Shown here: positions 1 to 64,000 of the stretch, piece after piece | Position numbering within the stretch: the stretch's first letter is position 1 | How the letters are laid out: every line of letters begins with the position of its first letter | Assembly (NCBI GenBank): GCA_020161615.1 | Contig: JAIUPD010000013.1 | Location: forward strand, 62,001 to 126,000 | From: Pseudomonadota bacterium | Lineage (GTDB): Bacteria; Pseudomonadota; Alphaproteobacteria; Rhodobacterales; Rhodobacteraceae | DNA: 64,000 nt | Reading direction: 5' to 3' | Program-made: the position numbers and the translations under genes | The notes under the pieces: generated by a model | What the model was told of the DNA's origin: nothing | The model's database searches: none | The model's input: only the letters and a program-made list of their open reading frames with translations

Positions 1-312
1 ACCGACATCGCCCGGGTCTATGCGTTGCGGGGGGAACTGACCGAGGTCAACACCCGCGCCCGGATCGAGGCAGCCGAGGCGGTGGGCGTCGTCTCGGTCT
101 CGGGCGCGCGGGACCTGATCGAGGCTTATGACCTGATCGCGCGGCTTCGGCTGGAGAACCAGGCGGCGCTGGTCAAGGCGGGGCGCAAGCCCGACAATTT
201 CCTCGCGCCCTCGGATCTGTCGGATTTCGAGCGCAGCCACCTGCGGGACGCCTTCGTGGTGATCCGCACCATGCAATCGGCGCTGGGGCAGCGCAGCGGG
301 GTTCTGGGATGA
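1..312 (+). CDS. DUF294-type nucleotidyltransferase/CBS signalling protein, C-terminal fragment
   Basis: The frame is open from the first base, so the gene begins upstream of the window; only about 103 C-terminal residues are seen. The sequence (DIARVYAL near the start, then NTRARIEAAE and a helical tail with FERSHLRDAF) looks like the DUF294_C substrate-binding domain found at the end of CBS-domain/putative nucleotidyltransferase proteins. In Rhodobacteraceae such proteins usually sit beside an acetate-permease-like sodium symporter and a DUF4212 small subunit; those would lie upstream and cannot be verified here. It is followed after 18 bases by the membrane protein at 331, so it likely heads or joins that operon. 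The activity of the family is not well established. Confidence 0.7.
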   Translation, partial: TDIARVYALRGELTEVNTRARIEAAEAVGVVSVSGARDLIEAYDLIARLRLENQAALVKAGRKPDNFLAPSDLSDFERSHLRDAFVVIRTMQSALGQRSGVLG

Positions 313-330
313 CACGGGAAGGGGCGCGCG

Positions 331-885
331 ATGCTGCTTGATCTGATCGGGGCGCTGGCCGCCGGGTTTGGCCTTCTGGGGCTGGTGCTGCTGGTCAACC
401 GGGTGTTGCTGCGTGGTCGTTTCGGGCGCTGGATCTATCCGGCGACGGTGGCGCTGGGCATGGTCAGCTATACGATCTGGGCCGAATACACCTGGGCCGA
501 CCGCACCATCGCCGCCATGCCGCAGCTGGAACTGGCGCGCGAAAGCGGCACACCCGCCTTCTATCGGCCCTGGAGCTATGTCTTCCCGCGCACCACGCGG
601 ATGATTGCCGTCGACAGGTCGCAGACCCGCACCCATCCCGAGCAGCCCGGTCTGGTCATGACCCGTATCGTGCTGATCGGCCGCTGGGAACCCATTCGCG
701 CCGTAACCGTGGTCTATGATTGCCGGGCGCCCGCCCGGGCCGATCTGGTCGAGGGGGTGAGCCTCAATGCCGACGGCACGCTGGAGGGGGCGACCTGGGT
801 GCCGGTCGAGGCCGATGACGCGGTGCTGACCACCGCCTGCGCGGCCCAGGAGGAGGGGAGCGATGAACCAGCCAGCGGAGCCTAA
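331..885 (+). CDS. hypothetical membrane-anchored protein, 184 aa
   Basis: I do not recognise this family with certainty. Two hydrophobic segments are visible at about residues 5-26 and 36-52, followed by a soluble domain of about 125 residues with no catalytic motif I can name; the tail is acidic. The ATG follows a purine-rich stretch (GGAAGGGG) with good spacing. It overlaps the following response regulator by 23 bases and follows the DUF294 gene by 18, so the four genes from the window start to 3374 appear to form one operon. The position suggests an accessory part of the same signalling unit. Confidence 0.7.
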   Translation: MLLDLIGALAAGFGLLGLVLLVNRVLLRGRFGRWIYPATVALGMVSYTIWAEYTWADRTIAAMPQLELARESGTPAFYRPWSYVFPRTTRMIAVDRSQTRTHPEQPGLVMTRIVLIGRWEPIRAVTVVYDCRAPARADLVEGVSLNADGTLEGATWVPVEADDAVLTTACAAQEEGSDEPASGA

Positions 886-1303
886 GCGCATCCTGGTCGT
901 CGAGGACGAGGACAACATCGCCGTCGCGCTGGATTACCTGATGACGCGCGAGGGATACAGCCAGCAGCGGATCGCCACCGGCGCGGGCGCGGTCGAGCTG
1001 ATCCGCGAGACGCGGCCGGATCTGGTGCTGCTGGATGTCATGCTGCCCGAGGTCTCGGGCTACGAGATCTGCCAGAATGTGCGGCTCGATCCTGCGCTGA
1101 ACGATGTGAAGATCCTGATGATGACCGCCCGCGGCTCGGCGATGGAGCGGCGCAAGGGGCTGGCGATGGGCGCCGATGGCTTCATCTCGAAACCCTTTGA
1201 ACTGAAGGCCTTGCGGGCCGAAGTTCGCCGGATCCTGGCCGGGGAACCGGCCGATGACAGCCCCGACACCAGCCGCGCGCCGGGCGAGGCGCGCCATGCT
1301 TGA
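863..1303 (+). CDS. single-domain response regulator (CheY-like receiver)
   Basis: A 146-residue protein made of one receiver domain plus a short, disordered, proline/acid-rich tail (about residues 126-146). The acidic pocket (E14, D15), phosphoacceptor D58 in LLLDVMLP, the switch threonine T88 in MMTAR and K110 in SKPF are all present, so phosphorylation competence is expected. There is no DNA-binding output domain. The ATG lies behind GGAGGGGAG inside the end of the preceding gene. It overlaps the next gene, a degenerate sensor-kinase/exonuclease fusion, by eight bases, so the two are probably partners. In CrbS/CrbR-like acetate switches the regulator has an HTH output; this one does not. 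Confidence 0.92.
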   Translation: MNQPAEPKRILVVEDEDNIAVALDYLMTREGYSQQRIATGAGAVELIRETRPDLVLLDVMLPEVSGYEICQNVRLDPALNDVKILMMTARGSAMERRKGLAMGADGFISKPFELKALRAEVRRILAGEPADDSPDTSRAPGEARHA

Positions 1304-3374
1304 CCGGCTGGGGCTGAGGCTTCGGATCCTGCTGTTCTTCGCGCTGCTCGCGGGGGGCGCGGTGCTGGCGGTGGCGGCGGGTCTTGCCGTCGCCGGGCGC
1401 CACGGGGGGCTTCCGCCCGAGGCGGTGCAGGGCGCGCTGGTCGCGGGCTTTGCCATCCTGGGGCTGGTGGTCTGGGTCTGGTTCCTGTTCGACCATAACG
1501 TGGCCCGGGCCATCGACACGCTGGCCGCGGCGATCCGCGCCCGGGCCCATGCCGGGATCGAGCGCGATCTGGCGGCCGAGGCAAAGGCCGCGCGCTATCT
1601 GGGCGATCTGGCCCCGGCGGCCGAGGCCGTGACCCGCTCGCTGATCGAGACGCGCAGCGCGCTGGCGGAAAGCGTCGCGCGGGAAACCACGCGGCTCGCC
1701 GCCGAGAAATCGCGGCTGGAGACCTTGCTGGCGGATGTGCCGGTGGCGGTGCTTCTCTGTTCCGCCGAGCATCAGCTCGCATTCTACAACGGGCAGGCGG
1801 TCGATATCCTGGGCGGCGGCACCGCGCCGGGGCTGGACCGCAACCTCTTGGACTACCTGCGCGAAGGGCCGATCCGCCATGCCTATGACCGGCTGGCGGG
1901 GGCAGGGGATCCCGATGCGGCCTCGGACCTTCTCTGCGCCACGGTCACCGGGGCGCGGCTGCTGGCGGGCCGGATGCGGGTGCTCAGACGGCGGGAGGAG
2001 GGCGTGGCGCCGGGCTATGTGCTGACCCTGCGCGACGTGACCGCCGATATCGCCGCCCATACCAGCCGCGACGCGCTCTTGTCCGAGGTCTTCGACCGCG
2101 TGCGCCGTCCGGCGGCCAATCTGCAGACGGTGATCGGCGTGCTGTCGGAACTGGAGGGGGCCGAGGACGCGCCCGATCTTTCCGCTGCGATGCGGGCCGA
2201 GATCGAGGCGCTGACGCTGGCGATTACCGAGCTTGGCGCGCGGTATGACGCGATCCAGTCCGACTGGCGGCCCCTGGTCAACACCCGTTCGGGTGACCTG
2301 CTGGACGGGTTGAAAGGGCGGTTTCAGGCGGATGGCCTGGGCCTGGAGACGGAAAGCCTGGACCTGATCCTGCAGGTCGACGGGTTCGAGATCGTCGCCT
2401 TCTGGGCCTGGCTGGCGGGCAAGATCGCCGCCGAGGGGCTGGCGCGCGCCTTCCGCATCGTCATCGAGGAAGAGGACGGGCCGGGCGCCGTCATGCGGCT
2501 TTGCTGGCAGGGGGAGCCACTGTCGGTGGGGCGGCTGGACGGCTGGTTGCCCGGCGCCATGGGCCGCGACACCGGCGAGCTGACGGCGCGGGCGGTGTTG
2601 CAGACCCATGGAACCGAGGCCTGGCCCGAGGCGGGTGAGGGCTGCAACGCGGTGGTGATGCCGATCCGCTCGGTCCGCCGCGCCGGGCGCCGTCCGCCGC
2701 CCCTCAGCCGCAAGGTGGTCTATGATTTCGACCTGCTGTCGAAGGCCCGCAACGCCGCCGTGGCCGACACAAGGCTCGAAGACCTGACGCTGGTTGTCTT
2801 CGACACCGAGACCACCGGCCTCAGCCCCTCGTCCGATGCGGTGGTGCAGATCGCGGCGGTGCGGCTGGTCAACGGCAAGCGGGTGGAAAGCGAGGTCTTC
2901 GACACGCTGGTCGACCCCGGCCGTCCGATCCCGCCGTCCTCGACCGATGTGCACGGGATCACCGATTCCATGGTGGTCGGCGCCCCGGATATCGCCGAGG
3001 CCGGGCGGCGGTTCCACAAATTCGCCGAAGGCGCGGTGCTGGTCGCGCATAATGCGCCCTTCGACATGGAATTCCTGCGCCGGCAGGAGGGGGCGATCGG
3101 GAAGGTCTTCGACCATCCGATCCTGGACACGGTGCTGCTGTCGGCGGTGGTCTATGGCCAGCTCGAGCAGCATTCGCTCGACGCGCTGACCGCGCGGCTG
3201 GGCATCACCATCCCGGAGGAAGCGCGTCACACCGCCATCGGCGATACCATCGCCACCGCGGATGCCTTCCTCAAGCTGGTGCCGATGCTGAAGGCGCGGG
3301 GGCTCGAGACCTTCGGTCAGGTGGTGGCCGAGGTCCGCAAGCATGGGCGCCTGCTGAAGGACCTGAACGGTTAG
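1296..3374 (+). CDS. membrane PAS/degenerate histidine-kinase-like protein fused to a DEDDh 3'-5' exonuclease
   Basis: 692 residues from the ATG that overlaps the receiver stop; an ATG 42 bases upstream is also possible. Order: two membrane helices (about 10-33 and 46-66), coiled region (80-140), PAS-like segment (about 143-250, ADVPVAVLLC), a helical stretch resembling the kinase dimerisation domain (258-320), a poorly conserved region resembling a kinase ATPase fold (340-458), then a DnaQ/PolC-like exonuclease (495-665). The exonuclease keeps all five catalytic residues: D503 and E505 (FDTETTG), D590 (NAPFD), H645 and D650 (RHTAIGD). Where a kinase would have the phospho-histidine motif (SHELRTPL-like) this has FDRVRRPAANLQ, so no acceptor histidine is seen and it may be a pseudokinase. 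The exonuclease domain should face the cytoplasm, anchored to the membrane. The kinase relationship is inferred by eye; the exonuclease is clear. Confidence 0.85.
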   Translation: MLDRLGLRLRILLFFALLAGGAVLAVAAGLAVAGRHGGLPPEAVQGALVAGFAILGLVVWVWFLFDHNVARAIDTLAAAIRARAHAGIERDLAAEAKAARYLGDLAPAAEAVTRSLIETRSALAESVARETTRLAAEKSRLETLLADVPVAVLLCSAEHQLAFYNGQAVDILGGGTAPGLDRNLLDYLREGPIRHAYDRLAGAGDPDAASDLLCATVTGARLLAGRMRVLRRREEGVAPGYVLTLRDVTADIAAHTSRDALLSEVFDRVRRPAANLQTVIGVLSELEGAEDAPDLSAAMRAEIEALTLAITELGARYDAIQSDWRPLVNTRSGDLLDGLKGRFQADGLGLETESLDLILQVDGFEIVAFWAWLAGKIAAEGLARAFRIVIEEEDGPGAVMRLCWQGEPLSVGRLDGWLPGAMGRDTGELTARAVLQTHGTEAWPEAGEGCNAVVMPIRSVRRAGRRPPPLSRKVVYDFDLLSKARNAAVADTRLEDLTLVVFDTETTGLSPSSDAVVQIAAVRLVNGKRVESEVFDTLVDPGRPIPPSSTDVHGITDSMVVGAPDIAEAGRRFHKFAEGAVLVAHNAPFDMEFLRRQEGAIGKVFDHPILDTVLLSAVVYGQLEQHSLDALTARLGITIPEEARHTAIGDTIATADAFLKLVPMLKARGLETFGQVVAEVRKHGRLLKDLNG

Positions 3375-4717
3375 CCCGGCAGCGCCTTGCGCAGCGCGTC
3401 CGAGGCGGCGACGGTCCCGGATTCGGCGAAAGCCTCGTGATTGCGCTCGATTTCGTTCGGGGCATAGAGGTAGTTGACCATCAGCCCATGGGATTGCCTG
3501 AGGCCGTTCGCCGACAGATCCCCCAGCGGGTTCAGCCGTTCCAGCCGCGCGCCATTGCCCAGATGGAAACGCGCCACCGGATCGACCGGGCGCCCGCGCC
3601 GGTCGCGCGCCTTGAGGAAATAGAGCGCGGCAGCGGGGATCAGGGCGGCCTTGGCCCGGGCCGCGGCCTCGGGGTCCTGGTGCCAGCGGGGCTGGTCCAG
3701 CACCGCCAACGCCTCGCGCAGCGGCGCGGCCAGCATCCCCTCGTCCCCGGCTTCGCGCTCGCCCGCCAGCCAGCGCGCGAAGCCCGGCACGGGCGAGAGG
3801 GTGACGAAACTGCGGATCCCCGGCAGGGCCTCGCGCAGCAGCTCTACGACCTGCTTGATGAGGAAATTGCCGAAAGACACGCCCGCCAGACCCCGTTGAG
3901 TGTTCGAGATCGAATAGAAGACCGCGGTCGTCGCCTCCTCGGCCGGGATCGGCTGGCGGGAAAGGTCCAAGAGCGGGCCGACGGCGCCCGGGATCTCGCG
4001 GGTCAGCGCCACCTCGACGAAGATCAGGGGTTCATCCACCAGCTGCGGATGGAAGAAGGCGAAGCAGCGCCGGTCAGTCGGTTGCAGGCGGTTCCTGAGG
4101 TCGTCCCAGTTCTGGATCTGGTGCACGGCCTCGTAGCGGATGATCTTTTCCAGAATGCTGGCCGGGGTGTTCCAGTCGATCTGGCGCAGAGTCAGGAAGC
4201 CGCGGTTGAACCACGACCCGAAGAGATGGGCGAAATCCTCGTCCACCGGGCGCAGAGCCGGGGACTCGGGCAGGGCGGCCAGCAGATCCTCGCGCATGCC
4301 GACCAGCGCCGCGGTGCCGCCGGGGGCGAGGTTGATGCGGCGGAACAGCTCTTGCCGCCGGGGCTCGGCAGCGGCGTGCAGGGTGTCCAGCGCGCCGGGT
4401 TCCGCTGCCTGCAACGCCGAGACGGCGCGGGCCACGGCCTCGGAATCGGGGCCATAGCGTTCGGCCAGAAGCACCAGAAACGCGCGGCGCTCGGCAATGG
4501 GAGCTGCGCCATAGGCACGGACCAGCGAGCGGGCCAGGGCCACGCCCGAGGCCTCGCCCCGCCGCGAGAGCAGCAGATCGGCCAATTGCACGAGATCGGG
4601 CGCGCTGACCGGCCCCTCGGGATTGCGCCGTCCCATCAGCGCCCGGCCGCGTTCGCTCATCGCATCCAGAAGGTCGCCCAGGAAAGCCGGGCGTTCGGGC
4701 AGAAAGACCTTGATCAC
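3371..4717 (-). CDS. malonyl-CoA decarboxylase
   Basis: Converts malonyl-CoA to acetyl-CoA and CO2 in the cytoplasm. From a GTG start at 4717 the product is 448 residues, typical of bacterial members. The family signature is clear: a helical N-terminal oligomerisation region, then the GNAT-like catalytic part with S308 in FVTLSPVPGF and H385 in RFHLGNGA, matching the serine-histidine pair of human MCD, and the conserved SHGLMVNYLY tail. No good ATG exists nearby; the reading frame stays open further upstream but loses similarity. It overlaps the end of the exonuclease gene by four bases in convergent orientation and is divergent from the TAXI-TRAP operon at 4893, so a shared control region (4718-4892) is likely. 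A link between malonate-type substrates and that transporter is possible but unproven. Confidence 0.92.
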   Translation of the reverse strand: MIKVFLPERPAFLGDLLDAMSERGRALMGRRNPEGPVSAPDLVQLADLLLSRRGEASGVALARSLVRAYGAAPIAERRAFLVLLAERYGPDSEAVARAVSALQAAEPGALDTLHAAAEPRRQELFRRINLAPGGTAALVGMREDLLAALPESPALRPVDEDFAHLFGSWFNRGFLTLRQIDWNTPASILEKIIRYEAVHQIQNWDDLRNRLQPTDRRCFAFFHPQLVDEPLIFVEVALTREIPGAVGPLLDLSRQPIPAEEATTAVFYSISNTQRGLAGVSFGNFLIKQVVELLREALPGIRSFVTLSPVPGFARWLAGEREAGDEGMLAAPLREALAVLDQPRWHQDPEAAARAKAALIPAAALYFLKARDRRGRPVDPVARFHLGNGARLERLNPLGDLSANGLRQSHGLMVNYLYAPNEIERNHEAFAESGTVAASDALRKALPG

Positions 4718-4892
4718 GGCAAGCCTCTGACATCGGGCGCCGCCGGACAGGGCGGCGCGGGGGACTCGGGGCGTCGCTGGCGCGCGGCGAGACCCGGGGT
4801 TTCTTGACAAGTCGCCTGGACGACCTTGTTTCAAGGTTGCCTCTTTGGCCGGTTCGGTCAAGGATGGGTCCATAAAAAAGGGAGGTCCTATA

Positions 4893-5864
4893 ATGTTCCA
4901 TTCGTACCGGCTTTCGGCCGCCATGTTCGCCATTGCCCTGGGGAGCGCCGTCCCGGCCATGGCACAGATGCAGCTTTCCATCGCCACGGGCGGGACGGGC
5001 GGCGTCTATTACCCGATGGGAGGCGGCCTAGCCGAGATCATCAACAACCGTATCGACGGCTATTCGGCCACCGCCGAGGTGACGGGCGCCTCGGTCGAAA
5101 ATATGGGCCTCATCGCCACCGGCGATGCGGATCTGGCCATCGCCCTCGCCGATACGGTCGAGCAGGCCTATTCCGGCACCGGCCGCTTCGAGGGCCAGCA
5201 ACTGCCGATGGTGCGGGGCTTGGCCTCGATGTATGCCAACATGGTGCAGATCGTGGCGCTGGAAAGTTCCGGCGTGACCTCGCTCGCCGATCTGCGCGGG
5301 CGCCGGGTATCGGTTGGTGCGCCGGGCTCGGGCACCGAAGTGAACGCCGAGCAGATCCTCAGCGCCAATGGCATCAGCTATGACGACATCGACGAACAGC
5401 GCCTGAACTTCAACGAGACCGCCGATGCGCTGGCCAATGGCGATATCGATGTGGGCTTCTGGTCGGTCGGTGCGCCCACCTCGTCGATCCTGAACCTGGC
5501 GACGACGCAGTCTATCCATGTGATCCCGCTGACCGAAGAGGAAATGACCGCGGCCATCGGCGCCAACCCGGTCTTCGCGCGCACGCAGCTGGCGGGCGGC
5601 ACCTATACCGGCGTGGACGAAGCCGTCGCGGTGGTGGGCGTGCCCAACGTGCTGGTGGTGTCCGCCGAGATGGACGACGACCTGGCCTATGCGATCACCA
5701 AGGCCATGTTCGAGAACATCGCCGATCTGCAGGCCGTGCACCCGGCCGCGAACGAGACCACGGTCGAGTTCACGCTGAGCGCGACGCCGGTGCCGCTGCA
5801 CCCCGGCGCGATCCGCTATTTCGAGGAAATCGGCGCCACGATCCCGGACCGCCTGCGTCCGTGA
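4893..5864 (+). CDS. TAXI-family TRAP transporter solute-binding protein
   Basis: A 323-residue periplasmic binding protein of a TAXI-type tripartite transporter. The ATG at 4893 follows a strong GGAGGT site; an upstream in-frame start is not supported. Residues 1-24 form a signal peptide ending AMA. The mature start carries the TAXI hallmark SIATGGTGGVYYPMG, followed by repeated AEVTGAS and FGAPGS-like segments typical of the family. The stop overlaps the DUF1850 gene by four bases (GTGA), and the fused permease follows, so binding protein, DUF1850 and permease form one unit. The ligand cannot be read from the sequence; characterised members bind organic anions such as glutamate or 2-oxoglutarate. 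Confidence 0.93.
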   Translation: MFHSYRLSAAMFAIALGSAVPAMAQMQLSIATGGTGGVYYPMGGGLAEIINNRIDGYSATAEVTGASVENMGLIATGDADLAIALADTVEQAYSGTGRFEGQQLPMVRGLASMYANMVQIVALESSGVTSLADLRGRRVSVGAPGSGTEVNAEQILSANGISYDDIDEQRLNFNETADALANGDIDVGFWSVGAPTSSILNLATTQSIHVIPLTEEEMTAAIGANPVFARTQLAGGTYTGVDEAVAVVGVPNVLVVSAEMDDDLAYAITKAMFENIADLQAVHPAANETTVEFTLSATPVPLHPGAIRYFEEIGATIPDRLRP

Positions 5865-6337
5865 GCCGTGCGTTCCCGGGGCGGCCCATCGTGGCCGCCC
5901 TTCTTCTCTGCCTTGGTCCGGTCAGTGTCGCGGCTTCGGAACTGCGCATCAGCCTCGCCGATACGGGCGAGGTTCTGGCCCGCCTGCCACTCGCCGAAAA
6001 CCGGCGCTGGAGCGTGCTCTGGCACCATTCCGTCGATGGCTACGAGGTCGAGGATGTCTACGAGGATCGCGACGGCACCATGCTGCTGGTGCGCTCGCAT
6101 CTGCCGGATTTCGGCGCGGGGCTGGGGCATATCCCGGGCCGCGGGCGCCAGACCTCGGACGGGGCGGGCGGCTATTGGATCGAGGATATCGACGAGCCGG
6201 TGCCCGGCAATGCCTATATCCTGCGCCCCGGGCGGGCGGCGGTGAACCACCGCCTGCGCACCGGGGATGACGAAATCTCGCTGACCGCGCTCGCCGAACA
6301 CCGGCGGGTCCGCATCGCCCTTATCCCCGACCCCTGA
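5861..6337 (+). CDS. DUF1850 domain protein
   Basis: 158 residues from a GTG that overlaps the preceding stop (GTGA). A signal peptide is visible (about residues 1-25, ending VAA or ASE), followed by a small beta-rich domain with the family features WSVLWHHSVDGYEVEDVY and a C-terminal ISLTAL strand. DUF1850 proteins are repeatedly found between the binding protein and fused permease of TAXI-TRAP systems, as here, and are presumed to be periplasmic accessory factors; no biochemical role is established. The permease begins 17 bases downstream. Confidence 0.85.
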   Translation: MSRAFPGRPIVAALLLCLGPVSVAASELRISLADTGEVLARLPLAENRRWSVLWHHSVDGYEVEDVYEDRDGTMLLVRSHLPDFGAGLGHIPGRGRQTSDGAGGYWIEDIDEPVPGNAYILRPGRAAVNHRLRTGDDEISLTALAEHRRVRIALIPDP

Positions 6338-6354
6338 CAAGCCGGAGCCGGACC

Positions 6355-8331
6355 ATGGCCGATACGCTGGAAGAGTTCACCCGCCCGGCGCTGCCGCAGC
6401 GCCCCTCGATCTTGCGCCTGATCACCGTGATCGGCGTGGCGCTGTCGCTGTTCCAGCTTTGGGCGGCGGGGGTGCAGCCTTTGGGGTTGTTCTTCCAGCG
6501 GCCGATCCATCTGGGCTTCATCCTGGTCCTGTGTTTCCTGATCCATCCGGTCTTCGGCCCCTACCGGCCGCGCGGCGTGCTGGGCTGGGCCATCGACGCG
6601 CCGCTCATTGCCGGGGGCGTGCTGGTCGGCTTCTGGGTGCCGATGAACATCGACACCATCGCCAACGCCATCTTCCCGCGCTCCATCGACGTGACGGTCG
6701 GGGTGATCACCGTGCTTCTGGTGCTGGAAGCCGCGCGGCGCGCCGTGGGGCTGGGCATGACGGTGATCGCCGCGGTCTTCCTGGCCTATGCCTTTGCCGG
6801 GCGGCGGGGCGCGCTGCCCTGGGCGGGCGACTGGTTGCCGGGGATCCTGAACCACCGCGGCTATTCCTTCGACCGGGTGGCGAGCCAGATGACGCTGGGC
6901 GCCGAGGGCATCTTCGGCCTGCCGCTGGGCGTGGCCGCGACCTTCATCTTCGTCTTCGTCCTGTTCGGCGCGGTGCTGGAAGTGACCGGCGCGGGCAAGT
7001 TCTTCATCGACCTCGCCTATGCCACCACCGGCCGCCAGCGGGGCGGCCCGGCCAAGGCGGCGGTCGTGGCCTCCGCGGGCATGGGCTCGATCTCGGGCTC
7101 GGCCATCGCCAATGTCGTGACGACGGGCGCCTTCACCATTCCGCTGATGAAGCGCTTGGGCTACCGCCCGGCGCAGGCGGGGGGCATCGAGGCCGCGGCC
7201 TCGACCGGCGGGCAGATCATGCCGCCCCTGATGGGGGCGGGCGCGTTTCTGATGAGCGAGTTCACCCAGGTCCCCTATATCGAGATCGTCATGGTCTCGA
7301 TCTTCCCGGCGTTGCTCTATTTCGGGGCGATCTACCTCCTGGTGCATATTGCCGCTGTGAAGCTGGGCATGCAGGGCATGCCGGCCAGCGAATTGCCCCG
7401 GGTCCGCACCGTCCTGGCCGAGGGGTGGCATTTCCTCTTGCCACTTGTGGCGCTGGTGGCGCTGCTGGTCGCGGGCTATTCGCCGATGCGGGTCGGCTTC
7501 TACGCCACGCTCTCGATTGCCGCCGCCGCCATCGCCCGGGCGCTCTGGACCTATGTGGCGAACGGCCCGACCTGGGCCGAGATGAAGCGGTTGCTCTGGT
7601 CCGGCCTCATGCAGACCATTCAGGCGCTGGAACTGGGCGCGCGCAATGCGGTGACGGTTTCCGTCGCCTGTGCGGTGGCGGGTATCATCGTGGGGGTGGT
7701 GGGCCTGACCGGCCTCGGCCTCAAGTTCAGCGCCATGATGCTGGCGCTGAGCCAGGGGAACCTGCTGATCGCGCTGTTCCTCGTGATCATCGCCAGCCTG
7801 ATCCTGGGCATGGGGCTGCCGGTGACGGCGGCCTATATCGTGCTGATCATCCTGGTCGGCCCGGCGCTGCACAACGAATTCGGCGTGCCGCTGCTGATCG
7901 CCCACCTCGTCGTCTTCTGGTATTCGCAGGATTCGAACGTGACGCCCCCGGTGGCGCTGGCAGGTTTCGCCGGCGCCGCCATCGCCGGGTCGAAACCGAT
8001 GGAGACCAGCCTGCAGGCCTGGAAATTCGCCAAGGGCCTCTATCTGATTCCGCTCTTCATGGTCTACAACGAGCCGATCATCATGGGCGGCCCGATCCCG
8101 CTGGTGCTATGGAACGGGCTCATCGTCATCATCGCGCTGGTGGCCTTCGCCGCGGTGCTGGAGGGGTTCCTCTGGGGGCCGATGCCGATCTGGATGCGGC
8201 TGGCGCTGGTCCCGGCCATCGTCGGCGTCTTCTGGCCCTCGGTGACCATCGAGGCGGTGGGGGCGGCGGTGATCGTCGTGCTGCTGGCGATGAACCGGCT
8301 GGCCTCGCGCCGGGGGACAGCCCCGGCGTGA
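6355..8331 (+). CDS. TAXI-TRAP transporter fused permease (4TM/12TM)
   Basis: 658 residues, almost entirely membrane-spanning. The N-terminal part (about 20-140) corresponds to the small DctQ-like subunit and the remainder to the large DctM-like subunit, fused as is usual in TAXI systems. Conserved DctM segments are present: GSISGSAIANVVTTG near residue 245, EAAASTGGQIMPPLMGAGAFLM near 280, and GMGLPVTAAYIV near 485. It works with the binding protein at 4893 in sodium-driven uptake at the inner membrane. It is followed after 80 bases by the SBF-like carrier at 8412, which may be cotranscribed. Confidence 0.93.
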   Translation: MADTLEEFTRPALPQRPSILRLITVIGVALSLFQLWAAGVQPLGLFFQRPIHLGFILVLCFLIHPVFGPYRPRGVLGWAIDAPLIAGGVLVGFWVPMNIDTIANAIFPRSIDVTVGVITVLLVLEAARRAVGLGMTVIAAVFLAYAFAGRRGALPWAGDWLPGILNHRGYSFDRVASQMTLGAEGIFGLPLGVAATFIFVFVLFGAVLEVTGAGKFFIDLAYATTGRQRGGPAKAAVVASAGMGSISGSAIANVVTTGAFTIPLMKRLGYRPAQAGGIEAAASTGGQIMPPLMGAGAFLMSEFTQVPYIEIVMVSIFPALLYFGAIYLLVHIAAVKLGMQGMPASELPRVRTVLAEGWHFLLPLVALVALLVAGYSPMRVGFYATLSIAAAAIARALWTYVANGPTWAEMKRLLWSGLMQTIQALELGARNAVTVSVACAVAGIIVGVVGLTGLGLKFSAMMLALSQGNLLIALFLVIIASLILGMGLPVTAAYIVLIILVGPALHNEFGVPLLIAHLVVFWYSQDSNVTPPVALAGFAGAAIAGSKPMETSLQAWKFAKGLYLIPLFMVYNEPIIMGGPIPLVLWNGLIVIIALVAFAAVLEGFLWGPMPIWMRLALVPAIVGVFWPSVTIEAVGAAVIVVLLAMNRLASRRGTAPA

Positions 8332-8411
8332 GCCTTCCTTCAGGGGTTGGAGCCGGGGCCGGACGCGCCTAGTGTGCCGCGCGACTCGTTCCGCCCCCGA
8401 AAGGCCCGCCC

Positions 8412-9401
8412 ATGTCCCTGATGTCCCGCCTGAAACGCTTCGGGATTGACCCCTATCTCATGCTTTTGTTCGCGACGGTGCTGGCAGCGGCGCTGCTGCC
8501 CGCGCATGACAGCGTGGCCGAGGTGCTGGACGGCGTGTCCTATTGGGCGGTGGCGCTGCTCTTTTTCCTCTATGGCGCCAAGCTGTCGACCGCCTCGATC
8601 ATCGCCGGGGTGACCAACTGGCGGCTGCAACTGGGGGTCCTGGCCACGACCTTTCTGGTCTTCCCACTGCTGGGGATCGGCATGGCGGCGCTGACGGCGC
8701 CGCTGCTGGGCGCGGCCTTCGCGGCGGGGCTGATCTATGTCGGCTGCCTTCCGTCGACGATCCAGAGCGCCGTGGCTTTCACGGCGCTGGCGCGCGGGAA
8801 TGTGGCCGGGGCGGTTTGCGCCGCTTCGATCTCGAACCTGATCGGTGTGGTTCTGGCGCCGCTGCTGGTCTCGTTCCTGATGACGACCGAGGGCCCGGTC
8901 AGCATCAACCCCGATGCGGTCTGGAAGATCGCACAGCAGATCCTGCTGCCCTTCTTCATCGGCCAACTGGCGCGGCCGCTGTTGATCGGCCTGCTCGACC
9001 GCTACAAATCCTCGGTCACACTTTATGATCGGGGGGTGATCCTGCTGATCGTCTATGTTGCCTTCAGCGCCGGTGTCAGCGGCGGGACTTTTGCCAGTGC
9101 CGGGCCCTGGGTGCTGGCGGCGCTGGCCGGCGTCATGGCGCTGCTGCTGGCGCTGGCCTTCGGCGCGACGATCCTGCTGGGGCGGGGTGCGGGGCTCGAC
9201 CGGGCCGACCGGGCGACGCTGCTTTTCTGCGGCTCGACCAAATCGCTGGCCACCGGCCTGCCGATGGCGGGGATTCTGTTCGTCGGGCAGGATGTGGCCG
9301 CGATCCTCTTGCCGCTGATGCTGTATCACCTGATCCAGCTGGTCACCTGCGCGCTGATCGCGCAGCGCATGGCGGCGGCCCCCGAAGGCGCCGCCGCCTG
9401 A
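8412..9401 (+). CDS. bile acid:sodium symporter family (SLC10A7/YfeH-like) carrier
   Basis: 329 residues with about ten hydrophobic helices. The pattern DPYLMLLFATVLAAALLPA at the start, FLYGAKLST near residue 55, VGCLPSTIQSAVAFTALARGNV near 113 and FCGSTKSLATGLPMAGILF near 275 is characteristic of the SBF-like family (related to YfeH and SLC10A7). Substrate unknown; some members affect calcium or organic anion handling. The gene ends five bases from the end of the second TRAP permease, which is convergent, so it sits exactly between two TAXI-TRAP systems. A common substrate family for all three carriers is conceivable but only inferred from position. Confidence 0.88.
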   Translation: MSLMSRLKRFGIDPYLMLLFATVLAAALLPAHDSVAEVLDGVSYWAVALLFFLYGAKLSTASIIAGVTNWRLQLGVLATTFLVFPLLGIGMAALTAPLLGAAFAAGLIYVGCLPSTIQSAVAFTALARGNVAGAVCAASISNLIGVVLAPLLVSFLMTTEGPVSINPDAVWKIAQQILLPFFIGQLARPLLIGLLDRYKSSVTLYDRGVILLIVYVAFSAGVSGGTFASAGPWVLAALAGVMALLLALAFGATILLGRGAGLDRADRATLLFCGSTKSLATGLPMAGILFVGQDVAAILLPLMLYHLIQLVTCALIAQRMAAAPEGAAA

Positions 9402-9405
9402 GGCC

Positions 9406-11742
9406 TCAGGCGAGCGCCGGCGCCGCGCGCCCGTGCCACCAGAGCAGCACCGCGGTCGCGCCGATCGCGGGCAGGGCGACCATCGGCCAGCTGGTGACGA
9501 TCAGCACCGCCAGCAGCAGCCGCAGCGCCATCTCGGGCAGGGACAGCGCCCGGCGGTCGAATTGCGCCAGCACGCTGCCCAGCAGATAGAGCGCCAGCGC
9601 GATCCGGGCGCAGAGCCAGGCCAGGCTCGGCATGTGGATCCCGCCGTCATAGCCCGGCAGCATCGCCCCGGTGGCCGAGTTCGGGTCGATCAGCGCGGGC
9701 TGGATCAGCAACAATTCGGGGTAGAAGGCAAAGACGAAGGGGATCACGAACATCACGATTCCCGAACGCACCGCCGAGATCCCGGTCATCATCGGATCGG
9801 CCTTGGTGATCGAGGCCGCGGCGAAGGCGGCGATGGCCACCGGCGGGGTGATGGCCGAGGCGACGGCGAAGTAGAAGATGAACATATGCGCCGTGAACTT
9901 GGCGATGCCGAGCCCCGCCAGCAGCGGCCCCATCAGAAGCGCCACGTTCAGATAGGCGGGCACCGTTGGCATCCCCATGCCCAGCAGGATCGCCAGCAGC
10001 ATCGTCACCAGCAGCGCCGCGAACAGGAACACCCAATTATGACCGATGCTGCCGCCGAAATCGGCCAGAAGATAGGTCGCGTCCCGGGCGATGTAGCTGG
10101 AGAGGCCGGTGAGGTTCAGGCAGAAGTCGATGACCGAAACGGCAAGGAACATGAGGTAAAGCGTTGCCACCAGCACCCCGGCCTCGGAAAGCGCGGTGAC
10201 CAGTTTCTGCGGCTGGCGGCGGATTTCGGGGTCGATGAAGAACAGGACCATGAGCAGCGCCGCCGCCCACCATCCTGCCGACCCCGCGTCACCGGCCGAG
10301 TTGCGCACCAGTTCGAAGAACCAGGGCAGATGCTCGATGCGGCAGGTGTTGCCGCTCCAGGTCGAAATGGTGCCGAAGAGGGCGGTGATCGGGCCGCAGC
10401 CGATGGCGTCCTTGGGCGTGACCAGCAGGAACAGGATCAGCCCGACCGGGGCGAAGATCATCACCAGATTGGCGTAGTCGCGGCGCGTCAGGCGCATGTC
10501 CTCGGTGACCTCGCCCTGGGCCTGGATGCCCTGCTTGCGGGCCTGGAACACGACGCTGATGAAGAGCGCACCAAAATAGGCCACGGCCGGGATCACCGCG
10601 GCGATGATCACTTGCGAATAGGGAACGGCGGTCATCGTCGCCAGCACGAAGGCAGCGACGCCCATCACCGGCGGCATGATCTGCCCACCGGACGAGGCCG
10701 CGGCCTCGACGCCTCCGGCGAAGATCCGGCTGAAGCCCCGGCGCAGCATCATCGGGATGGTCAGCACCCCGGTCGAGAGCACATTGACCACCGGCCCGCC
10801 CGAGATCGTGCCGAAGAGCGCGGAGGAGACGATGGCGGCATGCGCGGGCCCGCCCCGCAGGCGCCGCGTTGCCAGGAAGGCGAGCTTGATCAGCGCCTGC
10901 CCCCCGGCCGAGACGCCGAACAGGTTGCCCAGCACGATATAGGGAAAGACCGTGTTCAGCAGGATGTTCATGAACTGGCCCAGAAGCCCCTGGGCGTTGT
11001 TGACCAGCACGTCCTTGACGTTGGGCCGCCCGTCCCAGAGCGTCCGCGGCTCGCCCCCCAGCAGGGTGACCAGATAGCGGTTGTGATCGGGGCCCGAGAA
11101 ATACCAGACCGCGATGGTGATCATCGTATAGGCGGTGACGGCGATGGCGACGGCGACCAGCGGCAGGCCCCAGACCCGGATGTTATAGGCCAGGAAGGTG
11201 CTGACGCCGAGGCCCACCACCAGGAAGATCCAGACCCCCAGGTTTCGCACGCATTCGGGGTCCTCGACCGAGGTGGGCACGGGCAAGCCCATCATGGTGG
11301 CGAATTCGACCTCGCGCTCCAGAGCCCGGGCGATGAGGCGGGCGCGTTCACCCGTGATCTGGTCGATGAGGCAGACCGAGTCGATCTCGATCAGGTAGGA
11401 GATGGCGACGGTGACCGCCATGATCAGCAGCGCCGCGTCCATGAAGAGGCCGAAGGCCTTGAGCCCCGCGCCGCGGTTGCGGTAATGGCGCCATTGCGAA
11501 TGGCGGCAGGCGACGATGATCATCATGACGATGAAGGCCAGCGGGAACAGGTATTCGTAGCTGAACCGCCGGACCGGCAGGCCCTCGATCCCGGTGACAG
11601 CATTGACCAGATCCTGCAGCCCGGGGATGGCGGGCATGCTGTTGAGCATCCCGAGGCACACCAGCAGGAAGCCCAGGATCAGGGCCAGCCGCATCCCCAG
11701 GTCGCGGGGCGGGGCGGCGGTTTCGTCGGTCGGGTCGGCCAT
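9406..11742 (-). CDS. second TAXI-TRAP fused permease, long form
   Basis: 778 residues, larger than the permease at 6355, with a longer N-terminal 4TM part and a soluble loop of about 80 residues before DctM (region around residues 195-260) and another near 445-490. DctM signatures are present: FGTISGGPVVNVLSTG, GVEAAASSGGQIMPPVMGVAAF and GMGMPTVPAYLNVALLMGPLL. The ATG follows GAGG at proper spacing. It lies 77 bases downstream of its binding protein (11820-12872) on the same strand and converges with the SBF-like gene. Inner membrane uptake of an unknown organic anion is expected. The two permeases are only distantly similar, so this is not a recent duplication. Confidence 0.92.
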   Translation of the reverse strand: MADPTDETAAPPRDLGMRLALILGFLLVCLGMLNSMPAIPGLQDLVNAVTGIEGLPVRRFSYEYLFPLAFIVMMIIVACRHSQWRHYRNRGAGLKAFGLFMDAALLIMAVTVAISYLIEIDSVCLIDQITGERARLIARALEREVEFATMMGLPVPTSVEDPECVRNLGVWIFLVVGLGVSTFLAYNIRVWGLPLVAVAIAVTAYTMITIAVWYFSGPDHNRYLVTLLGGEPRTLWDGRPNVKDVLVNNAQGLLGQFMNILLNTVFPYIVLGNLFGVSAGGQALIKLAFLATRRLRGGPAHAAIVSSALFGTISGGPVVNVLSTGVLTIPMMLRRGFSRIFAGGVEAAASSGGQIMPPVMGVAAFVLATMTAVPYSQVIIAAVIPAVAYFGALFISVVFQARKQGIQAQGEVTEDMRLTRRDYANLVMIFAPVGLILFLLVTPKDAIGCGPITALFGTISTWSGNTCRIEHLPWFFELVRNSAGDAGSAGWWAAALLMVLFFIDPEIRRQPQKLVTALSEAGVLVATLYLMFLAVSVIDFCLNLTGLSSYIARDATYLLADFGGSIGHNWVFLFAALLVTMLLAILLGMGMPTVPAYLNVALLMGPLLAGLGIAKFTAHMFIFYFAVASAITPPVAIAAFAAASITKADPMMTGISAVRSGIVMFVIPFVFAFYPELLLIQPALIDPNSATGAMLPGYDGGIHMPSLAWLCARIALALYLLGSVLAQFDRRALSLPEMALRLLLAVLIVTSWPMVALPAIGATAVLLWWHGRAAPALA

Positions 11743-11819
11743 CGCGCGATCCTCAAGCAGATGGGAGGCTCCCCGGCGGCCTCAGGCACCGCCGGGGCAG
11801 GGCAGGCACGGGCGCGCGC

Positions 11820-12872
11820 TTACTCGGGACGCGCGCAGTCGGGAACGGTATAGCCGTGATCTTCCCAGGCGCGGACCGCGCCGGGATGGTAACGCAGCTG
11901 GTTGTTGCCGCAAAAGCCCGAGCGCACCGGATCCAGATCGCCATGGTTCGAGCTTGGCGCCTGCGGCGCGGCGGCCCGCAACTCGTCCAGCGTCTCGATA
12001 TGCGCCGAGGTCAGGTCATAGGCGAGCTGTTCGTCCATGGCGGCATTCACCACGGTGGCAAAGGCCGTGCCCATGCCGCGCAGGATCCCGTCCTCCGAAC
12101 CCAGCAGATGCACATGCTCGTCATAGCCGAAATCGGCGAAATTCCATTCGATCGGGATATTGCCCGGCACCTGGAAAATGCGCTGGAAAGCCTCGCTTTC
12201 GAACACGTCCTGGGGGACCGAGATGACGTTCACATCCCCCGCCGCCTGCATCAGGATGATCCGGTCCGACGGGTGGTTGGTCGGGAAGACGAAGGCATCG
12301 ACCGAACCGTCGGTCATCATGGCATTGATCTGGCCCCAATTGGCCTGAAAGCCGGTGTAATCGACCCCGTCCTCCATGCCGGTCGCCAGCGTCACCGCCT
12401 GGCGGGCATTGGTCAGCGCCGCGCCCCTGGGTGGGCCGTTGAAGACCGTCTGTCCGCGCAGATCCTCCCAGCTTTCGATGCCGCTGCTGGTCAATGTGTA
12501 GACGTTGAAGGCGCCCGCATTGAACGGATAGAGCGCGCGCAGCCGCGAGGCGACCTCGGCCCCGTTCTCGACCGAGGAATAGGGGCCCATGCCGCGCGAC
12601 AGCATGAAGGGCAGGATCATCGGCGATTCCGAGATGTCCATGCGCCCTTCGGCCACGTCGAGCACGGTGTTGGTCAGTGTCTGGCCATCGGCCACCTGCA
12701 GCGACGCGATGCCGCGCTGGCCCGCGACCCGGGCCAGGTGATGGGTGGTGACATGCACCATGCTGCCGGGGCTGGCGGTGGCCATGGTCAGGTTGACCTG
12801 CGCGCTGGCGGCGCCCGCCGCCGCGCAGGCGATCAGCGCCAGCGCCGTCGATTTCAGGAACGAATGAATCAT
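11820..12872 (-). CDS. TAXI-family TRAP solute-binding protein, divergent
   Basis: 350 residues with a clear signal peptide (1-24, ending ASA) after a strong GGGAGAGAG site. The order of secondary elements and motifs such as VFNGPPRGAALTNARQ and CNNQLRYHPGAVRAWEDHG fits the TAXI family, but the usual glycine-rich TGGTGGVYYP segment is replaced by ATASPGSMVHVTTHHLA, so the ligand pocket is likely different from that of the protein at 4893. Upstream of the long permease in the same direction, it forms the second complete TAXI-TRAP system. The preceding sulfatase-like gene (12939-14627) is 66 bases upstream on the same strand and may be cotranscribed, hinting that the ligand is a sulfonated or phosphonated compound or its product. 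Confidence 0.88.
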   Translation of the reverse strand: MIHSFLKSTALALIACAAAGAASAQVNLTMATASPGSMVHVTTHHLARVAGQRGIASLQVADGQTLTNTVLDVAEGRMDISESPMILPFMLSRGMGPYSSVENGAEVASRLRALYPFNAGAFNVYTLTSSGIESWEDLRGQTVFNGPPRGAALTNARQAVTLATGMEDGVDYTGFQANWGQINAMMTDGSVDAFVFPTNHPSDRIILMQAAGDVNVISVPQDVFESEAFQRIFQVPGNIPIEWNFADFGYDEHVHLLGSEDGILRGMGTAFATVVNAAMDEQLAYDLTSAHIETLDELRAAAPQAPSSNHGDLDPVRSGFCGNNQLRYHPGAVRAWEDHGYTVPDCARPE

Positions 12873-12938
12873 CGTCTCTCTCCCTTGTTGGTAACCGCCG
12901 CCGCACCCCTCCTCAGGCGCGACGGTGGGGTCGTGCGA

Positions 12939-14627
12939 TCAGGTAGTGCTTTGGTTCTTCACGATCTCCTGCCAGGGCCGCGCCTTGCGGCCCCGGTATT
13001 TGACGACCCTCTCGGGATCGGCCTCGGATTCGGCGTAGATGCCGGTCGCCACGCCCCGCCGACCGATCCGGGTGCTGATTTCGACCAGATCGCGGCGCGA
13101 CTTGGTGATCCGCTGGTCGCAGCGCCGGAACCAGGCGTTGAGGTGGCGGTACATCTCTTCGCGGATACCGGCATGCTCGGGGCTTTCCCCCAGATCGTGC
13201 TGCTCCTCGGGGTCGGTTGCCAGATCGAAGAGCATGGGCCGGAAGCCGCCCTCGAAATGCATCAGTTTCCAGCGCTTGGAAGCCGCCATGAAGCAGCGCG
13301 CATCCTCGACCGACACGCCCAGGCGGCCCCGGAGAGGCGTGGCCGAGAAATCGTATTCGCAGATCGCGATCTGGCGCGGCTGCTCGGTCCTTTCGCCATG
13401 CAGGATGGGCAGCAGCGAATGGCCCTCGACGATATGGCCGATCTCCTCGGGGTCCCCCCCGGCCACGGCATAGAAGGTCGGCACCACGTCGATCTGTTCG
13501 ACCAGCGCGTCCGAGACACTGCCGCGCGTGCCGTCGGCCTCGGGCGAGGGGTCATAGACGATCAGCGGCACCCGGGTCGAGGGATCGAAGAAGAAGCTCT
13601 TCTCGCCCAGCCAGTGATCGCCCAGGAAATCGCCATGGTCCGAGGTCAGCACGATCATCGTGTCCGCCATCCGCCCGGTCCGCTCCAGCCAGTCAAGGAG
13701 CACCCCGATCTGGTCGTCGATCTGCTTGACGAGGCCCATATAGGCGCTCAGCACCGCCTCGCGCGCCTCGGTCCGGGCGAAGGTCTGGCTCACCGGATTG
13801 GTCATCGCCGCCTTCAGCACCGGATGGGCCTGGTCGTATTCGGCCTGGGTCCGGTTCACCGGCAGGAAATCCTGCGGCCCGTACATGCCCGCATAGGGTT
13901 CGGGGGCGATATAGGGCCAATGCGGCTTGATCAGGCTCAGATGACAGCACCAGGGGCCCTGGGCCTGTGCCATGAATTCCATGCCGCGGCGCATCATGTA
14001 GGGCGTCTCGCTGTCTTCTTCGGCGATATTGGCGGGGCGGGGGCTGTTTTCCATGAACCAGCCCGACAGGACATTGCCCTCGGCGTCGATCGCCGAATTG
14101 GCGTGGTCATGCCAGGGGTTGTCGGCGCCGTAGCCCTTGGCGCGCAGATAGGCGTTATAGGCCTGCGCTCCGTTCGGATCGTAAAGCCCGTCCGGCCCCT
14201 CGGGGCGCATGCCGTCGTCGCGTTCCCAGACATCGAAGCCGCATTCCGCCACCCGCTCGCCGATGGTGGTGCCGCGGGACAGGCCCAGCCGCTCCATCCC
14301 CTCGGTATCGGCGGCCATATGCGTCTTGCCGACCAGCCAGCAGCTCATCCCCGCCTTGCGCAGGTGATCGCCCATCGTCGGCTCGCCCACCCTGAGCGGG
14401 ATGTTGTTCCAGCCCGCGCCATGGCTGTTCACGTAGCGCCCGGTATAGGTCGACATGCGCGAGGCGCCACAGATCGGCGCCTGGATATAGGCCCGGTCGA
14501 AACGCACGCCCCGGCTGGCCAGCCGGTCGATATGCGGGGTCTTCAGATGCGGATGGCCATAGCAGGACAGGTAATCCCGCCTCAGCTGATCGAACATGAT
14601 GAACAGAACGTTCTTGGCTTTCGCCAT
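12939..14627 (-). CDS. sulfatase-superfamily hydrolase, phosphonate monoester hydrolase-like
   Basis: 562 residues from the ATG at 14627; a TTG six bases earlier is in frame but the GGGAGG site is better spaced for the ATG. The enzyme belongs to the sulfatase/alkaline phosphatase fold: D13 in NVLFIMFDQLRRDY, the formylglycine cysteine C53 in the C-x-A-x-R motif CGASR, KTHMA near residue 100 and the metal pair in TSDHGDFLGDH near 330. The C-terminal FDLATDPEEQHDLGE segment is also typical. The family hydrolyses sulfate esters or phosphonate/phosphate mono- and diesters in the cytoplasm after maturation of the cysteine. No signal peptide is visible. Flanked by the TAXI-TRAP system and the LysR gene, it may act on the imported compound. 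Exact substrate not predictable. Confidence 0.88.
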   Translation of the reverse strand: MAKAKNVLFIMFDQLRRDYLSCYGHPHLKTPHIDRLASRGVRFDRAYIQAPICGASRMSTYTGRYVNSHGAGWNNIPLRVGEPTMGDHLRKAGMSCWLVGKTHMAADTEGMERLGLSRGTTIGERVAECGFDVWERDDGMRPEGPDGLYDPNGAQAYNAYLRAKGYGADNPWHDHANSAIDAEGNVLSGWFMENSPRPANIAEEDSETPYMMRRGMEFMAQAQGPWCCHLSLIKPHWPYIAPEPYAGMYGPQDFLPVNRTQAEYDQAHPVLKAAMTNPVSQTFARTEAREAVLSAYMGLVKQIDDQIGVLLDWLERTGRMADTMIVLTSDHGDFLGDHWLGEKSFFFDPSTRVPLIVYDPSPEADGTRGSVSDALVEQIDVVPTFYAVAGGDPEEIGHIVEGHSLLPILHGERTEQPRQIAICEYDFSATPLRGRLGVSVEDARCFMAASKRWKLMHFEGGFRPMLFDLATDPEEQHDLGESPEHAGIREEMYRHLNAWFRRCDQRITKSRRDLVEISTRIGRRGVATGIYAESEADPERVVKYRGRKARPWQEIVKNQSTT

Positions 14628-14758
14628 CGGCAAGGCCTCCCGACACCGAGGCCGCCGCCCGCCTCGCGCGCCGCGATCCCCCTCTCTCCCGGGGCCAAGA
14701 CTGCGGCGCGGGGCAGGGTTTGGGAAATAGAAATTCCCGCCTCATCATATCGGAATCG

Positions 14759-15670
14759 TTATGGGTAAAGTTCGCGCGCCTTCTGGCGGAACAGGTCGAA
14801 CAGCGCCCGCACCATCGGCGAATGCCGCGTGCCCGACCGATAGGTCACCCCGACCGAGCCGATCATGTCGTCGACATTGAGGTCGAGCCGCACGAATTCG
14901 CCGCTCTCCAGCTCGGGCCGCACGATGCTCAACGACAGGCAGGCGATGCCATCGGTCAGCCGCACCATTGAGCGCGAGAATTCGTAGGACGAGGACTCGA
15001 GCAGGCGCCGGAACCGCGGCCGTCCATGCTTGACCAGGAATTTGTCGATCTCGGCCCAGATCGTCGCATTGGCCTCGGGGCCGATCACCAGGTACTCGTC
15101 GAGATCATCCAGCGTCAGCTCTCGCCGCCCGGCCAGCGGATGCCCGGCCCGGGCGCTGAAGATGATCGGTTCGGAAAAGAGCTGCTCGTAGGACAGCCCG
15201 CCCAGGGCCTTGGGATCCAGCAGCCGCCCGACGGCGAAGTCGATCTCGCCCTCGTGCAGCCGCCCGACGGCTTCGGAATACGAGCGCGCCTCGGTCACCA
15301 CATGCACCTCGGGATAGGCCTCCAGAAAGGCGAGCACCGCCTGCACGCCCAAGAGCCGGGTGATGGCGGGGGCCATCGCCACCCGCACCACCTGCCGCTC
15401 GGGCACACCGCGGGCCCGGGCGATGCCCTCGTCGATCATCGACATCGGGCCGGCCACGCTTTGATAGAAATCGAGCCCCGCAGACGTCAGCATCATCCCT
15501 TGCGGCGTGCGGTGGAACAGCGGCTTGCCCAGATCCGCCTCCAGTTCGCTCAGGCTGCGCGAGAGGGCGGGCTGCACGGTATGCAGCGCCTCGGCCGCCC
15601 GCGTCATCGACTTGGTGCGGGCGATCTCCAGAAAATGCCGCAGATGGCGCAGCCTGACCCGATGATCCAT
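14759..15670 (-). CDS. LysR-family transcriptional regulator
   Basis: 303 residues. The winged helix-turn-helix is at residues 5-65 (LRHLRHFLEIARTKSMTRAA, then HTVQPALSRSLSELE), followed by a periplasmic-binding-like effector domain (about 92-300). The N-terminal motif RHLRHFLEIA resembles the PcaQ/GbpR subgroup. The ATG follows GGGAGGGAG. It is 131 bases upstream of the sulfatase-like gene on the same strand and probably regulates that operon; no autoregulatory palindrome is evident. A dispersed repeat occupies the space on its other side (15765-15842). Confidence 0.93.
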   Translation of the reverse strand: MDHRVRLRHLRHFLEIARTKSMTRAAEALHTVQPALSRSLSELEADLGKPLFHRTPQGMMLTSAGLDFYQSVAGPMSMIDEGIARARGVPERQVVRVAMAPAITRLLGVQAVLAFLEAYPEVHVVTEARSYSEAVGRLHEGEIDFAVGRLLDPKALGGLSYEQLFSEPIIFSARAGHPLAGRRELTLDDLDEYLVIGPEANATIWAEIDKFLVKHGRPRFRRLLESSSYEFSRSMVRLTDGIACLSLSIVRPELESGEFVRLDLNVDDMIGSVGVTYRSGTRHSPMVRALFDLFRQKARELYP

Positions 15671-15764
15671 GCTCCCTCCCAGAGGTTCGTCATGCGCTTT
15701 TGCTATGCGCAGACAAGGGGCCGCAGTCTACCGAGCCGCGCCCCGGCCGCAACCCGGCCTTTCC

Positions 15765-15842
15765 CATCTTTGTTCTAGAAATATCCTCGGGGGTTCCCAA
15801 AGGGGGTTTTCCATCCCCTTTGGCGGGGGACTGGCCCCCTGC
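15765..15842 (+). repeat. dispersed G-run palindromic repeat, copy A
   Basis: Starts with the conserved head CATCTTTGTTCTAGAAATAT followed by CCTCGGGGG, then a hairpin with arms CCAAAGGGG (15797-15805) and CCCCTTTGG (15815-15823), then a GGGGG/CCCCC hairpin. A further GGCGCGGC/GCCGCGCC hairpin follows to about 15870. It lies between the LysR gene and the end of metA. Six copies of this architecture are present in the window. Confidence 0.8.
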
Positions 15843-15921
15843 CAGCGGCGCGGCGAAGCCGCGCCGCCGGTCGCCCGACAGGCCCGCGCCAGCGGGGGAG
15901 GAGGGCGAAACCCTTCGCCCT

Positions 15922-16842
15922 TCAGGCCTTGCCGATCTCGGCCATGTCGTAAGGCGTGGTCTGGTAGATCTCGTTGATCCAATTGCCGTAGAGCAGATGC
16001 GCATGGCTGCGCCAGCGGTTGGTCGGCGGGCGCGTCGGGTCGTCCTCGGGGTAATAGTTCACCGGCACGTTGATGGTCTTCCCGGCCTCGACATCGCGGT
16101 CGTATTCTTCCTTGAGCGTGCCCGAGTCATACTCGAAATGGTTGAAGATATAGAGCGCGCGATGGCCCGCATCCTCGACCAGCGCCGGCCCCGTCTCGGC
16201 GCTGTCCAGCAGGATCTCCAGCCCGGGCTTCGCCTTGATCTCGTCGCGCCGCAGTTCCGTCCAGCGGCTCACCGGCATTACCAGATCGTCCGAGAAACCG
16301 CGCAGATAGGGCGAGGCCGGGGCGCAGTTCGAATGCCGGATGCAGCCGAAGGCCTTGTGGTCGAGGATATGCTTCGGCACGCCGTGGAAATGGTTGATCA
16401 TCGCCATCCCCCCCCAGCAGACGCCGAAGGTGGAATGGACGTTGGTCTGGGTCCAGTCGAAGACCTCGCAGAGTTCGTCCCAATAGGTCACCTCCTCGAA
16501 AGGCAGGTGCTCGATGGGCGCGCCGGTGATGATCAGACCGTCGAACTTCTCGTCCTTCACCTCCTGGAAGGGTTTGTAGAACTCTTCCATATGCTCGGCG
16601 GCGGTGTTCTTGGTCTGATGCTCGGACATGCGGATCAGGCGGAAGTCGATCTGCAGGGGCGTGGCGCCAATGAGCCGGGCGAACTGGTTCTCGGTCTGGA
16701 TCTTCTTCGGCATCAGGTTCAGCAGGCCGATCTTGATCTGGCGGATGTCCTGGCGGGCGGCGCGGGTGTCCGACATGACCATGACCCCTTCGCGCGAGAG
16801 GACGTCATAGGCGGGCAGGTTGGCGGGCAGGGTGATGGGCAT
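15922..16842 (-). CDS. metA: homoserine O-acyltransferase MetA, predicted acetyl-CoA-dependent
   Basis: 306 residues, full length for the family. It activates homoserine for methionine synthesis in the cytoplasm. The class-I amidotransferase-like triad is visible: C142 in GVCWGGM, H235 and E237 in NHFEYD, with the family segments [21 protein letters not shown] and [10 protein letters not shown]. Residue 111 is glutamate ([10 protein letters not shown]); in this family Glu at 111 goes with acetyl-CoA and Gly with succinyl-CoA, so O-acetylhomoserine is the expected product. The frame continues upstream, but similarity begins at the chosen ATG. It lies 50 bases downstream of the ATPase gene on the same strand. 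No convincing SAM riboswitch is seen in that short gap. Confidence 0.95.
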
Positions 16843-16892
16843 CGGAAAAATCCGTCGAATTTTCAGCAGAAAGGCGGCCCGGAGCTTCCCGG

Positions 16893-17786
16893 TCAGGCCG
16901 CCCGCGAGGCGCGCTTGTCCAGCGCCGCGCCGATCAGCTCCCGGAAATCCTCGGGCGACTGGACGCGGGCGATCTCGTCGGCGGCGACCCTGAGCCCCCA
17001 ATTGGCTGCCATCGCCGCGTAGCGGGGCTGGCGATGGGCCAGCGCCCGGGCGTAGGTCCAGCGCACGAAGGCGTCCGGGTCCACCGCCCCGGGCATTCGG
17101 CCCGTCTCGGCCAGATAGGCCTGCCAGCAGTCGAGCAGGAATTCCGGCCGGTAATACATGGGCTTCGGCGCCTTGTCGAAGCGGCGGATCAGGTCGGCGG
17201 TATGCGCCTCCGACCCTTCGATCCAGACCAGCAGGGCGTGGCGCGAGAGGACGCTCAGCACCGGGTCGGTGCGGCTTTCGGGGTTCACGACCTCGCAGAT
17301 CGAACCGCCGGAATCGCAGACGAAATTGTCGTAGCCGTAAAGATCATGCGCGCGGTCGATGAAATGCGGCGTGTCCAGCAGCGAGGCGATCTCGGCCTCG
17401 CGGTGCTGGCTCTGGCGGTGGCGGTATTCGTCGAAGGGCAGCCCCCCCAGCGAAGGATCGCCCGGCTTGCCCAGATACGTGCTGAGCGGCGCGAGGTTGT
17501 CGAAGGTGATGTTCGACGCGATCCGCACCGAATCCGACAGCAGAAGTTCCCGCAGAAGCGGAACCTTCATCGCCTCGCGCTTGAAATTGTCGGCGATGGC
17601 CTCGCCCATGTAGCGGGTGCCGATGCGGTAATCGATCGAGTAATGGAACCAGCCACCGTCCCTGAGGATCGAGGAGATCCGCGTCTTGCCCAGGCCGGAC
17701 ATGCCGAAGAGCAGCACGCGTTTGCGGGCGGCGTCCATCCATTCGGCGCGGGTTTCGTAGATCATCGGGGCATTCTGGGCGGCCAT
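16893..17786 (-). CDS. P-loop ATPase of unknown function
   Basis: 297 residues. A Walker A motif is plain at residues 28-35 (GMSGLGKT) in an N-terminal nucleotide-binding fold, with [11 protein letters not shown] near 160 as a possible Walker B/acidic region. The rest has no motif I recognise. It resembles a small kinase or zeta-toxin-like ATPase in layout, but the similarity is too weak to assign. It lies between the penicillin acylase (20 bases upstream) and metA (50 bases downstream), all on the minus strand, so the three could be one transcript. A toxin or kinase role would be a guess. Confidence 0.75.
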
Positions 17787-17805
17787 GGGCCTCTATATGC
17801 CTCTG

Positions 17806-20295
17806 TCATTGCCGGGGTTCAAGGCGGGTGATCCCGACGCCGCCGGCGCGGGCAAGATCCGGGTCCAGCGTCATCGGGATATATTCGCCCCGCCGCCAGA
17901 GGACGCCGAGGTCGTCGTAATGGCGGCTCAGCGGGTGCCCGCTCTCGCCCGTCGAGATGATGAACACGCTCGCCTCGGGGTCGGCCATGTCATAGACGCC
18001 GCGATAGCCCGCGCCATGGACGTTGAGGAAGGGCTCGCGCGTGCCGGGCGGCCCGCCGGCGGTTCGGCCCCGCATCAGCGTGTGATCCCCGCCCGAGGTC
18101 GATTGGCGGATGTTCACGAAATGCCGCAGGATCGGCACGCCGCCCAGAACCGGGTGGTCATGCGTCGCCTGATGCGCGTCGCCCCAGCGCCAGCTTTCGA
18201 TGGCGGAACCATAGGTCCGCGTCAGCTCCAGCAGCGCCGCGTCCAGCGCGGTGCGGGCGATGTCCACGCAGGTTTCCACCACCGCCGATTGCACCACGTC
18301 GCACCAGACCCCGGCACCATCGGTGTTGCGGAACACGCGTTCCAGGAATTCGGGCTCCATATGCGTGAACATATCGACCGAGGGGCCGAGTTCGTCGCGG
18401 ATGAGCCGGAATTGCAGCTCGCGCATCCAGGCGGCATAGATCAGCGGTTCCGGCAGATGTTCCGACATTTCGCCGTTCCAATCGGCGAGGAGCTGTAGCG
18501 CCAGTTGCCGCTGCGCCTCGGGCGTGCCGGGCTGGGCGGGGTCGCCCTGGAACCAGAGTTCGGCGCCAACCAGCGGCAGCAGCAGGCGCGCGGCCTGGCT
18601 CACCGTGTCGAGCTGTGCCTCGATGAAGCTTTCGCGGGTATGGACCGAGCGCTGGCGCATCAGCCGCACCCAGCGCTGGATGCGCACCGTGTCGCCCCAG
18701 TTGAAGCTGACATGCAGCGGGAAGGGCCGGTCCAGCGGCTTGTTGTTGGTATTGCCCAGAAGCCCGGTCTCGGGATCGACGAAGCGCGGGTTGGATTCGT
18801 AGGGGAAGAAGCCCTGCCAGCGGGCCGCCGCATCGGCGCCCGGGGCGGGCAGCATGCCGCGTGTGGGGCTGGCCGCGTCGCGCCGGGGCATGCGGCCGAT
18901 CAATTGCATGGCGATATGCTCGCGGTCGATCAGCGTCAGGTTCTGGGCCGGGGCCACGTATTGTTCCATGGTGGCGATGGCCTCGTCCACGCTTTGCGCG
19001 CGCATCATGCCGATCGCCGCGCTCATCGAGGTGTCGTCACCCGCCAGCGCCGTCCACGACAGCGCCGCGACATGGCCGGGCGGCGTGACGGCGGCCAGCG
19101 AGTAATGCGTGCCGGGCAGGATGGGCCCATTGTCCGACCAGCGCAGCGTGATGGTCACCGGATCGCTGTCGGCGACGGTGATGATCGACCGCCGCGTCTC
19201 GAACGCGCTCCAGCCGTCGGGCGTGCGGTATTCCTGCGGGTTCTCGGGGTTCAATTCCTCGAGGAACAGGTCCTGATCGTCCAGATAGGCGGTGGTCAGG
19301 CCCCAGCCCAGGGCCTCGGACCTGCCGACCAGCACCGCCGGGATGCCGGGGATCGTGCCGCCGGTGACGGCGCCGCTGCTCAGGTCCAGCCGCGCCAGAT
19401 ACCAGATCGAGGGCGCGGCGAAGGGCAGGTGCGGATCGTTCGCCAGCAGCGTACCGCCATTCGCCGACCGCAGCACCCCCGCGGCCCAGGCATTCGACGC
19501 GCCCGCCATCTCGATCGAGCGGAAGGGCGAAAGCTCTTCACCCGGCGCCTGTCCGGGGACCGAGGGCGCCATGGCGAGTTGCGAATCCGTGAGGCCCGGG
19601 AAGAGGCTGGCGAAATCGGGCAAAGCCGCCATGCCGGCGGAAGGATCGCCCGGCATCAGATCGACCGTCCGTTCCTCGCCGATCAGCGCCGACAGGCGCG
19701 CGCGCCGCACCTCGTTTTCCAGATGGCCCGAGAGCTGCACCGCCATCAGCTTGACGATGGCGATGGAATCGGCGGGCTGCCAGAGGCCGATTTCACCGGG
19801 AAACATGAAGTATTCCGGCGCGCCCCGGCCCAGGGCGCGCTCGTTCACCAGGTTGATCCAGGCATTCACGCCCCGCGCATAGGCGTCGAGCGCGCTCAGC
19901 GTGTCATTGTCCTGCACCCCCACCGATTCCTGCGCCAGCGTATAGAGGTCGAGGCGCCGCATCAGCTCGTCCGTCCTGACCGTCCGCTCGCCGAAAACCT
20001 CGCTGAGGCGCCCCTGCACGGTGCGCCTGAGGATCGTCATCTGCCAGAGCCGGTCCTGGGCATGGGCAAAGCCCAGACCGAAGAACACATCCGCATCTGT
20101 CGGGCCGAAGACATGCGGCACCGCCCAGGTGTTGCGCGCGATCTCGACCGTGCCCGAGACGCCGCGCACCTGCCAGGTGGCGTCGTAATCGGGCAGCGAG
20201 CGCGACAGGAAATAATAGACCCCGACGACCACCACGACCGACAGGACCACCAGCGCCGTGGCGATGCGCAGAAGCCAGCGGAAGAGGGTGAGCAT
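17806..20295 (-). CDS. penicillin acylase family (Ntn-hydrolase), membrane-anchored
   Basis: 829 residues from the ATG at 20295. An N-terminal hydrophobic helix (about 8-30) directs export. The rest matches the penicillin/acyl-homoserine lactone acylase fold: the A-chain start GVSGTVEIARNTWAVPHVFG, FFGLGFAHAQDRLWQM near 72, and the self-processing junction GA/SNAW with predicted nucleophile S267, followed by GTLLANDPHLPF. After autocleavage the B chain would begin at S267. Substrates in the family include beta-lactams, N-acyl amino acids and acyl-homoserine lactones, so quorum quenching is one possible role. It is divergent from the dehydrogenase gene at 20394, with a 98-base gap. Confidence 0.92.
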   Translation of the reverse strand: MLTLFRWLLRIATALVVLSVVVVVGVYYFLSRSLPDYDATWQVRGVSGTVEIARNTWAVPHVFGPTDADVFFGLGFAHAQDRLWQMTILRRTVQGRLSEVFGERTVRTDELMRRLDLYTLAQESVGVQDNDTLSALDAYARGVNAWINLVNERALGRGAPEYFMFPGEIGLWQPADSIAIVKLMAVQLSGHLENEVRRARLSALIGEERTVDLMPGDPSAGMAALPDFASLFPGLTDSQLAMAPSVPGQAPGEELSPFRSIEMAGASNAWAAGVLRSANGGTLLANDPHLPFAAPSIWYLARLDLSSGAVTGGTIPGIPAVLVGRSEALGWGLTTAYLDDQDLFLEELNPENPQEYRTPDGWSAFETRRSIITVADSDPVTITLRWSDNGPILPGTHYSLAAVTPPGHVAALSWTALAGDDTSMSAAIGMMRAQSVDEAIATMEQYVAPAQNLTLIDREHIAMQLIGRMPRRDAASPTRGMLPAPGADAAARWQGFFPYESNPRFVDPETGLLGNTNNKPLDRPFPLHVSFNWGDTVRIQRWVRLMRQRSVHTRESFIEAQLDTVSQAARLLLPLVGAELWFQGDPAQPGTPEAQRQLALQLLADWNGEMSEHLPEPLIYAAWMRELQFRLIRDELGPSVDMFTHMEPEFLERVFRNTDGAGVWCDVVQSAVVETCVDIARTALDAALLELTRTYGSAIESWRWGDAHQATHDHPVLGGVPILRHFVNIRQSTSGGDHTLMRGRTAGGPPGTREPFLNVHGAGYRGVYDMADPEASVFIISTGESGHPLSRHYDDLGVLWRRGEYIPMTLDPDLARAGGVGITRLEPRQ

Positions 20296-20393
20296 GGTGG
20301 GGAGCCTCGTCGTGTTGACCTCGGATGCAGGTTCGTTTCCTATGACCTCGGGCGCGAGAGCGCAATTCAAACCAGCGGCAGCGAGGGGACGAC

Positions 20394-21266
20394 ATGGCCA
20401 AGGTGGCATTTCTGGGCTTGGGGGTCATGGGTGCCCCGATGGCGGGGCATCTGGTCAAGGCGGGGCACGAGGTAACCGTCTACAACCGAACTTTCGCCAA
20501 GGCCGAGGCCTGGGTCGCCAGCCATGGCGGGCGGGCGGCCAAAACCCCGCGCGAGGCGGCCGAGGGGCAGGATTTCGTCATGGCCTGCGTCGGCAATGAC
20601 GGGGATCTGGCGATGGTTTGCCGGGGCGATGACGGCGCCTTTGTCGGTATGGGCAAGGGGGCGATCTTCGTCGATCACACGACCGTCTCCTCGGGCATCA
20701 CCCGGGCGCTGTCCGGTGAAGCCGCCGAGCGGGGACTGGGCTTTGTCGACGCCCCGGTCTCGGGCGGGCAGGCGGGGGCCGAGAATGGCGTGCTGTCGAT
20801 CATGTGCGGCGGAACCGAGGCCGATTTCGCGGCTGCCGAGCCGGTGATGCAGGCCTACGGCCGTATCGTGAAGCGCATCGGCGAGTCGGGCGCAGGGCAG
20901 ATCGCCAAGATGATGAACCAGATCTGCATCGCCGGTCTGGTGCAGGGCCTGTCCGAGGCTTTGCGCTTCGGCGAGAAGGCCGGCATGGACGGCAAGGCGG
21001 TGGTCGAGGTCATTTCGGGCGGCGCGGCCGGTTCCTGGCAGATGAACAACCGCCATGCGACCATGCTGGACGGCAAGTTCGACTATGGTTTCGCCGTCGA
21101 CTGGATGCGCAAGGATCTGGGCATCTGCCTGCAGACCGCCGATGAGATCGGCGCGCCGCTGCCTGTCACCGCGTTGATCGACCAGTTCTACAAGGATGTG
21201 CAACAGATGGGTGGCGGGCGCTGGGATACCTCCTCGCTGATCGAGCGTCTGCGGAGGCTCTCGTGA
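20394..21266 (+). CDS. NAD(P)-dependent beta-hydroxyacid dehydrogenase (HIBADH/GarR family)
   Basis: 290 residues. The N-terminal Rossmann motif [15 protein letters not shown], the substrate-binding loop [14 protein letters not shown] (119-132) and the catalytic lysine K172 in GQIAKMMNQ are all present, as in 3-hydroxyisobutyrate dehydrogenase and tartronate semialdehyde reductase. The family oxidises beta-hydroxyacids or reduces the matching semialdehydes in the cytoplasm. The ATG follows GAGGGG. The stop overlaps the adenine deaminase start (GTGA), so the two genes are coupled, suggesting a role near purine or glyoxylate metabolism, but the substrate cannot be fixed. Confidence 0.92.
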
Positions 21267-22954
21267 CGCTGGAAACCCGCATCGCCCAGGGCAGGGGGGA
21301 TGAACCCGCCGATCTGGTGCTGAAGGGCGGCGTGGTCTGGGACATGGTAACGGGCGCCAAGATCCCCGGCGACGTGGCGATCTGCGGCGACCGCATCGTC
21401 GGCATCGGCGCCGCGTATCAGGGCAAGCAGGAGGTGGACGTGACCGGCAAGCTGCTGGTCCCGGGCTTCATCGACACCCATCTGCATATCGAAAGCTCCT
21501 GCATCACCCCCTATGAATTCGACCGTTGCGTCTTGCCCCGGGGCGTGACCACGGCGATCTGCGACCCGCATGAGATCGCCAATGTCTGCGGCCTGACCGG
21601 TATCCGGTATTTCCTCGAGGCCTCGGCCCGCACGGTGATGGATATCCGCGTGAACCTGTCCTCCTGCGTGCCGTCGACGCATATGGAGACCGCGGGCGCC
21701 CGGCTGGAGGCCGAGGATCTGCTTCCCCTGGCCGACCATCCCCGGGTGATCGGACTGGCCGAGTTCATGAATTACCCGGGCGTGATCCATCGCGACCCGG
21801 GCTGCATGGCGAAGCTCAAGGGCTTCGAGGGTCGGCATATCGACGGTCATTCACCCTTGCTGCGCGGCAAGGATCTGAATGCCTATATCTCGGCCGGCAT
21901 CCGCACCGAGCATGAGAGCACCTCGGCGGCGGAAGCGACCGAGAAGCTGCAAAAGGGCATGCGGGTGCTGATCCGCGAGGGGTCGGTGTCGAAGGATCTG
22001 GAGGCACTGGCCGAGGTCCTGACGCCGGTGACCTCGGCCTACCTGTGCCTCTGCACCGACGACCGGAACCCGCTGGATATCGCCGAACACGGCCATCTCG
22101 ACTACATGATCCGCCGCCTGATCGAAAAGGGCCGCGATCCGCTCAGCGTCTACCGCGCGGCGTCGCTCTCGGCCGCCGAGGCTTTCGGGCTCAAGGACCG
22201 CGGTCAGATCGCCCCGGGCAAACGGGCCGATATCGTGGTGCTGGACGACCCTGCCCAATGCCACGCCGAGATGGTCTTCTGCGGCGGCGTTCTGGCTTCG
22301 GACGAGGCCTTCGCCGCCCGCGAGGTGATCGAGCCGGTCGCCCGCGGCTCGGTCCATGTGCCGCCGCTGAGTGCCGAGAGCTTCCGCTACGCCAGCAACA
22401 ACCCTGAGACGCCGGTGATCGGCATCTGGCCCGGCAAGATCCTGACCGAACACCTGCGGCTGACGGTGCCGGCGACGGATGGCGACAAGCGCCCCGACCC
22501 GGCGCAGGACCTCGCCCGGATCACGGTGATCGAGCGGCACGGCAAGAACGGCAATATCGCCAATGGCTTCGTCCGGGGGTTTGCGCTGAAACGGGGCGCC
22601 ATCGCCTCGACCGTCTGCCACGACCACCACAACATCGCCGTGGTGGGGGTCGATTACGCCGACATGAAGCTGGCGGCCGAGCGGCTGGGCCAGATCGAGG
22701 GCGGCTTCGTGGTGGTCGAGGGCGGCAAGGTGCTGGCGGAACTGGCGCTGCCCGTGGCGGGGCTGATGTCGCTCGACCCCTTCGAGCATGTCCGCGACCG
22801 GCTGGTGGACCTGCGCCAGGCCGCACGGTCGCTGGGGGTCGAGCTGGAAGAACCCTTCCTGCAACTTGCCTTCGTCGCTTTGCCGGTGATCCCGCATCTG
22901 AAGATCACCGATTTCGGCCTGGTCGATGTCGACCGGTTCGAGGTGATCGGCTGA
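21263..22954 (+). CDS. ade: adenine deaminase
   Basis: 563 residues starting at a GTG that overlaps the previous stop. It converts adenine to hypoxanthine and ammonia in purine salvage. The metal-binding amidohydrolase motifs are clear: DTHLHIESS (about 71-79), [24 protein letters not shown] and [17 protein letters not shown], followed by the ATPGKRAD-like beta-strand motif ([16 protein letters not shown]) and the family-specific C-terminal domain with [11 protein letters not shown]. This fits bacterial Ade of usual length (about 560-600). A strong GC hairpin (22962-22998) lies just after the stop. Confidence 0.96.
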
Positions 22955-22961
22955 CGGAACC

Positions 22962-22998
22962 CGCGGCGCGGGGCCCCATTGAGGGCCCCCGCGCCGCG
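22962..22998 (+). terminator. GC-rich hairpin after ade, no T-tract
   Basis: The arms (left 22962-22976, right 22983-22998) form a stem of about 15 pairs with one bulged base right behind the ade stop. There is no run of T behind it, so it may protect the mRNA end or act as a pausing site and not as a classical intrinsic terminator. It runs straight into repeat copy B1. Confidence 0.5.
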
Positions 22999-23068
22999 CG
23001 GGGGGCTGTCTGCCCCCCGCCGGGCTCGTGCCGAGCCCGCCCCCCGAGGATGTTTAGGGCGCAAAGAA
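22996..23068 (-). repeat. dispersed palindromic repeat, copy B1 (inverted)
   Basis: Inverted copy: hairpins GGGGGG/CCCCCC and CGGGCTC/CGAGCCCG, then the reversed head CCCCCGAGGATGTTTAGGGC with GCAAAGA. It faces copy B2 head to head; the two heads form an inverted repeat GCGCAAAGA (23059-23067) and TCTTTGCGC (23075-23083). Confidence 0.7.
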
Positions 23069-23072
23069 GCGG

Positions 23073-23142
23073 CATCTTTGCGCTGCAAATATCCACGGGG
23101 TTTCCAAAGGGGGGCGTGCCCCCCTTTGGGCGGGGGGGCGGG
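23073..23142 (+). repeat. dispersed palindromic repeat, copy B2
   Basis: Head CATCTTTGCGCTGCAAATAT with CCACGGGG, then a perfect hairpin CCAAAGGGGGG (23104-23114), loop CGTG, CCCCCCTTTGG (23119-23129), then a G run. It lies in the 255-base gap between ade and the metal-binding protein; the rest of the gap (23143-23209) shows no clear feature. Confidence 0.8.
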
Positions 23143-23209
23143 TGACCTTGCGGCGCGGGCAATCGTCCACTGGACGATTGCCTTTTCGCGCCTCACCCGC
23201 CGGTTCGGC

Positions 23210-24118
23210 CTACGGCAATACCTCGCCCGGCACGGGCGGCACCGTCCCCCCCAACGCCCGGGTGATGGTCGTCACATTGGCGACGATCATTCCCGGCCAA
23301 GTCTCGGCCCCCGATCCCGCCTCGCCCAAGGCGTCGGAATAGAGCGAGCCGCCGATCTCCAGCGCGTGGCCCCGTGCCGCTGCCGCCTCGACCAGGGCGC
23401 GGACGGCGCGGGGGTTCAGCGTCGTTTCGACGAAGGCAGCGGGCACGCCCCGCTCTGTGGCGATCCGGGCGGTGGCGTCGATATCGGCGATGGAGGGTTC
23501 GCTTTCGGTCGAAATCCCCTGGATCGCTGCGTTTTCAAGCCCGTAGCGGTGCGAGAAATACTGGAACGCGTCATGGGCGGTCAGCAGGATCCGCTGTGCC
23601 GGGGGGATCGAGTCCAGCGCTTCGGCGGCCCAGGCATCGAGGGCCATCGCCCGCGCCATCTCGGCGTCGCGGCCGCGGGCGATGCCGTCCGCGCAGTCGG
23701 GCGCCATTTCGGTCAGCACCTCGGCCAGCGCCGGGAAGGTCGTGGACCAGAGCGCCGGGTCCATCCAGATATGCGGATCGGGCGCCTCGCCATGGGTGAG
23801 AAGCGCGTCTGCCGGGACATGCGCGCCCAGAACCGCCGCGCCCACCCGTTCCAGCACCGAACCGAGCCGTCCTTCCAGCCCCAGTCCGAGGGACACGATC
23901 CTGTCGGCGTCGCGCAGCCGGGCGATGTCGGAGGGGCGGGCCTGATAGAGATGCGGGTCGAGGCCGGGGCCGATCAGCACCTCGACGCTCACGCAGTCTC
24001 CGGCCATCCGCTGCGCCGGGTCGCCGATCATGCCGATCGTCGCCAGCAGCACCGGTTGCGCCGCCGCGGGGGCGGCAAGGCCAAGGGCAAGGGTGAGGGA
24101 AGCAAGACCTGCGTGCAT
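23210..24118 (-). CDS. metal ABC transporter substrate-binding protein (TroA/MntC-like), orphan
   Basis: 302 residues with a signal peptide (1-20, AAPAAA) and no lipobox cysteine seen. It is a cluster A-I binding protein for zinc or manganese: candidate ligands H56 (LDPHLYQ), H116 (DPHIWMDP), H182 (LLTAHDAFQYF) and D262 (GGSLYSDALG) match the three-His-one-Asp set. The His-rich loop of ZnuA is missing, which slightly favours Mn over Zn. The usual ATPase and permease genes are not adjacent: the next gene on this strand side is ade, facing away. Its promoter carries a perfect 18-bp palindrome (24145-24162), suggesting metal-dependent repression. Confidence 0.88.
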   Translation of the reverse strand: MHAGLASLTLALGLAAPAAAQPVLLATIGMIGDPAQRMAGDCVSVEVLIGPGLDPHLYQARPSDIARLRDADRIVSLGLGLEGRLGSVLERVGAAVLGAHVPADALLTHGEAPDPHIWMDPALWSTTFPALAEVLTEMAPDCADGIARGRDAEMARAMALDAWAAEALDSIPPAQRILLTAHDAFQYFSHRYGLENAAIQGISTESEPSIADIDATARIATERGVPAAFVETTLNPRAVRALVEAAAARGHALEIGGSLYSDALGEAGSGAETWPGMIVANVTTITRALGGTVPPVPGEVLP

Positions 24119-24143
24119 GGGGGGCTCCGTTGTTTGCCTGCAC

Positions 24144-24172
24144 TATGTAGCCATGGCTACATTCCGTGTCAA
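24144..24172 (-). promoter_or_regulatory. promoter with embedded perfect 18-bp palindrome (metalloregulator operator)
   Basis: On the minus strand TTGACA (24167-24172) is followed by exactly 17 bases and TACATA (24144-24149), a good sigma-70 promoter. The palindrome ATGTAGCCATGGCTACAT (24145-24162) fills the spacer and overlaps the -10 box, 27 bases ahead of the metal-binding protein start, the right place for a repressor. The shape resembles MntR/DtxR boxes (E. coli MntR sites hold ATAGC...GCTAT). The regulator is inferred, the sequence is seen. Confidence 0.7.
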
Positions 24173-24293
24173 TATCTACAAATCTTCTGGGCACCGCCGC
24201 TTCTGATCGGCAAATCCGATCAATTCGGACGAGGAAAGCGAATTGCCCTGAGGCCCCGGCTGCGCTCAAATGGGGGCCAGCCGGAGGCAGGTC

Positions 24294-26714
24294 ATGGTCG
24301 AGACAGCGCGTGTGGTCATCATCGGGGGCGGGGCGGTCGGGGCCTCGGCGCTTTACCATCTAGCGCTAAAGGGCTGGACGGATTGCCTGCTGCTCGAACG
24401 CAACGAATTGACCGCCGGCAGCACCTGGCACGCGGCGGGGAACGTGCCGACCTTCTCGTCCTCGTGGTCGATCATGAACATGCAGCGCTATTCGGCGGGC
24501 CTCTACCGCGGCCTCGGCGCGGCGGTCGATTATCCGATGAATTACCATGTCACGGGCTCGGTGCGGCTGGGCCACAGCGACGAGCGGATGCGCGAGTTTC
24601 AGAAAGTGGTCGGCATGGGCCGCTATCAGGGGATGGCGCTGGAGACGCTCTCGCCCGGCGAGATCCGCGCGAAATATCCGTTCCTGGAGACCCATGACCT
24701 GAAGGGCGCGCTCTACGATCCCTATGACGGCGACATCGACCCGGCGCAGCTGACCCAGGCGCTGGCGGCGGGCGCCCGCCAGCTGGGTGCCCGGATCGAG
24801 CGGTTCCGCTCCGTCACCGGCGTCCGGCGCGAGAACGGCGAATGGGTGATCGAGACGCCGAAGGGCGAGATCCGCTGCGAATACGTGGTCAACGCGGGGG
24901 GCTATTACGCCGGGCGCGTGGGCGCGATGTTCGGCCGCCGCGTGCCGATGATGGTGATGAGCCACCAGTATCTGCTGTTCGACACGATCCCGGAGCTGGA
25001 AGCCTGGACCCGCGACACCGGCCACAAGCTGCCGCTCCTGCGCGATGTCGACAGTTCCTATTACCTCCGGCAAGAGAAGATGGGCTTCAACCTCGGCCCC
25101 TACGAGAATCCTTGCCGCGCCCATTGGGCCGCGCCCGACGACCCGATGCCCGAGGATTTCAGCTTCCAGCTCTATCCCGACGATCTGGAGCGGCTGGAAT
25201 GGCATATCGCCGACGCCATGGCCCGGGTGCCGCTGCTGGAGAAAGCCAGGCTGCAAAAGGTGATCAACGGCCCGATCCCTTATACGCCGGACGGCAATCC
25301 GCTCATCGGCCCGATGCCGGGCGTGCCCAACGCCTTCGAGGCTTGCGTCTTTACCTTCGGCATCTGTCAGGCGGGCGGCGCGGGCAAGGTGCTGGCCGAA
25401 TGGGTCACGGAAGGCGGCACGGAATGGGACATGTGGTCCTGCGACCCGCGCCGCTTCACCGGCTGGGAAGATCCCGGGTATTGCGTCGCCAAGGGGATGG
25501 AGGTCTATGGCCACGAATACGCCATCCATTTCCCGATGGCGCGCTGGCCCGCCGCGCCTGACCGCAAACTCTCGCCCGTCCATGAGCGGCTGAAAGCGCT
25601 GGGCGCGCAATTCGCGCCCTATAACGGCTGGGAACGAGCGGAATATTTCGCGCAGCCGGGCGATGACACGTCGTGGGAGGCCACCCAGACCTTCCGCCGC
25701 AGCGGCCCCTGGGAACCCCGGATCCGTGCCGAATGCGAGGCGGTGCGCGACGGCTGCGGCGTGCTCGACCTGCCGGGCTTCACGCGCCTTCGGCTCGCGG
25801 GTCCCGGCGCGCGTGCGCATCTTGACAGCCTGACCGCCTCGCGCATCCCGGCGCCGGGGCGCACCGGGCTCCTTTACTTCGCCGATGATCGCGGGCGGAT
25901 CGTCACCGAGATGAGTGTGCTGCCCTTCAGCGATGAGGATATCGGCGTGATCACCGCCGCCGTCGCCCAAAGCCACGACGCCGACCTGCTGCGCCGGGGC
26001 TTGCCCGAGGCCGTGGTGCTCGAGGATTTCTCGGACCTGATCCATTGTTTCATCGTCACCGGCCCGAAATCCCGCGAGATCCTCGCCCCGATCACCGAGG
26101 GGGACCTGACGCTGCCCTGGCTCTCGGTCCAGTATCAGGCCAGGGTCGCGGGCAAGGATGTGGCGCTGATCCGCGTCTCCTTCGCTGGCGAACTGGGGTG
26201 GGAGGTGCATTGCGACCGCGCCGATGCGCCCGCGATCTATGACGCGATCCTCGCGCAGGGCGCCGTCCCCTTCGGCATGAAGGCCTTGAATTCGCTGCGG
26301 ATCGAGAAGGGCTACCGCGCCTGGAAGGGCGATCTTTCGACCGATTACTCGCTGCTGGAGGGCGGGCTCGGCCGCTTTATCGACTGGTCGAAGGACTTCC
26401 CCGGCAAGGCCGCGCTCGAAAGCGAACGCCAGCGGGGCACCGCCAAGAGCTTCACGATCCTGACCGTCGACGCCCCCGATTTCGACCCGCCCTATATGGC
26501 CAATGTCTGGGCCGGGGAAAGTATCGTCGGCGAGGTCACCTCGGCCGCCTGGGGCTACCGGACCGGGGGCTGTGTGGCGCTGGCCACGATCGCCACCGAG
26601 CATTGCGCCCCCGGCACGGCGCTGGAGGTCGAAATCTACGGCAGCCGCCACAGGGCGCGGGTAGAAGGGGCCGGTCCGCTCTGGGACGCATCGAATGAAA
26701 GGCTCCGCGCATGA
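24294..26714 (+). CDS. dimethylglycine/sarcosine dehydrogenase-like FAD oxidase 1
   Basis: 806 residues from the ATG behind GGAGGCAG; an ATG 24 bases earlier is less well placed. The N-terminal DAO fold has VIIGGGAVGASALYHL and the TWHAAG motif with H46, the site of covalent FAD attachment in rat DMGDH. It is followed by the FAO central domain (about 370-425) and a C-terminal GcvT/aminomethyltransferase-like domain (about 430-800) for passing formaldehyde to tetrahydrofolate. Likely oxidative demethylation of dimethylglycine, sarcosine or a related N-methyl amine in the cytoplasm. It overlaps the next gene by four bases (ATGA). A second homologue lies at 27745. Substrates of such paralogues cannot be separated by sequence alone. 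Confidence 0.93.
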   Translation: MVETARVVIIGGGAVGASALYHLALKGWTDCLLLERNELTAGSTWHAAGNVPTFSSSWSIMNMQRYSAGLYRGLGAAVDYPMNYHVTGSVRLGHSDERMREFQKVVGMGRYQGMALETLSPGEIRAKYPFLETHDLKGALYDPYDGDIDPAQLTQALAAGARQLGARIERFRSVTGVRRENGEWVIETPKGEIRCEYVVNAGGYYAGRVGAMFGRRVPMMVMSHQYLLFDTIPELEAWTRDTGHKLPLLRDVDSSYYLRQEKMGFNLGPYENPCRAHWAAPDDPMPEDFSFQLYPDDLERLEWHIADAMARVPLLEKARLQKVINGPIPYTPDGNPLIGPMPGVPNAFEACVFTFGICQAGGAGKVLAEWVTEGGTEWDMWSCDPRRFTGWEDPGYCVAKGMEVYGHEYAIHFPMARWPAAPDRKLSPVHERLKALGAQFAPYNGWERAEYFAQPGDDTSWEATQTFRRSGPWEPRIRAECEAVRDGCGVLDLPGFTRLRLAGPGARAHLDSLTASRIPAPGRTGLLYFADDRGRIVTEMSVLPFSDEDIGVITAAVAQSHDADLLRRGLPEAVVLEDFSDLIHCFIVTGPKSREILAPITEGDLTLPWLSVQYQARVAGKDVALIRVSFAGELGWEVHCDRADAPAIYDAILAQGAVPFGMKALNSLRIEKGYRAWKGDLSTDYSLLEGGLGRFIDWSKDFPGKAALESERQRGTAKSFTILTVDAPDFDPPYMANVWAGESIVGEVTSAAWGYRTGGCVALATIATEHCAPGTALEVEIYGSRHRARVEGAGPLWDASNERLRA

Positions 26715-27736
26715 TCACTTTGCTCCAAATACGCACGGGGGTTTCCAAAGGGGGAGTGTACTCCCCCTTTGGCGAGGGGGGCCCGGGGGGGCGAGCAGGC
26801 CCCCCGTCCTCCGATGACTCGGGGCGAGCAGCCCCCCCGCCTTCGTCCATCACCCTCCTTGACGGCGGCATGGGCCAGGAACTGATCCACCGCGCCGGCG
26901 ACCGGCCGACGCCCCTCTGGGCCACGCGGGTGATGATCGACCATCCCGGCATGGTTCAGGCGGTGCATGACGATTATTTCGCCGCCGGTGCCAGCCTGGC
27001 GACGACCAACACCTACGCCCTGCACCACGACCGCTTCATCAATTTCGGCCTCGACCACCGTTTCCTCGACTTCTACGAGGCCGCGCTGTCCGAGGCCGAA
27101 GCGGCGCGCGCCAAGCACGGGCGGGGGCTGCTCGCGGGCTCGATGGGACCGCTCGTCGCCTCCTACCGGCCGGAAACCCTGCCGCCGCACCCCGAGGCGG
27201 TGGCGAAATACGCCGAGGTCGCGGCCATCATGGCCCCCCGTGTGGACCTCTTGATCGGCGAGACGGTGGCCTCCCTCGCCCATGCCAGGGCGCTGGTCGA
27301 GGGCGCGCAGCAGGGCGCGCCGGGCAAGCCGCTGTGGCTGTCGGTCACGGTCGAGGATCGCGACGGCACGCTTCTGCGCTCGGGCGAGAAGCTCGCCGAT
27401 CTCGCGCCGCTTCTGGACGGTGTGGAGGCGGTGCTGGCCAATTGCTCGGCGCCCGAGGCGATGGATCAGGCGATGCCGGTCCTGAAATCCTTCGGCAAGC
27501 CCTTCGGCGCCTATGCCAACGGCTTCCAGCAGATCACCTCGGATTTCCTCAAGGACAATGCCACGGTCGACGCGCTGAGCAACCGCCCGGAACTGACCCC
27601 CGAACGCTATGCCGATTTCGCCATGGGCTGGGTCGCGCAGGGGGCGACGCTGGTCGGCGGCTGCTGCGAGACGGGGCCGGCCCATATCGCCGAACTCGCC
27701 CGCCGCCTGCGGGCGGCCGGTCACTCCATCCGCTGA
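26711..27736 (+). CDS. homocysteine S-methyltransferase (BHMT-like) with repeat-encoded N-terminal extension
   Basis: 341 residues. The family domain starts at residue 47 ([15 protein letters not shown]) and keeps the zinc-binding cysteines C245 (ANCSAPE) and C318-C319 ([11 protein letters not shown]). It transfers a methyl group, probably from betaine or an S-methyl donor, to homocysteine. Residues 2-46 are encoded by repeat copy C; the only ATG upstream of the domain is at 26711, overlapping the stop of the oxidase. The next in-frame ATG (in GGMGQE) would cut into the conserved DGG motif. So either the extension is translated, a GTG at codon 16 is used, or the gene is weakly expressed. Usual family length is about 295-320, so this is some 45 residues too long. 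The following oxidase starts eight bases downstream. Confidence 0.88.
26714..26807 (+). repeat. dispersed palindromic repeat, copy C (inside a coding frame)
   Basis: Head ATCACTTTGCTCCAAATA with CGCACGGGGG, then arms CCAAAGGGGGAGT (26745-26757) and ACTCCCCCTTTGG (26760-26772), then a GGGGGGCC / GGCCCCCC hairpin. The copy plus flank fills codons 2-46 of the BHMT-like gene without a stop codon. Confidence 0.85.
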
Positions 27737-27744
27737 GGTCCAGG

Positions 27745-30162
27745 ATGCTGCCCAGCCACGCGCGCGTTGTCATCATCGGGGGCGGGGTCTCCGGCTGTTC
27801 CGTCGCCTATCATCTTGCGAAGGCCGGATGGACCGACATCGTGCTCTTGGAGCGCAAGCAGCTGACCTCGGGCACGACCTGGCACGCGGCGGGGCTGATC
27901 GGGCAATTGCGCGGGTCGCGGAACATGACGCGGCTCGCGCGCTATTCGGCGGATCTTTACGTGAAACTGGAGGCCGAGACGGGGATCGCCACGGGGATGC
28001 GGCAGACCGGCTCCATCTCGGTGGCGCTGACCGAGGCGCGGCGCGAGGAACTCTATCGCCAGGCGGCGCTGGCCCGGGCCTTCGACGTGGACGTGACCGA
28101 GATCAGCCCTGCCGAGGTCAAGGCGATGTATCCGCATCTCAACGTGGGTGACGTGGTGGGGGCGGTGCATCTGCCGCTCGACGGGCAATGCGACCCGGCC
28201 AATATCGCCATGGCGCTGGCCAAGGGCGCAAGGATGCGTGGGGCCCAGATCCATGAGGGCGTCAAGGTCACGCGGGTGCTGGATGACGGCGCCAAGGTCA
28301 CGGGTGTCGCCTATGAGGGGCCCGAGGGGCCCGGCACCCTCGCCTGCGAGCATGTGGTGAATTGCGGCGGCATGTGGGGCCGGGATCTGGCCGCGCAATC
28401 GGGCGTCGCGCTGCCCCTGCACGCGGCCGAGCATTTCTACCTGATCACCGAGCCCATCGAGGGGCTGGGCCGGCTGCCCGTCCTGCGCGTGCCCGACGAA
28501 TGCGCCTATTACAAGGAAGACGCCGGCAAGATGATGCTCGGCGCCTTCGAGCCCGTGGCCAAGCCTTGGGGCATGGCCGGCATCCCCGAGGATTTCTGCT
28601 TCGACAGCCTGCCCGAGGATTTCGAGCATTTCGAGCCGATCCTGGCGCAGGCGATGAACCGGATGCCGCTGTTCCAGAAGGCGGGCATCCACACCTTCTT
28701 CAACGGGCCCGAGAGTTTCACGCCCGACGACCGCTATTACCTCGGCCCCGCGCCGGAGCTGCGGAATTACTGGGTCGCGGCGGGGTATAATTCGGTGGGG
28801 ATCGTGTCCTCGGGCGGCGCCGGGATGGCGCTGGCCAGCTGGATGACCGAGGGCGAGGCGCCCTTCGACCTCTGGGAGGTCGACATCCGCCGCGCCCAGC
28901 CTTTCCAGAAGAACCGCCGTTACCTGAAGGAGCGGGTGACGGAAACGCTGGGCCTGCTCTATGCCGACCATTTCCCCTTCCGGCAGGTGGTCACCGCGCG
29001 GGGCGTCCGCCGCTCGCCCCTGCATGAACATCTGAAGGCGCGGGGGGCGGTGTTCGGCGAGGTCGCGGGCTGGGAACGCGCCAATTGGTTCGCGCGGCCG
29101 GGGCAAGAGCGGGAATACCGCTTTGCTTGGGGGCGGCAGAACTGGTTCGGGAATCAGAAGGCCGAGCATCTGGCGGTCAGGAACGCCGTGGGCCTCTTCG
29201 ACATGACCTCGTTCGGCAAGATCCGGGTCGAGGGGCGGGATGCCTGCGCCTTCCTGCGGCGCCTTTGCGCCAACGAGATGGACGTGGAACCGGGGCGGAT
29301 CGTCTATACGCAGATGCTGAACGCGCGGGGCGGGATCGAGAGCGATCTGACGGTTACACGACTGTCCGAGACTGCCTTCCTGCTGGTCGTGCCGGGCGCC
29401 ACGCTGCAGCGGGACCTCGCCTGGCTCCGGCGCCATGTGGGGGATGCCTTTGCCGTCATTACCGATGTCACGGCGGGCGAGGCGGTGCTCTGCCTCATGG
29501 GGCCGCAGGCGCGGGACGTGCTGGCCCGCGTGACCCCGGCGGCGCTCGATAACGACGCCTTCCCCTATGGCACGGCGCAGGAGATCGAGCTGGGCATGGG
29601 CCTGGGCCGGGCGCATCGGGTGAGCTATGTGGGCGAACTCGGCTGGGAGCTCTATGTGCCAACCGATCAGGCCGCGCATGTCTTCGAGAGCCTGATGGCG
29701 GCCGCGCCGGAGATCACCCTCTGTGGTCTGCATACCCTCGATTCCTGCCGCATCGAGAAGGCCTTCCGCCATTGGGGCCATGACATCACCGACGAGGATC
29801 ATGTGCTGGAAGCGGGCCTTGGCTTTGCGGTGAAGATCGGCAAGGGCGATTTCATCGGCTGCGATGCCGTGCTGCGCAAGCAGGAGGCGGGGCTGGAGCG
29901 GCGGATGGTCCAGTTCCTGCTGCAGGACCCCGACGCCATGGCGTATCACAACGAGCCGATCTGGCGGGATGGCGCGATCGTCGGCACCGTCACCTCGGGC
30001 AATTACGGCCATACCCTCGGCGGTTCGGTGGCGATGGGCTACGTGCCGGTCGAGGGCGGTTTTGATGGCGAGTTCGAGATCGACATTGCCGGGCGGCGGG
30101 TGCCGGCCAAGGCCTCGCTGAGCCCGATGTATGACCCGAAGGCCTTGCGCGTTCGGATGTGA
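27745..30162 (+). CDS. dimethylglycine/sarcosine dehydrogenase-like FAD oxidase 2
   Basis: 805 residues, same three-part layout as the oxidase at 24294: DAO domain with [17 protein letters not shown] and H47 in TTWHAAG, FAO central part (about 360-420, [14 protein letters not shown] region), and a GcvT-like C-terminal domain (about 430-800) with [13 protein letters not shown]. The two proteins share architecture and length but differ widely, so the duplication is old and substrates probably differ, for example dimethylglycine and sarcosine. The ATG follows GAGGTCCAGG. The frame is open upstream inside the BHMT gene; that part is a shadow. Repeat copy D follows its stop. Confidence 0.93.
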
Positions 30163-30169
30163 CGAAAGC

Positions 30170-30270
30170 GGGGGGGGGGGGCTGCTCGCCCCCCCGCACC
30201 CCCTCGCCAAAGGGGGGAGCACGCTCCCCCCTTTGGATACCCCCCGTGGATATTTGGAGAACAAAGATGG
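30170..30270 (-). repeat. dispersed palindromic repeat, copy D, inverted; carries the mttB-like start
   Basis: Begins with twelve G in a row (30170-30181), a G/C hairpin, then arms CCAAAGGGGGGAGC (30207-30220) and GCTCCCCCCTTTGG (30223-30236). The reversed head 30241-30270 reads CCCCCGTGGATATTTGGAG followed by AACAAAGATGG: the GGAG and the ATG of the next gene lie inside the repeat head. Confidence 0.85.
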
Positions 30271-31814
30271 ACGAGGATGTCTGTGCTCCGGTGAAGGCGC
30301 GGCGGAGCGGGGGGCGGGGGGCACGGGTCGCCCTGCGCTCGGCGCCGCTGGAAGAGGGCAAACGGCCGGTGCGGGCGGGCCTGCCGGGTGGGCAGTATTC
30401 CCCCCTGAGCGAGGCGGCCGTGCTGCGCATCCATCAGGCGGCGCTGGAGGCGCTGGAAGTGGTGGGGCTGGCCAACGCGCCCGCTTCTGGCGTCGAGGTG
30501 ATGACCAAGGCGGGGGCGGTGCTGGGGGACGACGGGCGGCTGAGGTATCCGCGGGCGCTGGTCGAGGACATGCTGGCCAAGGCGGCGCGGGGGATCACGC
30601 TGCACGGGCGCGACCCGAAGCACGATCTGCACCTGGAGGGGACGCGGGTCCATTACGGGACGGCGGGGGCGGCGGTGCATGTGGTGGATCTGGCGACCCT
30701 CGATTACCGTGAGTCGACGGCGCAGGACCTGCATGACGCGGCCCGGATCGTGCAGCATCTGGATAACGTCCATTTCTTCCAGCGGATCTGCGTCTGTCGC
30801 GATGTCACCGACAATTTCGAAATGGATATCAACACGCTCTATGGGGCGCTGGCGGGGACGACCAAGCATGTCGGCACCTCGTTCAGCGATCCGTCCCATG
30901 TGCCGGGGTGTTTCGACCTGTTGCATCTGGTGGCGGGGGGTGAGGCGGAATGGCGGGCGCGACCCTTCGTCAGCAATTCCAATTGTTTCGTCGTGCCGCC
31001 GATGAAATTCGCCGAGGAGAGCTGTATCACCATGGAGGCCTGCATCCGCGCCGGGATGCCGGTGCTGCTGCTATCGGCCGGACAGGCGGGGGCCACCAGC
31101 CCCGCGCCGATCGCCGCCACCATCGTGCAGGCGGTGGCGGAATGTCTGGCGGGGGTAGTTTACGTCAATGCCATCGCGCCGGGGCATCCGGCGATCTTCG
31201 GCACCTGGCCCTTCGTCAGCGACCTTCGCACCGGCGCCATGTCGGGCGGCAGCGCCGAACAGGCCCTGCTGACCGCGGGCTGCGCGCAGATGCACCGGTT
31301 CTACGGGCTGCCGGGGGGCGCGGCGAGCGGCATTTCGGACAGCAAGCTGCCCGACATGCAGGCCGGCTGGGAACAGGGGATCACCAACGTCCTGGCCGGG
31401 CTTTCGGGCCTGAACCTGTGCTACGAGGCGGTCGGCATGCATGCCTCGCTGCTGGGGTTCAGCTTTGAATCGCTGGTCCTGGGCGACGATCTGCTGGGGC
31501 AGGCCCTGCGCTGCGTGCGGGGCATCGACGTGACCGAGGATTCCGTCAGCCTCGAGGTGATGAAGGAGGTCTGTCTGGGCGGCCCGGGCCATTACCTCGG
31601 TTCCGATCAGACGCTGAAGCTGATGCAGACCGAATACGTCTACCCGGCGCTGGGCAACCGGATGAGCCCCAAGGAATGGAACGAGGCGGGGCGGCCCCTG
31701 CTGCTGGACGGGGCGCAGAAGCGGGTGGCGGATATCCTGGCAAAGGCGCCCTGCCAGATAGACCCGGCCACGGACCTTGCGATCCGCAGCCGGTTCAACA
31801 TCCATTTCCGCTGA
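30267..31814 (+). CDS. MttB-family (non-pyrrolysine) methylamine/betaine:corrinoid methyltransferase
   Basis: 515 residues. The sequence has the trimethylamine methyltransferase family TIM barrel (about 60-510): HYGTAGAAVHVVDL, TTKHVGTSFSDPSHV, VGMHASLLGFSFESLVLGDDLLGQALR and the tail EYVYPALGNRMSPKEWNEAG. There is no in-frame amber, so this is the pyrrolysine-free branch that includes glycine betaine:corrinoid methyltransferase MtgB. It would move a methyl group from a quaternary amine to a corrinoid protein in the cytoplasm. The ATG at 30267 has GGAG at seven bases, both inside repeat copy D. No corrinoid protein gene lies nearby. It converges with the USP gene three bases from its stop. 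Confidence 0.9.
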   Translation: MDEDVCAPVKARRSGGRGARVALRSAPLEEGKRPVRAGLPGGQYSPLSEAAVLRIHQAALEALEVVGLANAPASGVEVMTKAGAVLGDDGRLRYPRALVEDMLAKAARGITLHGRDPKHDLHLEGTRVHYGTAGAAVHVVDLATLDYRESTAQDLHDAARIVQHLDNVHFFQRICVCRDVTDNFEMDINTLYGALAGTTKHVGTSFSDPSHVPGCFDLLHLVAGGEAEWRARPFVSNSNCFVVPPMKFAEESCITMEACIRAGMPVLLLSAGQAGATSPAPIAATIVQAVAECLAGVVYVNAIAPGHPAIFGTWPFVSDLRTGAMSGGSAEQALLTAGCAQMHRFYGLPGGAASGISDSKLPDMQAGWEQGITNVLAGLSGLNLCYEAVGMHASLLGFSFESLVLGDDLLGQALRCVRGIDVTEDSVSLEVMKEVCLGGPGHYLGSDQTLKLMQTEYVYPALGNRMSPKEWNEAGRPLLLDGAQKRVADILAKAPCQIDPATDLAIRSRFNIHFR

Positions 31815-31817
31815 GGC

Positions 31818-32228
31818 TCAGCGCGAGATCAGCACCGAGCATTGCGCGTGGCGCACCACGCGGGCGGCGGTCGAGCCGATGAAGTAATCGCTGAGCCCCG
31901 GGCGGTGCGAGGCGATCATGATCAGGTCGGCGCCGGTATCGTCGGCGCATTGCAGGATCTGGCTGGCGGGGGCGCCGGTGCGGATCTCGGACTGAACCTC
32001 GGCGCTGACGCCATCGGCCAGGAGGCCCAGTTCGACCCTTGCCTCGGCCTGGCGGCGGTCGTTCAGGTCGCGCGGCAATTCGGCGGCGATATAGCTGGGC
32101 ACGTCTTCGAGAACATGCAGCAGGCGGATGACGCCGCCCGCATCCAGCAGTTGAACGGCTTTCTCGATCAGGGCCTTGCCCGCTTCGCCGTGGCTGAGGT
32201 CGACGGCGACGATGATGTGTTTGTACAT
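31818..32228 (-). CDS. universal stress protein (UspA family)
   Basis: 136 residues, single USP domain. The N-terminal strand IIVAVDLSHGEAGKAL and the C-terminal nucleotide-binding-like segment ADLIMIASHRPGLSDYFIGSTAARVVRHAQCSVLISR are typical, including a G-2X-G-9X-G(S/T)-like motif (HRPGLSDYFIGSTA). Such proteins bind ATP or act as stress chaperones; no specific partner can be named. The ATG follows an AGAAGAGA tract. The frame runs on upstream without similarity, so the start at 32228 is chosen. Confidence 0.92.
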   Translation of the reverse strand: MYKHIIVAVDLSHGEAGKALIEKAVQLLDAGGVIRLLHVLEDVPSYIAAELPRDLNDRRQAEARVELGLLADGVSAEVQSEIRTGAPASQILQCADDTGADLIMIASHRPGLSDYFIGSTAARVVRHAQCSVLISR

Positions 32229-32293
32229 GGTCTCTTCTCCAGTTCGCGTAGGGTGAAGATAGGGCGAAGGATCGCCCCCGGACATGATCTGCG

Positions 32294-32905
32294 TCAAGGT
32301 CTTGCCAGCCGGCCGCCCCGGGCGAGGGCGCGGGCGATCCCCAACAGCACCAACCCGGCCAGCGCGAAGCCGAGGCAGAGCCCGGCGATGTTCAGCGCAA
32401 CCCGGGGCCAGCCGAACTGGCCGACGTCGATGAAGAAATAGGGATAGATCCCGTCGGTCTGCCCCCTCAGCAGCGCGTAGAGGCAATAGCCCGCGGGCCA
32501 GATCAGCCATTTCGGCACATCGGTGAGGCTGAGCGCCCGTCCGCCCCAGCCCAGCCACCAGAGCGCGGCGAGAAGCGGGGTCAGCGTGTGAAGCCAGAGG
32601 TCGGCCCAGAAAGTCATGCCGGTCAGCGGCACCTCGGGCGCCAGCAGCAGGTGGAAGACGATCCCGACCATGGCGATGGAGAGGACAACGCCCGCCATCC
32701 AGGCGTCGCTCGGCGCGCGGCCCAGGGCCAGCAGGCCGAAGCTGAGCAAGACCAGCGCATTGGTCAGGATGGTGAAGAACCGCGCCAGCACCCAGAGGCG
32801 GGCCAGCGGATCGGCCAGCGCCGGGTTCGCACCGCTGACGATGAACTGCAGGACCAGCCCGGCGAGGGCGGCGAGGGCGACAAGCGCGGCTAGATTTCGG
32901 GACAT
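32294..32905 (-). CDS. Pr6Pr family integral membrane protein
   Basis: 203 residues with about six hydrophobic helices. The sequence resembles the Pr6Pr/FAR-17a family: NLAALVALAALAGLVLQF at the start, RFFTILTNALVLLSF, LLLAPEVPLTGMTFWADLWLHTLTPLLAALWWL and the C-terminal GYCLYALLRGQTDGIYPYFFIDVGQFGWPRVALNI. Function unknown for bacterial members. The ATG at 32905 is the first of the conserved part; the frame stays open further upstream as an antisense shadow of the LysE gene. It is divergent from the LysE-type exporter with 72 bases between them. Confidence 0.85.
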   Translation of the reverse strand: MSRNLAALVALAALAGLVLQFIVSGANPALADPLARLWVLARFFTILTNALVLLSFGLLALGRAPSDAWMAGVVLSIAMVGIVFHLLLAPEVPLTGMTFWADLWLHTLTPLLAALWWLGWGGRALSLTDVPKWLIWPAGYCLYALLRGQTDGIYPYFFIDVGQFGWPRVALNIAGLCLGFALAGLVLLGIARALARGGRLARP

Positions 32906-32977
32906 GACACCTCCGGGTTGAAAGGGCAGGATACAAGCGCCGCGGTGGAAGTCACGCGGCTTGGCGGGGTGGGGCAG

Positions 32978-33592
32978 ATGGACGGTCTCTCGGTTTCGGT
33001 CTTCGCGTTGGCGCTTTTCCTGGCGGCGGGGACGCCCGGCCCCTCGATCGCGGCGCTGGTGGCACGGGTGCTGGCGCGCGGCTGGCGCGAGGTGATGCCC
33101 TTCGTGCTGGCCATGTGGCTGGGCGAGGTGATCTGGCTGTTGGCGGCCCTGGCCGGCTTCGCGGCGCTGGCGGCGGCCTTTCACTGGCTCTTTGCCGTGC
33201 TGAAATGGGTAGGCGTGGCCTATCTGGCTTGGATGGCCTGGTCGATGTGGCGGGCGCCCGCGGATGCGGGGCCGGCGGAGCTGCCGCGCCGGGGCTCGGC
33301 CTGGTCGATGTTCGGGGCGGGGATGGCGGTGACCCTGGGCAATCCCAAGATCATGCTCTTCTATCTGGCCCTGTTGCCGTCCCTTCTGGATACGCAGGGG
33401 CTTGGCGCGCAGGCGGTGGCGCTGCTGGTGGCGGTCACGCTCGCGGTGCTGGCGGTGGCGGATCTGGGCTGGATCCTGCTGGCCCAGCACGCGCGACGGC
33501 TGCTCAGGACGCCGCGCGCGATCCGCCTGTCTCATCGGCTGAGTGCCCTGGTGATGGGCGGCGCGGCGGCGGCGATTGCCGCCAAGGCGTGA
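32978..33592 (+). CDS. LysE/RhtB-family amino-acid exporter
   Basis: 204 residues with about six membrane helices, usual length for the family. The signature LFLAAGTPGPSIAALVARVLARGWR (start) and the central GMAVTLGNPKIMLFYLALLPSLL are diagnostic of LysE/RhtB translocators, which export amino acids or homoserine lactone. The ATG at 32978 sits behind GGGGTGGGG; the frame opens 60 bases earlier without similarity. The substrate cannot be inferred. Confidence 0.92.
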   Translation: MDGLSVSVFALALFLAAGTPGPSIAALVARVLARGWREVMPFVLAMWLGEVIWLLAALAGFAALAAAFHWLFAVLKWVGVAYLAWMAWSMWRAPADAGPAELPRRGSAWSMFGAGMAVTLGNPKIMLFYLALLPSLLDTQGLGAQAVALLVAVTLAVLAVADLGWILLAQHARRLLRTPRAIRLSHRLSALVMGGAAAAIAAKA

Positions 33593-33678
33593 TACCGCCG
33601 ATTCCGTGCGGCCGCGGTTGATCGGCCGGGCGAGCCCTTTCTATGGTGGCCCTGACTGGGACCAGAGGGGAATCGCCG

Positions 33679-34128
33679 ATGCGACTGATCGCGGTGGCCA
33701 TCATCGGCGCGGGAATCGACGGGGCGGCGCTGGCGGAATGCGACCTGCCCGAGCCCAGCGCCCCTGCCGCGGGCTGGCAGGTGATTGAGGGCGAGGATTT
33801 CGCCTTCACCGCCCGGAATCCGGCCTTTCCCGGCTTGACGGTCGATCTGACCATGGACGCGCCGGTCATCCCCGAGGTGCTCGATTTCGTGCGGTTGGAG
33901 AGTTACGGCGGCCGGGTCGCGTTGCTGCAGTATTTCTCGGGCGATCCGGGGACTTCGGCGCTGGTGACGATGGTGCGCAACGCGATCATCGACCTGGGCA
34001 CCGGGCAGACGCTGGCAGCGCCGCTCTATTCCGCCGATTGCGAGCAGATCCCCTGGACCTGGTTTCACGATCACGTCGAGGTCGCCGACGACGCCCTGGT
34101 CGAGCGGATCGCGCTGCCCTTGGACTAG
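33679..34128 (+). CDS. hypothetical secreted protein, 149 aa
   Basis: I do not recognise this protein. From the ATG at 33679 it has a short signal peptide (about 1-19, AALA before ECDLPEP) and a mature domain of 130 residues rich in acidic and hydrophobic strands, with two cysteines in the mature part (one at its start, one near residue 126 in ADCEQIP) that might pair in the periplasm. No enzymatic motif is apparent. An upstream start at 33643 would spoil the signal peptide. The gene stands alone after the LysE-type gene and converges with the small protein gene at 34140. Confidence 0.6.
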   Translation: MRLIAVAIIGAGIDGAALAECDLPEPSAPAAGWQVIEGEDFAFTARNPAFPGLTVDLTMDAPVIPEVLDFVRLESYGGRVALLQYFSGDPGTSALVTMVRNAIIDLGTGQTLAAPLYSADCEQIPWTWFHDHVEVADDALVERIALPLD

Positions 34129-34139
34129 CGCGCGCGGTT

Positions 34140-34283
34140 TCAGCCGAAGGCGCGGCCGACAAGACCGATCAGCCGCAGGATCTGTCCCAACAGCCGCGCG
34201 ACCTCGGGGCTGACATAGGCCAGCGCCAGGACGGCGAGGATCACGACAAGGACGACAAGCCAGATCTTCAGGGAAGGGGACAT
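34140..34283 (-). CDS. small single-helix membrane protein, 47 aa
   Basis: 47 residues: a short polar start (MSPSLK), one strong membrane helix (about 7-24, IWLVVLVVILAVLALAYV) and a cationic amphipathic tail ending GRAFG. Upstream purines are poor, so the start is not certain. No family recognised. It sits alone between a convergent secreted protein and the terminator of the mtgA operon, so it would need its own promoter. Confidence 0.5.
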   Translation of the reverse strand: MSPSLKIWLVVLVVILAVLALAYVSPEVARLLGQILRLIGLVGRAFG

Positions 34284-34322
34284 GGGGGCACCCGATGGTG
34301 AAGGCTGTCCGATCCTGCCATG

Positions 34323-34351
34323 AAAAAGGGCGGCCGTCGCGGGCCGCCCTT
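34323..34351 (-). terminator. intrinsic terminator of the mtgA-side operon
   Basis: On the minus strand the arms AAGGGCGGCC and GGCCGCCCTT (34342-34351 and 34326-34335) with loop CGCGAC are followed by TTTTT (34323-34327). It lies 22 bases behind the stop at 34373. Confidence 0.85.
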
Positions 34352-34372
34352 CTGCTGATGGTCTGCTGCGCG

Positions 34373-35353
34373 TCAGGCGCGGGCGCGGCGCCCGCCGCGA
34401 CGGCCCGAGGAGGCGGCCGAAGCCGCGGCCGAGGCCTCGGCAAAGGTGGCGCCCGCCTGCATCGCTTCCAGAACCTTGGCCAGGCGGATCCATTCGCCGC
34501 CGTTCGGATCGTGGTCCATCAGCATGTTGGCGGCGCGGATCGCCTCCATCTCCTGATGACGGACCGGGTTCATGATGGCCGAGGTCATGCCCGCGCCGAT
34601 GGCCATGGGCAGGAAGGCGCCGTTGATGCCGTGGCGGTTGGGCAGCCCGAATGAGATGTTCGAAGCGCCGCAGGTGGTGTTGACGCCCAGTTCCTCGCGC
34701 AGGCGCTTGACCAGCGCGAACACCTGCCGCCCGGCCGAGGCCATGGCGCCCACGGGCATCACCAGCGGATCGACGACGATGTCATGCGCGGGGATGCCGA
34801 AATCGGCGGCGCGCTGGACGATCTTCTTGGCCACCTCGAAACGGACATCGGGATCGGGCGAGATGCCGGTATCGTCGTTCGAGATCGCCACCACCGGCAC
34901 ATTGTATTTCTTGACCAGCGGCAGGACCAGTTCCAGCCGCTCTTCCTCGCCCGTCACCGAGTTCAGCAGCGGGCGGCCCTGCGCGGCCTTCAGCCCCTCT
35001 TCCAGCGCGCCGGGAACGGAGCTGTCGATGCAGAGCGGCACGTCGGTGATCGCCTGAATGCGTTCGATCAGCGCCTTCATCAGCGGCGGTTCGACGAAGT
35101 TGTTGTCGGCATAGCGCGGGTCTTCGGCCATCTTGTTGGTGAAGACGGCACCCGAGTTCACGTCCAGCACCGTGGCGCCGCAGATCACCTGCTCCAGCGC
35201 GTCCTTTTCGACGGTCGAGAAATCGCCCGCCTCCAGCTCGGCCGCCAGTTTCTTGCGGCCGGTCGGGTTGATGCGCTCGCCGATCACGCAGAAGGGCTCG
35301 TCAAAGCCGATGATCACGGTCTTGGTGGCGGATTCGAGGACGGTACGGGTCAT
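34373..35353 (-). CDS. methyltetrahydrofolate:corrinoid methyltransferase (MtgA-like)
   Basis: 326 residues forming one pterin-binding TIM barrel. Conserved features are FCVIGERINPTGRKKLAAEL at 21-40, VLDVNSGAV near 63, CIDSSVPGALEEGL near 108, NSVTGEEERL and VAISNDDTG, followed by the segment GASNISFGLPNRHGINGAFL. This is the MeTr type related to the N-terminal part of MetH and to MtgA of glycine betaine catabolism, where it moves methyl from a methyl-corrinoid protein to tetrahydrofolate. A low-complexity Ala/Gly/Arg tail ends the protein. The ATG follows AAGGAG and overlaps the HAD gene stop (ATGA). Its corrinoid partner is not in the window. Confidence 0.92.
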   Translation of the reverse strand: MTRTVLESATKTVIIGFDEPFCVIGERINPTGRKKLAAELEAGDFSTVEKDALEQVICGATVLDVNSGAVFTNKMAEDPRYADNNFVEPPLMKALIERIQAITDVPLCIDSSVPGALEEGLKAAQGRPLLNSVTGEEERLELVLPLVKKYNVPVVAISNDDTGISPDPDVRFEVAKKIVQRAADFGIPAHDIVVDPLVMPVGAMASAGRQVFALVKRLREELGVNTTCGASNISFGLPNRHGINGAFLPMAIGAGMTSAIMNPVRHQEMEAIRAANMLMDHDPNGGEWIRLAKVLEAMQAGATFAEASAAASAASSGRRGGRRARA

Positions 35354-36024
35354 GAGGGAACTCCTTCTAGGCGCGTGAGGGATTCCTCGAGCGCGGGATC
35401 GGTGAAATCGGCAAGGGTGAGGCGGGCGCCCGCAGCGCGAAGCCCGGCATCGTCCAGCGTCGAGCGCAGGCCGATGACGAAAGCCCCGGCCGAGACGGCG
35501 GAACGGATGCCCGAGGGGCTGTCCTCGAAGGCGATGCAGGCCTCGGGCGCGAGGCCCAGACGGGCCATGGCGGTCAGGTAAGGATCGGGAAAGGGCTTGC
35601 CCCGGGCGCAGGTCTCGCCGCTGATCACCACCGCGAAGCGATCCCGCAGGCCGATGGCGGCCAGCATCGCCTCGGCGTTGAGGGGATTGGCGTTGGTTAC
35701 CACCGCCAGTCCCAGCCCGGCGCGCTGGGCCCGGTTCAGCAGCGCAACCAGCCCCGGCGTCGGCGGGAAGGGGCGGGGCAGGCGGCGGCGGAACTCGGCT
35801 TCCTTGATGTCGGAAAGGCCATGCGGGTCTGTCTCGTCGGGCAGGAATTCGCGGAACACATCGCTGTTCAGCCGCCCCAGCACATGCCGGTCATAGAAGG
35901 CCTGGTCGATGGCGATCCCGCGGGCCGCCATCAGGTCGCGGTAGATGGCGAAATGGATCGGGTCGGTGTGCAGCATCGTGCCGTCCAGATCGAACAGCAG
36001 CGCGGCACGGGGGGAAGGGCTCAT
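35350..36024 (-). CDS. HAD-superfamily phosphatase (phosphoglycolate/phosphoglucomutase-like)
   Basis: 224 residues. Motif I is DLDGTMLHTD (D12 nucleophile, D14 acid), motif II VVTNANP near 118, motif III CARGKPFPDPY, and motif IV CIAFEDSPSGIRSA. An alpha-helical cap lies between motifs I and II (about 25-85), the class C1 layout of phosphoglycolate phosphatase and beta-phosphoglucomutase. Substrate not identifiable. The start at 36024 is the ATG in front of MSPSPRAALLFDLDG. It is translationally coupled to the MtgA-like gene downstream. The 141 bases between it and the MTHFR-like gene upstream hold no gene I can support. Confidence 0.88.
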   Translation of the reverse strand: MSPSPRAALLFDLDGTMLHTDPIHFAIYRDLMAARGIAIDQAFYDRHVLGRLNSDVFREFLPDETDPHGLSDIKEAEFRRRLPRPFPPTPGLVALLNRAQRAGLGLAVVTNANPLNAEAMLAAIGLRDRFAVVISGETCARGKPFPDPYLTAMARLGLAPEACIAFEDSPSGIRSAVSAGAFVIGLRSTLDDAGLRAAGARLTLADFTDPALEESLTRLEGVPS

Positions 36025-36165
36025 GCGCGTCCCCCCGGGGCCGGCCGGACCTTGCCCTGGTCGACCGCATCGCGACACGCCCGGGTCGGACGGGCGAGGA
36101 CGACAGCGCAACCGCCGCTGCCCCCGGCCTTCGACAGATCGTGTTCCGCGATGCGCCGCATGACC

Positions 36166-37074
36166 TCAGGCCGCCTGCGCCGGGCGCTGGCCGTGGCGCT
36201 GGGTCCACTCGGCATTGGTCTTGATTCCGCCGAGCGGGAAGAAATGCACCGATTCGATGCCGAAATCGGGATTGGCGGCCTTGTGCTCGGCCAGTTCGGT
36301 GACGAACTCGTCGGGCTCGTAGGGCAGCAGCAGCTTGGTCACATCCATGGCGCGTTTCTGCAGCACCTTGAGCGAGGGGCCGACGCCGCAGGCGATGGCG
36401 AATTTGATCAGCGTCTGCAGCTTGGCGGGTCCGGCAACACCAATATGCACCGGCAGGTCGATGCCATTGGCCTTGAGGTTGTTCACCCAGTCGATGACCG
36501 GCTTCGCCTCGAAACAGAATTGCGTGGCCATGGCCATCTTGGCATCGGTGCGCTCGGAGAACGCCTGTTTCCAGCGCGCGGCCTCCATCACCATCCGGTC
36601 CGAGCCATCGGGGTCGATGTCCTTGTTGCCCTCGGGGTGGCCCGCGACATGCAGCCGCTCGAACCCGTCGAAGGCGCCCGATTCCAGCAATTGCATGGAC
36701 GAGTGGAAATCGCCCTTCTGTTCCTGCGGGTTGCCGGCCAGAATGAGGCCCTGCTTCACGCCAGCCTCACCCTTGTAACGCGCGACCCAATCCGTCAGCA
36801 TTGCCTTGTCGGCGATGATCCGGGCCGGGAAATGCGGCATCGGCTCATAGCCCTCGGCGCGCAGGCGCCTGGCGGTGGCCACCATGTCCTCGATCGGCGT
36901 GCCGTCGATATGGGCGATATAGACCCGGGTGCCCTGGGGCAGGAGGGTGCGGAAATCCTCGATCTTCTCGGCGGTGCGGGGCATCACCTCGATGGAGAAC
37001 CCATCGAGGAACGCGGCGACCGCGGCCGAGCCGGTGCTGCCGGTCTTGTTGCGGGCGAAGGGGAAGAGGGCCAT
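36166..37074 (-). CDS. methylenetetrahydrofolate reductase family protein
   Basis: 302 residues from the ATG at 37074. It resembles the MTHFR TIM barrel: FSIEVMPRTAEKIEDF at the start, TRVYIAHIDGTPIEDMVATARRLRAEGYEPMPHFPAR, LLESGAFDGFERLHVAGHPEGNKDI, ATQFCFEAKPVIDWVNNL and VHIGVAGPAKLQTLIKFAIACGVG. It is more distant from E. coli MetF than housekeeping enzymes and belongs to the type found in betaine/choline-derived one-carbon clusters. It would interconvert 5-methyl- and 5,10-methylene-THF, taking the methyl that MtgA places on folate. It lies ten bases downstream of the 'virulence factor' gene. Confidence 0.9.
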   Translation of the reverse strand: MALFPFARNKTGSTGSAAVAAFLDGFSIEVMPRTAEKIEDFRTLLPQGTRVYIAHIDGTPIEDMVATARRLRAEGYEPMPHFPARIIADKAMLTDWVARYKGEAGVKQGLILAGNPQEQKGDFHSSMQLLESGAFDGFERLHVAGHPEGNKDIDPDGSDRMVMEAARWKQAFSERTDAKMAMATQFCFEAKPVIDWVNNLKANGIDLPVHIGVAGPAKLQTLIKFAIACGVGPSLKVLQKRAMDVTKLLLPYEPDEFVTELAEHKAANPDFGIESVHFFPLGGIKTNAEWTQRHGQRPAQAA

Positions 37075-37084
37075 GGAAATCTCC

Positions 37085-37414
37085 CTATGCGCGCCGGTCC
37101 CAACCGTCATTGGCGATCAGCGCCTTGATCCTGTCGGTGTCGTATTCCGCTTCCAGGCGCTGGGCCTCGGCGCGGGCGACCTGTTCCTGTTCGCCAGCGA
37201 CATCATAGGGGTCGGCTTTGCGCCATTCGGCAAGATAGGAATCCGTGTCCCGGGCGCCGATCTTCATGGCGCAACGGTCGATGGCCTGCTCGAAGCGTTC
37301 AGGCAATTGCACCTTGGCGCCGCGGCGGCCCTTGCCGACGATGACCTGGGCCGGGATGTCGCGCCAGAAGACGATGGTGACGGGGTGCGGGGTCGCGTCG
37401 GACAGGTCGGTCAT
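37085..37414 (-). CDS. 'virulence factor' domain protein of the one-carbon cluster
   Basis: 109 residues. Sequence features HPVTIVFWRDIPAQVIVGKGRRGAKVQLPERFEQAIDRCAMK and SYLAEWRKA match a small family labelled 'virulence factor' that is normally found next to MTHFR-like and MtgA-like genes; the name is historical and says little about the role. It may act as a subunit or chaperone of the methyl-transfer system. It heads the minus-strand operon 37414 to 34373 with GAGGAG near its ATG. Confidence 0.82.
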   Translation of the reverse strand: MTDLSDATPHPVTIVFWRDIPAQVIVGKGRRGAKVQLPERFEQAIDRCAMKIGARDTDSYLAEWRKADPYDVAGEQEQVARAEAQRLEAEYDTDRIKALIANDGWDRRA

Positions 37415-37560
37415 GGGGGCTCCTCGGGGCTGAACCCCTCATTCCTTGCCGCTATCCCGATCTGTCGCCGTGCCGTTTCCGACCGCGCCGCGCCAGGATG
37501 CGACGCGGCCTTGATAACAGGCGCCGCCGGGGCACGGCCAGCCGCCCGGACATGAAAAAT

Positions 37561-37579
37561 CCTCACCAACATGGTGAGG
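37561..37579 (-). terminator. second, distal hairpin of a tandem terminator
   Basis: Minus strand: CCTCACC, loop ATGTT, GGTGAGG, then ATTTTTC. It stands seven bases beyond the first terminator (37586-37616) and gives a tandem stop for the Omp25-like gene at 37638. Confidence 0.7.
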
Positions 37580-37585
37580 CGCAAC

Positions 37586-37616
37586 GAAAAACCCGCCCCG
37601 ATGAGGGGGCGGGTTT
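37586..37616 (-). terminator. intrinsic terminator of Omp25-like gene 1
   Basis: Minus strand arms AAACCCGCCCC (37606-37616) and GGGGCGGGTTT (37589-37599) with a six-base loop, followed by a T run (37586-37591). It is 22 bases behind the stop at 37638. Confidence 0.9.
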
Positions 37617-37637
37617 CAGAGGTTGCGAGGGACCGGA

Positions 37638-38285
37638 TCAGAAGCGACGGATGACCGAGAGGCGCAGGATCGAGGTGTCGCCGTTGGTCGCAACGCCGCC
37701 GATGGGCTCGTCGCCGTAGAAGTAATGCTCCAGATCGCCGCGCATGGTCCAGGCGCCGCTGCCGAGGGCCTGCTCGTAACCGACGCCCAGCATCGGACCC
37801 GAATAGACGGCCGAACCGCCGCCCAGAGTGCCGGCAACAGCGCGCTCGTCACGACCGTAACCCACGGTCATGAACATCAGCGAGCGGTCCATGGCATAGC
37901 CGACGCGGCCGCGGATCGAGGCCTGGTTTTCGACGATGCTGTCGCAGACATTGCCCGGCACGCCGCAGTTGTTCGAGCCTTCCCGGTTCGAGAAGTCGGC
38001 GACGACTTCGCCACCGAAGACGAGGTTGCCGCTCTGCCAGTTGTAACCGGCGATCCCGCTCAGGCCCCAGCCGTCCGCATCGGGGTAGGACGGGATGGCG
38101 CCGTTCGTGTCGAACTGCATGCGGCCATAGGTAACCCCCAGACCGGCATAGGCACCGCTCCAGTCATAGGCCGATGCGGTCGGCACGGTGACCGGCGGCA
38201 CATAGGGCGGCGGGGCGACGGGACCCGAGGCAAGGGCGCTGGTCGCGGCGAAGCCAAGGGCGGCGGCGGCGAGAATGGTTTTCAT
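37638..38285 (-). CDS. outer-membrane beta-barrel protein, Omp25/porin-like 1
   Basis: 215 residues with a signal peptide (1-19, ATSALA) and an eight-strand barrel pattern ending in phenylalanine (LRLSVIRRF), the usual signal for outer membrane insertion. YDWSGAYAGLGVTYG near residue 39, GLSGIAGYNWQSGNLVFGGEV and RGRVGYAMDRSLMFMTVGYG are typical of the Omp25/Omp31 family. Two cysteines (near 108 and 114) may form a loop disulfide. The ATG follows GGAGAC. A clear tandem terminator follows. A paralogue lies upstream at 38507, with 221 bases between that hold the promoter. Confidence 0.92.
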   Translation of the reverse strand: MKTILAAAALGFAATSALASGPVAPPPYVPPVTVPTASAYDWSGAYAGLGVTYGRMQFDTNGAIPSYPDADGWGLSGIAGYNWQSGNLVFGGEVVADFSNREGSNNCGVPGNVCDSIVENQASIRGRVGYAMDRSLMFMTVGYGRDERAVAGTLGGGSAVYSGPMLGVGYEQALGSGAWTMRGDLEHYFYGDEPIGGVATNGDTSILRLSVIRRF

Positions 38286-38506
38286 TGTGGTCTCCACGAA
38301 GTCGTTTCCACTGTTTGTCCCGACTTGAGCCGGGATGCTGCTTGTCAACGTCCGAGACCGCGAAAGGTTCCGCCGGAACCTCGGACATTTCCCTGACGAG
38401 CGCCTGTTCGCTTGGGCACGCTCGATCAAGAAACGGGTACGGACAGGAAAAGTTTCACCCGCCCTCGGCGTCGAGGGATGCATCGGGGCTGTCCTCACGG
38501 GGGTAC

Positions 38507-39208
38507 TCAGAACCGGAAATTCGCCCCCAGGCGGATCCGGCCATAGGATACATCGGTAAAGCAATCGGTCCCGCAACTGGCGGGAATTTCGAGCCGGCCG
38601 AGGTCGGTGAACAGGTATTCAGCGCTGAGCGAGAACGAGTCGGTCACCGCATGTTCGACACCCAGACCCGCTGTCCAGCCGTTCAGGCGGTCCGCGCCAA
38701 GGGTGGCACCCCCGACGAAATTGGCCCGTGCCTCGGCAGTGGCGAGGCCGGCGGTGGCGTAGAACAGCGTCCGGTCCATGGCCCAGCCGACGCGGCCGCG
38801 CAGCGCCATCGCGTTCTCGACATAGGTTTCGCAGCTGCCGCCCGGGCAGCCGAAGCCCAGACTCTGCGGCGAACTCGCCATGATCTCGCCGCCGGTGTAA
38901 TCCAGCGCCCCGCCGTAGACGAGGGCGCCGCTCTGCACGTCATAGCCGCCGGTCAGGCCCCAGGTGGTGCCTTCCCAACTGCCGGGCGTCGATTCGGCGC
39001 CGACGCCCCGCTCGGCCCAGTTGTTGTCGCCCAAGGGCGTGCCCAGTCGGATGCCGGCATAGCCGCCAGTCCAGTTGTAAGTGCTGTAGGGCGCGATCAC
39101 GCTGCCCGTCGGAATATTGCCCTGAGGCGCGACAGGCCCCGTGGCAAGGGCCGCCGAACCGGTCAGGGCGAGCGCCGCGGCAAGCGCGGCAATGCCAGAT
39201 CTGTTCAT
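38507..39208 (-). CDS. outer-membrane beta-barrel protein, Omp25/porin-like 2
   Basis: 233 residues, signal peptide (1-22, AALA), then TYNWTGGYAGIRLG and repeating strand signatures GLTGGYDVQSGALVYGGALDYTGGEI and LRGRVGWAMDRTLFYATAGLATAEAR, ending in GANFRF. It has the same length, order and loop cysteines (C near 118/123 and near 212/216) as the gene at 37638, so the pair arose by tandem duplication followed by divergence. It is divergent from ppx with a 267-base gap that contains a strong hairpin. Confidence 0.92.
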   Translation of the reverse strand: MNRSGIAALAAALALTGSAALATGPVAPQGNIPTGSVIAPYSTYNWTGGYAGIRLGTPLGDNNWAERGVGAESTPGSWEGTTWGLTGGYDVQSGALVYGGALDYTGGEIMASSPQSLGFGCPGGSCETYVENAMALRGRVGWAMDRTLFYATAGLATAEARANFVGGATLGADRLNGWTAGLGVEHAVTDSFSLSAEYLFTDLGRLEIPASCGTDCFTDVSYGRIRLGANFRF

Positions 39209-39385
39209 CGTCGTCTCCAGTCTTCGGGCCTGTTGCGCCCGCTCCGCAAGGGGGCCGAAGGGGCCGCCATCGTGGTCTGCCTCTATTTTGGGCTTCCGGT
39301 GGGGAGGTTCAATTCACAAGCGCGCGCTTTTTTCGCGACCGCAGCAAGACCGGCGGATTTCCGCGAGGTCTGTCCCGCGTCCGTC

Positions 39386-39415
39386 CGTTCCGTCCGGTGC
39401 GCGCCGGACGGAACG
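39386..39415. promoter_or_regulatory. perfect 12-bp inverted repeat in the omp2/ppx divergent region
   Basis: Arms CGTTCCGTCCGG (39386-39397) and CCGGACGGAACG (39404-39415) with a six-base spacer. No T-tract follows on either strand. The site lies 178 bases ahead of the Omp25-like gene 2 start and 61 ahead of ppx, so an operator or an mRNA leader hairpin for ppx are both possible. Confidence 0.6.
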
Positions 39416-39475
39416 CGCTTGCGCGGGAAGCGGGTGATCTTTAGGGTAAAGGCCAACACGAAATGGAGGGCGGCC

Positions 39476-40633
39476 ATGACGCCCGAGCGTCCCGCTGGCG
39501 CGGCGGCGCATCCCTTTCCGAAATCGTCGAGGCCACCCAAGCGGGGTCGGACTCCGGCCGGAAAAGAGCCCAAGCGCCAGTCAGGTCCCGAGGACGGGGG
39601 GCTTTATGCTGCCCTCGATCTGGGGACGAATTCCTGTCGCATGCTGATTGCGCGTCCGAACGGCGCGCAATTCGAAGTCATTGACAGTTTCTCCCGCGCC
39701 GTTGAGCTGGGGACCGGGCTGGAAAGCACCGGCCGGCTGGGCCATGTGCCGATGGCGCGCACCGTGCAGGCGCTCAGGATCTGCCGCCGCAAGCTGGACG
39801 ATCACGCGGTGATCCGCATGCGGCTGGTGGCGACCGAGGCCTGCCGCCGCGCCCGCAATTCGGCCGAGTTCATCCGCAAGATCCAGCGCGAGACCGGCCT
39901 CAGGCTGGAAATCATCCCGGCCGAGGAAGAGGCGCGGCTCGCTATGATCTCCTGCGCGCCGCTGGTCGCGCCCGAGACCGAGCAATTGCTGGTGATCGAC
40001 ATCGGCGGGGGATCCACGGAACTCGTCTGGATCGACCTCGCCGCCGTTACGCCCGAGGAACGGCGCCGCGCCATCCTGGCCGTCAAGCTGGGGCTGCGCA
40101 GCCAGACCCAGGCGCCGGTGCTGCCGGGGCAGGCGCGGGTGGTGGACTGGATCAGCGTGCCGCTGGGCGTCGCCACGCTGCGCGAGCAATTCAACGATGT
40201 CGAGGATGACGCCGCCCGTTTCGCGCTGATGTCCTGGCATTTCGAGGAACAGCTCCACGATTTCTCTCCCTACCAGAACCCGGCACCCCGCGACGGGTTC
40301 CAGATCATCGGCACCTCGGGCACCGTGACCACGGTCGCGGCCTCGTATCTCGGGCTCAAGCGCTATGACCGCAACAAGGTCGACGGGCTGACCATGACCT
40401 CGGCCCAGATCGACAAGGTGATCCGCGATTACCTGGCGCTGGGGCCCGAGGGGCGGCGCACCGATCCCCGCATCGGGCGCGAGCGGCACGGCCTGATCAT
40501 GTCGGGTGCGGCGATCCTGCAAGCCCTGATGCGGGTCTGGCCGACGGACGTGATGTCGGTGGCCGACCGCGGGTTGCGCGAGGGGCTGCTCTATGCGCAG
40601 ATGACCCATGACGGCGTACTGGCCGGATTGTAA
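39476..40633 (+). CDS. Ppx/GppA exopolyphosphatase-guanosine pentaphosphatase family
   Basis: 385 residues. After a basic, disordered N-terminus (about 1-40) the ASKHA fold shows phosphate-1 motif YAALDLGTNSCRMLIA (43-58), LRMVATEACRRARN (about 118) and phosphate-2 VIDIGGGSTELVW near 180, followed by GTSGTVTTVAASYLGL. It hydrolyses polyphosphate or pppGpp; single-domain short members such as this often act in stringent response. ATG chosen behind GGAGGGC. It is followed 24 bases later by rlmE, a common order in Rhodobacteraceae. Confidence 0.92.
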   Translation: MTPERPAGAAAHPFPKSSRPPKRGRTPAGKEPKRQSGPEDGGLYAALDLGTNSCRMLIARPNGAQFEVIDSFSRAVELGTGLESTGRLGHVPMARTVQALRICRRKLDDHAVIRMRLVATEACRRARNSAEFIRKIQRETGLRLEIIPAEEEARLAMISCAPLVAPETEQLLVIDIGGGSTELVWIDLAAVTPEERRRAILAVKLGLRSQTQAPVLPGQARVVDWISVPLGVATLREQFNDVEDDAARFALMSWHFEEQLHDFSPYQNPAPRDGFQIIGTSGTVTTVAASYLGLKRYDRNKVDGLTMTSAQIDKVIRDYLALGPEGRRTDPRIGRERHGLIMSGAAILQALMRVWPTDVMSVADRGLREGLLYAQMTHDGVLAGL

Positions 40634-40657
40634 CGGGCTTCTCTGAAAGGTTTCAAC

Positions 40658-41407
40658 ATGGCGAACGAGGGCGGCAAGAACACCTCGGGCCGCGGTCAGC
40701 GCGAGCTCAAGGTCAAGGTCAAGACGGCCAAGGGGCGGAAACTCTCGTCCACGCGCTGGCTGGAGCGGCAGCTCAACGACCCCTATGTCGCCCGCGCGCG
40801 GCGCGAGGGGTTCCGGGGCCGCGCGGCCTTCAAGATCGTGGAACTGGACGACAAGTTCCGCTTCCTGGTGCCGGGCGCGCGGGTGGTGGACCTGGGCTGC
40901 GCGCCGGGCGGCTGGTTGCAGGTGGCGGTGGACCGGGTGAATGCGCTGGGCGCGAAATCCGGCAAGCGCCAGGGCACGGTTCTGGGCGTCGACCTGCAAG
41001 AGGTGGAGCCGCTGGTCGGGGCCGAGGCCTATGTCCTCGATTTCATGGCCGATGGCGCCGACGATCAGGTGAAGGCCTGGCTGGGCGGCCAGGCGGATGT
41101 GGTCATGTCGGACATGGCAGCCGCCTCGTCCGGCCACAAGCAGACCGATCACCTGAGGATCATGGCGCTCTGCGAACACGCGGCCTGGTTTGCTTTCGAC
41201 GTATTGGCGCCGGGGGGAACCTTCGTCGCCAAGGTGCTGGCGGGCGGCGCGGAGGGCGAGTTGCAGGGCCTGCTGAAGCAGCGCTTCACCAAGGTCCACA
41301 ACGTGAAACCGCCAGCCAGCCGCTCGGATTCCTCGGAGAAATACGTGGTCGCCCTGGGCTATCGCGGCGCGCCCGAGGAACGGGCCACGGACGAGGACGA
41401 CGCGTAA
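40658..41407 (+). CDS. rlmE: 23S rRNA 2'-O-methyltransferase RlmE (FtsJ)
   Basis: 249 residues. It methylates U2552 of 23S rRNA. The SAM-binding motif is [16 protein letters not shown] (about 76-91); the K-D-K-E catalytic set is visible as K59 (AAFKIVELD), the aspartate in VMSDMAA, K in FVAKVLAGG and E in [18 protein letters not shown] lysine/arginine-rich N-terminus (about 1-35) and acidic tail are usual in alphaproteobacteria. It follows ppx by 24 bases and converges with the LysR gene three bases from its stop. Confidence 0.96.
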
Positions 41408-41410
41408 CCG

Positions 41411-42307
41411 CTACCCCGCCAGCTGCCTCAGCGCCGCCAGCAGCAGGTCGGCGCTGGGCGGCAACAGGCCCCGGCGGCGGCGATAGATCTTGAAGCTGCG
41501 CCGCCAGTCGAGGTGCGGCACCCTCAGCGCCACAACCTGCCCCTGCGCCAGATCGCCCAGCAGCACCGGCTCGGGCATCCAGCAGGCCAGATCCCCCGCC
41601 AGCACCGCCGCCCGGATTACCGCTGTCGAGCGTGATTGCAGCACCGGCAGGCCCGGTTCGATCCGCTGATCGTGAAAGCGCCGCATCCATTCGCGGGTGA
41701 TGGGCGTGGCCTGCGGCGGCATGGCCCAGTCGAGGCGCGCGGCCTCGGCCAGCGTCAGCGCACGCCCGGCCGCCGGATGCCCGGCGCGGACATAGACCCG
41801 CACCTCGTCGTGAAAACTCTCTTCCGCCGCCAGCCGGATCTCGTCATCCAGGGCTGAATCCGGCAGCACGGCCAGATCCACGGCGCCGGTTTTCAACCCC
41901 TCGACCAGCCGATCCTCCAATTCCTCGGTGACGCTGAAGGCGACCTCGGGGTGGCTTTCGCGCAGCAGCGTTAGCGCCTCGACCAGAAGCCCGCCCGCGA
42001 CCGAGCCGACGCCACCGATCCTGACCAACCCGCGCCCGGCGCCGCGCATCTGGCGGATCAGCTCCTCGGCCTGGCCGGATTCCGAGACCATGAGTTCCGC
42101 ATAGGGCAACAGCGCCGCGCCATAGGGCGTGGGCTCCACCCCCCGCGTCGTGCGCTCGAAGAGGGGCGCGTCGAGTTGCGCCTCCAGCCGGTTCAGCGCC
42201 CGTGTCACGGCGGGTTGCGCCATGTTCAGCGCCTTCGCCGCCCGGCCGATGGAGCGGCTTTGCGCGCAGGCAAGCAGGATACGGGCGTCGCGAACATCGA
42301 AAGTCAT
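41411..42307 (-). CDS. LysR-family regulator of the adjacent decarboxylase-dehydrogenase gene
   Basis: 298 residues from the ATG at 42307. HTH at about 4-62 (DARILLACAQSRSIGRAAKALNMAQPAVTRALNRLEAQL), effector domain about 88-295. It is divergent from the fused enzyme gene, the usual arrangement of LysR and its target. Its ATG lies inside the left arm of a 12-bp inverted repeat (42297-42308), so autoregulation is likely. The ligand may be an aromatic 2-oxoacid or the product of the fused enzyme. Confidence 0.93.
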   Translation of the reverse strand: MTFDVRDARILLACAQSRSIGRAAKALNMAQPAVTRALNRLEAQLDAPLFERTTRGVEPTPYGAALLPYAELMVSESGQAEELIRQMRGAGRGLVRIGGVGSVAGGLLVEALTLLRESHPEVAFSVTEELEDRLVEGLKTGAVDLAVLPDSALDDEIRLAAEESFHDEVRVYVRAGHPAAGRALTLAEAARLDWAMPPQATPITREWMRRFHDQRIEPGLPVLQSRSTAVIRAAVLAGDLACWMPEPVLLGDLAQGQVVALRVPHLDWRRSFKIYRRRRGLLPPSADLLLAALRQLAG

Positions 42308-42329
42308 AACCAACAAGTATGACTTTCGA
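42297..42329. promoter_or_regulatory. LysR operator: 12-bp perfect inverted repeat with mirrored start codons
   Basis: Arms TCGAAAGTCATA (42297-42308) and TATGACTTTCGA (42318-42329) with nine bases between. The left arm holds the LysR start codon on the minus strand; the right arm contains ATGACTTTCGA on the plus strand, so both strands begin M-T-F. The plus-strand ATG has no Shine-Dalgarno site and is not taken as the enzyme start. Position suits LysR autorepression and control of the fused gene. Confidence 0.75.
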
Positions 42330-42411
42330 ACAAACATGGCAATTCTTTCGCAGGGGCGAATCGTGCCAGATTGACCTTTCCGCGGTTCCCGGATCCGCGA
42401 GGGAGGCTTTG

Positions 42412-45400
42412 ATGAACGACCAATCGCGTCCGGCGCCGCAGGGCGTCCGCAGCGCTGTCGAAACCGTGGCCGAGGCCAGCTTTGCGCTGCTCCGGCGGCA
42501 CGGGATCGACAAGATCTTCGGCAATCCCGGCTCGACCGAACTGCCGATGTTCGTGAATCTGCCCGAGGATTTCACCTATGTGCTGGGCCTGCAGGAATCC
42601 GTCGCGGTCGGCATGGCCGATGCCCATGCCCAGATCACCGGCAACGCCGCCTTCGTGAACCTGCATTCCGCCGCGGGGCTGGGGCACGCGATGGGCAACC
42701 TCTACACGGCGATGAAGAACCGCACGCCGCTGATCGTGACCACCGGCCAGCAGACCCGCGCCCTGCTGCCGGGCGAGCCGTTTCTGGGCAACGAGGCGCC
42801 CGAGACGATGCCCGGCCCTTGCGTCAAATGGGCGATCCAGCCGGCCCGGGCCGAGGATGTGCCGCGCGCGCTGGAACAGGCCTATTGGCGGGCGATGCAG
42901 GCGCCGCGGGGTCCGGTGCTGGTCTCGGTACCCTTGGACGATTGGTCCCGCCCCGCCGCACCCATTGAACCGCGCGAGGTGTCGCTCAGGCTCGGCGCCG
43001 ATACCGAGGCGCTGGAGCGGGTGGCCGAGGGGCTGGAGGCGGCGCGTCAGGTGGCCATCGTCGTCGGTCCCGGCGTCGACCGGGACGGCGCCTGGGATGC
43101 GGTCGTGGCGCTGGCCGAAAGGCTGGCGGCGCCGGTCTGGGTCAGCCCGATGTCGTCGCGCTGTTCTTTCCCCGAGACGCATCCGCTGTTTGCCGGTTTC
43201 CTGCCCGCCGTGCAGCCCGGCATCTCGGACCGGCTTGCGCCCGCCGATGCCGTGCTGGTCCTTGGCGCGCCGGTCTTCACCTATCATTTCCCGGGCCTGC
43301 CCGAGCATCTGCGCCCCGGCACCAGCCTCTACCAGATCACCGATGACCCGGCGCAGGCGGCGGGGGCGGCAATCGGCCTGTCGCTGGTCGCCGATTGCGG
43401 CACGGCGGCGGCCTTCCTGACCGGGCGCTGCACCGCCCGCCCGGCGCCCGAGCGCCCGATGCGCGACATCCCGGGCGTGCCGCAACCCGAGACGATCACC
43501 AACGAATGGTTCATGCAGGTGCTCAGCGACCTGCGCGACCCCGACAGCATCGTGGTCGAGGAAGCCCCCAGCGCCCGCGACGCGCTGCACGATTACTTCC
43601 CCATCGACCGGCCCGGCGGCTTCTTTGCCACCGCCTCGGGCGGGCTGGGTTATGGCCTGCCGGCGGCGGTCGGCGCGGCCCTGACCGGGCAGGAGCGGCC
43701 GGTGGTGGCGATCATGGGCGATGGATCGAGCCTCTATTCCATTCAGGCGCTCTGGTCGGCGGCGGAACATGACGCCGACCTCTGCATCCTGGTCCTGAAC
43801 AACGGCGGCTACGGCGCGCTGAAGGGCATCGCCGAGAAGACGCAGGCCCGCGACGTGGCCGGGGTCACGATCAACCACCTCGATTTCGTGCAGATCGCCC
43901 GGGCGCAGGGCGTGCCGGCCGAACGCTGCGCCGATCCGGCCGTGCTGCCCGGCGCGATCCGCGAGATGCTGGCGCGGAAGGGTCCGCGCCTTCTGGAAGT
44001 GATGATCGGGCCGCAGCCCGAGACCGAGACAGCTCAACGGGAGGAAGAGCCCATGAACGTGATGACCAGCGCCGCTCCGGCGGTCCCGACCCCCAGCGCG
44101 GGCCGCCTGAAGGCGCCCGAGAAATTCTTCATCAACGGCCAATGGGTCGAGCCCCTGTCGCGTGCCAGCCTCGAGGTCGTCTCGCCGATGACCGAGGAAG
44201 TGATCCTGCGCTATCCCGAGGCCGGGACCGCCGATATCGACCGCGCTGTCGCCGCCGCGCGCCATGCCTTTGACGAGGGCCCGTGGCCGCGCCTCTCGCC
44301 CACCGAGCGTGCGCGTTACCTGCGCAAGATCGCCCGCAACATCGAAGACCGGATGGAGGATATCGTTCAGGCCTGGGTGGCGCAGGTCGGCGTGCCGGTG
44401 ATGCTGGCCAAGAAGCTGGCGCCGCAGAACGCGCAGCTTTTCGACTTCTACGCCGACATGATCGAGAGTTACCCGTTCATCGACGCCCGCAAGCGTGCCG
44501 ATGGCGGCACGACGCGGGTGGTGAAAGAACCGGTGGGCGTGACCGCCGCCATTTCGCCCTGGAACGCGCCGATGGTGCTGCTGACCTACAAGATCGCGGC
44601 GGGGCTGGCGGCGGGTTGCACCTTCGTCGCCAAACCCTCGCCTGAAACCCCGCTTGAGGCCTATGTCATGGCCGAATGCATCGAGAAGGCAGGCCTGCCC
44701 GCGGGCGTCTTCAACCTGGTGCCCGCCGGGCGCGATGTGGGTGATTACCTGATCCGCCGCCCGGACATCGACAAGGTTGCCTTCACCGGCTCGACCGCCG
44801 CGGGCAAGCATATCGCCGCGGTCTGTTCGGAGCGGCTGGCGCGGGTCTCGCTGGAACTGGGCGGCAAATCCGCCGCCGTCCTGCTGCCCGATGCCGATTT
44901 CCAGAAGGCATTGATGCCGCTCTTGATCTATTCCATGCCGATCACCGGGCAGGTCTGTTTCTCGCTGACCCGCATCCTGGTGCCCGAGACGCGCAAGCAG
45001 GAATTCCTGGATCTGTTCGTCCCGGCGGTGCAATCGCTGAAACTGGGCGATCCCTCCGATCCCTCGACCCAGATGGGCCCCCTCACCATGGCCCGCCAGC
45101 GCGAGCGGGTCGAGGGCTATATCAAGGCCGGGATCGAAGGCGGCGCGCGGGTCCTTTGCGGCGGCAAGCGTCCCGCGGGGATGGAGAAGGGCTTCTTCAT
45201 CGAGCCCACGGTCTTCACCGATGTCACCCCCGGCATGAAGATCTTCCAGGAAGAGATTTTCGGCCCGGTCGTTTCGGTGATCGGCTACCGCGACGAGGAG
45301 GACGCGGCGCGCAAGGCCAATGACTCGGTCTATGGGCTCGCGGGTGCCGTCTTCTCGCAGGACCCGGAAAAGGCCTATGCCTTTGCCCGGCGGGTGCGGG

Positions 45401-45540
45401 CAGGCAATATGTCGGTCAATTCGATGATCGTGGACATCACCATGCCTTTCGGCGGTTTCAAGCAATCGGGGCAGGGGCGCGAGGGCGGGATCGAGGGGTT
45501 GGAGAATTACCTCGAAACCAAGTCCATCCACATGGGGTAA
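42412..45540 (+). CDS. benzoylformate decarboxylase-like / aldehyde dehydrogenase fusion
   Basis: 1042 residues in one frame. Residues 1-547: ThDP enzyme closely resembling MdlC; BFD active-site residues S26, E47, H70 and H281 align with S41 (GNPGSTELP), E62 (GLQES), H85 (NLHSAAG) and H292 (FTYHFPG); cofactor motif G436-D437-G438 with a trailing NN. Residues 548-1042: aldehyde dehydrogenase with N718 (SPWNAP), E815 (LELGGK) and C849 (GQVCFS), i.e. N171, E268 and C302 in domain numbering. It would convert an aryl 2-oxoacid to an aldehyde and then the acid, as MdlC and MdlD do separately. The junction has no linker: codon 542 is CAA (44035-44037) where a stop is expected, with GGGAGGAAGAG and ATG (44053) behind it. 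A TAA to CAA change or a sequencing error would explain it. Start: ATG behind GGGAGGC. Confidence 0.9.
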   Translation: MNDQSRPAPQGVRSAVETVAEASFALLRRHGIDKIFGNPGSTELPMFVNLPEDFTYVLGLQESVAVGMADAHAQITGNAAFVNLHSAAGLGHAMGNLYTAMKNRTPLIVTTGQQTRALLPGEPFLGNEAPETMPGPCVKWAIQPARAEDVPRALEQAYWRAMQAPRGPVLVSVPLDDWSRPAAPIEPREVSLRLGADTEALERVAEGLEAARQVAIVVGPGVDRDGAWDAVVALAERLAAPVWVSPMSSRCSFPETHPLFAGFLPAVQPGISDRLAPADAVLVLGAPVFTYHFPGLPEHLRPGTSLYQITDDPAQAAGAAIGLSLVADCGTAAAFLTGRCTARPAPERPMRDIPGVPQPETITNEWFMQVLSDLRDPDSIVVEEAPSARDALHDYFPIDRPGGFFATASGGLGYGLPAAVGAALTGQERPVVAIMGDGSSLYSIQALWSAAEHDADLCILVLNNGGYGALKGIAEKTQARDVAGVTINHLDFVQIARAQGVPAERCADPAVLPGAIREMLARKGPRLLEVMIGPQPETETAQREEEPMNVMTSAAPAVPTPSAGRLKAPEKFFINGQWVEPLSRASLEVVSPMTEEVILRYPEAGTADIDRAVAAARHAFDEGPWPRLSPTERARYLRKIARNIEDRMEDIVQAWVAQVGVPVMLAKKLAPQNAQLFDFYADMIESYPFIDARKRADGGTTRVVKEPVGVTAAISPWNAPMVLLTYKIAAGLAAGCTFVAKPSPETPLEAYVMAECIEKAGLPAGVFNLVPAGRDVGDYLIRRPDIDKVAFTGSTAAGKHIAAVCSERLARVSLELGGKSAAVLLPDADFQKALMPLLIYSMPITGQVCFSLTRILVPETRKQEFLDLFVPAVQSLKLGDPSDPSTQMGPLTMARQRERVEGYIKAGIEGGARVLCGGKRPAGMEKGFFIEPTVFTDVTPGMKIFQEEIFGPVVSVIGYRDEEDAARKANDSVYGLAGAVFSQDPEKAYAFARRVRAGNMSVNSMIVDITMPFGGFKQSGQGREGGIEGLENYLETKSIHMG

Positions 45541-45565
45541 TCCGCGGGTTGGGAGCGGAAGGCGG

Positions 45566-45594
45566 AACGGCCCGGGGCTCACCCGGGCCGTTTT
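45566..45594 (+). terminator. intrinsic terminator of the decarboxylase-dehydrogenase gene
   Basis: Arms AACGGCCCGGG (45566-45576) and CCCGGGCCGTT (45582-45592), five-base loop, ending in TTTT (45591-45594), 25 bases behind the stop. Confidence 0.88.
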
Positions 45595-45618
45595 GCCGTG
45601 GCGAAGCGGGGCAAGGGG

Positions 45619-46077
45619 TCAGACCACTTCCCAGATCCCGATCTCGACGGCGCTGGCAAAGCGTGCGCCGGTGCCGACAAAGACCGTGCGGTTCACCCAT
45701 TCGTAGCGCGGATCGCCGGTGTGGAGGCGCGGCTGGGTGCGCATGTAATATTCCGCCGGATCCACCGCCTCGCCCTTCGCCACCCGGGCCAGGACCTCGG
45801 CCGGGCCATGCCGGTAACCGAAGTTGCGGATGTCGATCAGCGCGCCGTCATGCGTCTCGATGGCGTAACGGGTGTCAAGCTCGGCGTGTCCCGGGTAGAG
45901 CGTCTGCCAATCGGCGCCCAGGTTCAGGACCCGTCCCTCGATCCGCCCGGTTACCGTCCCGCCGATGATCGGGATGATCCGCCAGGTCAACCCGTCAGCC
46001 GCCCCCTTTTCCAAAGGCGCCGCCAGCTCGGCCCGGATGTGACAGACCTGGCGCAGTTCCGGTGTGGCAAATTTCAT
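45619..46077 (-). CDS. DUF3237 domain protein
   Basis: 152 residues, a single small beta-barrel-like domain: IRAELAAPLEKGAADGLTWRIIPIIGGTVTGRIEG near the start, LDTRYAIETHDGALIDIRNFGYRHGP in the middle and YYMRTQPRLHTGDPRYEWVNRTVFVGTG at the end are characteristic of DUF3237. No biochemical function is assigned. It overlaps the DctM stop by four bases (ATGA), so it is expressed with the TRAP transporter and probably handles the imported compound. The neighbouring BFD-ALDH fusion points to aromatic acids, but this is inferred. Confidence 0.85.
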   Translation of the reverse strand: MKFATPELRQVCHIRAELAAPLEKGAADGLTWRIIPIIGGTVTGRIEGRVLNLGADWQTLYPGHAELDTRYAIETHDGALIDIRNFGYRHGPAEVLARVAKGEAVDPAEYYMRTQPRLHTGDPRYEWVNRTVFVGTGARFASAVEIGIWEVV

Positions 46078-47369
46078 CCCATGGTCCTTGGCAGCCAGAG
46101 CACGATGGCCGGGAAGGCCACCAGAATGGCCAGCCGCAACACATCCGCCGCGATGAAGGGCAGCACGCCGCGGAAGATCACCGGCAGTTTCACTTCCTTG
46201 GCGATCATGTTGATCACATAGACGTTTATCCCGACGGGCGGCGTGATCAACCCCAGTTCGGCGGTCATGACGATGATGATGCCGAACCAGATCGGGTCGA
46301 AGCCCAGATGCACGATCACCGGATAGACGATCGGCACCATGAGGATGATCATCGCCATGGAATCGAGGATGCAGCCGGCGATGATGAAGACCAGAAGGAT
46401 CAGCGCCAGCGTGCCCATGGGCCCGAAGTCGAGCGCCACGAGCCACGAGGTCAGTTTCTGCGGCGATTGGGTGATGGCCAGGAAATACCCGAACAGCATG
46501 GCCCCGATCAGGACGGTATAGACCGAGACCGAGGTCCGAAGCGCCTCGGTCAGGCTGTCGACGATCTGGCGGAAGTTGAGCCGCCCGCGAACGATCCCCA
46601 CCACCATGGTCAGCGTGGCGCCGATGGCCGAGGCCTCGGTGGGCGTGGCGACGCCCCAGTAGATCGAGCCGATCACCATGACGAAAAGCAGCACCACCGC
46701 CCAGATCCCGGCCAGCGAGCGCATGGCCTCGACAAGGCTGAAGGGCGTGCCGGCGGGCAGGGACTTGCGGTGCCCGATCAGCAGCGCGGCCATGTACATG
46801 GCGATGGCCAGAAGCCCCGGCACGATCCCGGCGATGAAGAGTTTGCCGACATCGGTTTCGGTGATGTAGGCATAGACCACCATCACGACCGAGGGCGGGA
46901 TCAGGATCCCCAGCGTGCCGCCCGCGGCGATGACGCCGGTCGCCGCATCCTCGCGGTAGCCGTAGCGGCGCATCTCGGGCAGCGCGATCTTGGTCATCGT
47001 CGCGGCGGTCGCCACCGACGAGCCGCAGATCGCGGCGAACCCGCCGCAAGCGGCGATGGTCGACAGCCCCAGCCCGCCCCTGAACGGGCCGAGCCAGGCG
47101 TTGCCCGCCCTGAACAATTCCTTGCTGATGCCGGAATTGGTGGCGAAAATCCCCATCAGGATGAAGAAACTGACCAGCGTCAGGTTGAAGTCCGTGATCA
47201 CCCGGATGGGCGAGGAGGCCAGCAGGTTCAGCGCCGGGCCGATGCCGCGGATCGCGGCGAAGCCGAAGACGCCGACCAGGCCCATGGCGATGCCGATCGG
47301 CACCCGCAGCGCCATCATGCCAAAGAGCGCGAGGAAACCGACGAGGGCGATAAGGTCAGGGGTCGTCAT
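46074..47369 (-). CDS. dctM: TRAP transporter large permease DctM
   Basis: 431 residues, about twelve membrane helices. DctM signatures ACGGFAAICGSSVATAATMTKIALPEMRRYGY, GTLGILIPPSVVMVVYAYITE, YWGVATPTEASAIGATLTMV and GCILDSMAMIILMVPIVYPV are clear. It forms the proton/sodium-coupled transport channel with the DctQ protein encoded one base upstream. It is followed with a four-base overlap by the DUF3237 gene. Confidence 0.95.
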   Translation of the reverse strand: MTTPDLIALVGFLALFGMMALRVPIGIAMGLVGVFGFAAIRGIGPALNLLASSPIRVITDFNLTLVSFFILMGIFATNSGISKELFRAGNAWLGPFRGGLGLSTIAACGGFAAICGSSVATAATMTKIALPEMRRYGYREDAATGVIAAGGTLGILIPPSVVMVVYAYITETDVGKLFIAGIVPGLLAIAMYMAALLIGHRKSLPAGTPFSLVEAMRSLAGIWAVVLLFVMVIGSIYWGVATPTEASAIGATLTMVVGIVRGRLNFRQIVDSLTEALRTSVSVYTVLIGAMLFGYFLAITQSPQKLTSWLVALDFGPMGTLALILLVFIIAGCILDSMAMIILMVPIVYPVIVHLGFDPIWFGIIIVMTAELGLITPPVGINVYVINMIAKEVKLPVIFRGVLPFIAADVLRLAILVAFPAIVLWLPRTMG

Positions 47370-47370
47370 G

Positions 47371-47883
47371 TCAGTCCAGCTTCTGCGCGGCTTCGCGCTC
47401 GAATTCGGGATTCGCCTTGCCGGTGGCCAGCAGGAACAGGCGCACGGTCACGGTCAGGATGCTGATGGCGGTTCCGGCCCAGATCAGCGCCATCAGGGGC
47501 CAGACCGGCAGGCGCAGGTCGAAGGTCGCCTCGTTCGAGCGCATGGCGCTGTCGACGCGGCCGAACATCTTCCAGGCCAGCAGCACGACGAAGAGCAAGA
47601 GCACCGCCCAGGCCAGGAACTCGACCCAGCGGCGGGCGCGGTCGGGCATCATCTCGACGAAAAGGTCGACGGTGATATGACCGCCGCGATAGCCGACCGA
47701 GGCGAAGCCCCACATGATGCAGGCGCCGATCAGCAGGCGCGAGACATCGAAACTGTCGGGGACGGGGGTGGTCAGCGCATAGCGGCCGATGGCCGAGACG
47801 ACGATGAGGATCGTGCACAGGCCGAGCAGCAGCCCGGCCAGCATTTCCACGACCCGGCAGAAACGTTCCAGGATCTTGACCAA
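47371..47883 (-). CDS. dctQ: TRAP transporter small permease DctQ
   Basis: 170 residues if the TTG at 47883 is used; GTG at 47850 or ATG at 47844 are in-frame alternatives and no start has a good Shine-Dalgarno site. Four hydrophobic helices and the motif ACIMWGFASVGYRGGHITVDLFVEMMPDRARR are typical of DctQ. It lies 68 bases behind the DctP gene and one base before DctM. Confidence 0.9.
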   Translation of the reverse strand: MVKILERFCRVVEMLAGLLLGLCTILIVVSAIGRYALTTPVPDSFDVSRLLIGACIMWGFASVGYRGGHITVDLFVEMMPDRARRWVEFLAWAVLLLFVVLLAWKMFGRVDSAMRSNEATFDLRLPVWPLMALIWAGTAISILTVTVRLFLLATGKANPEFEREAAQKLD

Positions 47884-47951
47884 GGCGAGGGTCCGTCTGT
47901 CAGAAGGAAGGCCCGGGCGGTCCAGCCGCCCGGTGCCGGAAGCGGGTCAGG

Positions 47952-48980
47952 TCACTGCCCGTAGAGCCCGTCATAACGGGCCAGCGCGTCGCGCAGCCCC
48001 TGCAGCATCGCCTCGCCGTCACGGCCTTGCGATTCCATCAGCGCCAGCCATTCGGCGGTCAGCGGCTCGGCCGCGGCCTGCCACAGCGCCACCTGTTCGG
48101 CGTTGGGCGTGTGCAGCGTATGCGCGGGATCGGCGGCAATCGAGGCGCGTCCGGCGGCCTCGGCCCCGGCCCAGCCGGTCGACATCTCTTCGGCGGCCTC
48201 GGGCGTGCAGTGGTTCATCATGATGGTCCGCAGATCCTCGGGCATGCCGTCGATCATCGCCCGGTTCATGACGAAACCGTTGATCGAGGCATAGAAGGGC
48301 ATATCGAGGTGATGCGTGACCAGCGTATCCGCGCCGAAGATATAGAGCGACTGCCAGGGCGATTGCGTGATGTCGGCGGTGCCGTTCGACAGCACCTCGC
48401 GCATCGCCGGGGCCGGCACCTGCACCGAGGCCCCGCCCAGAAGGTTCACGAAGCGGGCTTCGGTGGCGTTGGCCGGGCGCACGGTGCGGCCGCGCACATC
48501 CTCGGGCACCAGGATCGGCTCCTTGCCGTGCATCGTGCCCGGGTCATGGGTCAGCGCCATGCAGAAATAGACATCGCTCATCTCGATGTCGTCATAGCCG
48601 CCCTGCTGATACCATTCGGTCAGGCCACGCACGGCGCCGGTGGCATTGGCAAAGAGGAACGGCAGTTCCGCGGCGGCCAGGATCGGGAAGCGGCCCGGCT
48701 GATAGCCCGGGTTGATGAAGGCGATATCGGCGATCCCGTCGCGGGCCATGTCGTAATGGTCGGCCGCCGCGCCCAGCTGCTGGGCGGGATAGACGGTGAA
48801 GGTGATGCGCCCGCCCGATTCCTCGGTGATCGACTGCATCCAGGGCTCCATGCCCAGGACCTGCAGCGGATGCGTGGCGGGCACCCAATGGGCGAGGCTG
48901 AGGTTGTATTCCTGCGCGTTGGCGGCGGCGCCAAGGCACAGGGCGACGGCCGTGGCGGCTGCCATGGTTCTGACGGTCAT
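47952..48980 (-). CDS. dctP: TRAP transporter solute-binding protein DctP
   Basis: 342 residues with a signal peptide (1-22, AANA) behind a strong GGGAGGAG site. DctP family features: LSLAHWVPATHPLQVLGMEPWMQSITEESGGRITFTVYPAQQLGAAADHYDMARDGIADIAFINPGYQPGRFP near the start and the ligand-binding arginine region GRTVRPANATEARFVNLLG (about 168-186). Characterised DctP proteins bind carboxylates; the neighbours suggest an aromatic or 2-oxo/2-hydroxy acid. It is divergent from the ThDP gene at 49409 across 428 bases that contain two ATGTRTACAT sites. Confidence 0.94.
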   Translation of the reverse strand: MTVRTMAAATAVALCLGAAANAQEYNLSLAHWVPATHPLQVLGMEPWMQSITEESGGRITFTVYPAQQLGAAADHYDMARDGIADIAFINPGYQPGRFPILAAAELPFLFANATGAVRGLTEWYQQGGYDDIEMSDVYFCMALTHDPGTMHGKEPILVPEDVRGRTVRPANATEARFVNLLGGASVQVPAPAMREVLSNGTADITQSPWQSLYIFGADTLVTHHLDMPFYASINGFVMNRAMIDGMPEDLRTIMMNHCTPEAAEEMSTGWAGAEAAGRASIAADPAHTLHTPNAEQVALWQAAAEPLTAEWLALMESQGRDGEAMLQGLRDALARYDGLYGQ

Positions 48981-49045
48981 TCTTCTCCTCCCTGTGAAGT
49001 CCTGACTGCCGCCGCGGCTTCCGCAGGGGCAGGGCTTCTGCGATT

Positions 49046-49055
49046 ATGTGTACAT
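49046..49055. promoter_or_regulatory. GntR/FCD-like half of a two-site operator (dctP side)
   Basis: ATGTGTACAT, 66 bases ahead of the dctP start. It differs in one base from the perfect palindrome at 49383-49392 and fits the NGTNNACN type of FCD-GntR regulators. No GntR gene is in the window. Confidence 0.5.
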
Positions 49056-49382
49056 GCCAAGGGGATTCGGACAAGCAATTTCTGGATCGTCAAATCAGAT
49101 TCGGCGGCGCAGCCCCGCTCGCCCCTGCCGCGCCGCGGCATCGTTCGCTGGGCGCCGGTTGGGCGCCGACTCGCCCCGATAGTCGCCGAATCGCCCGGTA
49201 TTGCCTGTTATTTTGGCACGATTTCAAGGCTAATTCCGTCCGGGATTTCCCGGGGGACCGAGGCCGGTTTCATCTCAGGGTGCCGAACATGCCGCCTTTG
49301 CGCCCGATTTCCGCCGCGAAGGCCCCGCAGTGTCGCACTCGCCCGTTGCGCTGCACGGAAGGGTCGGGCAGTCTCGCAATCA

Positions 49383-49392
49383 ATGTATACAT
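49383..49392. promoter_or_regulatory. GntR/FCD-like operator (ThDP-enzyme side)
   Basis: ATGTATACAT, a perfect 10-bp palindrome that ends 16 bases before the ThDP start, between the likely transcription start and the GGGAGGGG site. With 49046-49055 it frames the divergent promoter region. Confidence 0.55.
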
Positions 49393-49408
49393 CCAGGGAG
49401 GGGTGGCC

Positions 49409-51064
49409 ATGAAAGTCGGGGATGCAATCGCCGAGATCCTGCGGCGCGAAGGCGTCGAGATGGTGATCGGTTACCCGGTCAACCATGTGCTGGAATATGC
49501 CGCCATCGCCAATATCCGGCCGATCATCGTCCGGCAGGAGCGCACCGGCGCCCATATGGCCGACGCCATCAGCCGCCTGACCAGCGGCGAGAAGATCGGC
49601 GTCTTCGTCATGCAATCGGGTCCCGGGGCGGAAAACACCTATGGCGCCATCGCCCAGGCCTATTCGGAATCGGTGCCGCTCTTGGTCATGCCGGGCGGCT
49701 ATCACCGGCGGCTTGCCCATGTCTCGCCGAACTACAATTCCACCATTTCCATGCGCGACATCACCAAATCGGCCGAGCCGATCAACGATGCGCGCGAGAT
49801 CCCGGCCATCATGCGCCGCGCCTTTTCCCGCCTGAAGAACGGCCGCGGCGGCCCGGTGCTGGTCGAGATCCCCAATGACATCTGGGGCGACGAGGTGCCC
49901 GAGCCCCTGAATTACAAGCCCGTCCTGCGCTCCAAATTCGGCCCCGATCCGGCGGCCGTGGTCGAGGCCGTCTCGCTGCTGGCCGGGGCCAAGCGGCCGG
50001 TGATCTACGCGGGTCAGGGCGTGCATTACGCCAAGGCCTGGCCGCAGCTGAAGGCGCTGGCCGAGCGGCTCTCGATCCCGGTCTGCACCTCGCTGGAAGG
50101 CAAAAGCGCCTTCCCCGAGGATCACAAGCTGGCGCTGGGCTCGGGTGGCGCGGCGCTGCCGCTGACGGTGCGGCATTTCCTCGACAACGCCGACGTCATC
50201 TTCGGCATCGGCTGCTCCTTCACCGAAACCGCCTTCGGGGTGGAGATGCCGCTGGGCAAGCGCGTCATCCACGCCACGCTGGACCCTGATCACGTCAACA
50301 AGGACCTTGAGGCCGAGGTGGCGCTGATCGGCGACGCCGCACTGACGCTGGACGCGGTTCTGGCCGAGATCGAGGGCCGACGCTTGGCCCGGCCCGATCC
50401 GCAATCCGTGGCCGATGAAATCCAGCGCATCCGCGCGCAATGGATGAAGAAATGGATGGTCAAGCTGCGCTCGGACGAGGCGCCGTTCCGGCCCTACCGC
50501 GTGCTCTGGGACCTGCAGCAGACGGTCGATGTGGCGAACACCATCATCACCCATGATGCGGGCTCGCCCCGCGACCAGCTCTCGCCCTTCTGGGTCTCGA
50601 CCACGCCGCTCAGCTACATCGGCTGGGGCAAGTCCACGCAGCTAGGCTATGGCCTTGGCCTCGCCATGGGCGCCAAGCTCGCCTGCCCGGACAAGCTGTG
50701 CATCAATGTCTGGGGCGATGCGGCGATCGGCTTCACCGGCATGGATTTCGAGACCGCGGTGCGGGAACGCATCCCGATCCTGTCGATCCTGCTGAACAAC
50801 CATTCCATGGCCATGGAATTGCCGATCATGCCCGTCTCGACCGAGAAATACCGATCGACCGACATCGGCGGCGATTACGCGGCCTTCGCCAAGGCGATGG
50901 GCGGCTATGGCGAGCGGATCACCGAAGTCTCGGAAATCATCCCCGCCATCAAGCGCGGCATCGCCGCGACCGAGGCGGGGCAACCCGCGCTTTTGGAATT
51001 CATCACCTGTCAGGAGATCGAATCCTCCAAATATCCGCGCGGCTCGGGGAACCTCTACCCGTGA
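49409..51064 (+). CDS. thiamine-diphosphate-dependent enzyme, acetolactate synthase-like, unassigned substrate
   Basis: 551 residues. Three ThDP-family domains are visible: N-terminal PYR domain with catalytic E44 (VRQERTGAHMAD), central domain (about 185-330) and C-terminal PP domain. The cofactor motif reads G436-D437-A438 where GDG is usual, followed at the proper distance by N463-N464 and HSMAMELP. Mg-ThDP can still bind with GDA. The family includes oxalyl-CoA and sulfopyruvate decarboxylase-like enzymes, but I cannot place it further. ATG behind GGGAGGGG. The stop overlaps the FAD oxidase start (GTGA), so both enzymes are made together: a 2-oxoacid from the oxidase may feed this enzyme. 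Confidence 0.88.
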   Translation: MKVGDAIAEILRREGVEMVIGYPVNHVLEYAAIANIRPIIVRQERTGAHMADAISRLTSGEKIGVFVMQSGPGAENTYGAIAQAYSESVPLLVMPGGYHRRLAHVSPNYNSTISMRDITKSAEPINDAREIPAIMRRAFSRLKNGRGGPVLVEIPNDIWGDEVPEPLNYKPVLRSKFGPDPAAVVEAVSLLAGAKRPVIYAGQGVHYAKAWPQLKALAERLSIPVCTSLEGKSAFPEDHKLALGSGGAALPLTVRHFLDNADVIFGIGCSFTETAFGVEMPLGKRVIHATLDPDHVNKDLEAEVALIGDAALTLDAVLAEIEGRRLARPDPQSVADEIQRIRAQWMKKWMVKLRSDEAPFRPYRVLWDLQQTVDVANTIITHDAGSPRDQLSPFWVSTTPLSYIGWGKSTQLGYGLGLAMGAKLACPDKLCINVWGDAAIGFTGMDFETAVRERIPILSILLNNHSMAMELPIMPVSTEKYRSTDIGGDYAAFAKAMGGYGERITEVSEIIPAIKRGIAATEAGQPALLEFITCQEIESSKYPRGSGNLYP

Positions 51065-52437
51065 GCGTCGAGAGCGTCATCTCCGGCCTGCGGTCCCTTC
51101 TGGGCGACCGCCTCGCCACCTCGAACGCGGTGCGCGACCACCACAGCCACGACAGTTCTTGGCACCCGGCGGCGCTGCCCGATGCCGTGGCCTTCCCCCG
51201 GACCGAGGCCGAGGTGCAGGCAATCGTCCGCCTCTGCGCCGAGCATGACGTGGCGGTCATCCCCTTCGGCGCGGGCTCGTCGATGGAGGGGCACACGATC
51301 CCCACCCGGGGCGGAGTCACCATCGACCTGCGCGACATGAACAAGGTGCTGGAGATCCGGCCCGAGGATGGCCTCGCCGTGGTGCAGGCGGGCGTCACCC
51401 GCAAGCAGCTCAACACCGAACTCAGGGCCACCGGTCTCATGTTCTCCGTCGATCCCGGCGCGGATGCCTCGCTCGGCGGCATGGCCTCGACACGGGGCTC
51501 GGGCACCATGGCTTATCGCTATGGCACGATGCGTGACAATGTGCTGGCGCTCAGGGTGGTGACGGCGGACGGGCAGGTGGTGAAGACCGGCAGCCGGGCG
51601 CGGAAATCCTCGACCGGCTACGACCTGACGCATCTCTTCGTGGGCGCCGAGGGGACGCTGGGCGTCATCACGGAACTCACCGTGCGGCTGCATCCGATCC
51701 CCGAGGCCGTGTCCTCGGCCATCTGCGCCTTCCCCGATGCGCAAAGCGCCGTGGCCTGCGTGATCGAGGCGGTGCAATACGGCCTGCCGATGGCGCGGGT
51801 CGAGTTCCTGGACGAGGTGGCGGTGTCGAACGTCAATTCCTATTCCGGGCTCACGCTCAGGGTCGCGCCGACGCTGCTGTTTGAATTCCACGGGACCGAG
51901 GCCTGGGCCGCCGAACAGGCGCAGATCGTCGAAAGCCTGGCGGAGGGCCATGGCGGCGCCGATTTCGTCTGGACCGCGGATGCCGAGGAGCGCGGGCGCC
52001 TCTGGCAGGCACGCCATGACCTCTATTGGGCGACCAAGGCGCGGCGCCCGGGGTGCGAGCTTTATACCGGCGACATCTGCGTGCCGATCTCGGAACTGGC
52101 GGGCCAGATCGAGGCGGCGCGCGCCGATATCGAGGCGAGTTTCCTGGAGGGGCAGATCATCGGCCATGTCGGCGACGGCAATTACCACGCCGGCTACCTG
52201 GTGATGCGCGACAGCCCCGAGGAGATGGCCGAGGCGGCGCGGTTGGCCGAACGGCTGGTCGAGCGGGCCCTGCAGGTCGGCGGCACCGCCAGCGGCGAGC
52301 ACGGGATCGGGCTGGCGAAACTGAAGTTCCTGAGGGCCGAACACGGCGATGCGGCGGTCGAGCTGATGAAGACGCTGAAGAGGGCGATGGATCCCAAGGG
52401 CATCCTGAACCCCGGCAAGCTCGGCCAGGCAGGCTAG
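51061..52437 (+). CDS. FAD-linked 2-hydroxyacid oxidoreductase (GlcD / D-lactate dehydrogenase-like)
   Basis: 458 residues from a GTG that overlaps the ThDP gene stop. The N-terminal FAD_binding_4 domain (about 35-215) has VIPFGAGSSMEGHTIPTRGGVTIDL and GADASLGGMASTRGSGTMAYRYGTMRDNVL; the C-terminal FAD-oxidase domain has HVGDGNYHAGYLV (about 364-376, metal-binding histidines) and GTASGEHGIGLAKLKFL. It oxidises a D-2-hydroxyacid to the 2-oxoacid. Usual length for the family is 455-480. The expected product is the type of substrate the coupled ThDP enzyme would use. Headless repeat copy E follows within 8 bases. Confidence 0.93.
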   Translation: MSVESVISGLRSLLGDRLATSNAVRDHHSHDSSWHPAALPDAVAFPRTEAEVQAIVRLCAEHDVAVIPFGAGSSMEGHTIPTRGGVTIDLRDMNKVLEIRPEDGLAVVQAGVTRKQLNTELRATGLMFSVDPGADASLGGMASTRGSGTMAYRYGTMRDNVLALRVVTADGQVVKTGSRARKSSTGYDLTHLFVGAEGTLGVITELTVRLHPIPEAVSSAICAFPDAQSAVACVIEAVQYGLPMARVEFLDEVAVSNVNSYSGLTLRVAPTLLFEFHGTEAWAAEQAQIVESLAEGHGGADFVWTADAEERGRLWQARHDLYWATKARRPGCELYTGDICVPISELAGQIEAARADIEASFLEGQIIGHVGDGNYHAGYLVMRDSPEEMAEAARLAERLVERALQVGGTASGEHGIGLAKLKFLRAEHGDAAVELMKTLKRAMDPKGILNPGKLGQAG

Positions 52438-52444
52438 GGCGGGG

Positions 52445-52509
52445 CAGGGGTTTCTCAAGGGGACCCGAGGGTCCCCTTGAGCGGGGGGCCGGGGGGCTGG
52501 CCCCCCGCA
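52445..52509 (+). repeat. dispersed palindromic repeat, copy E (headless)
   Basis: GGGGTTTC, then arms TCAAGGGGACCC (52455-52466) and GGGTCCCCTTGA (52469-52480), then GGGGGGCC / GGCCCCCC (52483-52506). It has the two-hairpin body of the other copies but not the AAATATCC head, and fills the gap between a plus- and a minus-strand operon. Confidence 0.7.
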
Positions 52510-52514
52510 CCCGC

Positions 52515-52898
52515 TCACTCCCGCTTTGTCGCCTCGGCCCTCAGCGCCGCCTCGGCCTTCCCCGCCAATCCCTCCAACACCGCTGCGCGCCCGAAGGCCT
52601 TCGCCGCCGCCGGTTTCTGCCGCATCCAGTCGGCCGTCACCATGGCGAGCTGCTGGTTCAGCCGCCGGCTCTGCGCCTCGGACCAGCGCCGATGCGCGAG
52701 TCTCGCGCCAACCAGCGCCGGGTCGCTGACGGCCTCGCCGGGGTCAAGCGGCGCCTCGACCGCCTTCAGCGCCTGCAACGCGCCCTGCAAGCGGGCGCGC
52801 GATTGCGCCACGGCGGCGAGTTTGGCCAGCTCCGCCTCGCGCTTCAGCGCCGCCAGGGCCGCCAGCCGCGCCAGCGCCTCGGCCCGCTTGCGGTCCAT
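52515..52898 (-). CDS. small helical protein of the flagellar operon (FliJ-like?)
   Basis: 127 residues, almost entirely alpha-helical and rich in Ala, Leu, Arg and Lys, with heptad-like spacing over about 1-60 and 70-127: a coiled coil of the size of FliJ-type chaperones. No sequence motif proves that link. Its ATG shares one base with the flhB stop (TGATG), so it is translated with FlhB and is likely part of the export machinery. It is the last gene of the operon. Confidence 0.75.
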   Translation of the reverse strand: MDRKRAEALARLAALAALKREAELAKLAAVAQSRARLQGALQALKAVEAPLDPGEAVSDPALVGARLAHRRWSEAQSRRLNQQLAMVTADWMRQKPAAAKAFGRAAVLEGLAGKAEAALRAEATKRE

Positions 52899-54007
52899 CA
52901 AGGCCTCCCCTTCGGCGGCGCCCCGCGTCGCAGGGCCTTGAGCCGCATCGCCTCGGCGAAGCGGATGGCGGCGGCGACGGGGGCGTAATGCTCGGGCGCG
53001 ATCTGGGCGCCCAGCTTGACGGTCGCATAAAGGGCCCGGGCGGTCGGCGGATCCGAATGGATCGGCACGCCGGCCTCCACCGCGGCCTCGCGGATCCGGG
53101 CCGCCACCTCGTCCACGCCCTTGGCGACGCAGACCGGCGCCCCCTCGACGCCGGGCGCCCATTTCAGCGCCACGGCGTAATGGGTGGGGTTGACGATCAC
53201 CACCGCCGCCTTCGGCACATCCGCCATCATCTGGCTGGTGGCATAAGACTGCGCCCGGGCGCGGCGGGCGCTTTTCAGATGCGGGTCGCCCTCGGCCTGT
53301 TTGTGATCCTCGCGCAGTTCCTGATGGCTCATGCGCTGGCGCCGCCGGTGGTCGAAGATCTGCCAGAGGTAATCGAGCCCCCCCAGCACCGCCATGATCA
53401 GGACGACGATGGCCATGAATTCGACCGTCAGATGCAGAAGCGCCAGCGTCGCCTGGCCGGGGCTTTGGCCGATCGTGTCCATGAGGTCGGGCAGGCGCGA
53501 CAACAGATAGACCCAGAGCAAGCCTGCATAGAGCGTGAGTTTCAGTGCCGATTTGGCGAATTCCACCAGGCCCGAGAGGCCGAACTTGTTCCTGGCGTTC
53601 GAGATGGGCGAGAGGCGCGAGAGCTTCGGCGCCAGTTTCTCGGGCGCGAAGACGATGCCACGCAGCGCGATCAGCACCGCCAGCGCCAAGAGGCCGGGGA
53701 TGGCCAGCGCCGGGGCCATGGCCAGGACCACGCCCTGCAGCAGCGCCCCGGTCATCGCCGTGCCGCCGCCCAGCATCTCGGGGCCTAGATCCTCGGCTCG
53801 GTCCAGCAGCGTCCTGCCCAGTTCGCCCAGCCGGGGCGGCACCCAGCCGCCCGGGAAAAGCGCCAGCGCCAGAAAGCCCGCCGTTGCCGCCGCCGCCGTG
53901 ACATCGGCGCTGCGCGGCAGGTCGCCCTTCTTGCGCGCCTCGTCCAGCTTGCGCGGTGTGGCCTCGTGCGGGCGGTCAGCGCCGTCGTCCTGACCGCCGC
54001 CGCTCAT
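52898..54007 (-). CDS. flhB: flagellar export protein FlhB
   Basis: 369 residues: charged N-terminus (HEATPRKLDEARKKGDLPRSADV), four membrane helices (about 38-210) and the cytoplasmic autocleavage domain with the NPTH motif at N273-H276 (VIVNPTHYAVALKW). Self-cleavage between N and P switches the export apparatus from rod/hook to filament substrates. The start overlaps the FliR stop (ATGA). In these bacteria fliP/fliQ lie elsewhere and are not in the window. Confidence 0.96.
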   Translation of the reverse strand: MSGGGQDDGADRPHEATPRKLDEARKKGDLPRSADVTAAAATAGFLALALFPGGWVPPRLGELGRTLLDRAEDLGPEMLGGGTAMTGALLQGVVLAMAPALAIPGLLALAVLIALRGIVFAPEKLAPKLSRLSPISNARNKFGLSGLVEFAKSALKLTLYAGLLWVYLLSRLPDLMDTIGQSPGQATLALLHLTVEFMAIVVLIMAVLGGLDYLWQIFDHRRRQRMSHQELREDHKQAEGDPHLKSARRARAQSYATSQMMADVPKAAVVIVNPTHYAVALKWAPGVEGAPVCVAKGVDEVAARIREAAVEAGVPIHSDPPTARALYATVKLGAQIAPEHYAPVAAAIRFAEAMRLKALRRGAPPKGRP

Positions 54008-54789
54008 GGTGCAACCGGGTTGTCGAGGACCGACAGGAACGCGGGCGCCCAGATGGCGAGCATCACCGGTGCGGACAGCATCAGCAGGACAAGGCCGCCC
54101 AGCGTCAGGGCCGGGGCCCCGACAAAGGCCACCATCAGCTGCGGCATGGCCCGGTTGATCGCGCCGAGCGCGAGGTTATAGAGCCCGGCGCCGATGACGA
54201 AGGGCGCGGCCAGCGAGAAGCTGAGGGCGAAGGCACGCGAGACCCGATCGACCCCCCATTGCGCGACCGCCTCGGGCGAGGGCCAGATCCCGGCCGGGAA
54301 CAGGTCGTAGGAGAGGACCAGGAGCTGCGCCAGACGTTCGGGGATGCCGCTCATCGCCGCCACGCAGAGCCCGGCCATGACCAGAAGCTGCGCCATCGCC
54401 GGTTGCGGATCGACCCCCGCGCCGCCGAAGGCCTGGGCGAGCGAGGTGGCTTGCGCGGCCTTGGTCCCGGCCATCATCAGCGCCAGGATCATCAGCCTGA
54501 GGCTCAGGCCCAGGATCAGCCCGACCAGCGTTTCCCCGCCCAGAAACAGCACCAGCCCCAAGGGATCGGGCGCGGGCAGCGGGATGCGGGGCGCGACCGC
54601 CGGGGCCACGACCAGCGTCATCGCCAGCGCCGCCACCAGCCGGATGCGGGCGGGCACGCTGCGCTCCCCCAGCACCGGGACCAGGGCGAAGACCGAGCCG
54701 ATCCGGGCGAAGACCAGCCCGCCGCCCGCCATCCAGGCCTGCACCTGGGCCGCGAGGGCGGTCAGCGCGGCGATCATCTCGGGCGTCAT
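54004..54789 (-). CDS. fliR: flagellar export protein FliR
   Basis: 261 residues from the ATG at 54789, about six membrane helices. Conserved FliR features: FARIGSVFALVPVLGERSVPARIRLVAALAMTLVVAP, GETLVGLILGLSLRLMILALMMAG and FALSFSLAAPFVIGAGLYNLALGAINRAMPQ. It is part of the export gate with FliP and FliQ. The start overlaps the FlhA stop (ATGA) and its stop overlaps flhB, so the three are coupled. Confidence 0.94.
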   Translation of the reverse strand: MTPEMIAALTALAAQVQAWMAGGGLVFARIGSVFALVPVLGERSVPARIRLVAALAMTLVVAPAVAPRIPLPAPDPLGLVLFLGGETLVGLILGLSLRLMILALMMAGTKAAQATSLAQAFGGAGVDPQPAMAQLLVMAGLCVAAMSGIPERLAQLLVLSYDLFPAGIWPSPEAVAQWGVDRVSRAFALSFSLAAPFVIGAGLYNLALGAINRAMPQLMVAFVGAPALTLGGLVLLMLSAPVMLAIWAPAFLSVLDNPVAP

Positions 54790-56864
54790 GCGGCGATCTG
54801 GCCGACCAGCGCGGGCCGGGCCTCCATGCCGATTTCCTCGAAGGACAGGACCGGGGCGGGCACGTCCCGCGCCGCCATCACCGTGCGCAGGAAGCGGCGG
54901 CGGCGAGCGGGCGAGACCAGCGCCGCCTGCGTGCCGTGTTCCGAGAGCGAGGAGAAGGTCTGCGCCAAGGCATTGGCCAGCTTGCCGAAATCGGCGGGGG
55001 GCAGGGCGATGTCGGTGCCGCCCCTCTCGCCCTCGATCTGGTAGCGGGTGAAGACATCCTCCCATTCCGGCGCCAGCTGCACCAGCGGCAGCGTGCCGTC
55101 CTGGCGCTTCAGCCCGGCGACCAATTGGAAGCCCATCCGCTGGCGCACGTGTTCGCAAATCGCCTCGGGCGAGAAATGCTGGACGCGCAGTTCGGCGATG
55201 GCCTCCAGGATCATCGGCAGGTTGCGGATCGAGACCCTTTCGTCCAGCAGAAGCCGCAGCACGGCTAGCAGCGTATCGACCGGCACCTTGTCGGGGATCA
55301 GCTCGTCAATCAGGCGGCGGTTCGCCTCGGCCCGGCGGGGGTCCGAGAGGTTGGTCATCTCGTCCAGCATCCGGCGCAGGCCCCGCAGCGTCAGCAGGCG
55401 GGCGAAATTGGCCTTCAGCACCTCCAGCAGATGCGTGGCCAGAACCTCGGCCGGGCCCACGACGGTGAGCCCGCCCAGCGCCGCCTCCTCCTCGTCCTCG
55501 GGCGCGATCCAGCGGGCGGGGGCGGCATAGACCGGCTCCTTCACGTCGATGCCCGAGGGGGCGCCCGCGCCGGCCCCGTCGGGCAGCAGCGCCAGCCGCC
55601 GGTCGGGCCGCAGCCGGTCGCGGCCCTGTTCGACGCCCTGGATGAGGATCGCGTATTCGCCGGGGTTCAGCGCCGGATCGTCGGTGAGCCGGATCTCGGG
55701 CAGGATCAGGCCCCAGTTGCGGGCGACATGGTTGCGCATGTTCATGATCCGCGCATCGAGCCCGGTCGCGGGGTCAAGCACCATCGGCACCAGATCCGGG
55801 GCGAAGGTCACATGCACCTCGTCAAGGTCGAGGACATCACCCAGCGAGGTGGGCTTCACCGCCTCGGGCGCGGGGGTCGCGGCCTTGTCGCGGGCTTTGG
55901 CCGCCCGGACGGCGAACCACGATGCCCCGGCCAGCAGGCCGGCCCCCGCGACGAAGGGCAGGAAGGGCAGGCCCGGCACCAGCGCAAAGACCAGCATCAG
56001 CGCCGCCACCGTGGCCAGCGCCGCCGGATAGCGGCCCAGCTGCGCCATCAGCGCGCTGTCGGTCGCGCCCTTGGCACCGCCCCGCGCCAGCAGCAGCGCC
56101 GCGGCGATGGAGATGATGACGGCGGGGATCTGGCTGACCAGCCCGTCACCCACGGTCAGGATCGCATAGGTCTCGAAGGCCTCGCCCATCGAGAGCCCGT
56201 GCACCAGCGTTCCCATGAGCAGGCCGACGACGATGTTCAGAAGCGTGATCAGGAGCCCTGCCACCGCGTCGCCCTTCACGAATTTCGACGCCCCGTCGAG
56301 CGAGCCGAAGAAGGTAGTCTCCGCCTGTTCCCGCTCGCGCCGCGCCTTGGCTTCGGCGTGGCTGATCGCGCCCGCCGACATGTCGGCGTCGATGGCCATC
56401 TGCTTGCCGGGCATGCCGTCGAGGGCGAAGCGCGCGCCGACCTCGGCCATGCGGCCCGCGCCCTTGGTGATGACGATGAAATTGACGATCAGAAGGACGC
56501 AGAAGACCACGACGCCCAGGAACACGCTGCCGCCCATGATGAAGCTGGCGAAGCCCTGAATGACGGCGCCCGCCGCCTGCGGCCCCGTATGCCCCTCGCC
56601 GATGATCAGCCGGGTGGAGGAGACGTTGAGCGAGAGCCGCAGCATGAGCGAGGCCAGCAGCACGGTGGGGAAGATAGAGAAATCCAGCGGCCGCTCGATG
56701 AAAAGCGTGATGGTGAACATCAGGATCGCCAGCGCGAAGGAAGCGGCGAGGCCGATGTCCAGCATCCACGACGGCATCGGCAGGATCATCATCACGATGA
56801 CCGCCATCAGGGCCATGGCCAGCAGGACGGTGGGCTGGAAGATGCGGGAGGCGGTCAGTTTCAC
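54786..56864 (-). CDS. flhA: flagellar export protein FlhA
   Basis: 692 residues from a GTG at 56864 that overlaps the stop of the lytic transglycosylase gene. N-terminal membrane part (about 1-310) with RPLDFSIFPTVLLASLMLRLSLNVSSTRLI and the FHIPEP-type loop GAGRMAEVGARFALDGMPGKQMAIDADMSAG; C-terminal cytoplasmic domain (about 335-690) that docks export substrates. Length matches the family. Confidence 0.96.
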   Translation of the reverse strand: MKLTASRIFQPTVLLAMALMAVIVMMILPMPSWMLDIGLAASFALAILMFTITLFIERPLDFSIFPTVLLASLMLRLSLNVSSTRLIIGEGHTGPQAAGAVIQGFASFIMGGSVFLGVVVFCVLLIVNFIVITKGAGRMAEVGARFALDGMPGKQMAIDADMSAGAISHAEAKARREREQAETTFFGSLDGASKFVKGDAVAGLLITLLNIVVGLLMGTLVHGLSMGEAFETYAILTVGDGLVSQIPAVIISIAAALLLARGGAKGATDSALMAQLGRYPAALATVAALMLVFALVPGLPFLPFVAGAGLLAGASWFAVRAAKARDKAATPAPEAVKPTSLGDVLDLDEVHVTFAPDLVPMVLDPATGLDARIMNMRNHVARNWGLILPEIRLTDDPALNPGEYAILIQGVEQGRDRLRPDRRLALLPDGAGAGAPSGIDVKEPVYAAPARWIAPEDEEEAALGGLTVVGPAEVLATHLLEVLKANFARLLTLRGLRRMLDEMTNLSDPRRAEANRRLIDELIPDKVPVDTLLAVLRLLLDERVSIRNLPMILEAIAELRVQHFSPEAICEHVRQRMGFQLVAGLKRQDGTLPLVQLAPEWEDVFTRYQIEGERGGTDIALPPADFGKLANALAQTFSSLSEHGTQAALVSPARRRRFLRTVMAARDVPAPVLSFEEIGMEARPALVGQIAA

Positions 56865-57520
56865 GGCAGGGCCTCGAACAGCGGTCGGGCGGAGGGCAGG
56901 GAGAGCGGCACCAGCGAGGCGCCCGAGGGCGCGCCGGCCAGGAGGGGAAAGGTATTGACCCGCTGCGGTTCCGGGGCGGGCGGGGGCGCCGCGTCGAGGC
57001 CCGCGCGGAGGCTGCGGAAACGGGCGCGGTAGCGGTCGGCATGGGCGGGGTTGCGCGAGTGATAGGCACCCGCCGCCCCCTCCCACGAGCCGAATTCGGC
57101 GTGGAGCGAGACCAGCAGACGCGCGGCGTAGCGGGCGGCGGTCAACGGATCCAGCAGATCCTCGGGCTGGCGGAAATGCTGGCCGTGCCAATGCCAGTTG
57201 ATCTGGAAACAGCCGAGGTCGAAGAGATCCTGCCCCCGGGCCAGCAGGGAACGGGCGAAGCGCGCCGCCTCTTCCCGCGTGTCGAACCAATGGCCGCGCC
57301 CCTCGGCATTGGCGGTCCAGGGCCAGGGGCGGCTGGTGCCGTCCCGGCTGCGCCCCGTTTCGGTCAGGGCGATGGCCAGCAGCACATCGACCGGCATGCC
57401 CGCCTCCCGCGCGGCGGTGACGGCGGCGGCTTCGCAAAGCTCCGGCCGCGCCGAGGCGGGCGCGGCGATGAGCGCGAGGGCCAGAAAGGCCGGGGGCAGG
57501 AGGGGGCGAGACTTCTTCAT
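56861..57520 (-). CDS. flagellum-linked lytic transglycosylase (SLT domain)
   Basis: 219 residues from the ATG at 57520, with a signal peptide (about 1-24, APASA). Goose-type SLT fold: catalytic glutamate E54 in IALTETGRS, then GCFQINWHWHG and ARLLVSLHAEFGSWEGAAGAYHSRN. The C-terminus (about 175-219) is proline-rich. It would locally cut peptidoglycan for rod or motor assembly, taking the place of FlgJ or SltF in other species. It begins the operon ahead of flhA; the frame extends upstream without similarity. Confidence 0.9.
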   Translation of the reverse strand: MKKSRPLLPPAFLALALIAAPASARPELCEAAAVTAAREAGMPVDVLLAIALTETGRSRDGTSRPWPWTANAEGRGHWFDTREEAARFARSLLARGQDLFDLGCFQINWHWHGQHFRQPEDLLDPLTAARYAARLLVSLHAEFGSWEGAAGAYHSRNPAHADRYRARFRSLRAGLDAAPPPAPEPQRVNTFPLLAGAPSGASLVPLSLPSARPLFEALP

Positions 57521-57823
57521 CGCGGGCAGCCGGTTCCACCGGAAAGGACGGCCGAGCCTAGCGCGCACAAGGTTGACGAAGCGTTGACGCTGATCCGGGT
57601 CATCCCCGCGCCGATAGCGCCCCCATGCGCCGAAACCTCAGCAAAAGCCCGAATTCCGGCCCTTCAACCGTCTTGCGCGACGATTTGGAATCAGGCATGA
57701 AAAACAACGCGACGTTATCTCTATCGACCTGTTCGGCCCGCAAAGGCATTCTGCGCTCGATCCCGATTTGACTGAGCCGGGCTGCCGCATAGTGTGGGCA
57801 GCGCTACGACAGGAGTGTTCACG
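57521..57823. other. 303-base intergenic region ahead of cspA
   Basis: Divergent spacer between the flagellar operon and the cold-shock gene. The half near cspA contains an AT-richer patch (57689-57716) and AGGAG (57811-57815). Such genes have long 5' leaders, so part of this is probably transcribed mRNA leader. I see no gene, palindrome or repeat here. Confidence 0.6.
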
Positions 57824-58030
57824 ATGGCTACCGGCACCGTGAAATGGTTCAACGCCACCAAGGGCTACGGCTTCATCCAGCCCGACGGTGGTTCCAAGGA
57901 CGTTTTCGTTCACATCAGCGCCGTCGAGCGTTCGGGCCTGCAGAGCCTGAAGGACGGCCAGAAGGTCACCTTCGACCTGCAAACCAGCCGCGACGGCCGT
58001 GAGTCGGCCTCGAACCTCGCGCTGGCCTGA
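57824..58030 (+). CDS. cold-shock protein (CspA family)
   Basis: 68 residues, one OB-fold. The RNA-binding motifs [11 protein letters not shown] (RNP1-like) and VFVHISAVE (RNP2) are intact, after the typical start [15 protein letters not shown]. It acts as an RNA chaperone. AGGAG precedes the ATG by eight bases. A strong intrinsic terminator follows, so it is monocistronic. Confidence 0.96.
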
Positions 58031-58055
58031 GGCGTTTTGCCACAGTGAAATTCGG

Positions 58056-58082
58056 ACGGGCGACCCAGGGGTCGCCCGTTTT
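58056..58082 (+). terminator. intrinsic terminator of cspA
   Basis: Arms ACGGGCGACC (58056-58065) and GGTCGCCCGT (58070-58079), four-base loop, then TTTT, 25 bases behind the cold-shock gene. Confidence 0.92.
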
Positions 58083-58236
58083 CGTTGCGGCTGTCGAATC
58101 CGGTCATTCCGCGTCCGGTTTCGCTTGACTTCACGGCCCCATTTTCAATTTTAGGGCCGCGGGCCGAAGGGCCCGTTTCGCACACCGGCCCTTCCGTCCG
58201 ATCCCGGGCGGGCCGCCCTCGGACAAAGGAACCGAC

Positions 58237-61083
58237 ATGTCCCTTGCCCTGATCGCGGCGCTGCCTTTCCTCGGCGCGCTTCTGCCCGGCCTCCTGATCC
58301 GCTCGGGGCGCAATACCTGCGCCAGCGTGACCTTCGCCACCACGGGCCTGGCCTTCATCGGCCTTCTGCTGCACGCCCCCGCCGTCATCGGCGCCGGAGG
58401 GGTGGTGACCGAGGGCTACGAATGGCTGCCGCAACTCGGCCTCAACGTGAATTTCATGCTCGACGGGCTGGGATTCCTGTTCGCGACGATGATCCTGGGC
58501 ATCGGCCTGCTGATCATCCTGTATGCGCGGTTCTACCTGTCGAAGAATGACCCGATGGGGAATTTCTACACCTATCTGCTGCTGTTCCAGGGCGCGATGG
58601 TGGGGATTGTCCTGTCGGACAACATCCTGCTTCTGTTGATCTTCTGGGAGCTGACCTCGCTCAGCTCGTTCCTGCTGATCGGCTATTGGAAGCATTTGCC
58701 CGAGGGGCGCCAGGGCGCGCGCATGGCGCTGACGGTGACGGGCATGGGCGGGCTGGCCATGATCGGGGGCATGCTGATCCTGGGCCAGATCGCCGGCAGC
58801 TATGACCTGCACGTGATTCTGGAGCAGAAGGACGCGATCCAGTCCTCCGAGTATTACCTGCCCGCCCTTCTGCTGATCCTGCTGGGCGCCTTCACCAAAT
58901 CGGCGCAATTCCCGTTCCATTTCTGGCTGCCGCATGCCATGGCCGCGCCCACGCCCGTCTCGGCCTATCTGCATTCGGCGACGATGGTGAAAGCGGGGCT
59001 CTTCCTGATGGCGCGGCTCTGGCCGGTGCTGTCGGGGACGCCCGAATGGTTCTGGATCGTCGGCGGGGCGGGGCTCATCACCATGGTGCTGGGCGCGGTG
59101 ATCGCGCTCTTCAAGGACGATCTGAAGGCGCTGCTGGCCTTCTCGACCGTCTCGCATCTGGGGCTGATCACCCTGCTGCTGGGCCTCGGCACCGATTACG
59201 CCGCCGCCGCCGCCGTCTTCCACATCATCAACCACGCCACCTTCAAGGCCGCGCTCTTCATGACCGCGGGGATTGTCGATCACGAGGCGCATACCCGCAA
59301 CATCCGCCTCTTGGGCGGCCTGAGGAAGCTGATGCCGGTGACCTTCACCATCGGCACCATCGCCGCGCTGTCGATGGCCGGGATCCCCTTCTTCAACGGT
59401 TTCCTGTCGAAAGAGATGATGCTGGAGGCCACGCATGACGCGGGCACCTGGTTCGGCGTCATCGCCACCATCGGCGCCATCTTCTCGGTCGCCTATTCCT
59501 TCCGCTTCATCTTCCACACCTTCATGGGGCCGGTGCGGAACGATTATCCGCATCATCCGCATGACCCGGGTTTCGGCATGTGGGTTTCGCCCGCCCTTCT
59601 CTGCGTGCTGGTGCTGGCGATCGGGCTCTTCCCCGACCAAACGGTGGGCCATTTCGTCGATACCGTGGCCAGCGCCGTGACCGGGACCGATGTGCATGTG
59701 CATCTGGCGCTCTGGCACGGCGTCACGCCCGCGCTGATCATGTCGGGCATCGCCGTGGCGGTGGGCATCGTGCTGCTGTCCTTCCAGCGCGGCCTGGCGC
59801 CGATCTGGGACCGCGCCCCGCGCCTCGAGGCCAAGGCGATCTTCGACGCCATCGTCAACAACGCGGCCAAAGGTGCCATCAGCCTGACCGATGCGCTGCA
59901 TGACGGGGCGATCTCGCGCTATCTCGGCATCCTGACGGCGGTGATCGTGGCCTACGCCGGCTGGGCCTTCTGGGGCGGCGAGTTCACGCCCGGCACGCGC
60001 GAGATGCTGCCGGTCGGGCCGGTGGAAGTGGTCTTCTTCGCCATCCTCATGGTCGCCGTGGCGGGGGTGACGCTGGTGCACCGCATGCGCTTCATCTCGC
60101 TGATCGTCATCTCGATCTGCGGCCTCGTGGTGTCAATGACCTTCGTGCAATTCTCGGCCCCTGACCTGGCGCTCACGCAGCTCACGGTCGAGGTCGTCAC
60201 CGTCATCCTGCTGCTGCTGGCGCTGAATTACCTGCCGAAGGAGACGCCAGTCGAATCCCGCCCGGCCCGGCGCCTGCGCGACGGGATCATCGCTCTGGCC
60301 GCCGGCGGCGGGGTGGGGGCGCTGGCCTTCGCCATCCTGACCCGCGACATGTCGCTGCCGACCATCTCCGATTACCACGTCGCCAATTCCTATACCGGCG
60401 GCGGCGGCAACAACGTGGTCAACGTCATCCTGGTGGACTTCCGCGGCTTCGATACGATGGGCGAGATTGCGGTGCTGGGCATCGCCGGCCTGGTGATCTA
60501 TGCGCTGGTCGAGGTGATGCTGCACGGCCCCGCGTCGCGCCGGTTGCAGAACTGGGTGCCCGACATGGCCCAGGCCCGCGACCGCCATCCGCTGATGATG
60601 GTCGTGGCCACGCGGCTTGCGCTGCCCATCGCCCTGACCGTCGGCGTCTACATCTTCCTGCGCGGCCATAACGAGCCGGGCGGGGGTTTCATCGCCGGTC
60701 TGGTCGTGGCCATCGCGCTGCTCATGCAATACATGGCCTCGGGCTTCGCCTGGACCCAGGCGCGGCAGAAGGTGGCCTATCACGGGGTGATCTCGGCGGG
60801 CGTGCTGATCGCCGTCTTCACCGGCATCGCCAGCGTGATCCTGGGATGGAACTTTCTCACCTCGACCAGCGAATACGTGCAGATCTGGCCGCTCGACCGC
60901 ATCCACCTGGCAAGCGCCGCCTCGTTCGACCTGGGCGTGTTCCTGACCGTGGTCGGCGCGGTGATGCTGGCGCTGGCCAGCCTCAGCCGGATCGGCGTGC
61001 GCGCGGGCGAAGGCATCAACCTCACCCCCATGGATGTCAATCCACAGGCCGACAGCCGAACCATCAACCCGGAGGAAAGCTGA
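58237..61083 (+). CDS. mrpA: Mrp Na+/H+ antiporter subunit A, fused with subunit B
   Basis: 948 residues. Residues about 1-780 are MrpA, related to NuoL, with LLIFWELTSLSSFLLIGYW (about 132-150), KSAQFPFHFWLPHAMAAPTPVSAYLHSATMVKAG (about 222-255) and LLAFSTVSHLGLITLLLG; the last 170 residues are an MnhB-like domain with SIFLRGHNEPGGGFIAGLV-type helices (about 805-925). There is no separate mrpB, so this is the fused form. The antiporter exports sodium with uptake of protons and supports pH and salt tolerance. Confidence 0.95.
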   Translation: MSLALIAALPFLGALLPGLLIRSGRNTCASVTFATTGLAFIGLLLHAPAVIGAGGVVTEGYEWLPQLGLNVNFMLDGLGFLFATMILGIGLLIILYARFYLSKNDPMGNFYTYLLLFQGAMVGIVLSDNILLLLIFWELTSLSSFLLIGYWKHLPEGRQGARMALTVTGMGGLAMIGGMLILGQIAGSYDLHVILEQKDAIQSSEYYLPALLLILLGAFTKSAQFPFHFWLPHAMAAPTPVSAYLHSATMVKAGLFLMARLWPVLSGTPEWFWIVGGAGLITMVLGAVIALFKDDLKALLAFSTVSHLGLITLLLGLGTDYAAAAAVFHIINHATFKAALFMTAGIVDHEAHTRNIRLLGGLRKLMPVTFTIGTIAALSMAGIPFFNGFLSKEMMLEATHDAGTWFGVIATIGAIFSVAYSFRFIFHTFMGPVRNDYPHHPHDPGFGMWVSPALLCVLVLAIGLFPDQTVGHFVDTVASAVTGTDVHVHLALWHGVTPALIMSGIAVAVGIVLLSFQRGLAPIWDRAPRLEAKAIFDAIVNNAAKGAISLTDALHDGAISRYLGILTAVIVAYAGWAFWGGEFTPGTREMLPVGPVEVVFFAILMVAVAGVTLVHRMRFISLIVISICGLVVSMTFVQFSAPDLALTQLTVEVVTVILLLLALNYLPKETPVESRPARRLRDGIIALAAGGGVGALAFAILTRDMSLPTISDYHVANSYTGGGGNNVVNVILVDFRGFDTMGEIAVLGIAGLVIYALVEVMLHGPASRRLQNWVPDMAQARDRHPLMMVVATRLALPIALTVGVYIFLRGHNEPGGGFIAGLVVAIALLMQYMASGFAWTQARQKVAYHGVISAGVLIAVFTGIASVILGWNFLTSTSEYVQIWPLDRIHLASAASFDLGVFLTVVGAVMLALASLSRIGVRAGEGINLTPMDVNPQADSRTINPEES

Positions 61084-61084
61084 C

Positions 61085-61432
61085 ATGGAAGCGCTTGTCG
61101 CCATCGCCATCGGCGCGATGACCGCATCCGGGGTCTATCTGATGCTGCGTCTGCGGACCTTTCCGGTCGTGCTGGGCCTGTCGATGCTCACCTATGCGGT
61201 GAACGTCTTCATCTTCGCCTCGGGTCGGCTCGTGGCCGGGGCGCCGCCGATCCTCGGCGCGGCACCCACCATGACCGACCCGCTGCCGCAGGCGCTGGTG
61301 CTGACCGCCATCGTCATCTCGTTCGGGATGACGGCGCTCACGGTCATTCTGGCACTGGGGTCCTACCTCAACGCCGGGACCGACCAGATCGACATCGAGC
61401 GGCCGGGCGAGCAGCCCGAAACCGGCAACTGA
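61085..61432 (+). CDS. mrpC: Mrp antiporter subunit C
   Basis: 115 residues with three membrane helices; NuoK-like with VYLMLRLRTFPVVLGLSMLTYAVNVFIFASGR and DPLPQALVLTAIVISFGMTALTVILAL. The start at 61085 is one base behind the mrpA stop and follows GGAGGAAAG. An earlier in-frame start would lie inside mrpA. Confidence 0.95.
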   Translation: MEALVAIAIGAMTASGVYLMLRLRTFPVVLGLSMLTYAVNVFIFASGRLVAGAPPILGAAPTMTDPLPQALVLTAIVISFGMTALTVILALGSYLNAGTDQIDIERPGEQPETGN

Positions 61433-61442
61433 GGCCCTGATC

Positions 61443-63077
61443 ATGCAACACTGGATCATCGCCCCGATCATCCTGCCCGCCGTCATGGGCCCCTTCATCA
61501 CGCTGGCCATGCGCCATGACGTGACCCTGCAACGGGTCGCCTCGCTGGTTTCGGCCGTGCTGCTGGTCGGGCTGACCGGCGCGCTGCTGGCCTCGGCCGC
61601 GGGCGGCAATGTCGAAAGCTACGAGCTGGGTTCCTGGCCCGCGCCCTTCGGCATCGTGCTGGTGCTGGACCGGCTGAGCGCCCTGATGGTGACGCTGACC
61701 GCGGTGCTGGGCCTCATCGTTCTGGCCTATGCCATCGCCACCAACTGGGACCAGCGAGGACGCAATTTCCACGCGCTTTACCAGTTCCAGCTGATGGGCC
61801 TGTTCGGCGCCATGCTGACCGGCGACATCTTCAACCTCTTCGTCTTCTTCGAGATCCTGCTGATCGCCTCCTATGGTCTGATGACCCACGGCGGCGGGCG
61901 GATGCGGCTGAGGGGGGGCGTGCAATACGTCATCTACAACCTCGCGGGCTCGACGCTGTTCCTGTTCGCGCTGGGCACGCTCTATGCGGTCTTCGGCACG
62001 CTCAACATGGCGGATCTGGCCGAGCGCGCGGCGGCGCTGCCGGCGGGCGACGGGGCGCTTCTGCGCGTGACCGCGGTGCTGCTGCTCTTGGTCTTCGTCC
62101 TGAAGGGCGCGCTGCTGCCGATGCATTTCTGGCTGCCCAACACCTATGCGCTGGCGCCCGCGCCGGTCGCCGCGCTCTTTGCCGTGATGACCAAGGTTGG
62201 CGCCTATTCGGTGATCCGGGTCTTCACCCTGATCTTCCCGGTGACGCTGGCCCCCATGGGCGGCCTTGTCGCCGATGTGGTGGTGCCCGCGGCGCTGGTC
62301 ACGCTGGCCATCGGCATGATCGGCGTGCTGGGGGGCGGGACGCTGGCGCGGACCGTCTCCTTCGCCGCCATCGGCTCGATGGGGACGCTGTTCCTGGCCA
62401 TCGGCACCTTCAGCGAACTGGCCACGGATGCGGCGCTCTATTACCTAATCCACTCCACGCTGGCCACGGCGGCGCTGTTCCTGGTCGTCGATCAGGTCCG
62501 CGCAAGGCGGGGCAATTCGGCGCTGGTGCCGCAGGCGCCGCTGGTCCGCTCGGGCCTGGTCGCCGCCTTCTTCTTCGCCGCGGCCATCGCCATGGCCGGG
62601 ATGCCGCCCCTCTCCGGTTTCCTCGGAAAGCTGATGGTGCTGCAGGCGATCCGTCAGGCCGATTGGTGGGTCTGGGGCTGGGCCTTCATCCTGGTCACCT
62701 CGCTCATCGCCGTGCTGGGCTTCGCGCGTTCGGGCTCGGTCCTCTTCTGGCGGCCCCATGACAACAACACGCCCGCCGCCAGCGACGAGTTCCAGATCGC
62801 CGCCGGCACGCTCTCGGGCTGGGGCATGGCGGCGCTGGGCGCGCTTCTGGCGCTGATCGCCGCGCTGACCATCGCCGCCGGACCCGTCACCAGCTACACA
62901 AGGGCCACCGCCGCGCAGCTCTACGCGCCCCAGGCCTATATCTATGCCGTGCTCGGCACGCCCGAGGAGCGCGCAGCGCGCCTCGCGGCCGAGGAAGCCC
63001 GCGCCGACACATTGCACGGCGCCGATCACGGGGCGCCCGCGCACAGCGACCTCCCCGCCACCCCGGAGGGCCACTGA
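61443..63077 (+). CDS. mrpD: Mrp antiporter subunit D
   Basis: 544 residues, NuoM/N-like transporter with LLMTHGGGRMRLRGGVQYVIYNLAGSTLFL, KGALLPMHFWLPNTYALAPAPVAALFAVMTKVGAYSVIRVF (about 221-262) and AGMPPLSGFLGKLMVLQ. It carries conserved helix lysines needed for proton flow in the family. Starts ten bases behind mrpC. Confidence 0.95.
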   Translation: MQHWIIAPIILPAVMGPFITLAMRHDVTLQRVASLVSAVLLVGLTGALLASAAGGNVESYELGSWPAPFGIVLVLDRLSALMVTLTAVLGLIVLAYAIATNWDQRGRNFHALYQFQLMGLFGAMLTGDIFNLFVFFEILLIASYGLMTHGGGRMRLRGGVQYVIYNLAGSTLFLFALGTLYAVFGTLNMADLAERAAALPAGDGALLRVTAVLLLLVFVLKGALLPMHFWLPNTYALAPAPVAALFAVMTKVGAYSVIRVFTLIFPVTLAPMGGLVADVVVPAALVTLAIGMIGVLGGGTLARTVSFAAIGSMGTLFLAIGTFSELATDAALYYLIHSTLATAALFLVVDQVRARRGNSALVPQAPLVRSGLVAAFFFAAAIAMAGMPPLSGFLGKLMVLQAIRQADWWVWGWAFILVTSLIAVLGFARSGSVLFWRPHDNNTPAASDEFQIAAGTLSGWGMAALGALLALIAALTIAAGPVTSYTRATAAQLYAPQAYIYAVLGTPEERAARLAAEEARADTLHGADHGAPAHSDLPATPEGH

Positions 63078-63078
63078 C

Positions 63079-63570
63079 ATGCTGTCGCGCTTTTTGCCCC
63101 ATCCGCTGCTGTCGCTGACCCTGGTCGCGACCTGGCTTCTGCTGGTCAATTCGCTGAAGCTGAACTCGATCGTCTTCGCGGTGATCCTGGGGCTGGTGAT
63201 CCCGATGCTGACCCGGGCCTATTGGCCCGACATGCCGCGCCTGCGCAGCCCGCTTCGCGCCATCGAATACGCCTTCGTCGTGCTCTATGACATCGTGAAG
63301 GCCAATATCGACGTGGCGCTGATCGTCGTGTTCAAACCGGTGCGCGACATCCGTCCGGCCTGGATCTGCGTGCCGCTCGACGTGCGCTCGCCCGAGGCGA
63401 TCACGGCGCTGGCCAGCACCATCACCCTGACGCCGGGCACCGTGTCTTGCGACCTATCGGCCGATGGGCGGGCGATCCTGGTGCATGCGCTGCACGCGCC
63501 CGATCCCGACGCCATCCGCGACGACATCAAGACCCGCTACGAGCGCCGCCTGAAGGAGATCTTCGAATGA
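63079..63570 (+). CDS. mrpE: Mrp antiporter subunit E
   Basis: 163 residues with two N-terminal membrane helices and a cytoplasmic domain. Family features NSLKLNSIVFAVILGLVIPMLT, FVVLYDIVKANIDVALIVV and ALASTITLTPGTVSCDLSADGRAILVHALH are clear. It is one base behind mrpD and overlaps mrpF (ATGA). Confidence 0.95.
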   Translation: MLSRFLPHPLLSLTLVATWLLLVNSLKLNSIVFAVILGLVIPMLTRAYWPDMPRLRSPLRAIEYAFVVLYDIVKANIDVALIVVFKPVRDIRPAWICVPLDVRSPEAITALASTITLTPGTVSCDLSADGRAILVHALHAPDPDAIRDDIKTRYERRLKEIFE

Positions 63571-63836
63571 TCACCTATGCCCTGATCTTCTGCATCGGCA
63601 GCTTCGCGCTGGGGCTGCTTCTGAACCTCTGGCGCGTGGTCAAGGGGCCACGCATCTCGGACCGGATCCTGGCCCTGGACACGATGACGGTGAACGCCAT
63701 CGCGCTGCTGATCCTGCTGGGTTTTTCCCTCGCCTCGCCGATCTTCTTCGAGGTGGCGATGCTCTTCGCCCTGGTCGGCTTCGTCTCCACCGTCAGCTAT
63801 TGCCGCTTCCTGCTGCGCGGCGACATCATCGAGTGA
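63567..63836 (+). CDS. mrpF: Mrp antiporter subunit F
   Basis: 89 residues, three membrane helices; GPRISDRILALDTMTVNAIALLILLG is the family signature. Start overlaps the mrpE stop (ATGA). Confidence 0.95.
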   Translation: MITYALIFCIGSFALGLLLNLWRVVKGPRISDRILALDTMTVNAIALLILLGFSLASPIFFEVAMLFALVGFVSTVSYCRFLLRGDIIE

Positions 63837-63848
63837 GGACCCCGATCC

Positions 63849-64000
63849 ATGCCAATCGCTGACCTGCCGCTCTGGGCCGAGATCGCCGTCACCGTCTTCC
63901 TGGTGCTGGGGGGGCTTTTCGGCCTCGTCGGTTCCTACGGGCTGCTGAAACTGCCCGACCCGATGACCCGGCTGCACGCGCCGACCAAGGCCACGACGGT
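63849..64000 (+). CDS. mrpG: Mrp antiporter subunit G, N-terminal part (cut by window end)
   Basis: About 50 residues are seen (MPIADLPLWAEIAVTVFLVL, then LFGLVGSYGLLKLPDPMTRLHAPTKATT). The first helix and the motif LPDPMTRLHAPTKATT identify MnhG/PhaG. The ATG follows GAGGACC, twelve bases behind mrpF. The remaining part lies beyond base 64000. Confidence 0.93.
   Translation, partial: MPIADLPLWAEIAVTVFLVLGGLFGLVGSYGLLKLPDPMTRLHAPTKATT

Follow-up and report, generated by a model that had tools for sequence, protein, structure and literature searches.

The window analyzed here, a stretch of 64,000 nt, contains a frame in which a ThDP decarboxylase of the benzoylformate decarboxylase (BFD) type runs directly into an aldehyde dehydrogenase (ALDH). 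This raises the question of whether the two are made as one protein, or are neighboring genes whose separating stop codon has been lost, in the organism or only in the sequence. If they are one protein, it may also be asked what it acts on, how it arose, and whether ALDH is made separately as well.

The Fused Frame and Its Two Halves

The frame runs without a stop for 1042 codons up to a TAA (45538-45540); its native start has an anti-SD energy of -11.9 (Table 1). Both enzymes are complete: Pfam places TPP_enzyme_N, M, and C at residues 18 to 530 and the Aldedh domain at residues 578-1039, and the NCBIfam benzoylformate decarboxylase family NF005485 is matched at 673 bits, against a curated cut-off of 493. 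Among the 25 listed of the 95 matching NCBIfam families, no ALDH family reached its own cut-off. An earlier note on this DNA had recognized a BFD-type decarboxylase and an ALDH in a single frame of this length, with all active-site residues retained, and both observations are confirmed. The decarboxylase half keeps S41, E62, H85, H292, D437, and N464, as do all five fused sequences compared, and the ALDH half keeps N718, E815, and C849 (the catalytic Asn, Glu, and Cys); the Pararhodobacter zhoushanensis copy reads SGQVC where the others have TGQVC, with the catalytic Cys retained. We take these residues to have the catalytic roles expected of them, with Ser26, Glu47, His70, His281, and the metal ligands presumably forming the corresponding set in benzoylformate decarboxylase.

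The fused protein thus has two sets of known relatives. With benzoylformate decarboxylase (MdlC; NF005485; PDB 1bfd and 4q9d, and the 4-hydroxybenzoylformate decarboxylases 6qsi and 7orx) it shares the family score, a fold match, the metal ligands, and the catalytic Ser/Glu/His/His; unlike MdlC, it carries an attached ALDH and has Ile and Ala in two pocket slots occupied there by Phe464 and Phe397. With the PF00171 ALDHs (nearest solved chains 3b4w, 6x9l, and 3ty7) it shares the whole domain and the catalytic Asn, Glu, and Cys, but its ALDH is tethered at the N-terminus.

Table 1. Features of the fused gene and its surroundings, in window coordinates (L108, a locus of assembly G662).
Feature	Position	Strand	Evidence
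LysR-type regulator, divergent	41411..42337	-	PF00126, PF03466; 54% identical in same place in L108
Fused gene, 1042 aa, ThDP decarboxylase (BFD type) + aldehyde dehydrogenase	42412..45540	+	Open frame, Pfam, NCBIfam
Decarboxylase half, residues 1-533	42412..44010	+	TPP_enzyme N/M/C; NF005485; PDB benzoylformate decarboxylases by sequence
Linker, residues 534-569; pLDDT below 50 at 537-564	44011..44118	+	dN/dS, structure model
CAA codon 542, supposed lost stop	44035..44037	+	CAA also in G001/L063, G017, L064
Internal Shine-Dalgarno GGGAGGAAGAG and ATG (44053), candidate start of 495-aa free ALDH	44039..44055	+	Anti-SD energy
Aldehyde dehydrogenase half, residues 570-1042	44119..45537	+	PF00171, E 7e-156
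TRAP large permease DctM	46074..47369	-	PF06808; neighbor 69% identical in L108
TRAP small permease DctQ	47371..47883	-	PF04290; 60% in L108
TRAP solute-binding DctP	47952..48980	-	PF03480; 58% in L108; nearest solved chain 7nqg, 281 bits
Second ThDP enzyme, PRK06154 type	49046..51064	+	NF004807 852 bits, cut-off 607
GlcD-like FAD-linked dehydrogenase	50698..52437	+	PF01565, PF02913; TIGR00387 319 bits, below cut-off 568

The Pocket and the Mandelate Pathway

The pocket slots were mapped by hand through alignment to 4k9o, whose title (Phe397Ala) agrees with the mapping, and were compared among the fused rows and 62 unfused ones, six unfused rows under 450 residues having been set aside. The Phe464 slot holds Ile in all five fused rows, as against Phe in 61 of the 62 unfused rows and His in the remaining one; the Phe397 slot holds Ala in all five, and mostly Thr (55) among the unfused. 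Two of the fused proteins, from a Hyphomicrobiaceae metagenome-assembled genome (MAG; locus L065) and from assembly G662 (locus L038), additionally have Val in the Ala460 slot, so that they carry naturally the combination named in the title of an engineered PDB variant, 5dgd (F464I/A460V). Among the titles returned by a literature search on F464I, none describes a natural fusion of this kind. Because of the Ile and Ala in these slots, benzoylformate is to be regarded as a candidate substrate rather than a given.

This bears on one reading of the gene, that it is simply a single-chain version of MdlC and MdlD from the mandelate pathway, with benzoylformate and benzaldehyde as its substrates. 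The NF005485 score is above its cut-off, as such an enzyme would require, and LysR and ALDH genes adjoin unfused decarboxylases too (e.g., L069, L070, and L071); the altered pocket speaks against it, and so does the ALDH half: 22 ALDHs were matched in unfused decarboxylase loci, and for 21 of them its identity is 32-38%. The exception is the ALDH of a Sterolibacterium MAG (L072), at 57.6%. Eleven of these unfused-locus ALDHs form a separate clade in the ALDH tree, and, L072 aside, the comparison with these 22 showed no close kinship of the ALDH half to the ALDHs found beside unfused decarboxylases. A mandelate-pathway enzyme is therefore possible but doubtful. Of the earlier description as fused MdlC and MdlD, the joining of a BFD-type decarboxylase to an ALDH stands; given the low identity of the ALDH half to nearly all of its unfused-locus counterparts, the MdlC-MdlD label is too narrow.

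The gene pairs that come closest in arrangement are unfused ones in L072, L069 (Cupriavidus), L071 (Pigmentiphaga), and a Variovorax plasmid (L121), which have the same order and direction, in some cases with a divergent LysR gene. They differ from the fusion in that a stop closes the decarboxylase frame right after VA or IA.

Neighboring Genes

The order LysR, fusion, TRAP is found in the window, in Pararhodobacter aggregans (L063/L109), in P. zhoushanensis (L064/L110), and in G662 (L108); the 7842 bases available for L065 gave no match to either LysR or TRAP genes. L109 and L110 continue, like the window, with a ThDP enzyme of the PRK06154 type and a GlcD-like FAD dehydrogenase, while neither had a match in the 16 kb of L108. 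The frame of this second ThDP enzyme matches its family from residue 121 on, so that its true start is probably later than 49046; the GlcD-like frame, too, probably starts later than 50698. Such neighbors are not confined to fused genes: nine unfused decarboxylases have a LysR gene (34-39% identity) directly upstream, and matches of the DctM or DctP type occur at six unfused loci (L076, L082, L084, L088, L093, and L122 on a Bosea plasmid).

Neither a mandelate racemase nor an FMN mandelate dehydrogenase was found among the scanned ORFs, which did include the GlcD-like dehydrogenase and the second ThDP enzyme. It is possible that the GlcD-like FAD dehydrogenase is the source of the 2-oxo acid. 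For the DctP protein, the structure model was worthless (mean pLDDT 31.5); a literature search on its PDB relatives returned no relevant paper. In Rhodopseudomonas palustris, the TRAP binding protein TarP is one for aromatic acids (PMC3610893); that the DctP of the window is of this kind is a guess.

Distribution of the Fusion

Six assemblies have an open junction: those of the window, P. aggregans, P. zhoushanensis, G017, L065, and G662 (G001 was taken as one assembly with L063 of P. aggregans, and L038 is the G662 locus). Within the genus, a joined frame is found in at least three of 18 genomes among the matches listed, namely the window's own, G001 (96% identical to the window across all 1042 residues), and G017, a third Pararhodobacter assembly (85%). 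In G017 the decarboxylase half is broken, with residues 1-359 in a separate frame, but residues 328-1042 form one frame across an open junction. A scan of named genomes, covering 45 loci, gave three fused genes, in P. aggregans (L063, 95%), P. zhoushanensis (L064, 81%), and the Hyphomicrobiaceae MAG (L065, 60%, on a contig of low stated coverage); two loci (L103 and L107) end short of the junction. The P. zhoushanensis region has ~94% DNA identity to that of G017, yet its fused frame is unbroken. A search of the phylum added G662, from another family of the same class; its fused gene is 61% identical over the decarboxylase and 71% over the ALDH.

Overall, the fusion is rarely met among the genomes sampled. 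A decarboxylase match at E up to 1e-100 was found in one of 394 genomes of the family (a sample without G001 and G017) and 6 of 376 of the class, and at 1e-80 in one of 390 of the order and 24 of 398 of the phylum; in this last set, only the window's own genome and G662 had an open frame of >1000. All of these counts are from samples, and the first look scored only the top few candidates per genome, so absences may be overstated.

Three other candidates were rejected: the Pigmentiphaga locus L071, where a codon view of the junction has a TGA; a Variovorax plasmid match (H3), a single alignment piece covering 98% of the query that also has a TGA at the junction; and a 960-aa frame in L066, which has no second Pfam domain upstream.

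On these comparisons the fusion is real, old, and conserved, and not a sequencing mistake. The earlier suggestion that it might be young does not fit the recurrence of an open junction in distant relatives.

One Fusion or Two

A careful tree built on 31 chosen rows places the five fused decarboxylase halves in a single clade (100/100), and a quick tree with 65 rows (made without L043, L092, L098, L102, L103, L107, and two more rows under 450 residues) gives this clade an SH-aLRT of 100. The ALDH tree is different. Together with five free ALDHs from the genus, the ALDH halves make up one clade (100/99), but the fused ALDHs alone do not: the free Pararhodobacter paralogs fall inside, as sister to the Pararhodobacter fused ALDHs (97/94). 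No decarboxylase match was found near the free copies, in stretches from five genomes; L116, the free copy of the window's genome and the one that the family search covered, lies behind a flotillin-type gene. As the free ALDHs are nested among the fused ones, either one fusion, with a free copy arising afterwards, or two separate fusions would fit.

In the second case the same gene pair would have been joined twice, once in Pararhodobacter and once in the L065/L038 line. The ALDH tree requires at least two changes and has the free Pararhodobacter ALDHs as sister to the fused ones, and the linkers differ between the two groups, all as two fusions would predict; on the other side, a later duplication yielding the free copy accounts for the ALDH tree, and the decarboxylase halves form their fully supported clade with no unfused member among the sampled rows. 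A double origin seems rather unlikely. The pair in L072 is related and unfused (57.6% identity for its ALDH, as above, and 49.5% for its decarboxylase); in the 65-row quick tree its decarboxylase does not adjoin the fused clade.

Linker and Structure Model

Both halves are under purifying selection within Pararhodobacter, and the linker is loosely constrained. Between the window and P. aggregans, dN/dS is 0.10 for the decarboxylase, 0.05 for the ALDH, and 0.66 for the linker (36 codons); between the window and P. zhoushanensis the values are 0.21, 0.10, and 0.48 (33 linker codons). The stretch from LLE(V/I) to EKFF is 39 residues long in the window and L063, 36 in L064, and 22 in L065 and L038, in frame in every case.

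A structure model of the fused protein (38 rows) was of moderate quality, with a mean pLDDT of 79.5 and a pTM of 0.51. Besides the linker, residues 1-14, 115-132, 687-694, 699-705, and 1014-1036 fall below a pLDDT of 50. The modeled ALDH half overlays well on solved ALDHs (rmsd 4.2-4.6, target TM 0.87-0.88); the decarboxylase half taken as a whole overlays poorly on 1bfd (rmsd 16.4, target TM 0.63), and for this reason nothing is read into how the modeled parts sit together. Neither this poor overlay nor the missing LysR and TRAP matches of L065 has a bearing on whether the fusion is real. The loose constraint on the linker, combined with its low confidence in the model, favors a flexible tether over a rigid tunnel.

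A Possible Internal Start

Just behind codon 542 is a Shine-Dalgarno-like sequence, GGGAGGAAGAG (44039-44049), followed by an ATG at codon 548 (44053). The earlier note had pointed out both; their positions are as it gave them, and this ATG has the strongest anti-SD pairing in the gene. The energy is -10.3 in the window, L063, and L064, ranking first of the 53, 51, and 64 ATGs examined, respectively, and -11.9 in L038, first of 50; in L065 the SD is weak (-4.6, rank 8 of 30). However, synonymous redraws of the codons ahead of the ATG often match the observed SD (52% of them in the window, 60% in L063, 27% in L065, and 2.5% in L038), so in most copies the amino acids encoded there already account for its strength, and it is not by itself a sign of selection for an internal start. 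A free ALDH from this ATG, as a second product, is plausible in Pararhodobacter on the strength of these motifs.

Taken further, the internal start might supply most of the ALDH, with mainly separate products; the fused protein would then be read-through that the cell tolerates, from an operon that lost its stop in the distant past. An internal SD that is the best in the gene in four copies, and a linker under relaxed constraint, are what this would lead one to expect. A frame kept free of stops across ~60% protein identity and varied linker lengths is not, nor is the weak SD of L065, and we consider it unlikely that the fused protein is a by-product of this sort.

The Supposed Lost Stop

The CAA at codon 542 had been taken for a stop changed by one base, with TAA expected in its place. 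Comparison with close relatives gives no signal of a lost stop, as the codon is CAA in all four Pararhodobacter copies (the window, G001/L063, G017, and L064). Nearness to TAA carries little weight in itself, since 213 of the 1042 codons of the gene are one base away from a stop, including eight in codons 532-569. Most unfused relatives do not end here either. Tails could be placed for 60 of 72 relatives' rows, of which 54 were counted (four were fused, and two had no usable tail), with stop slots assigned by offset from an aligned residue. In 40 of the 54 the stop is at the slot of codon 534, eight codons before 542, where the window has CCG; in 11 it is at slot 545, in two at slot 541, and in one (L066) at slot 542. 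A lost stop at codon 542 is accordingly rejected, on the conservation of CAA and on where the relatives stop, with L066 alone stopping at that offset.

That the true state is a two-gene operon, seen as one frame through a sequence error or a recent stop loss in one strain, is extremely improbable: the SD and ATG behind the CAA do resemble the start of a second gene, but CAA and an open junction recur in three other Pararhodobacter copies, and L065 and L038 have open junctions with different linkers.

Proposed Function

The fused gene very probably encodes an established bifunctional enzyme that would take a 2-oxo acid to an aldehyde and the aldehyde to an acid, its halves presumably tethered by the linker and, in Pararhodobacter, probably accompanied by free ALDH as a second product. 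In the scheme suggested by its domains, the N-terminal half, with ThDP and Mg, would decarboxylate the 2-oxo acid to the aldehyde, which the C-terminal half would oxidize with NAD(P) to a carboxylic acid one carbon shorter than the starting compound. The flexible linker of ~25-30 residues would hold the active sites close to one another, so that the reactive aldehyde might be consumed locally, and the ATG at 44053 would yield the free ALDH. The substrate may be a bulky 2-oxo acid, aryl or otherwise, which perhaps either enters the cell through the TRAP system or arises when the nearby FAD dehydrogenase acts on a 2-hydroxy acid; a path from 2-hydroxy acid to 2-oxo acid, aldehyde, and acid would fit the gene set.

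To judge by the titles returned by literature searches, no natural decarboxylase-ALDH fusion of this kind has been described. It is conceivable, and proposed here only tentatively, that the fused genes represent a distinct and patchily distributed family of enzymes converting 2-oxo acids to shorter acids, with a changed pocket (Ile at the Phe464 slot and in part Val at the Ala460 slot), dedicated TRAP import, and nested products in which fused and free ALDH subunits mix.

The TRAP and LysR neighbors, together with the altered pocket, make the question of the substrate directly testable, and biocatalysis could use the fused enzyme as a scaffold. With a start nested behind its linker, this may be a single gene that yields two products. 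As a natural chimera of a decarboxylase and a dehydrogenase, the protein is also a test of whether tethering consecutive enzymes around a reactive aldehyde pays.

Related genes in this and other genomes

The pairing of aldehyde dehydrogenase (ALDH) and thiamine diphosphate (ThDP)-enzyme genes recurs in the window's own genome (G000), since besides the fused gene there are two more pairs, adjoining but unfused and both with the ALDH first (table). At another locus of this genome, a flotillin/band-7 gene is followed by a free ALDH that shares 73% identity with the ALDH half of the fused protein; the surroundings include a second ALDH and transporter genes of the branched-chain amino acid ABC type.

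In G017, a further Pararhodobacter assembly with an open junction, two frames share the decarboxylase half, corresponding to residues 1-359 and 328-1042 of the fused protein, whereas the Pararhodobacter zhoushanensis locus, about 94% identical to this region, has a single frame; the two-frame state may be a sequence error or decay.

A 1092-aa antisense frame is open over the entire fused gene, probably as a by-product of GC-rich codon use. Elsewhere in the window, the first of the Mrp-type antiporter genes combines Proton_antipo, MbhD, MbhE, and MnhB domains within a single frame.

Positions of the features discussed
Feature	Position	Strand	Basis
Methyltetrahydrofolate:corrinoid methyltransferase-type gene, adjoining HAD-family hydrolase	window 34373-36111	-	NF005719
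Antisense frame	window 42304-45582	-	
Mrp-type Na+/H+ antiporter genes	window 58237-63077		domain matches
Unfused pair	G000:C6:265721-268816		
Unfused pair	G000:C4:323391-326506		
Free ALDH locus (L116)	G000:C11:14000-30000		
Two-frame locus (L110)	G017:C1:1414028-1417143		

Plasmid-borne genes

A Bosea vestrisii plasmid carries an ALDH gene and the benzoylformate decarboxylase gene mdlC, unfused and in reversed order, with TRAP transporter genes downstream. The plasmid is typed as conjugative and is a possible route by which clusters of this kind spread.
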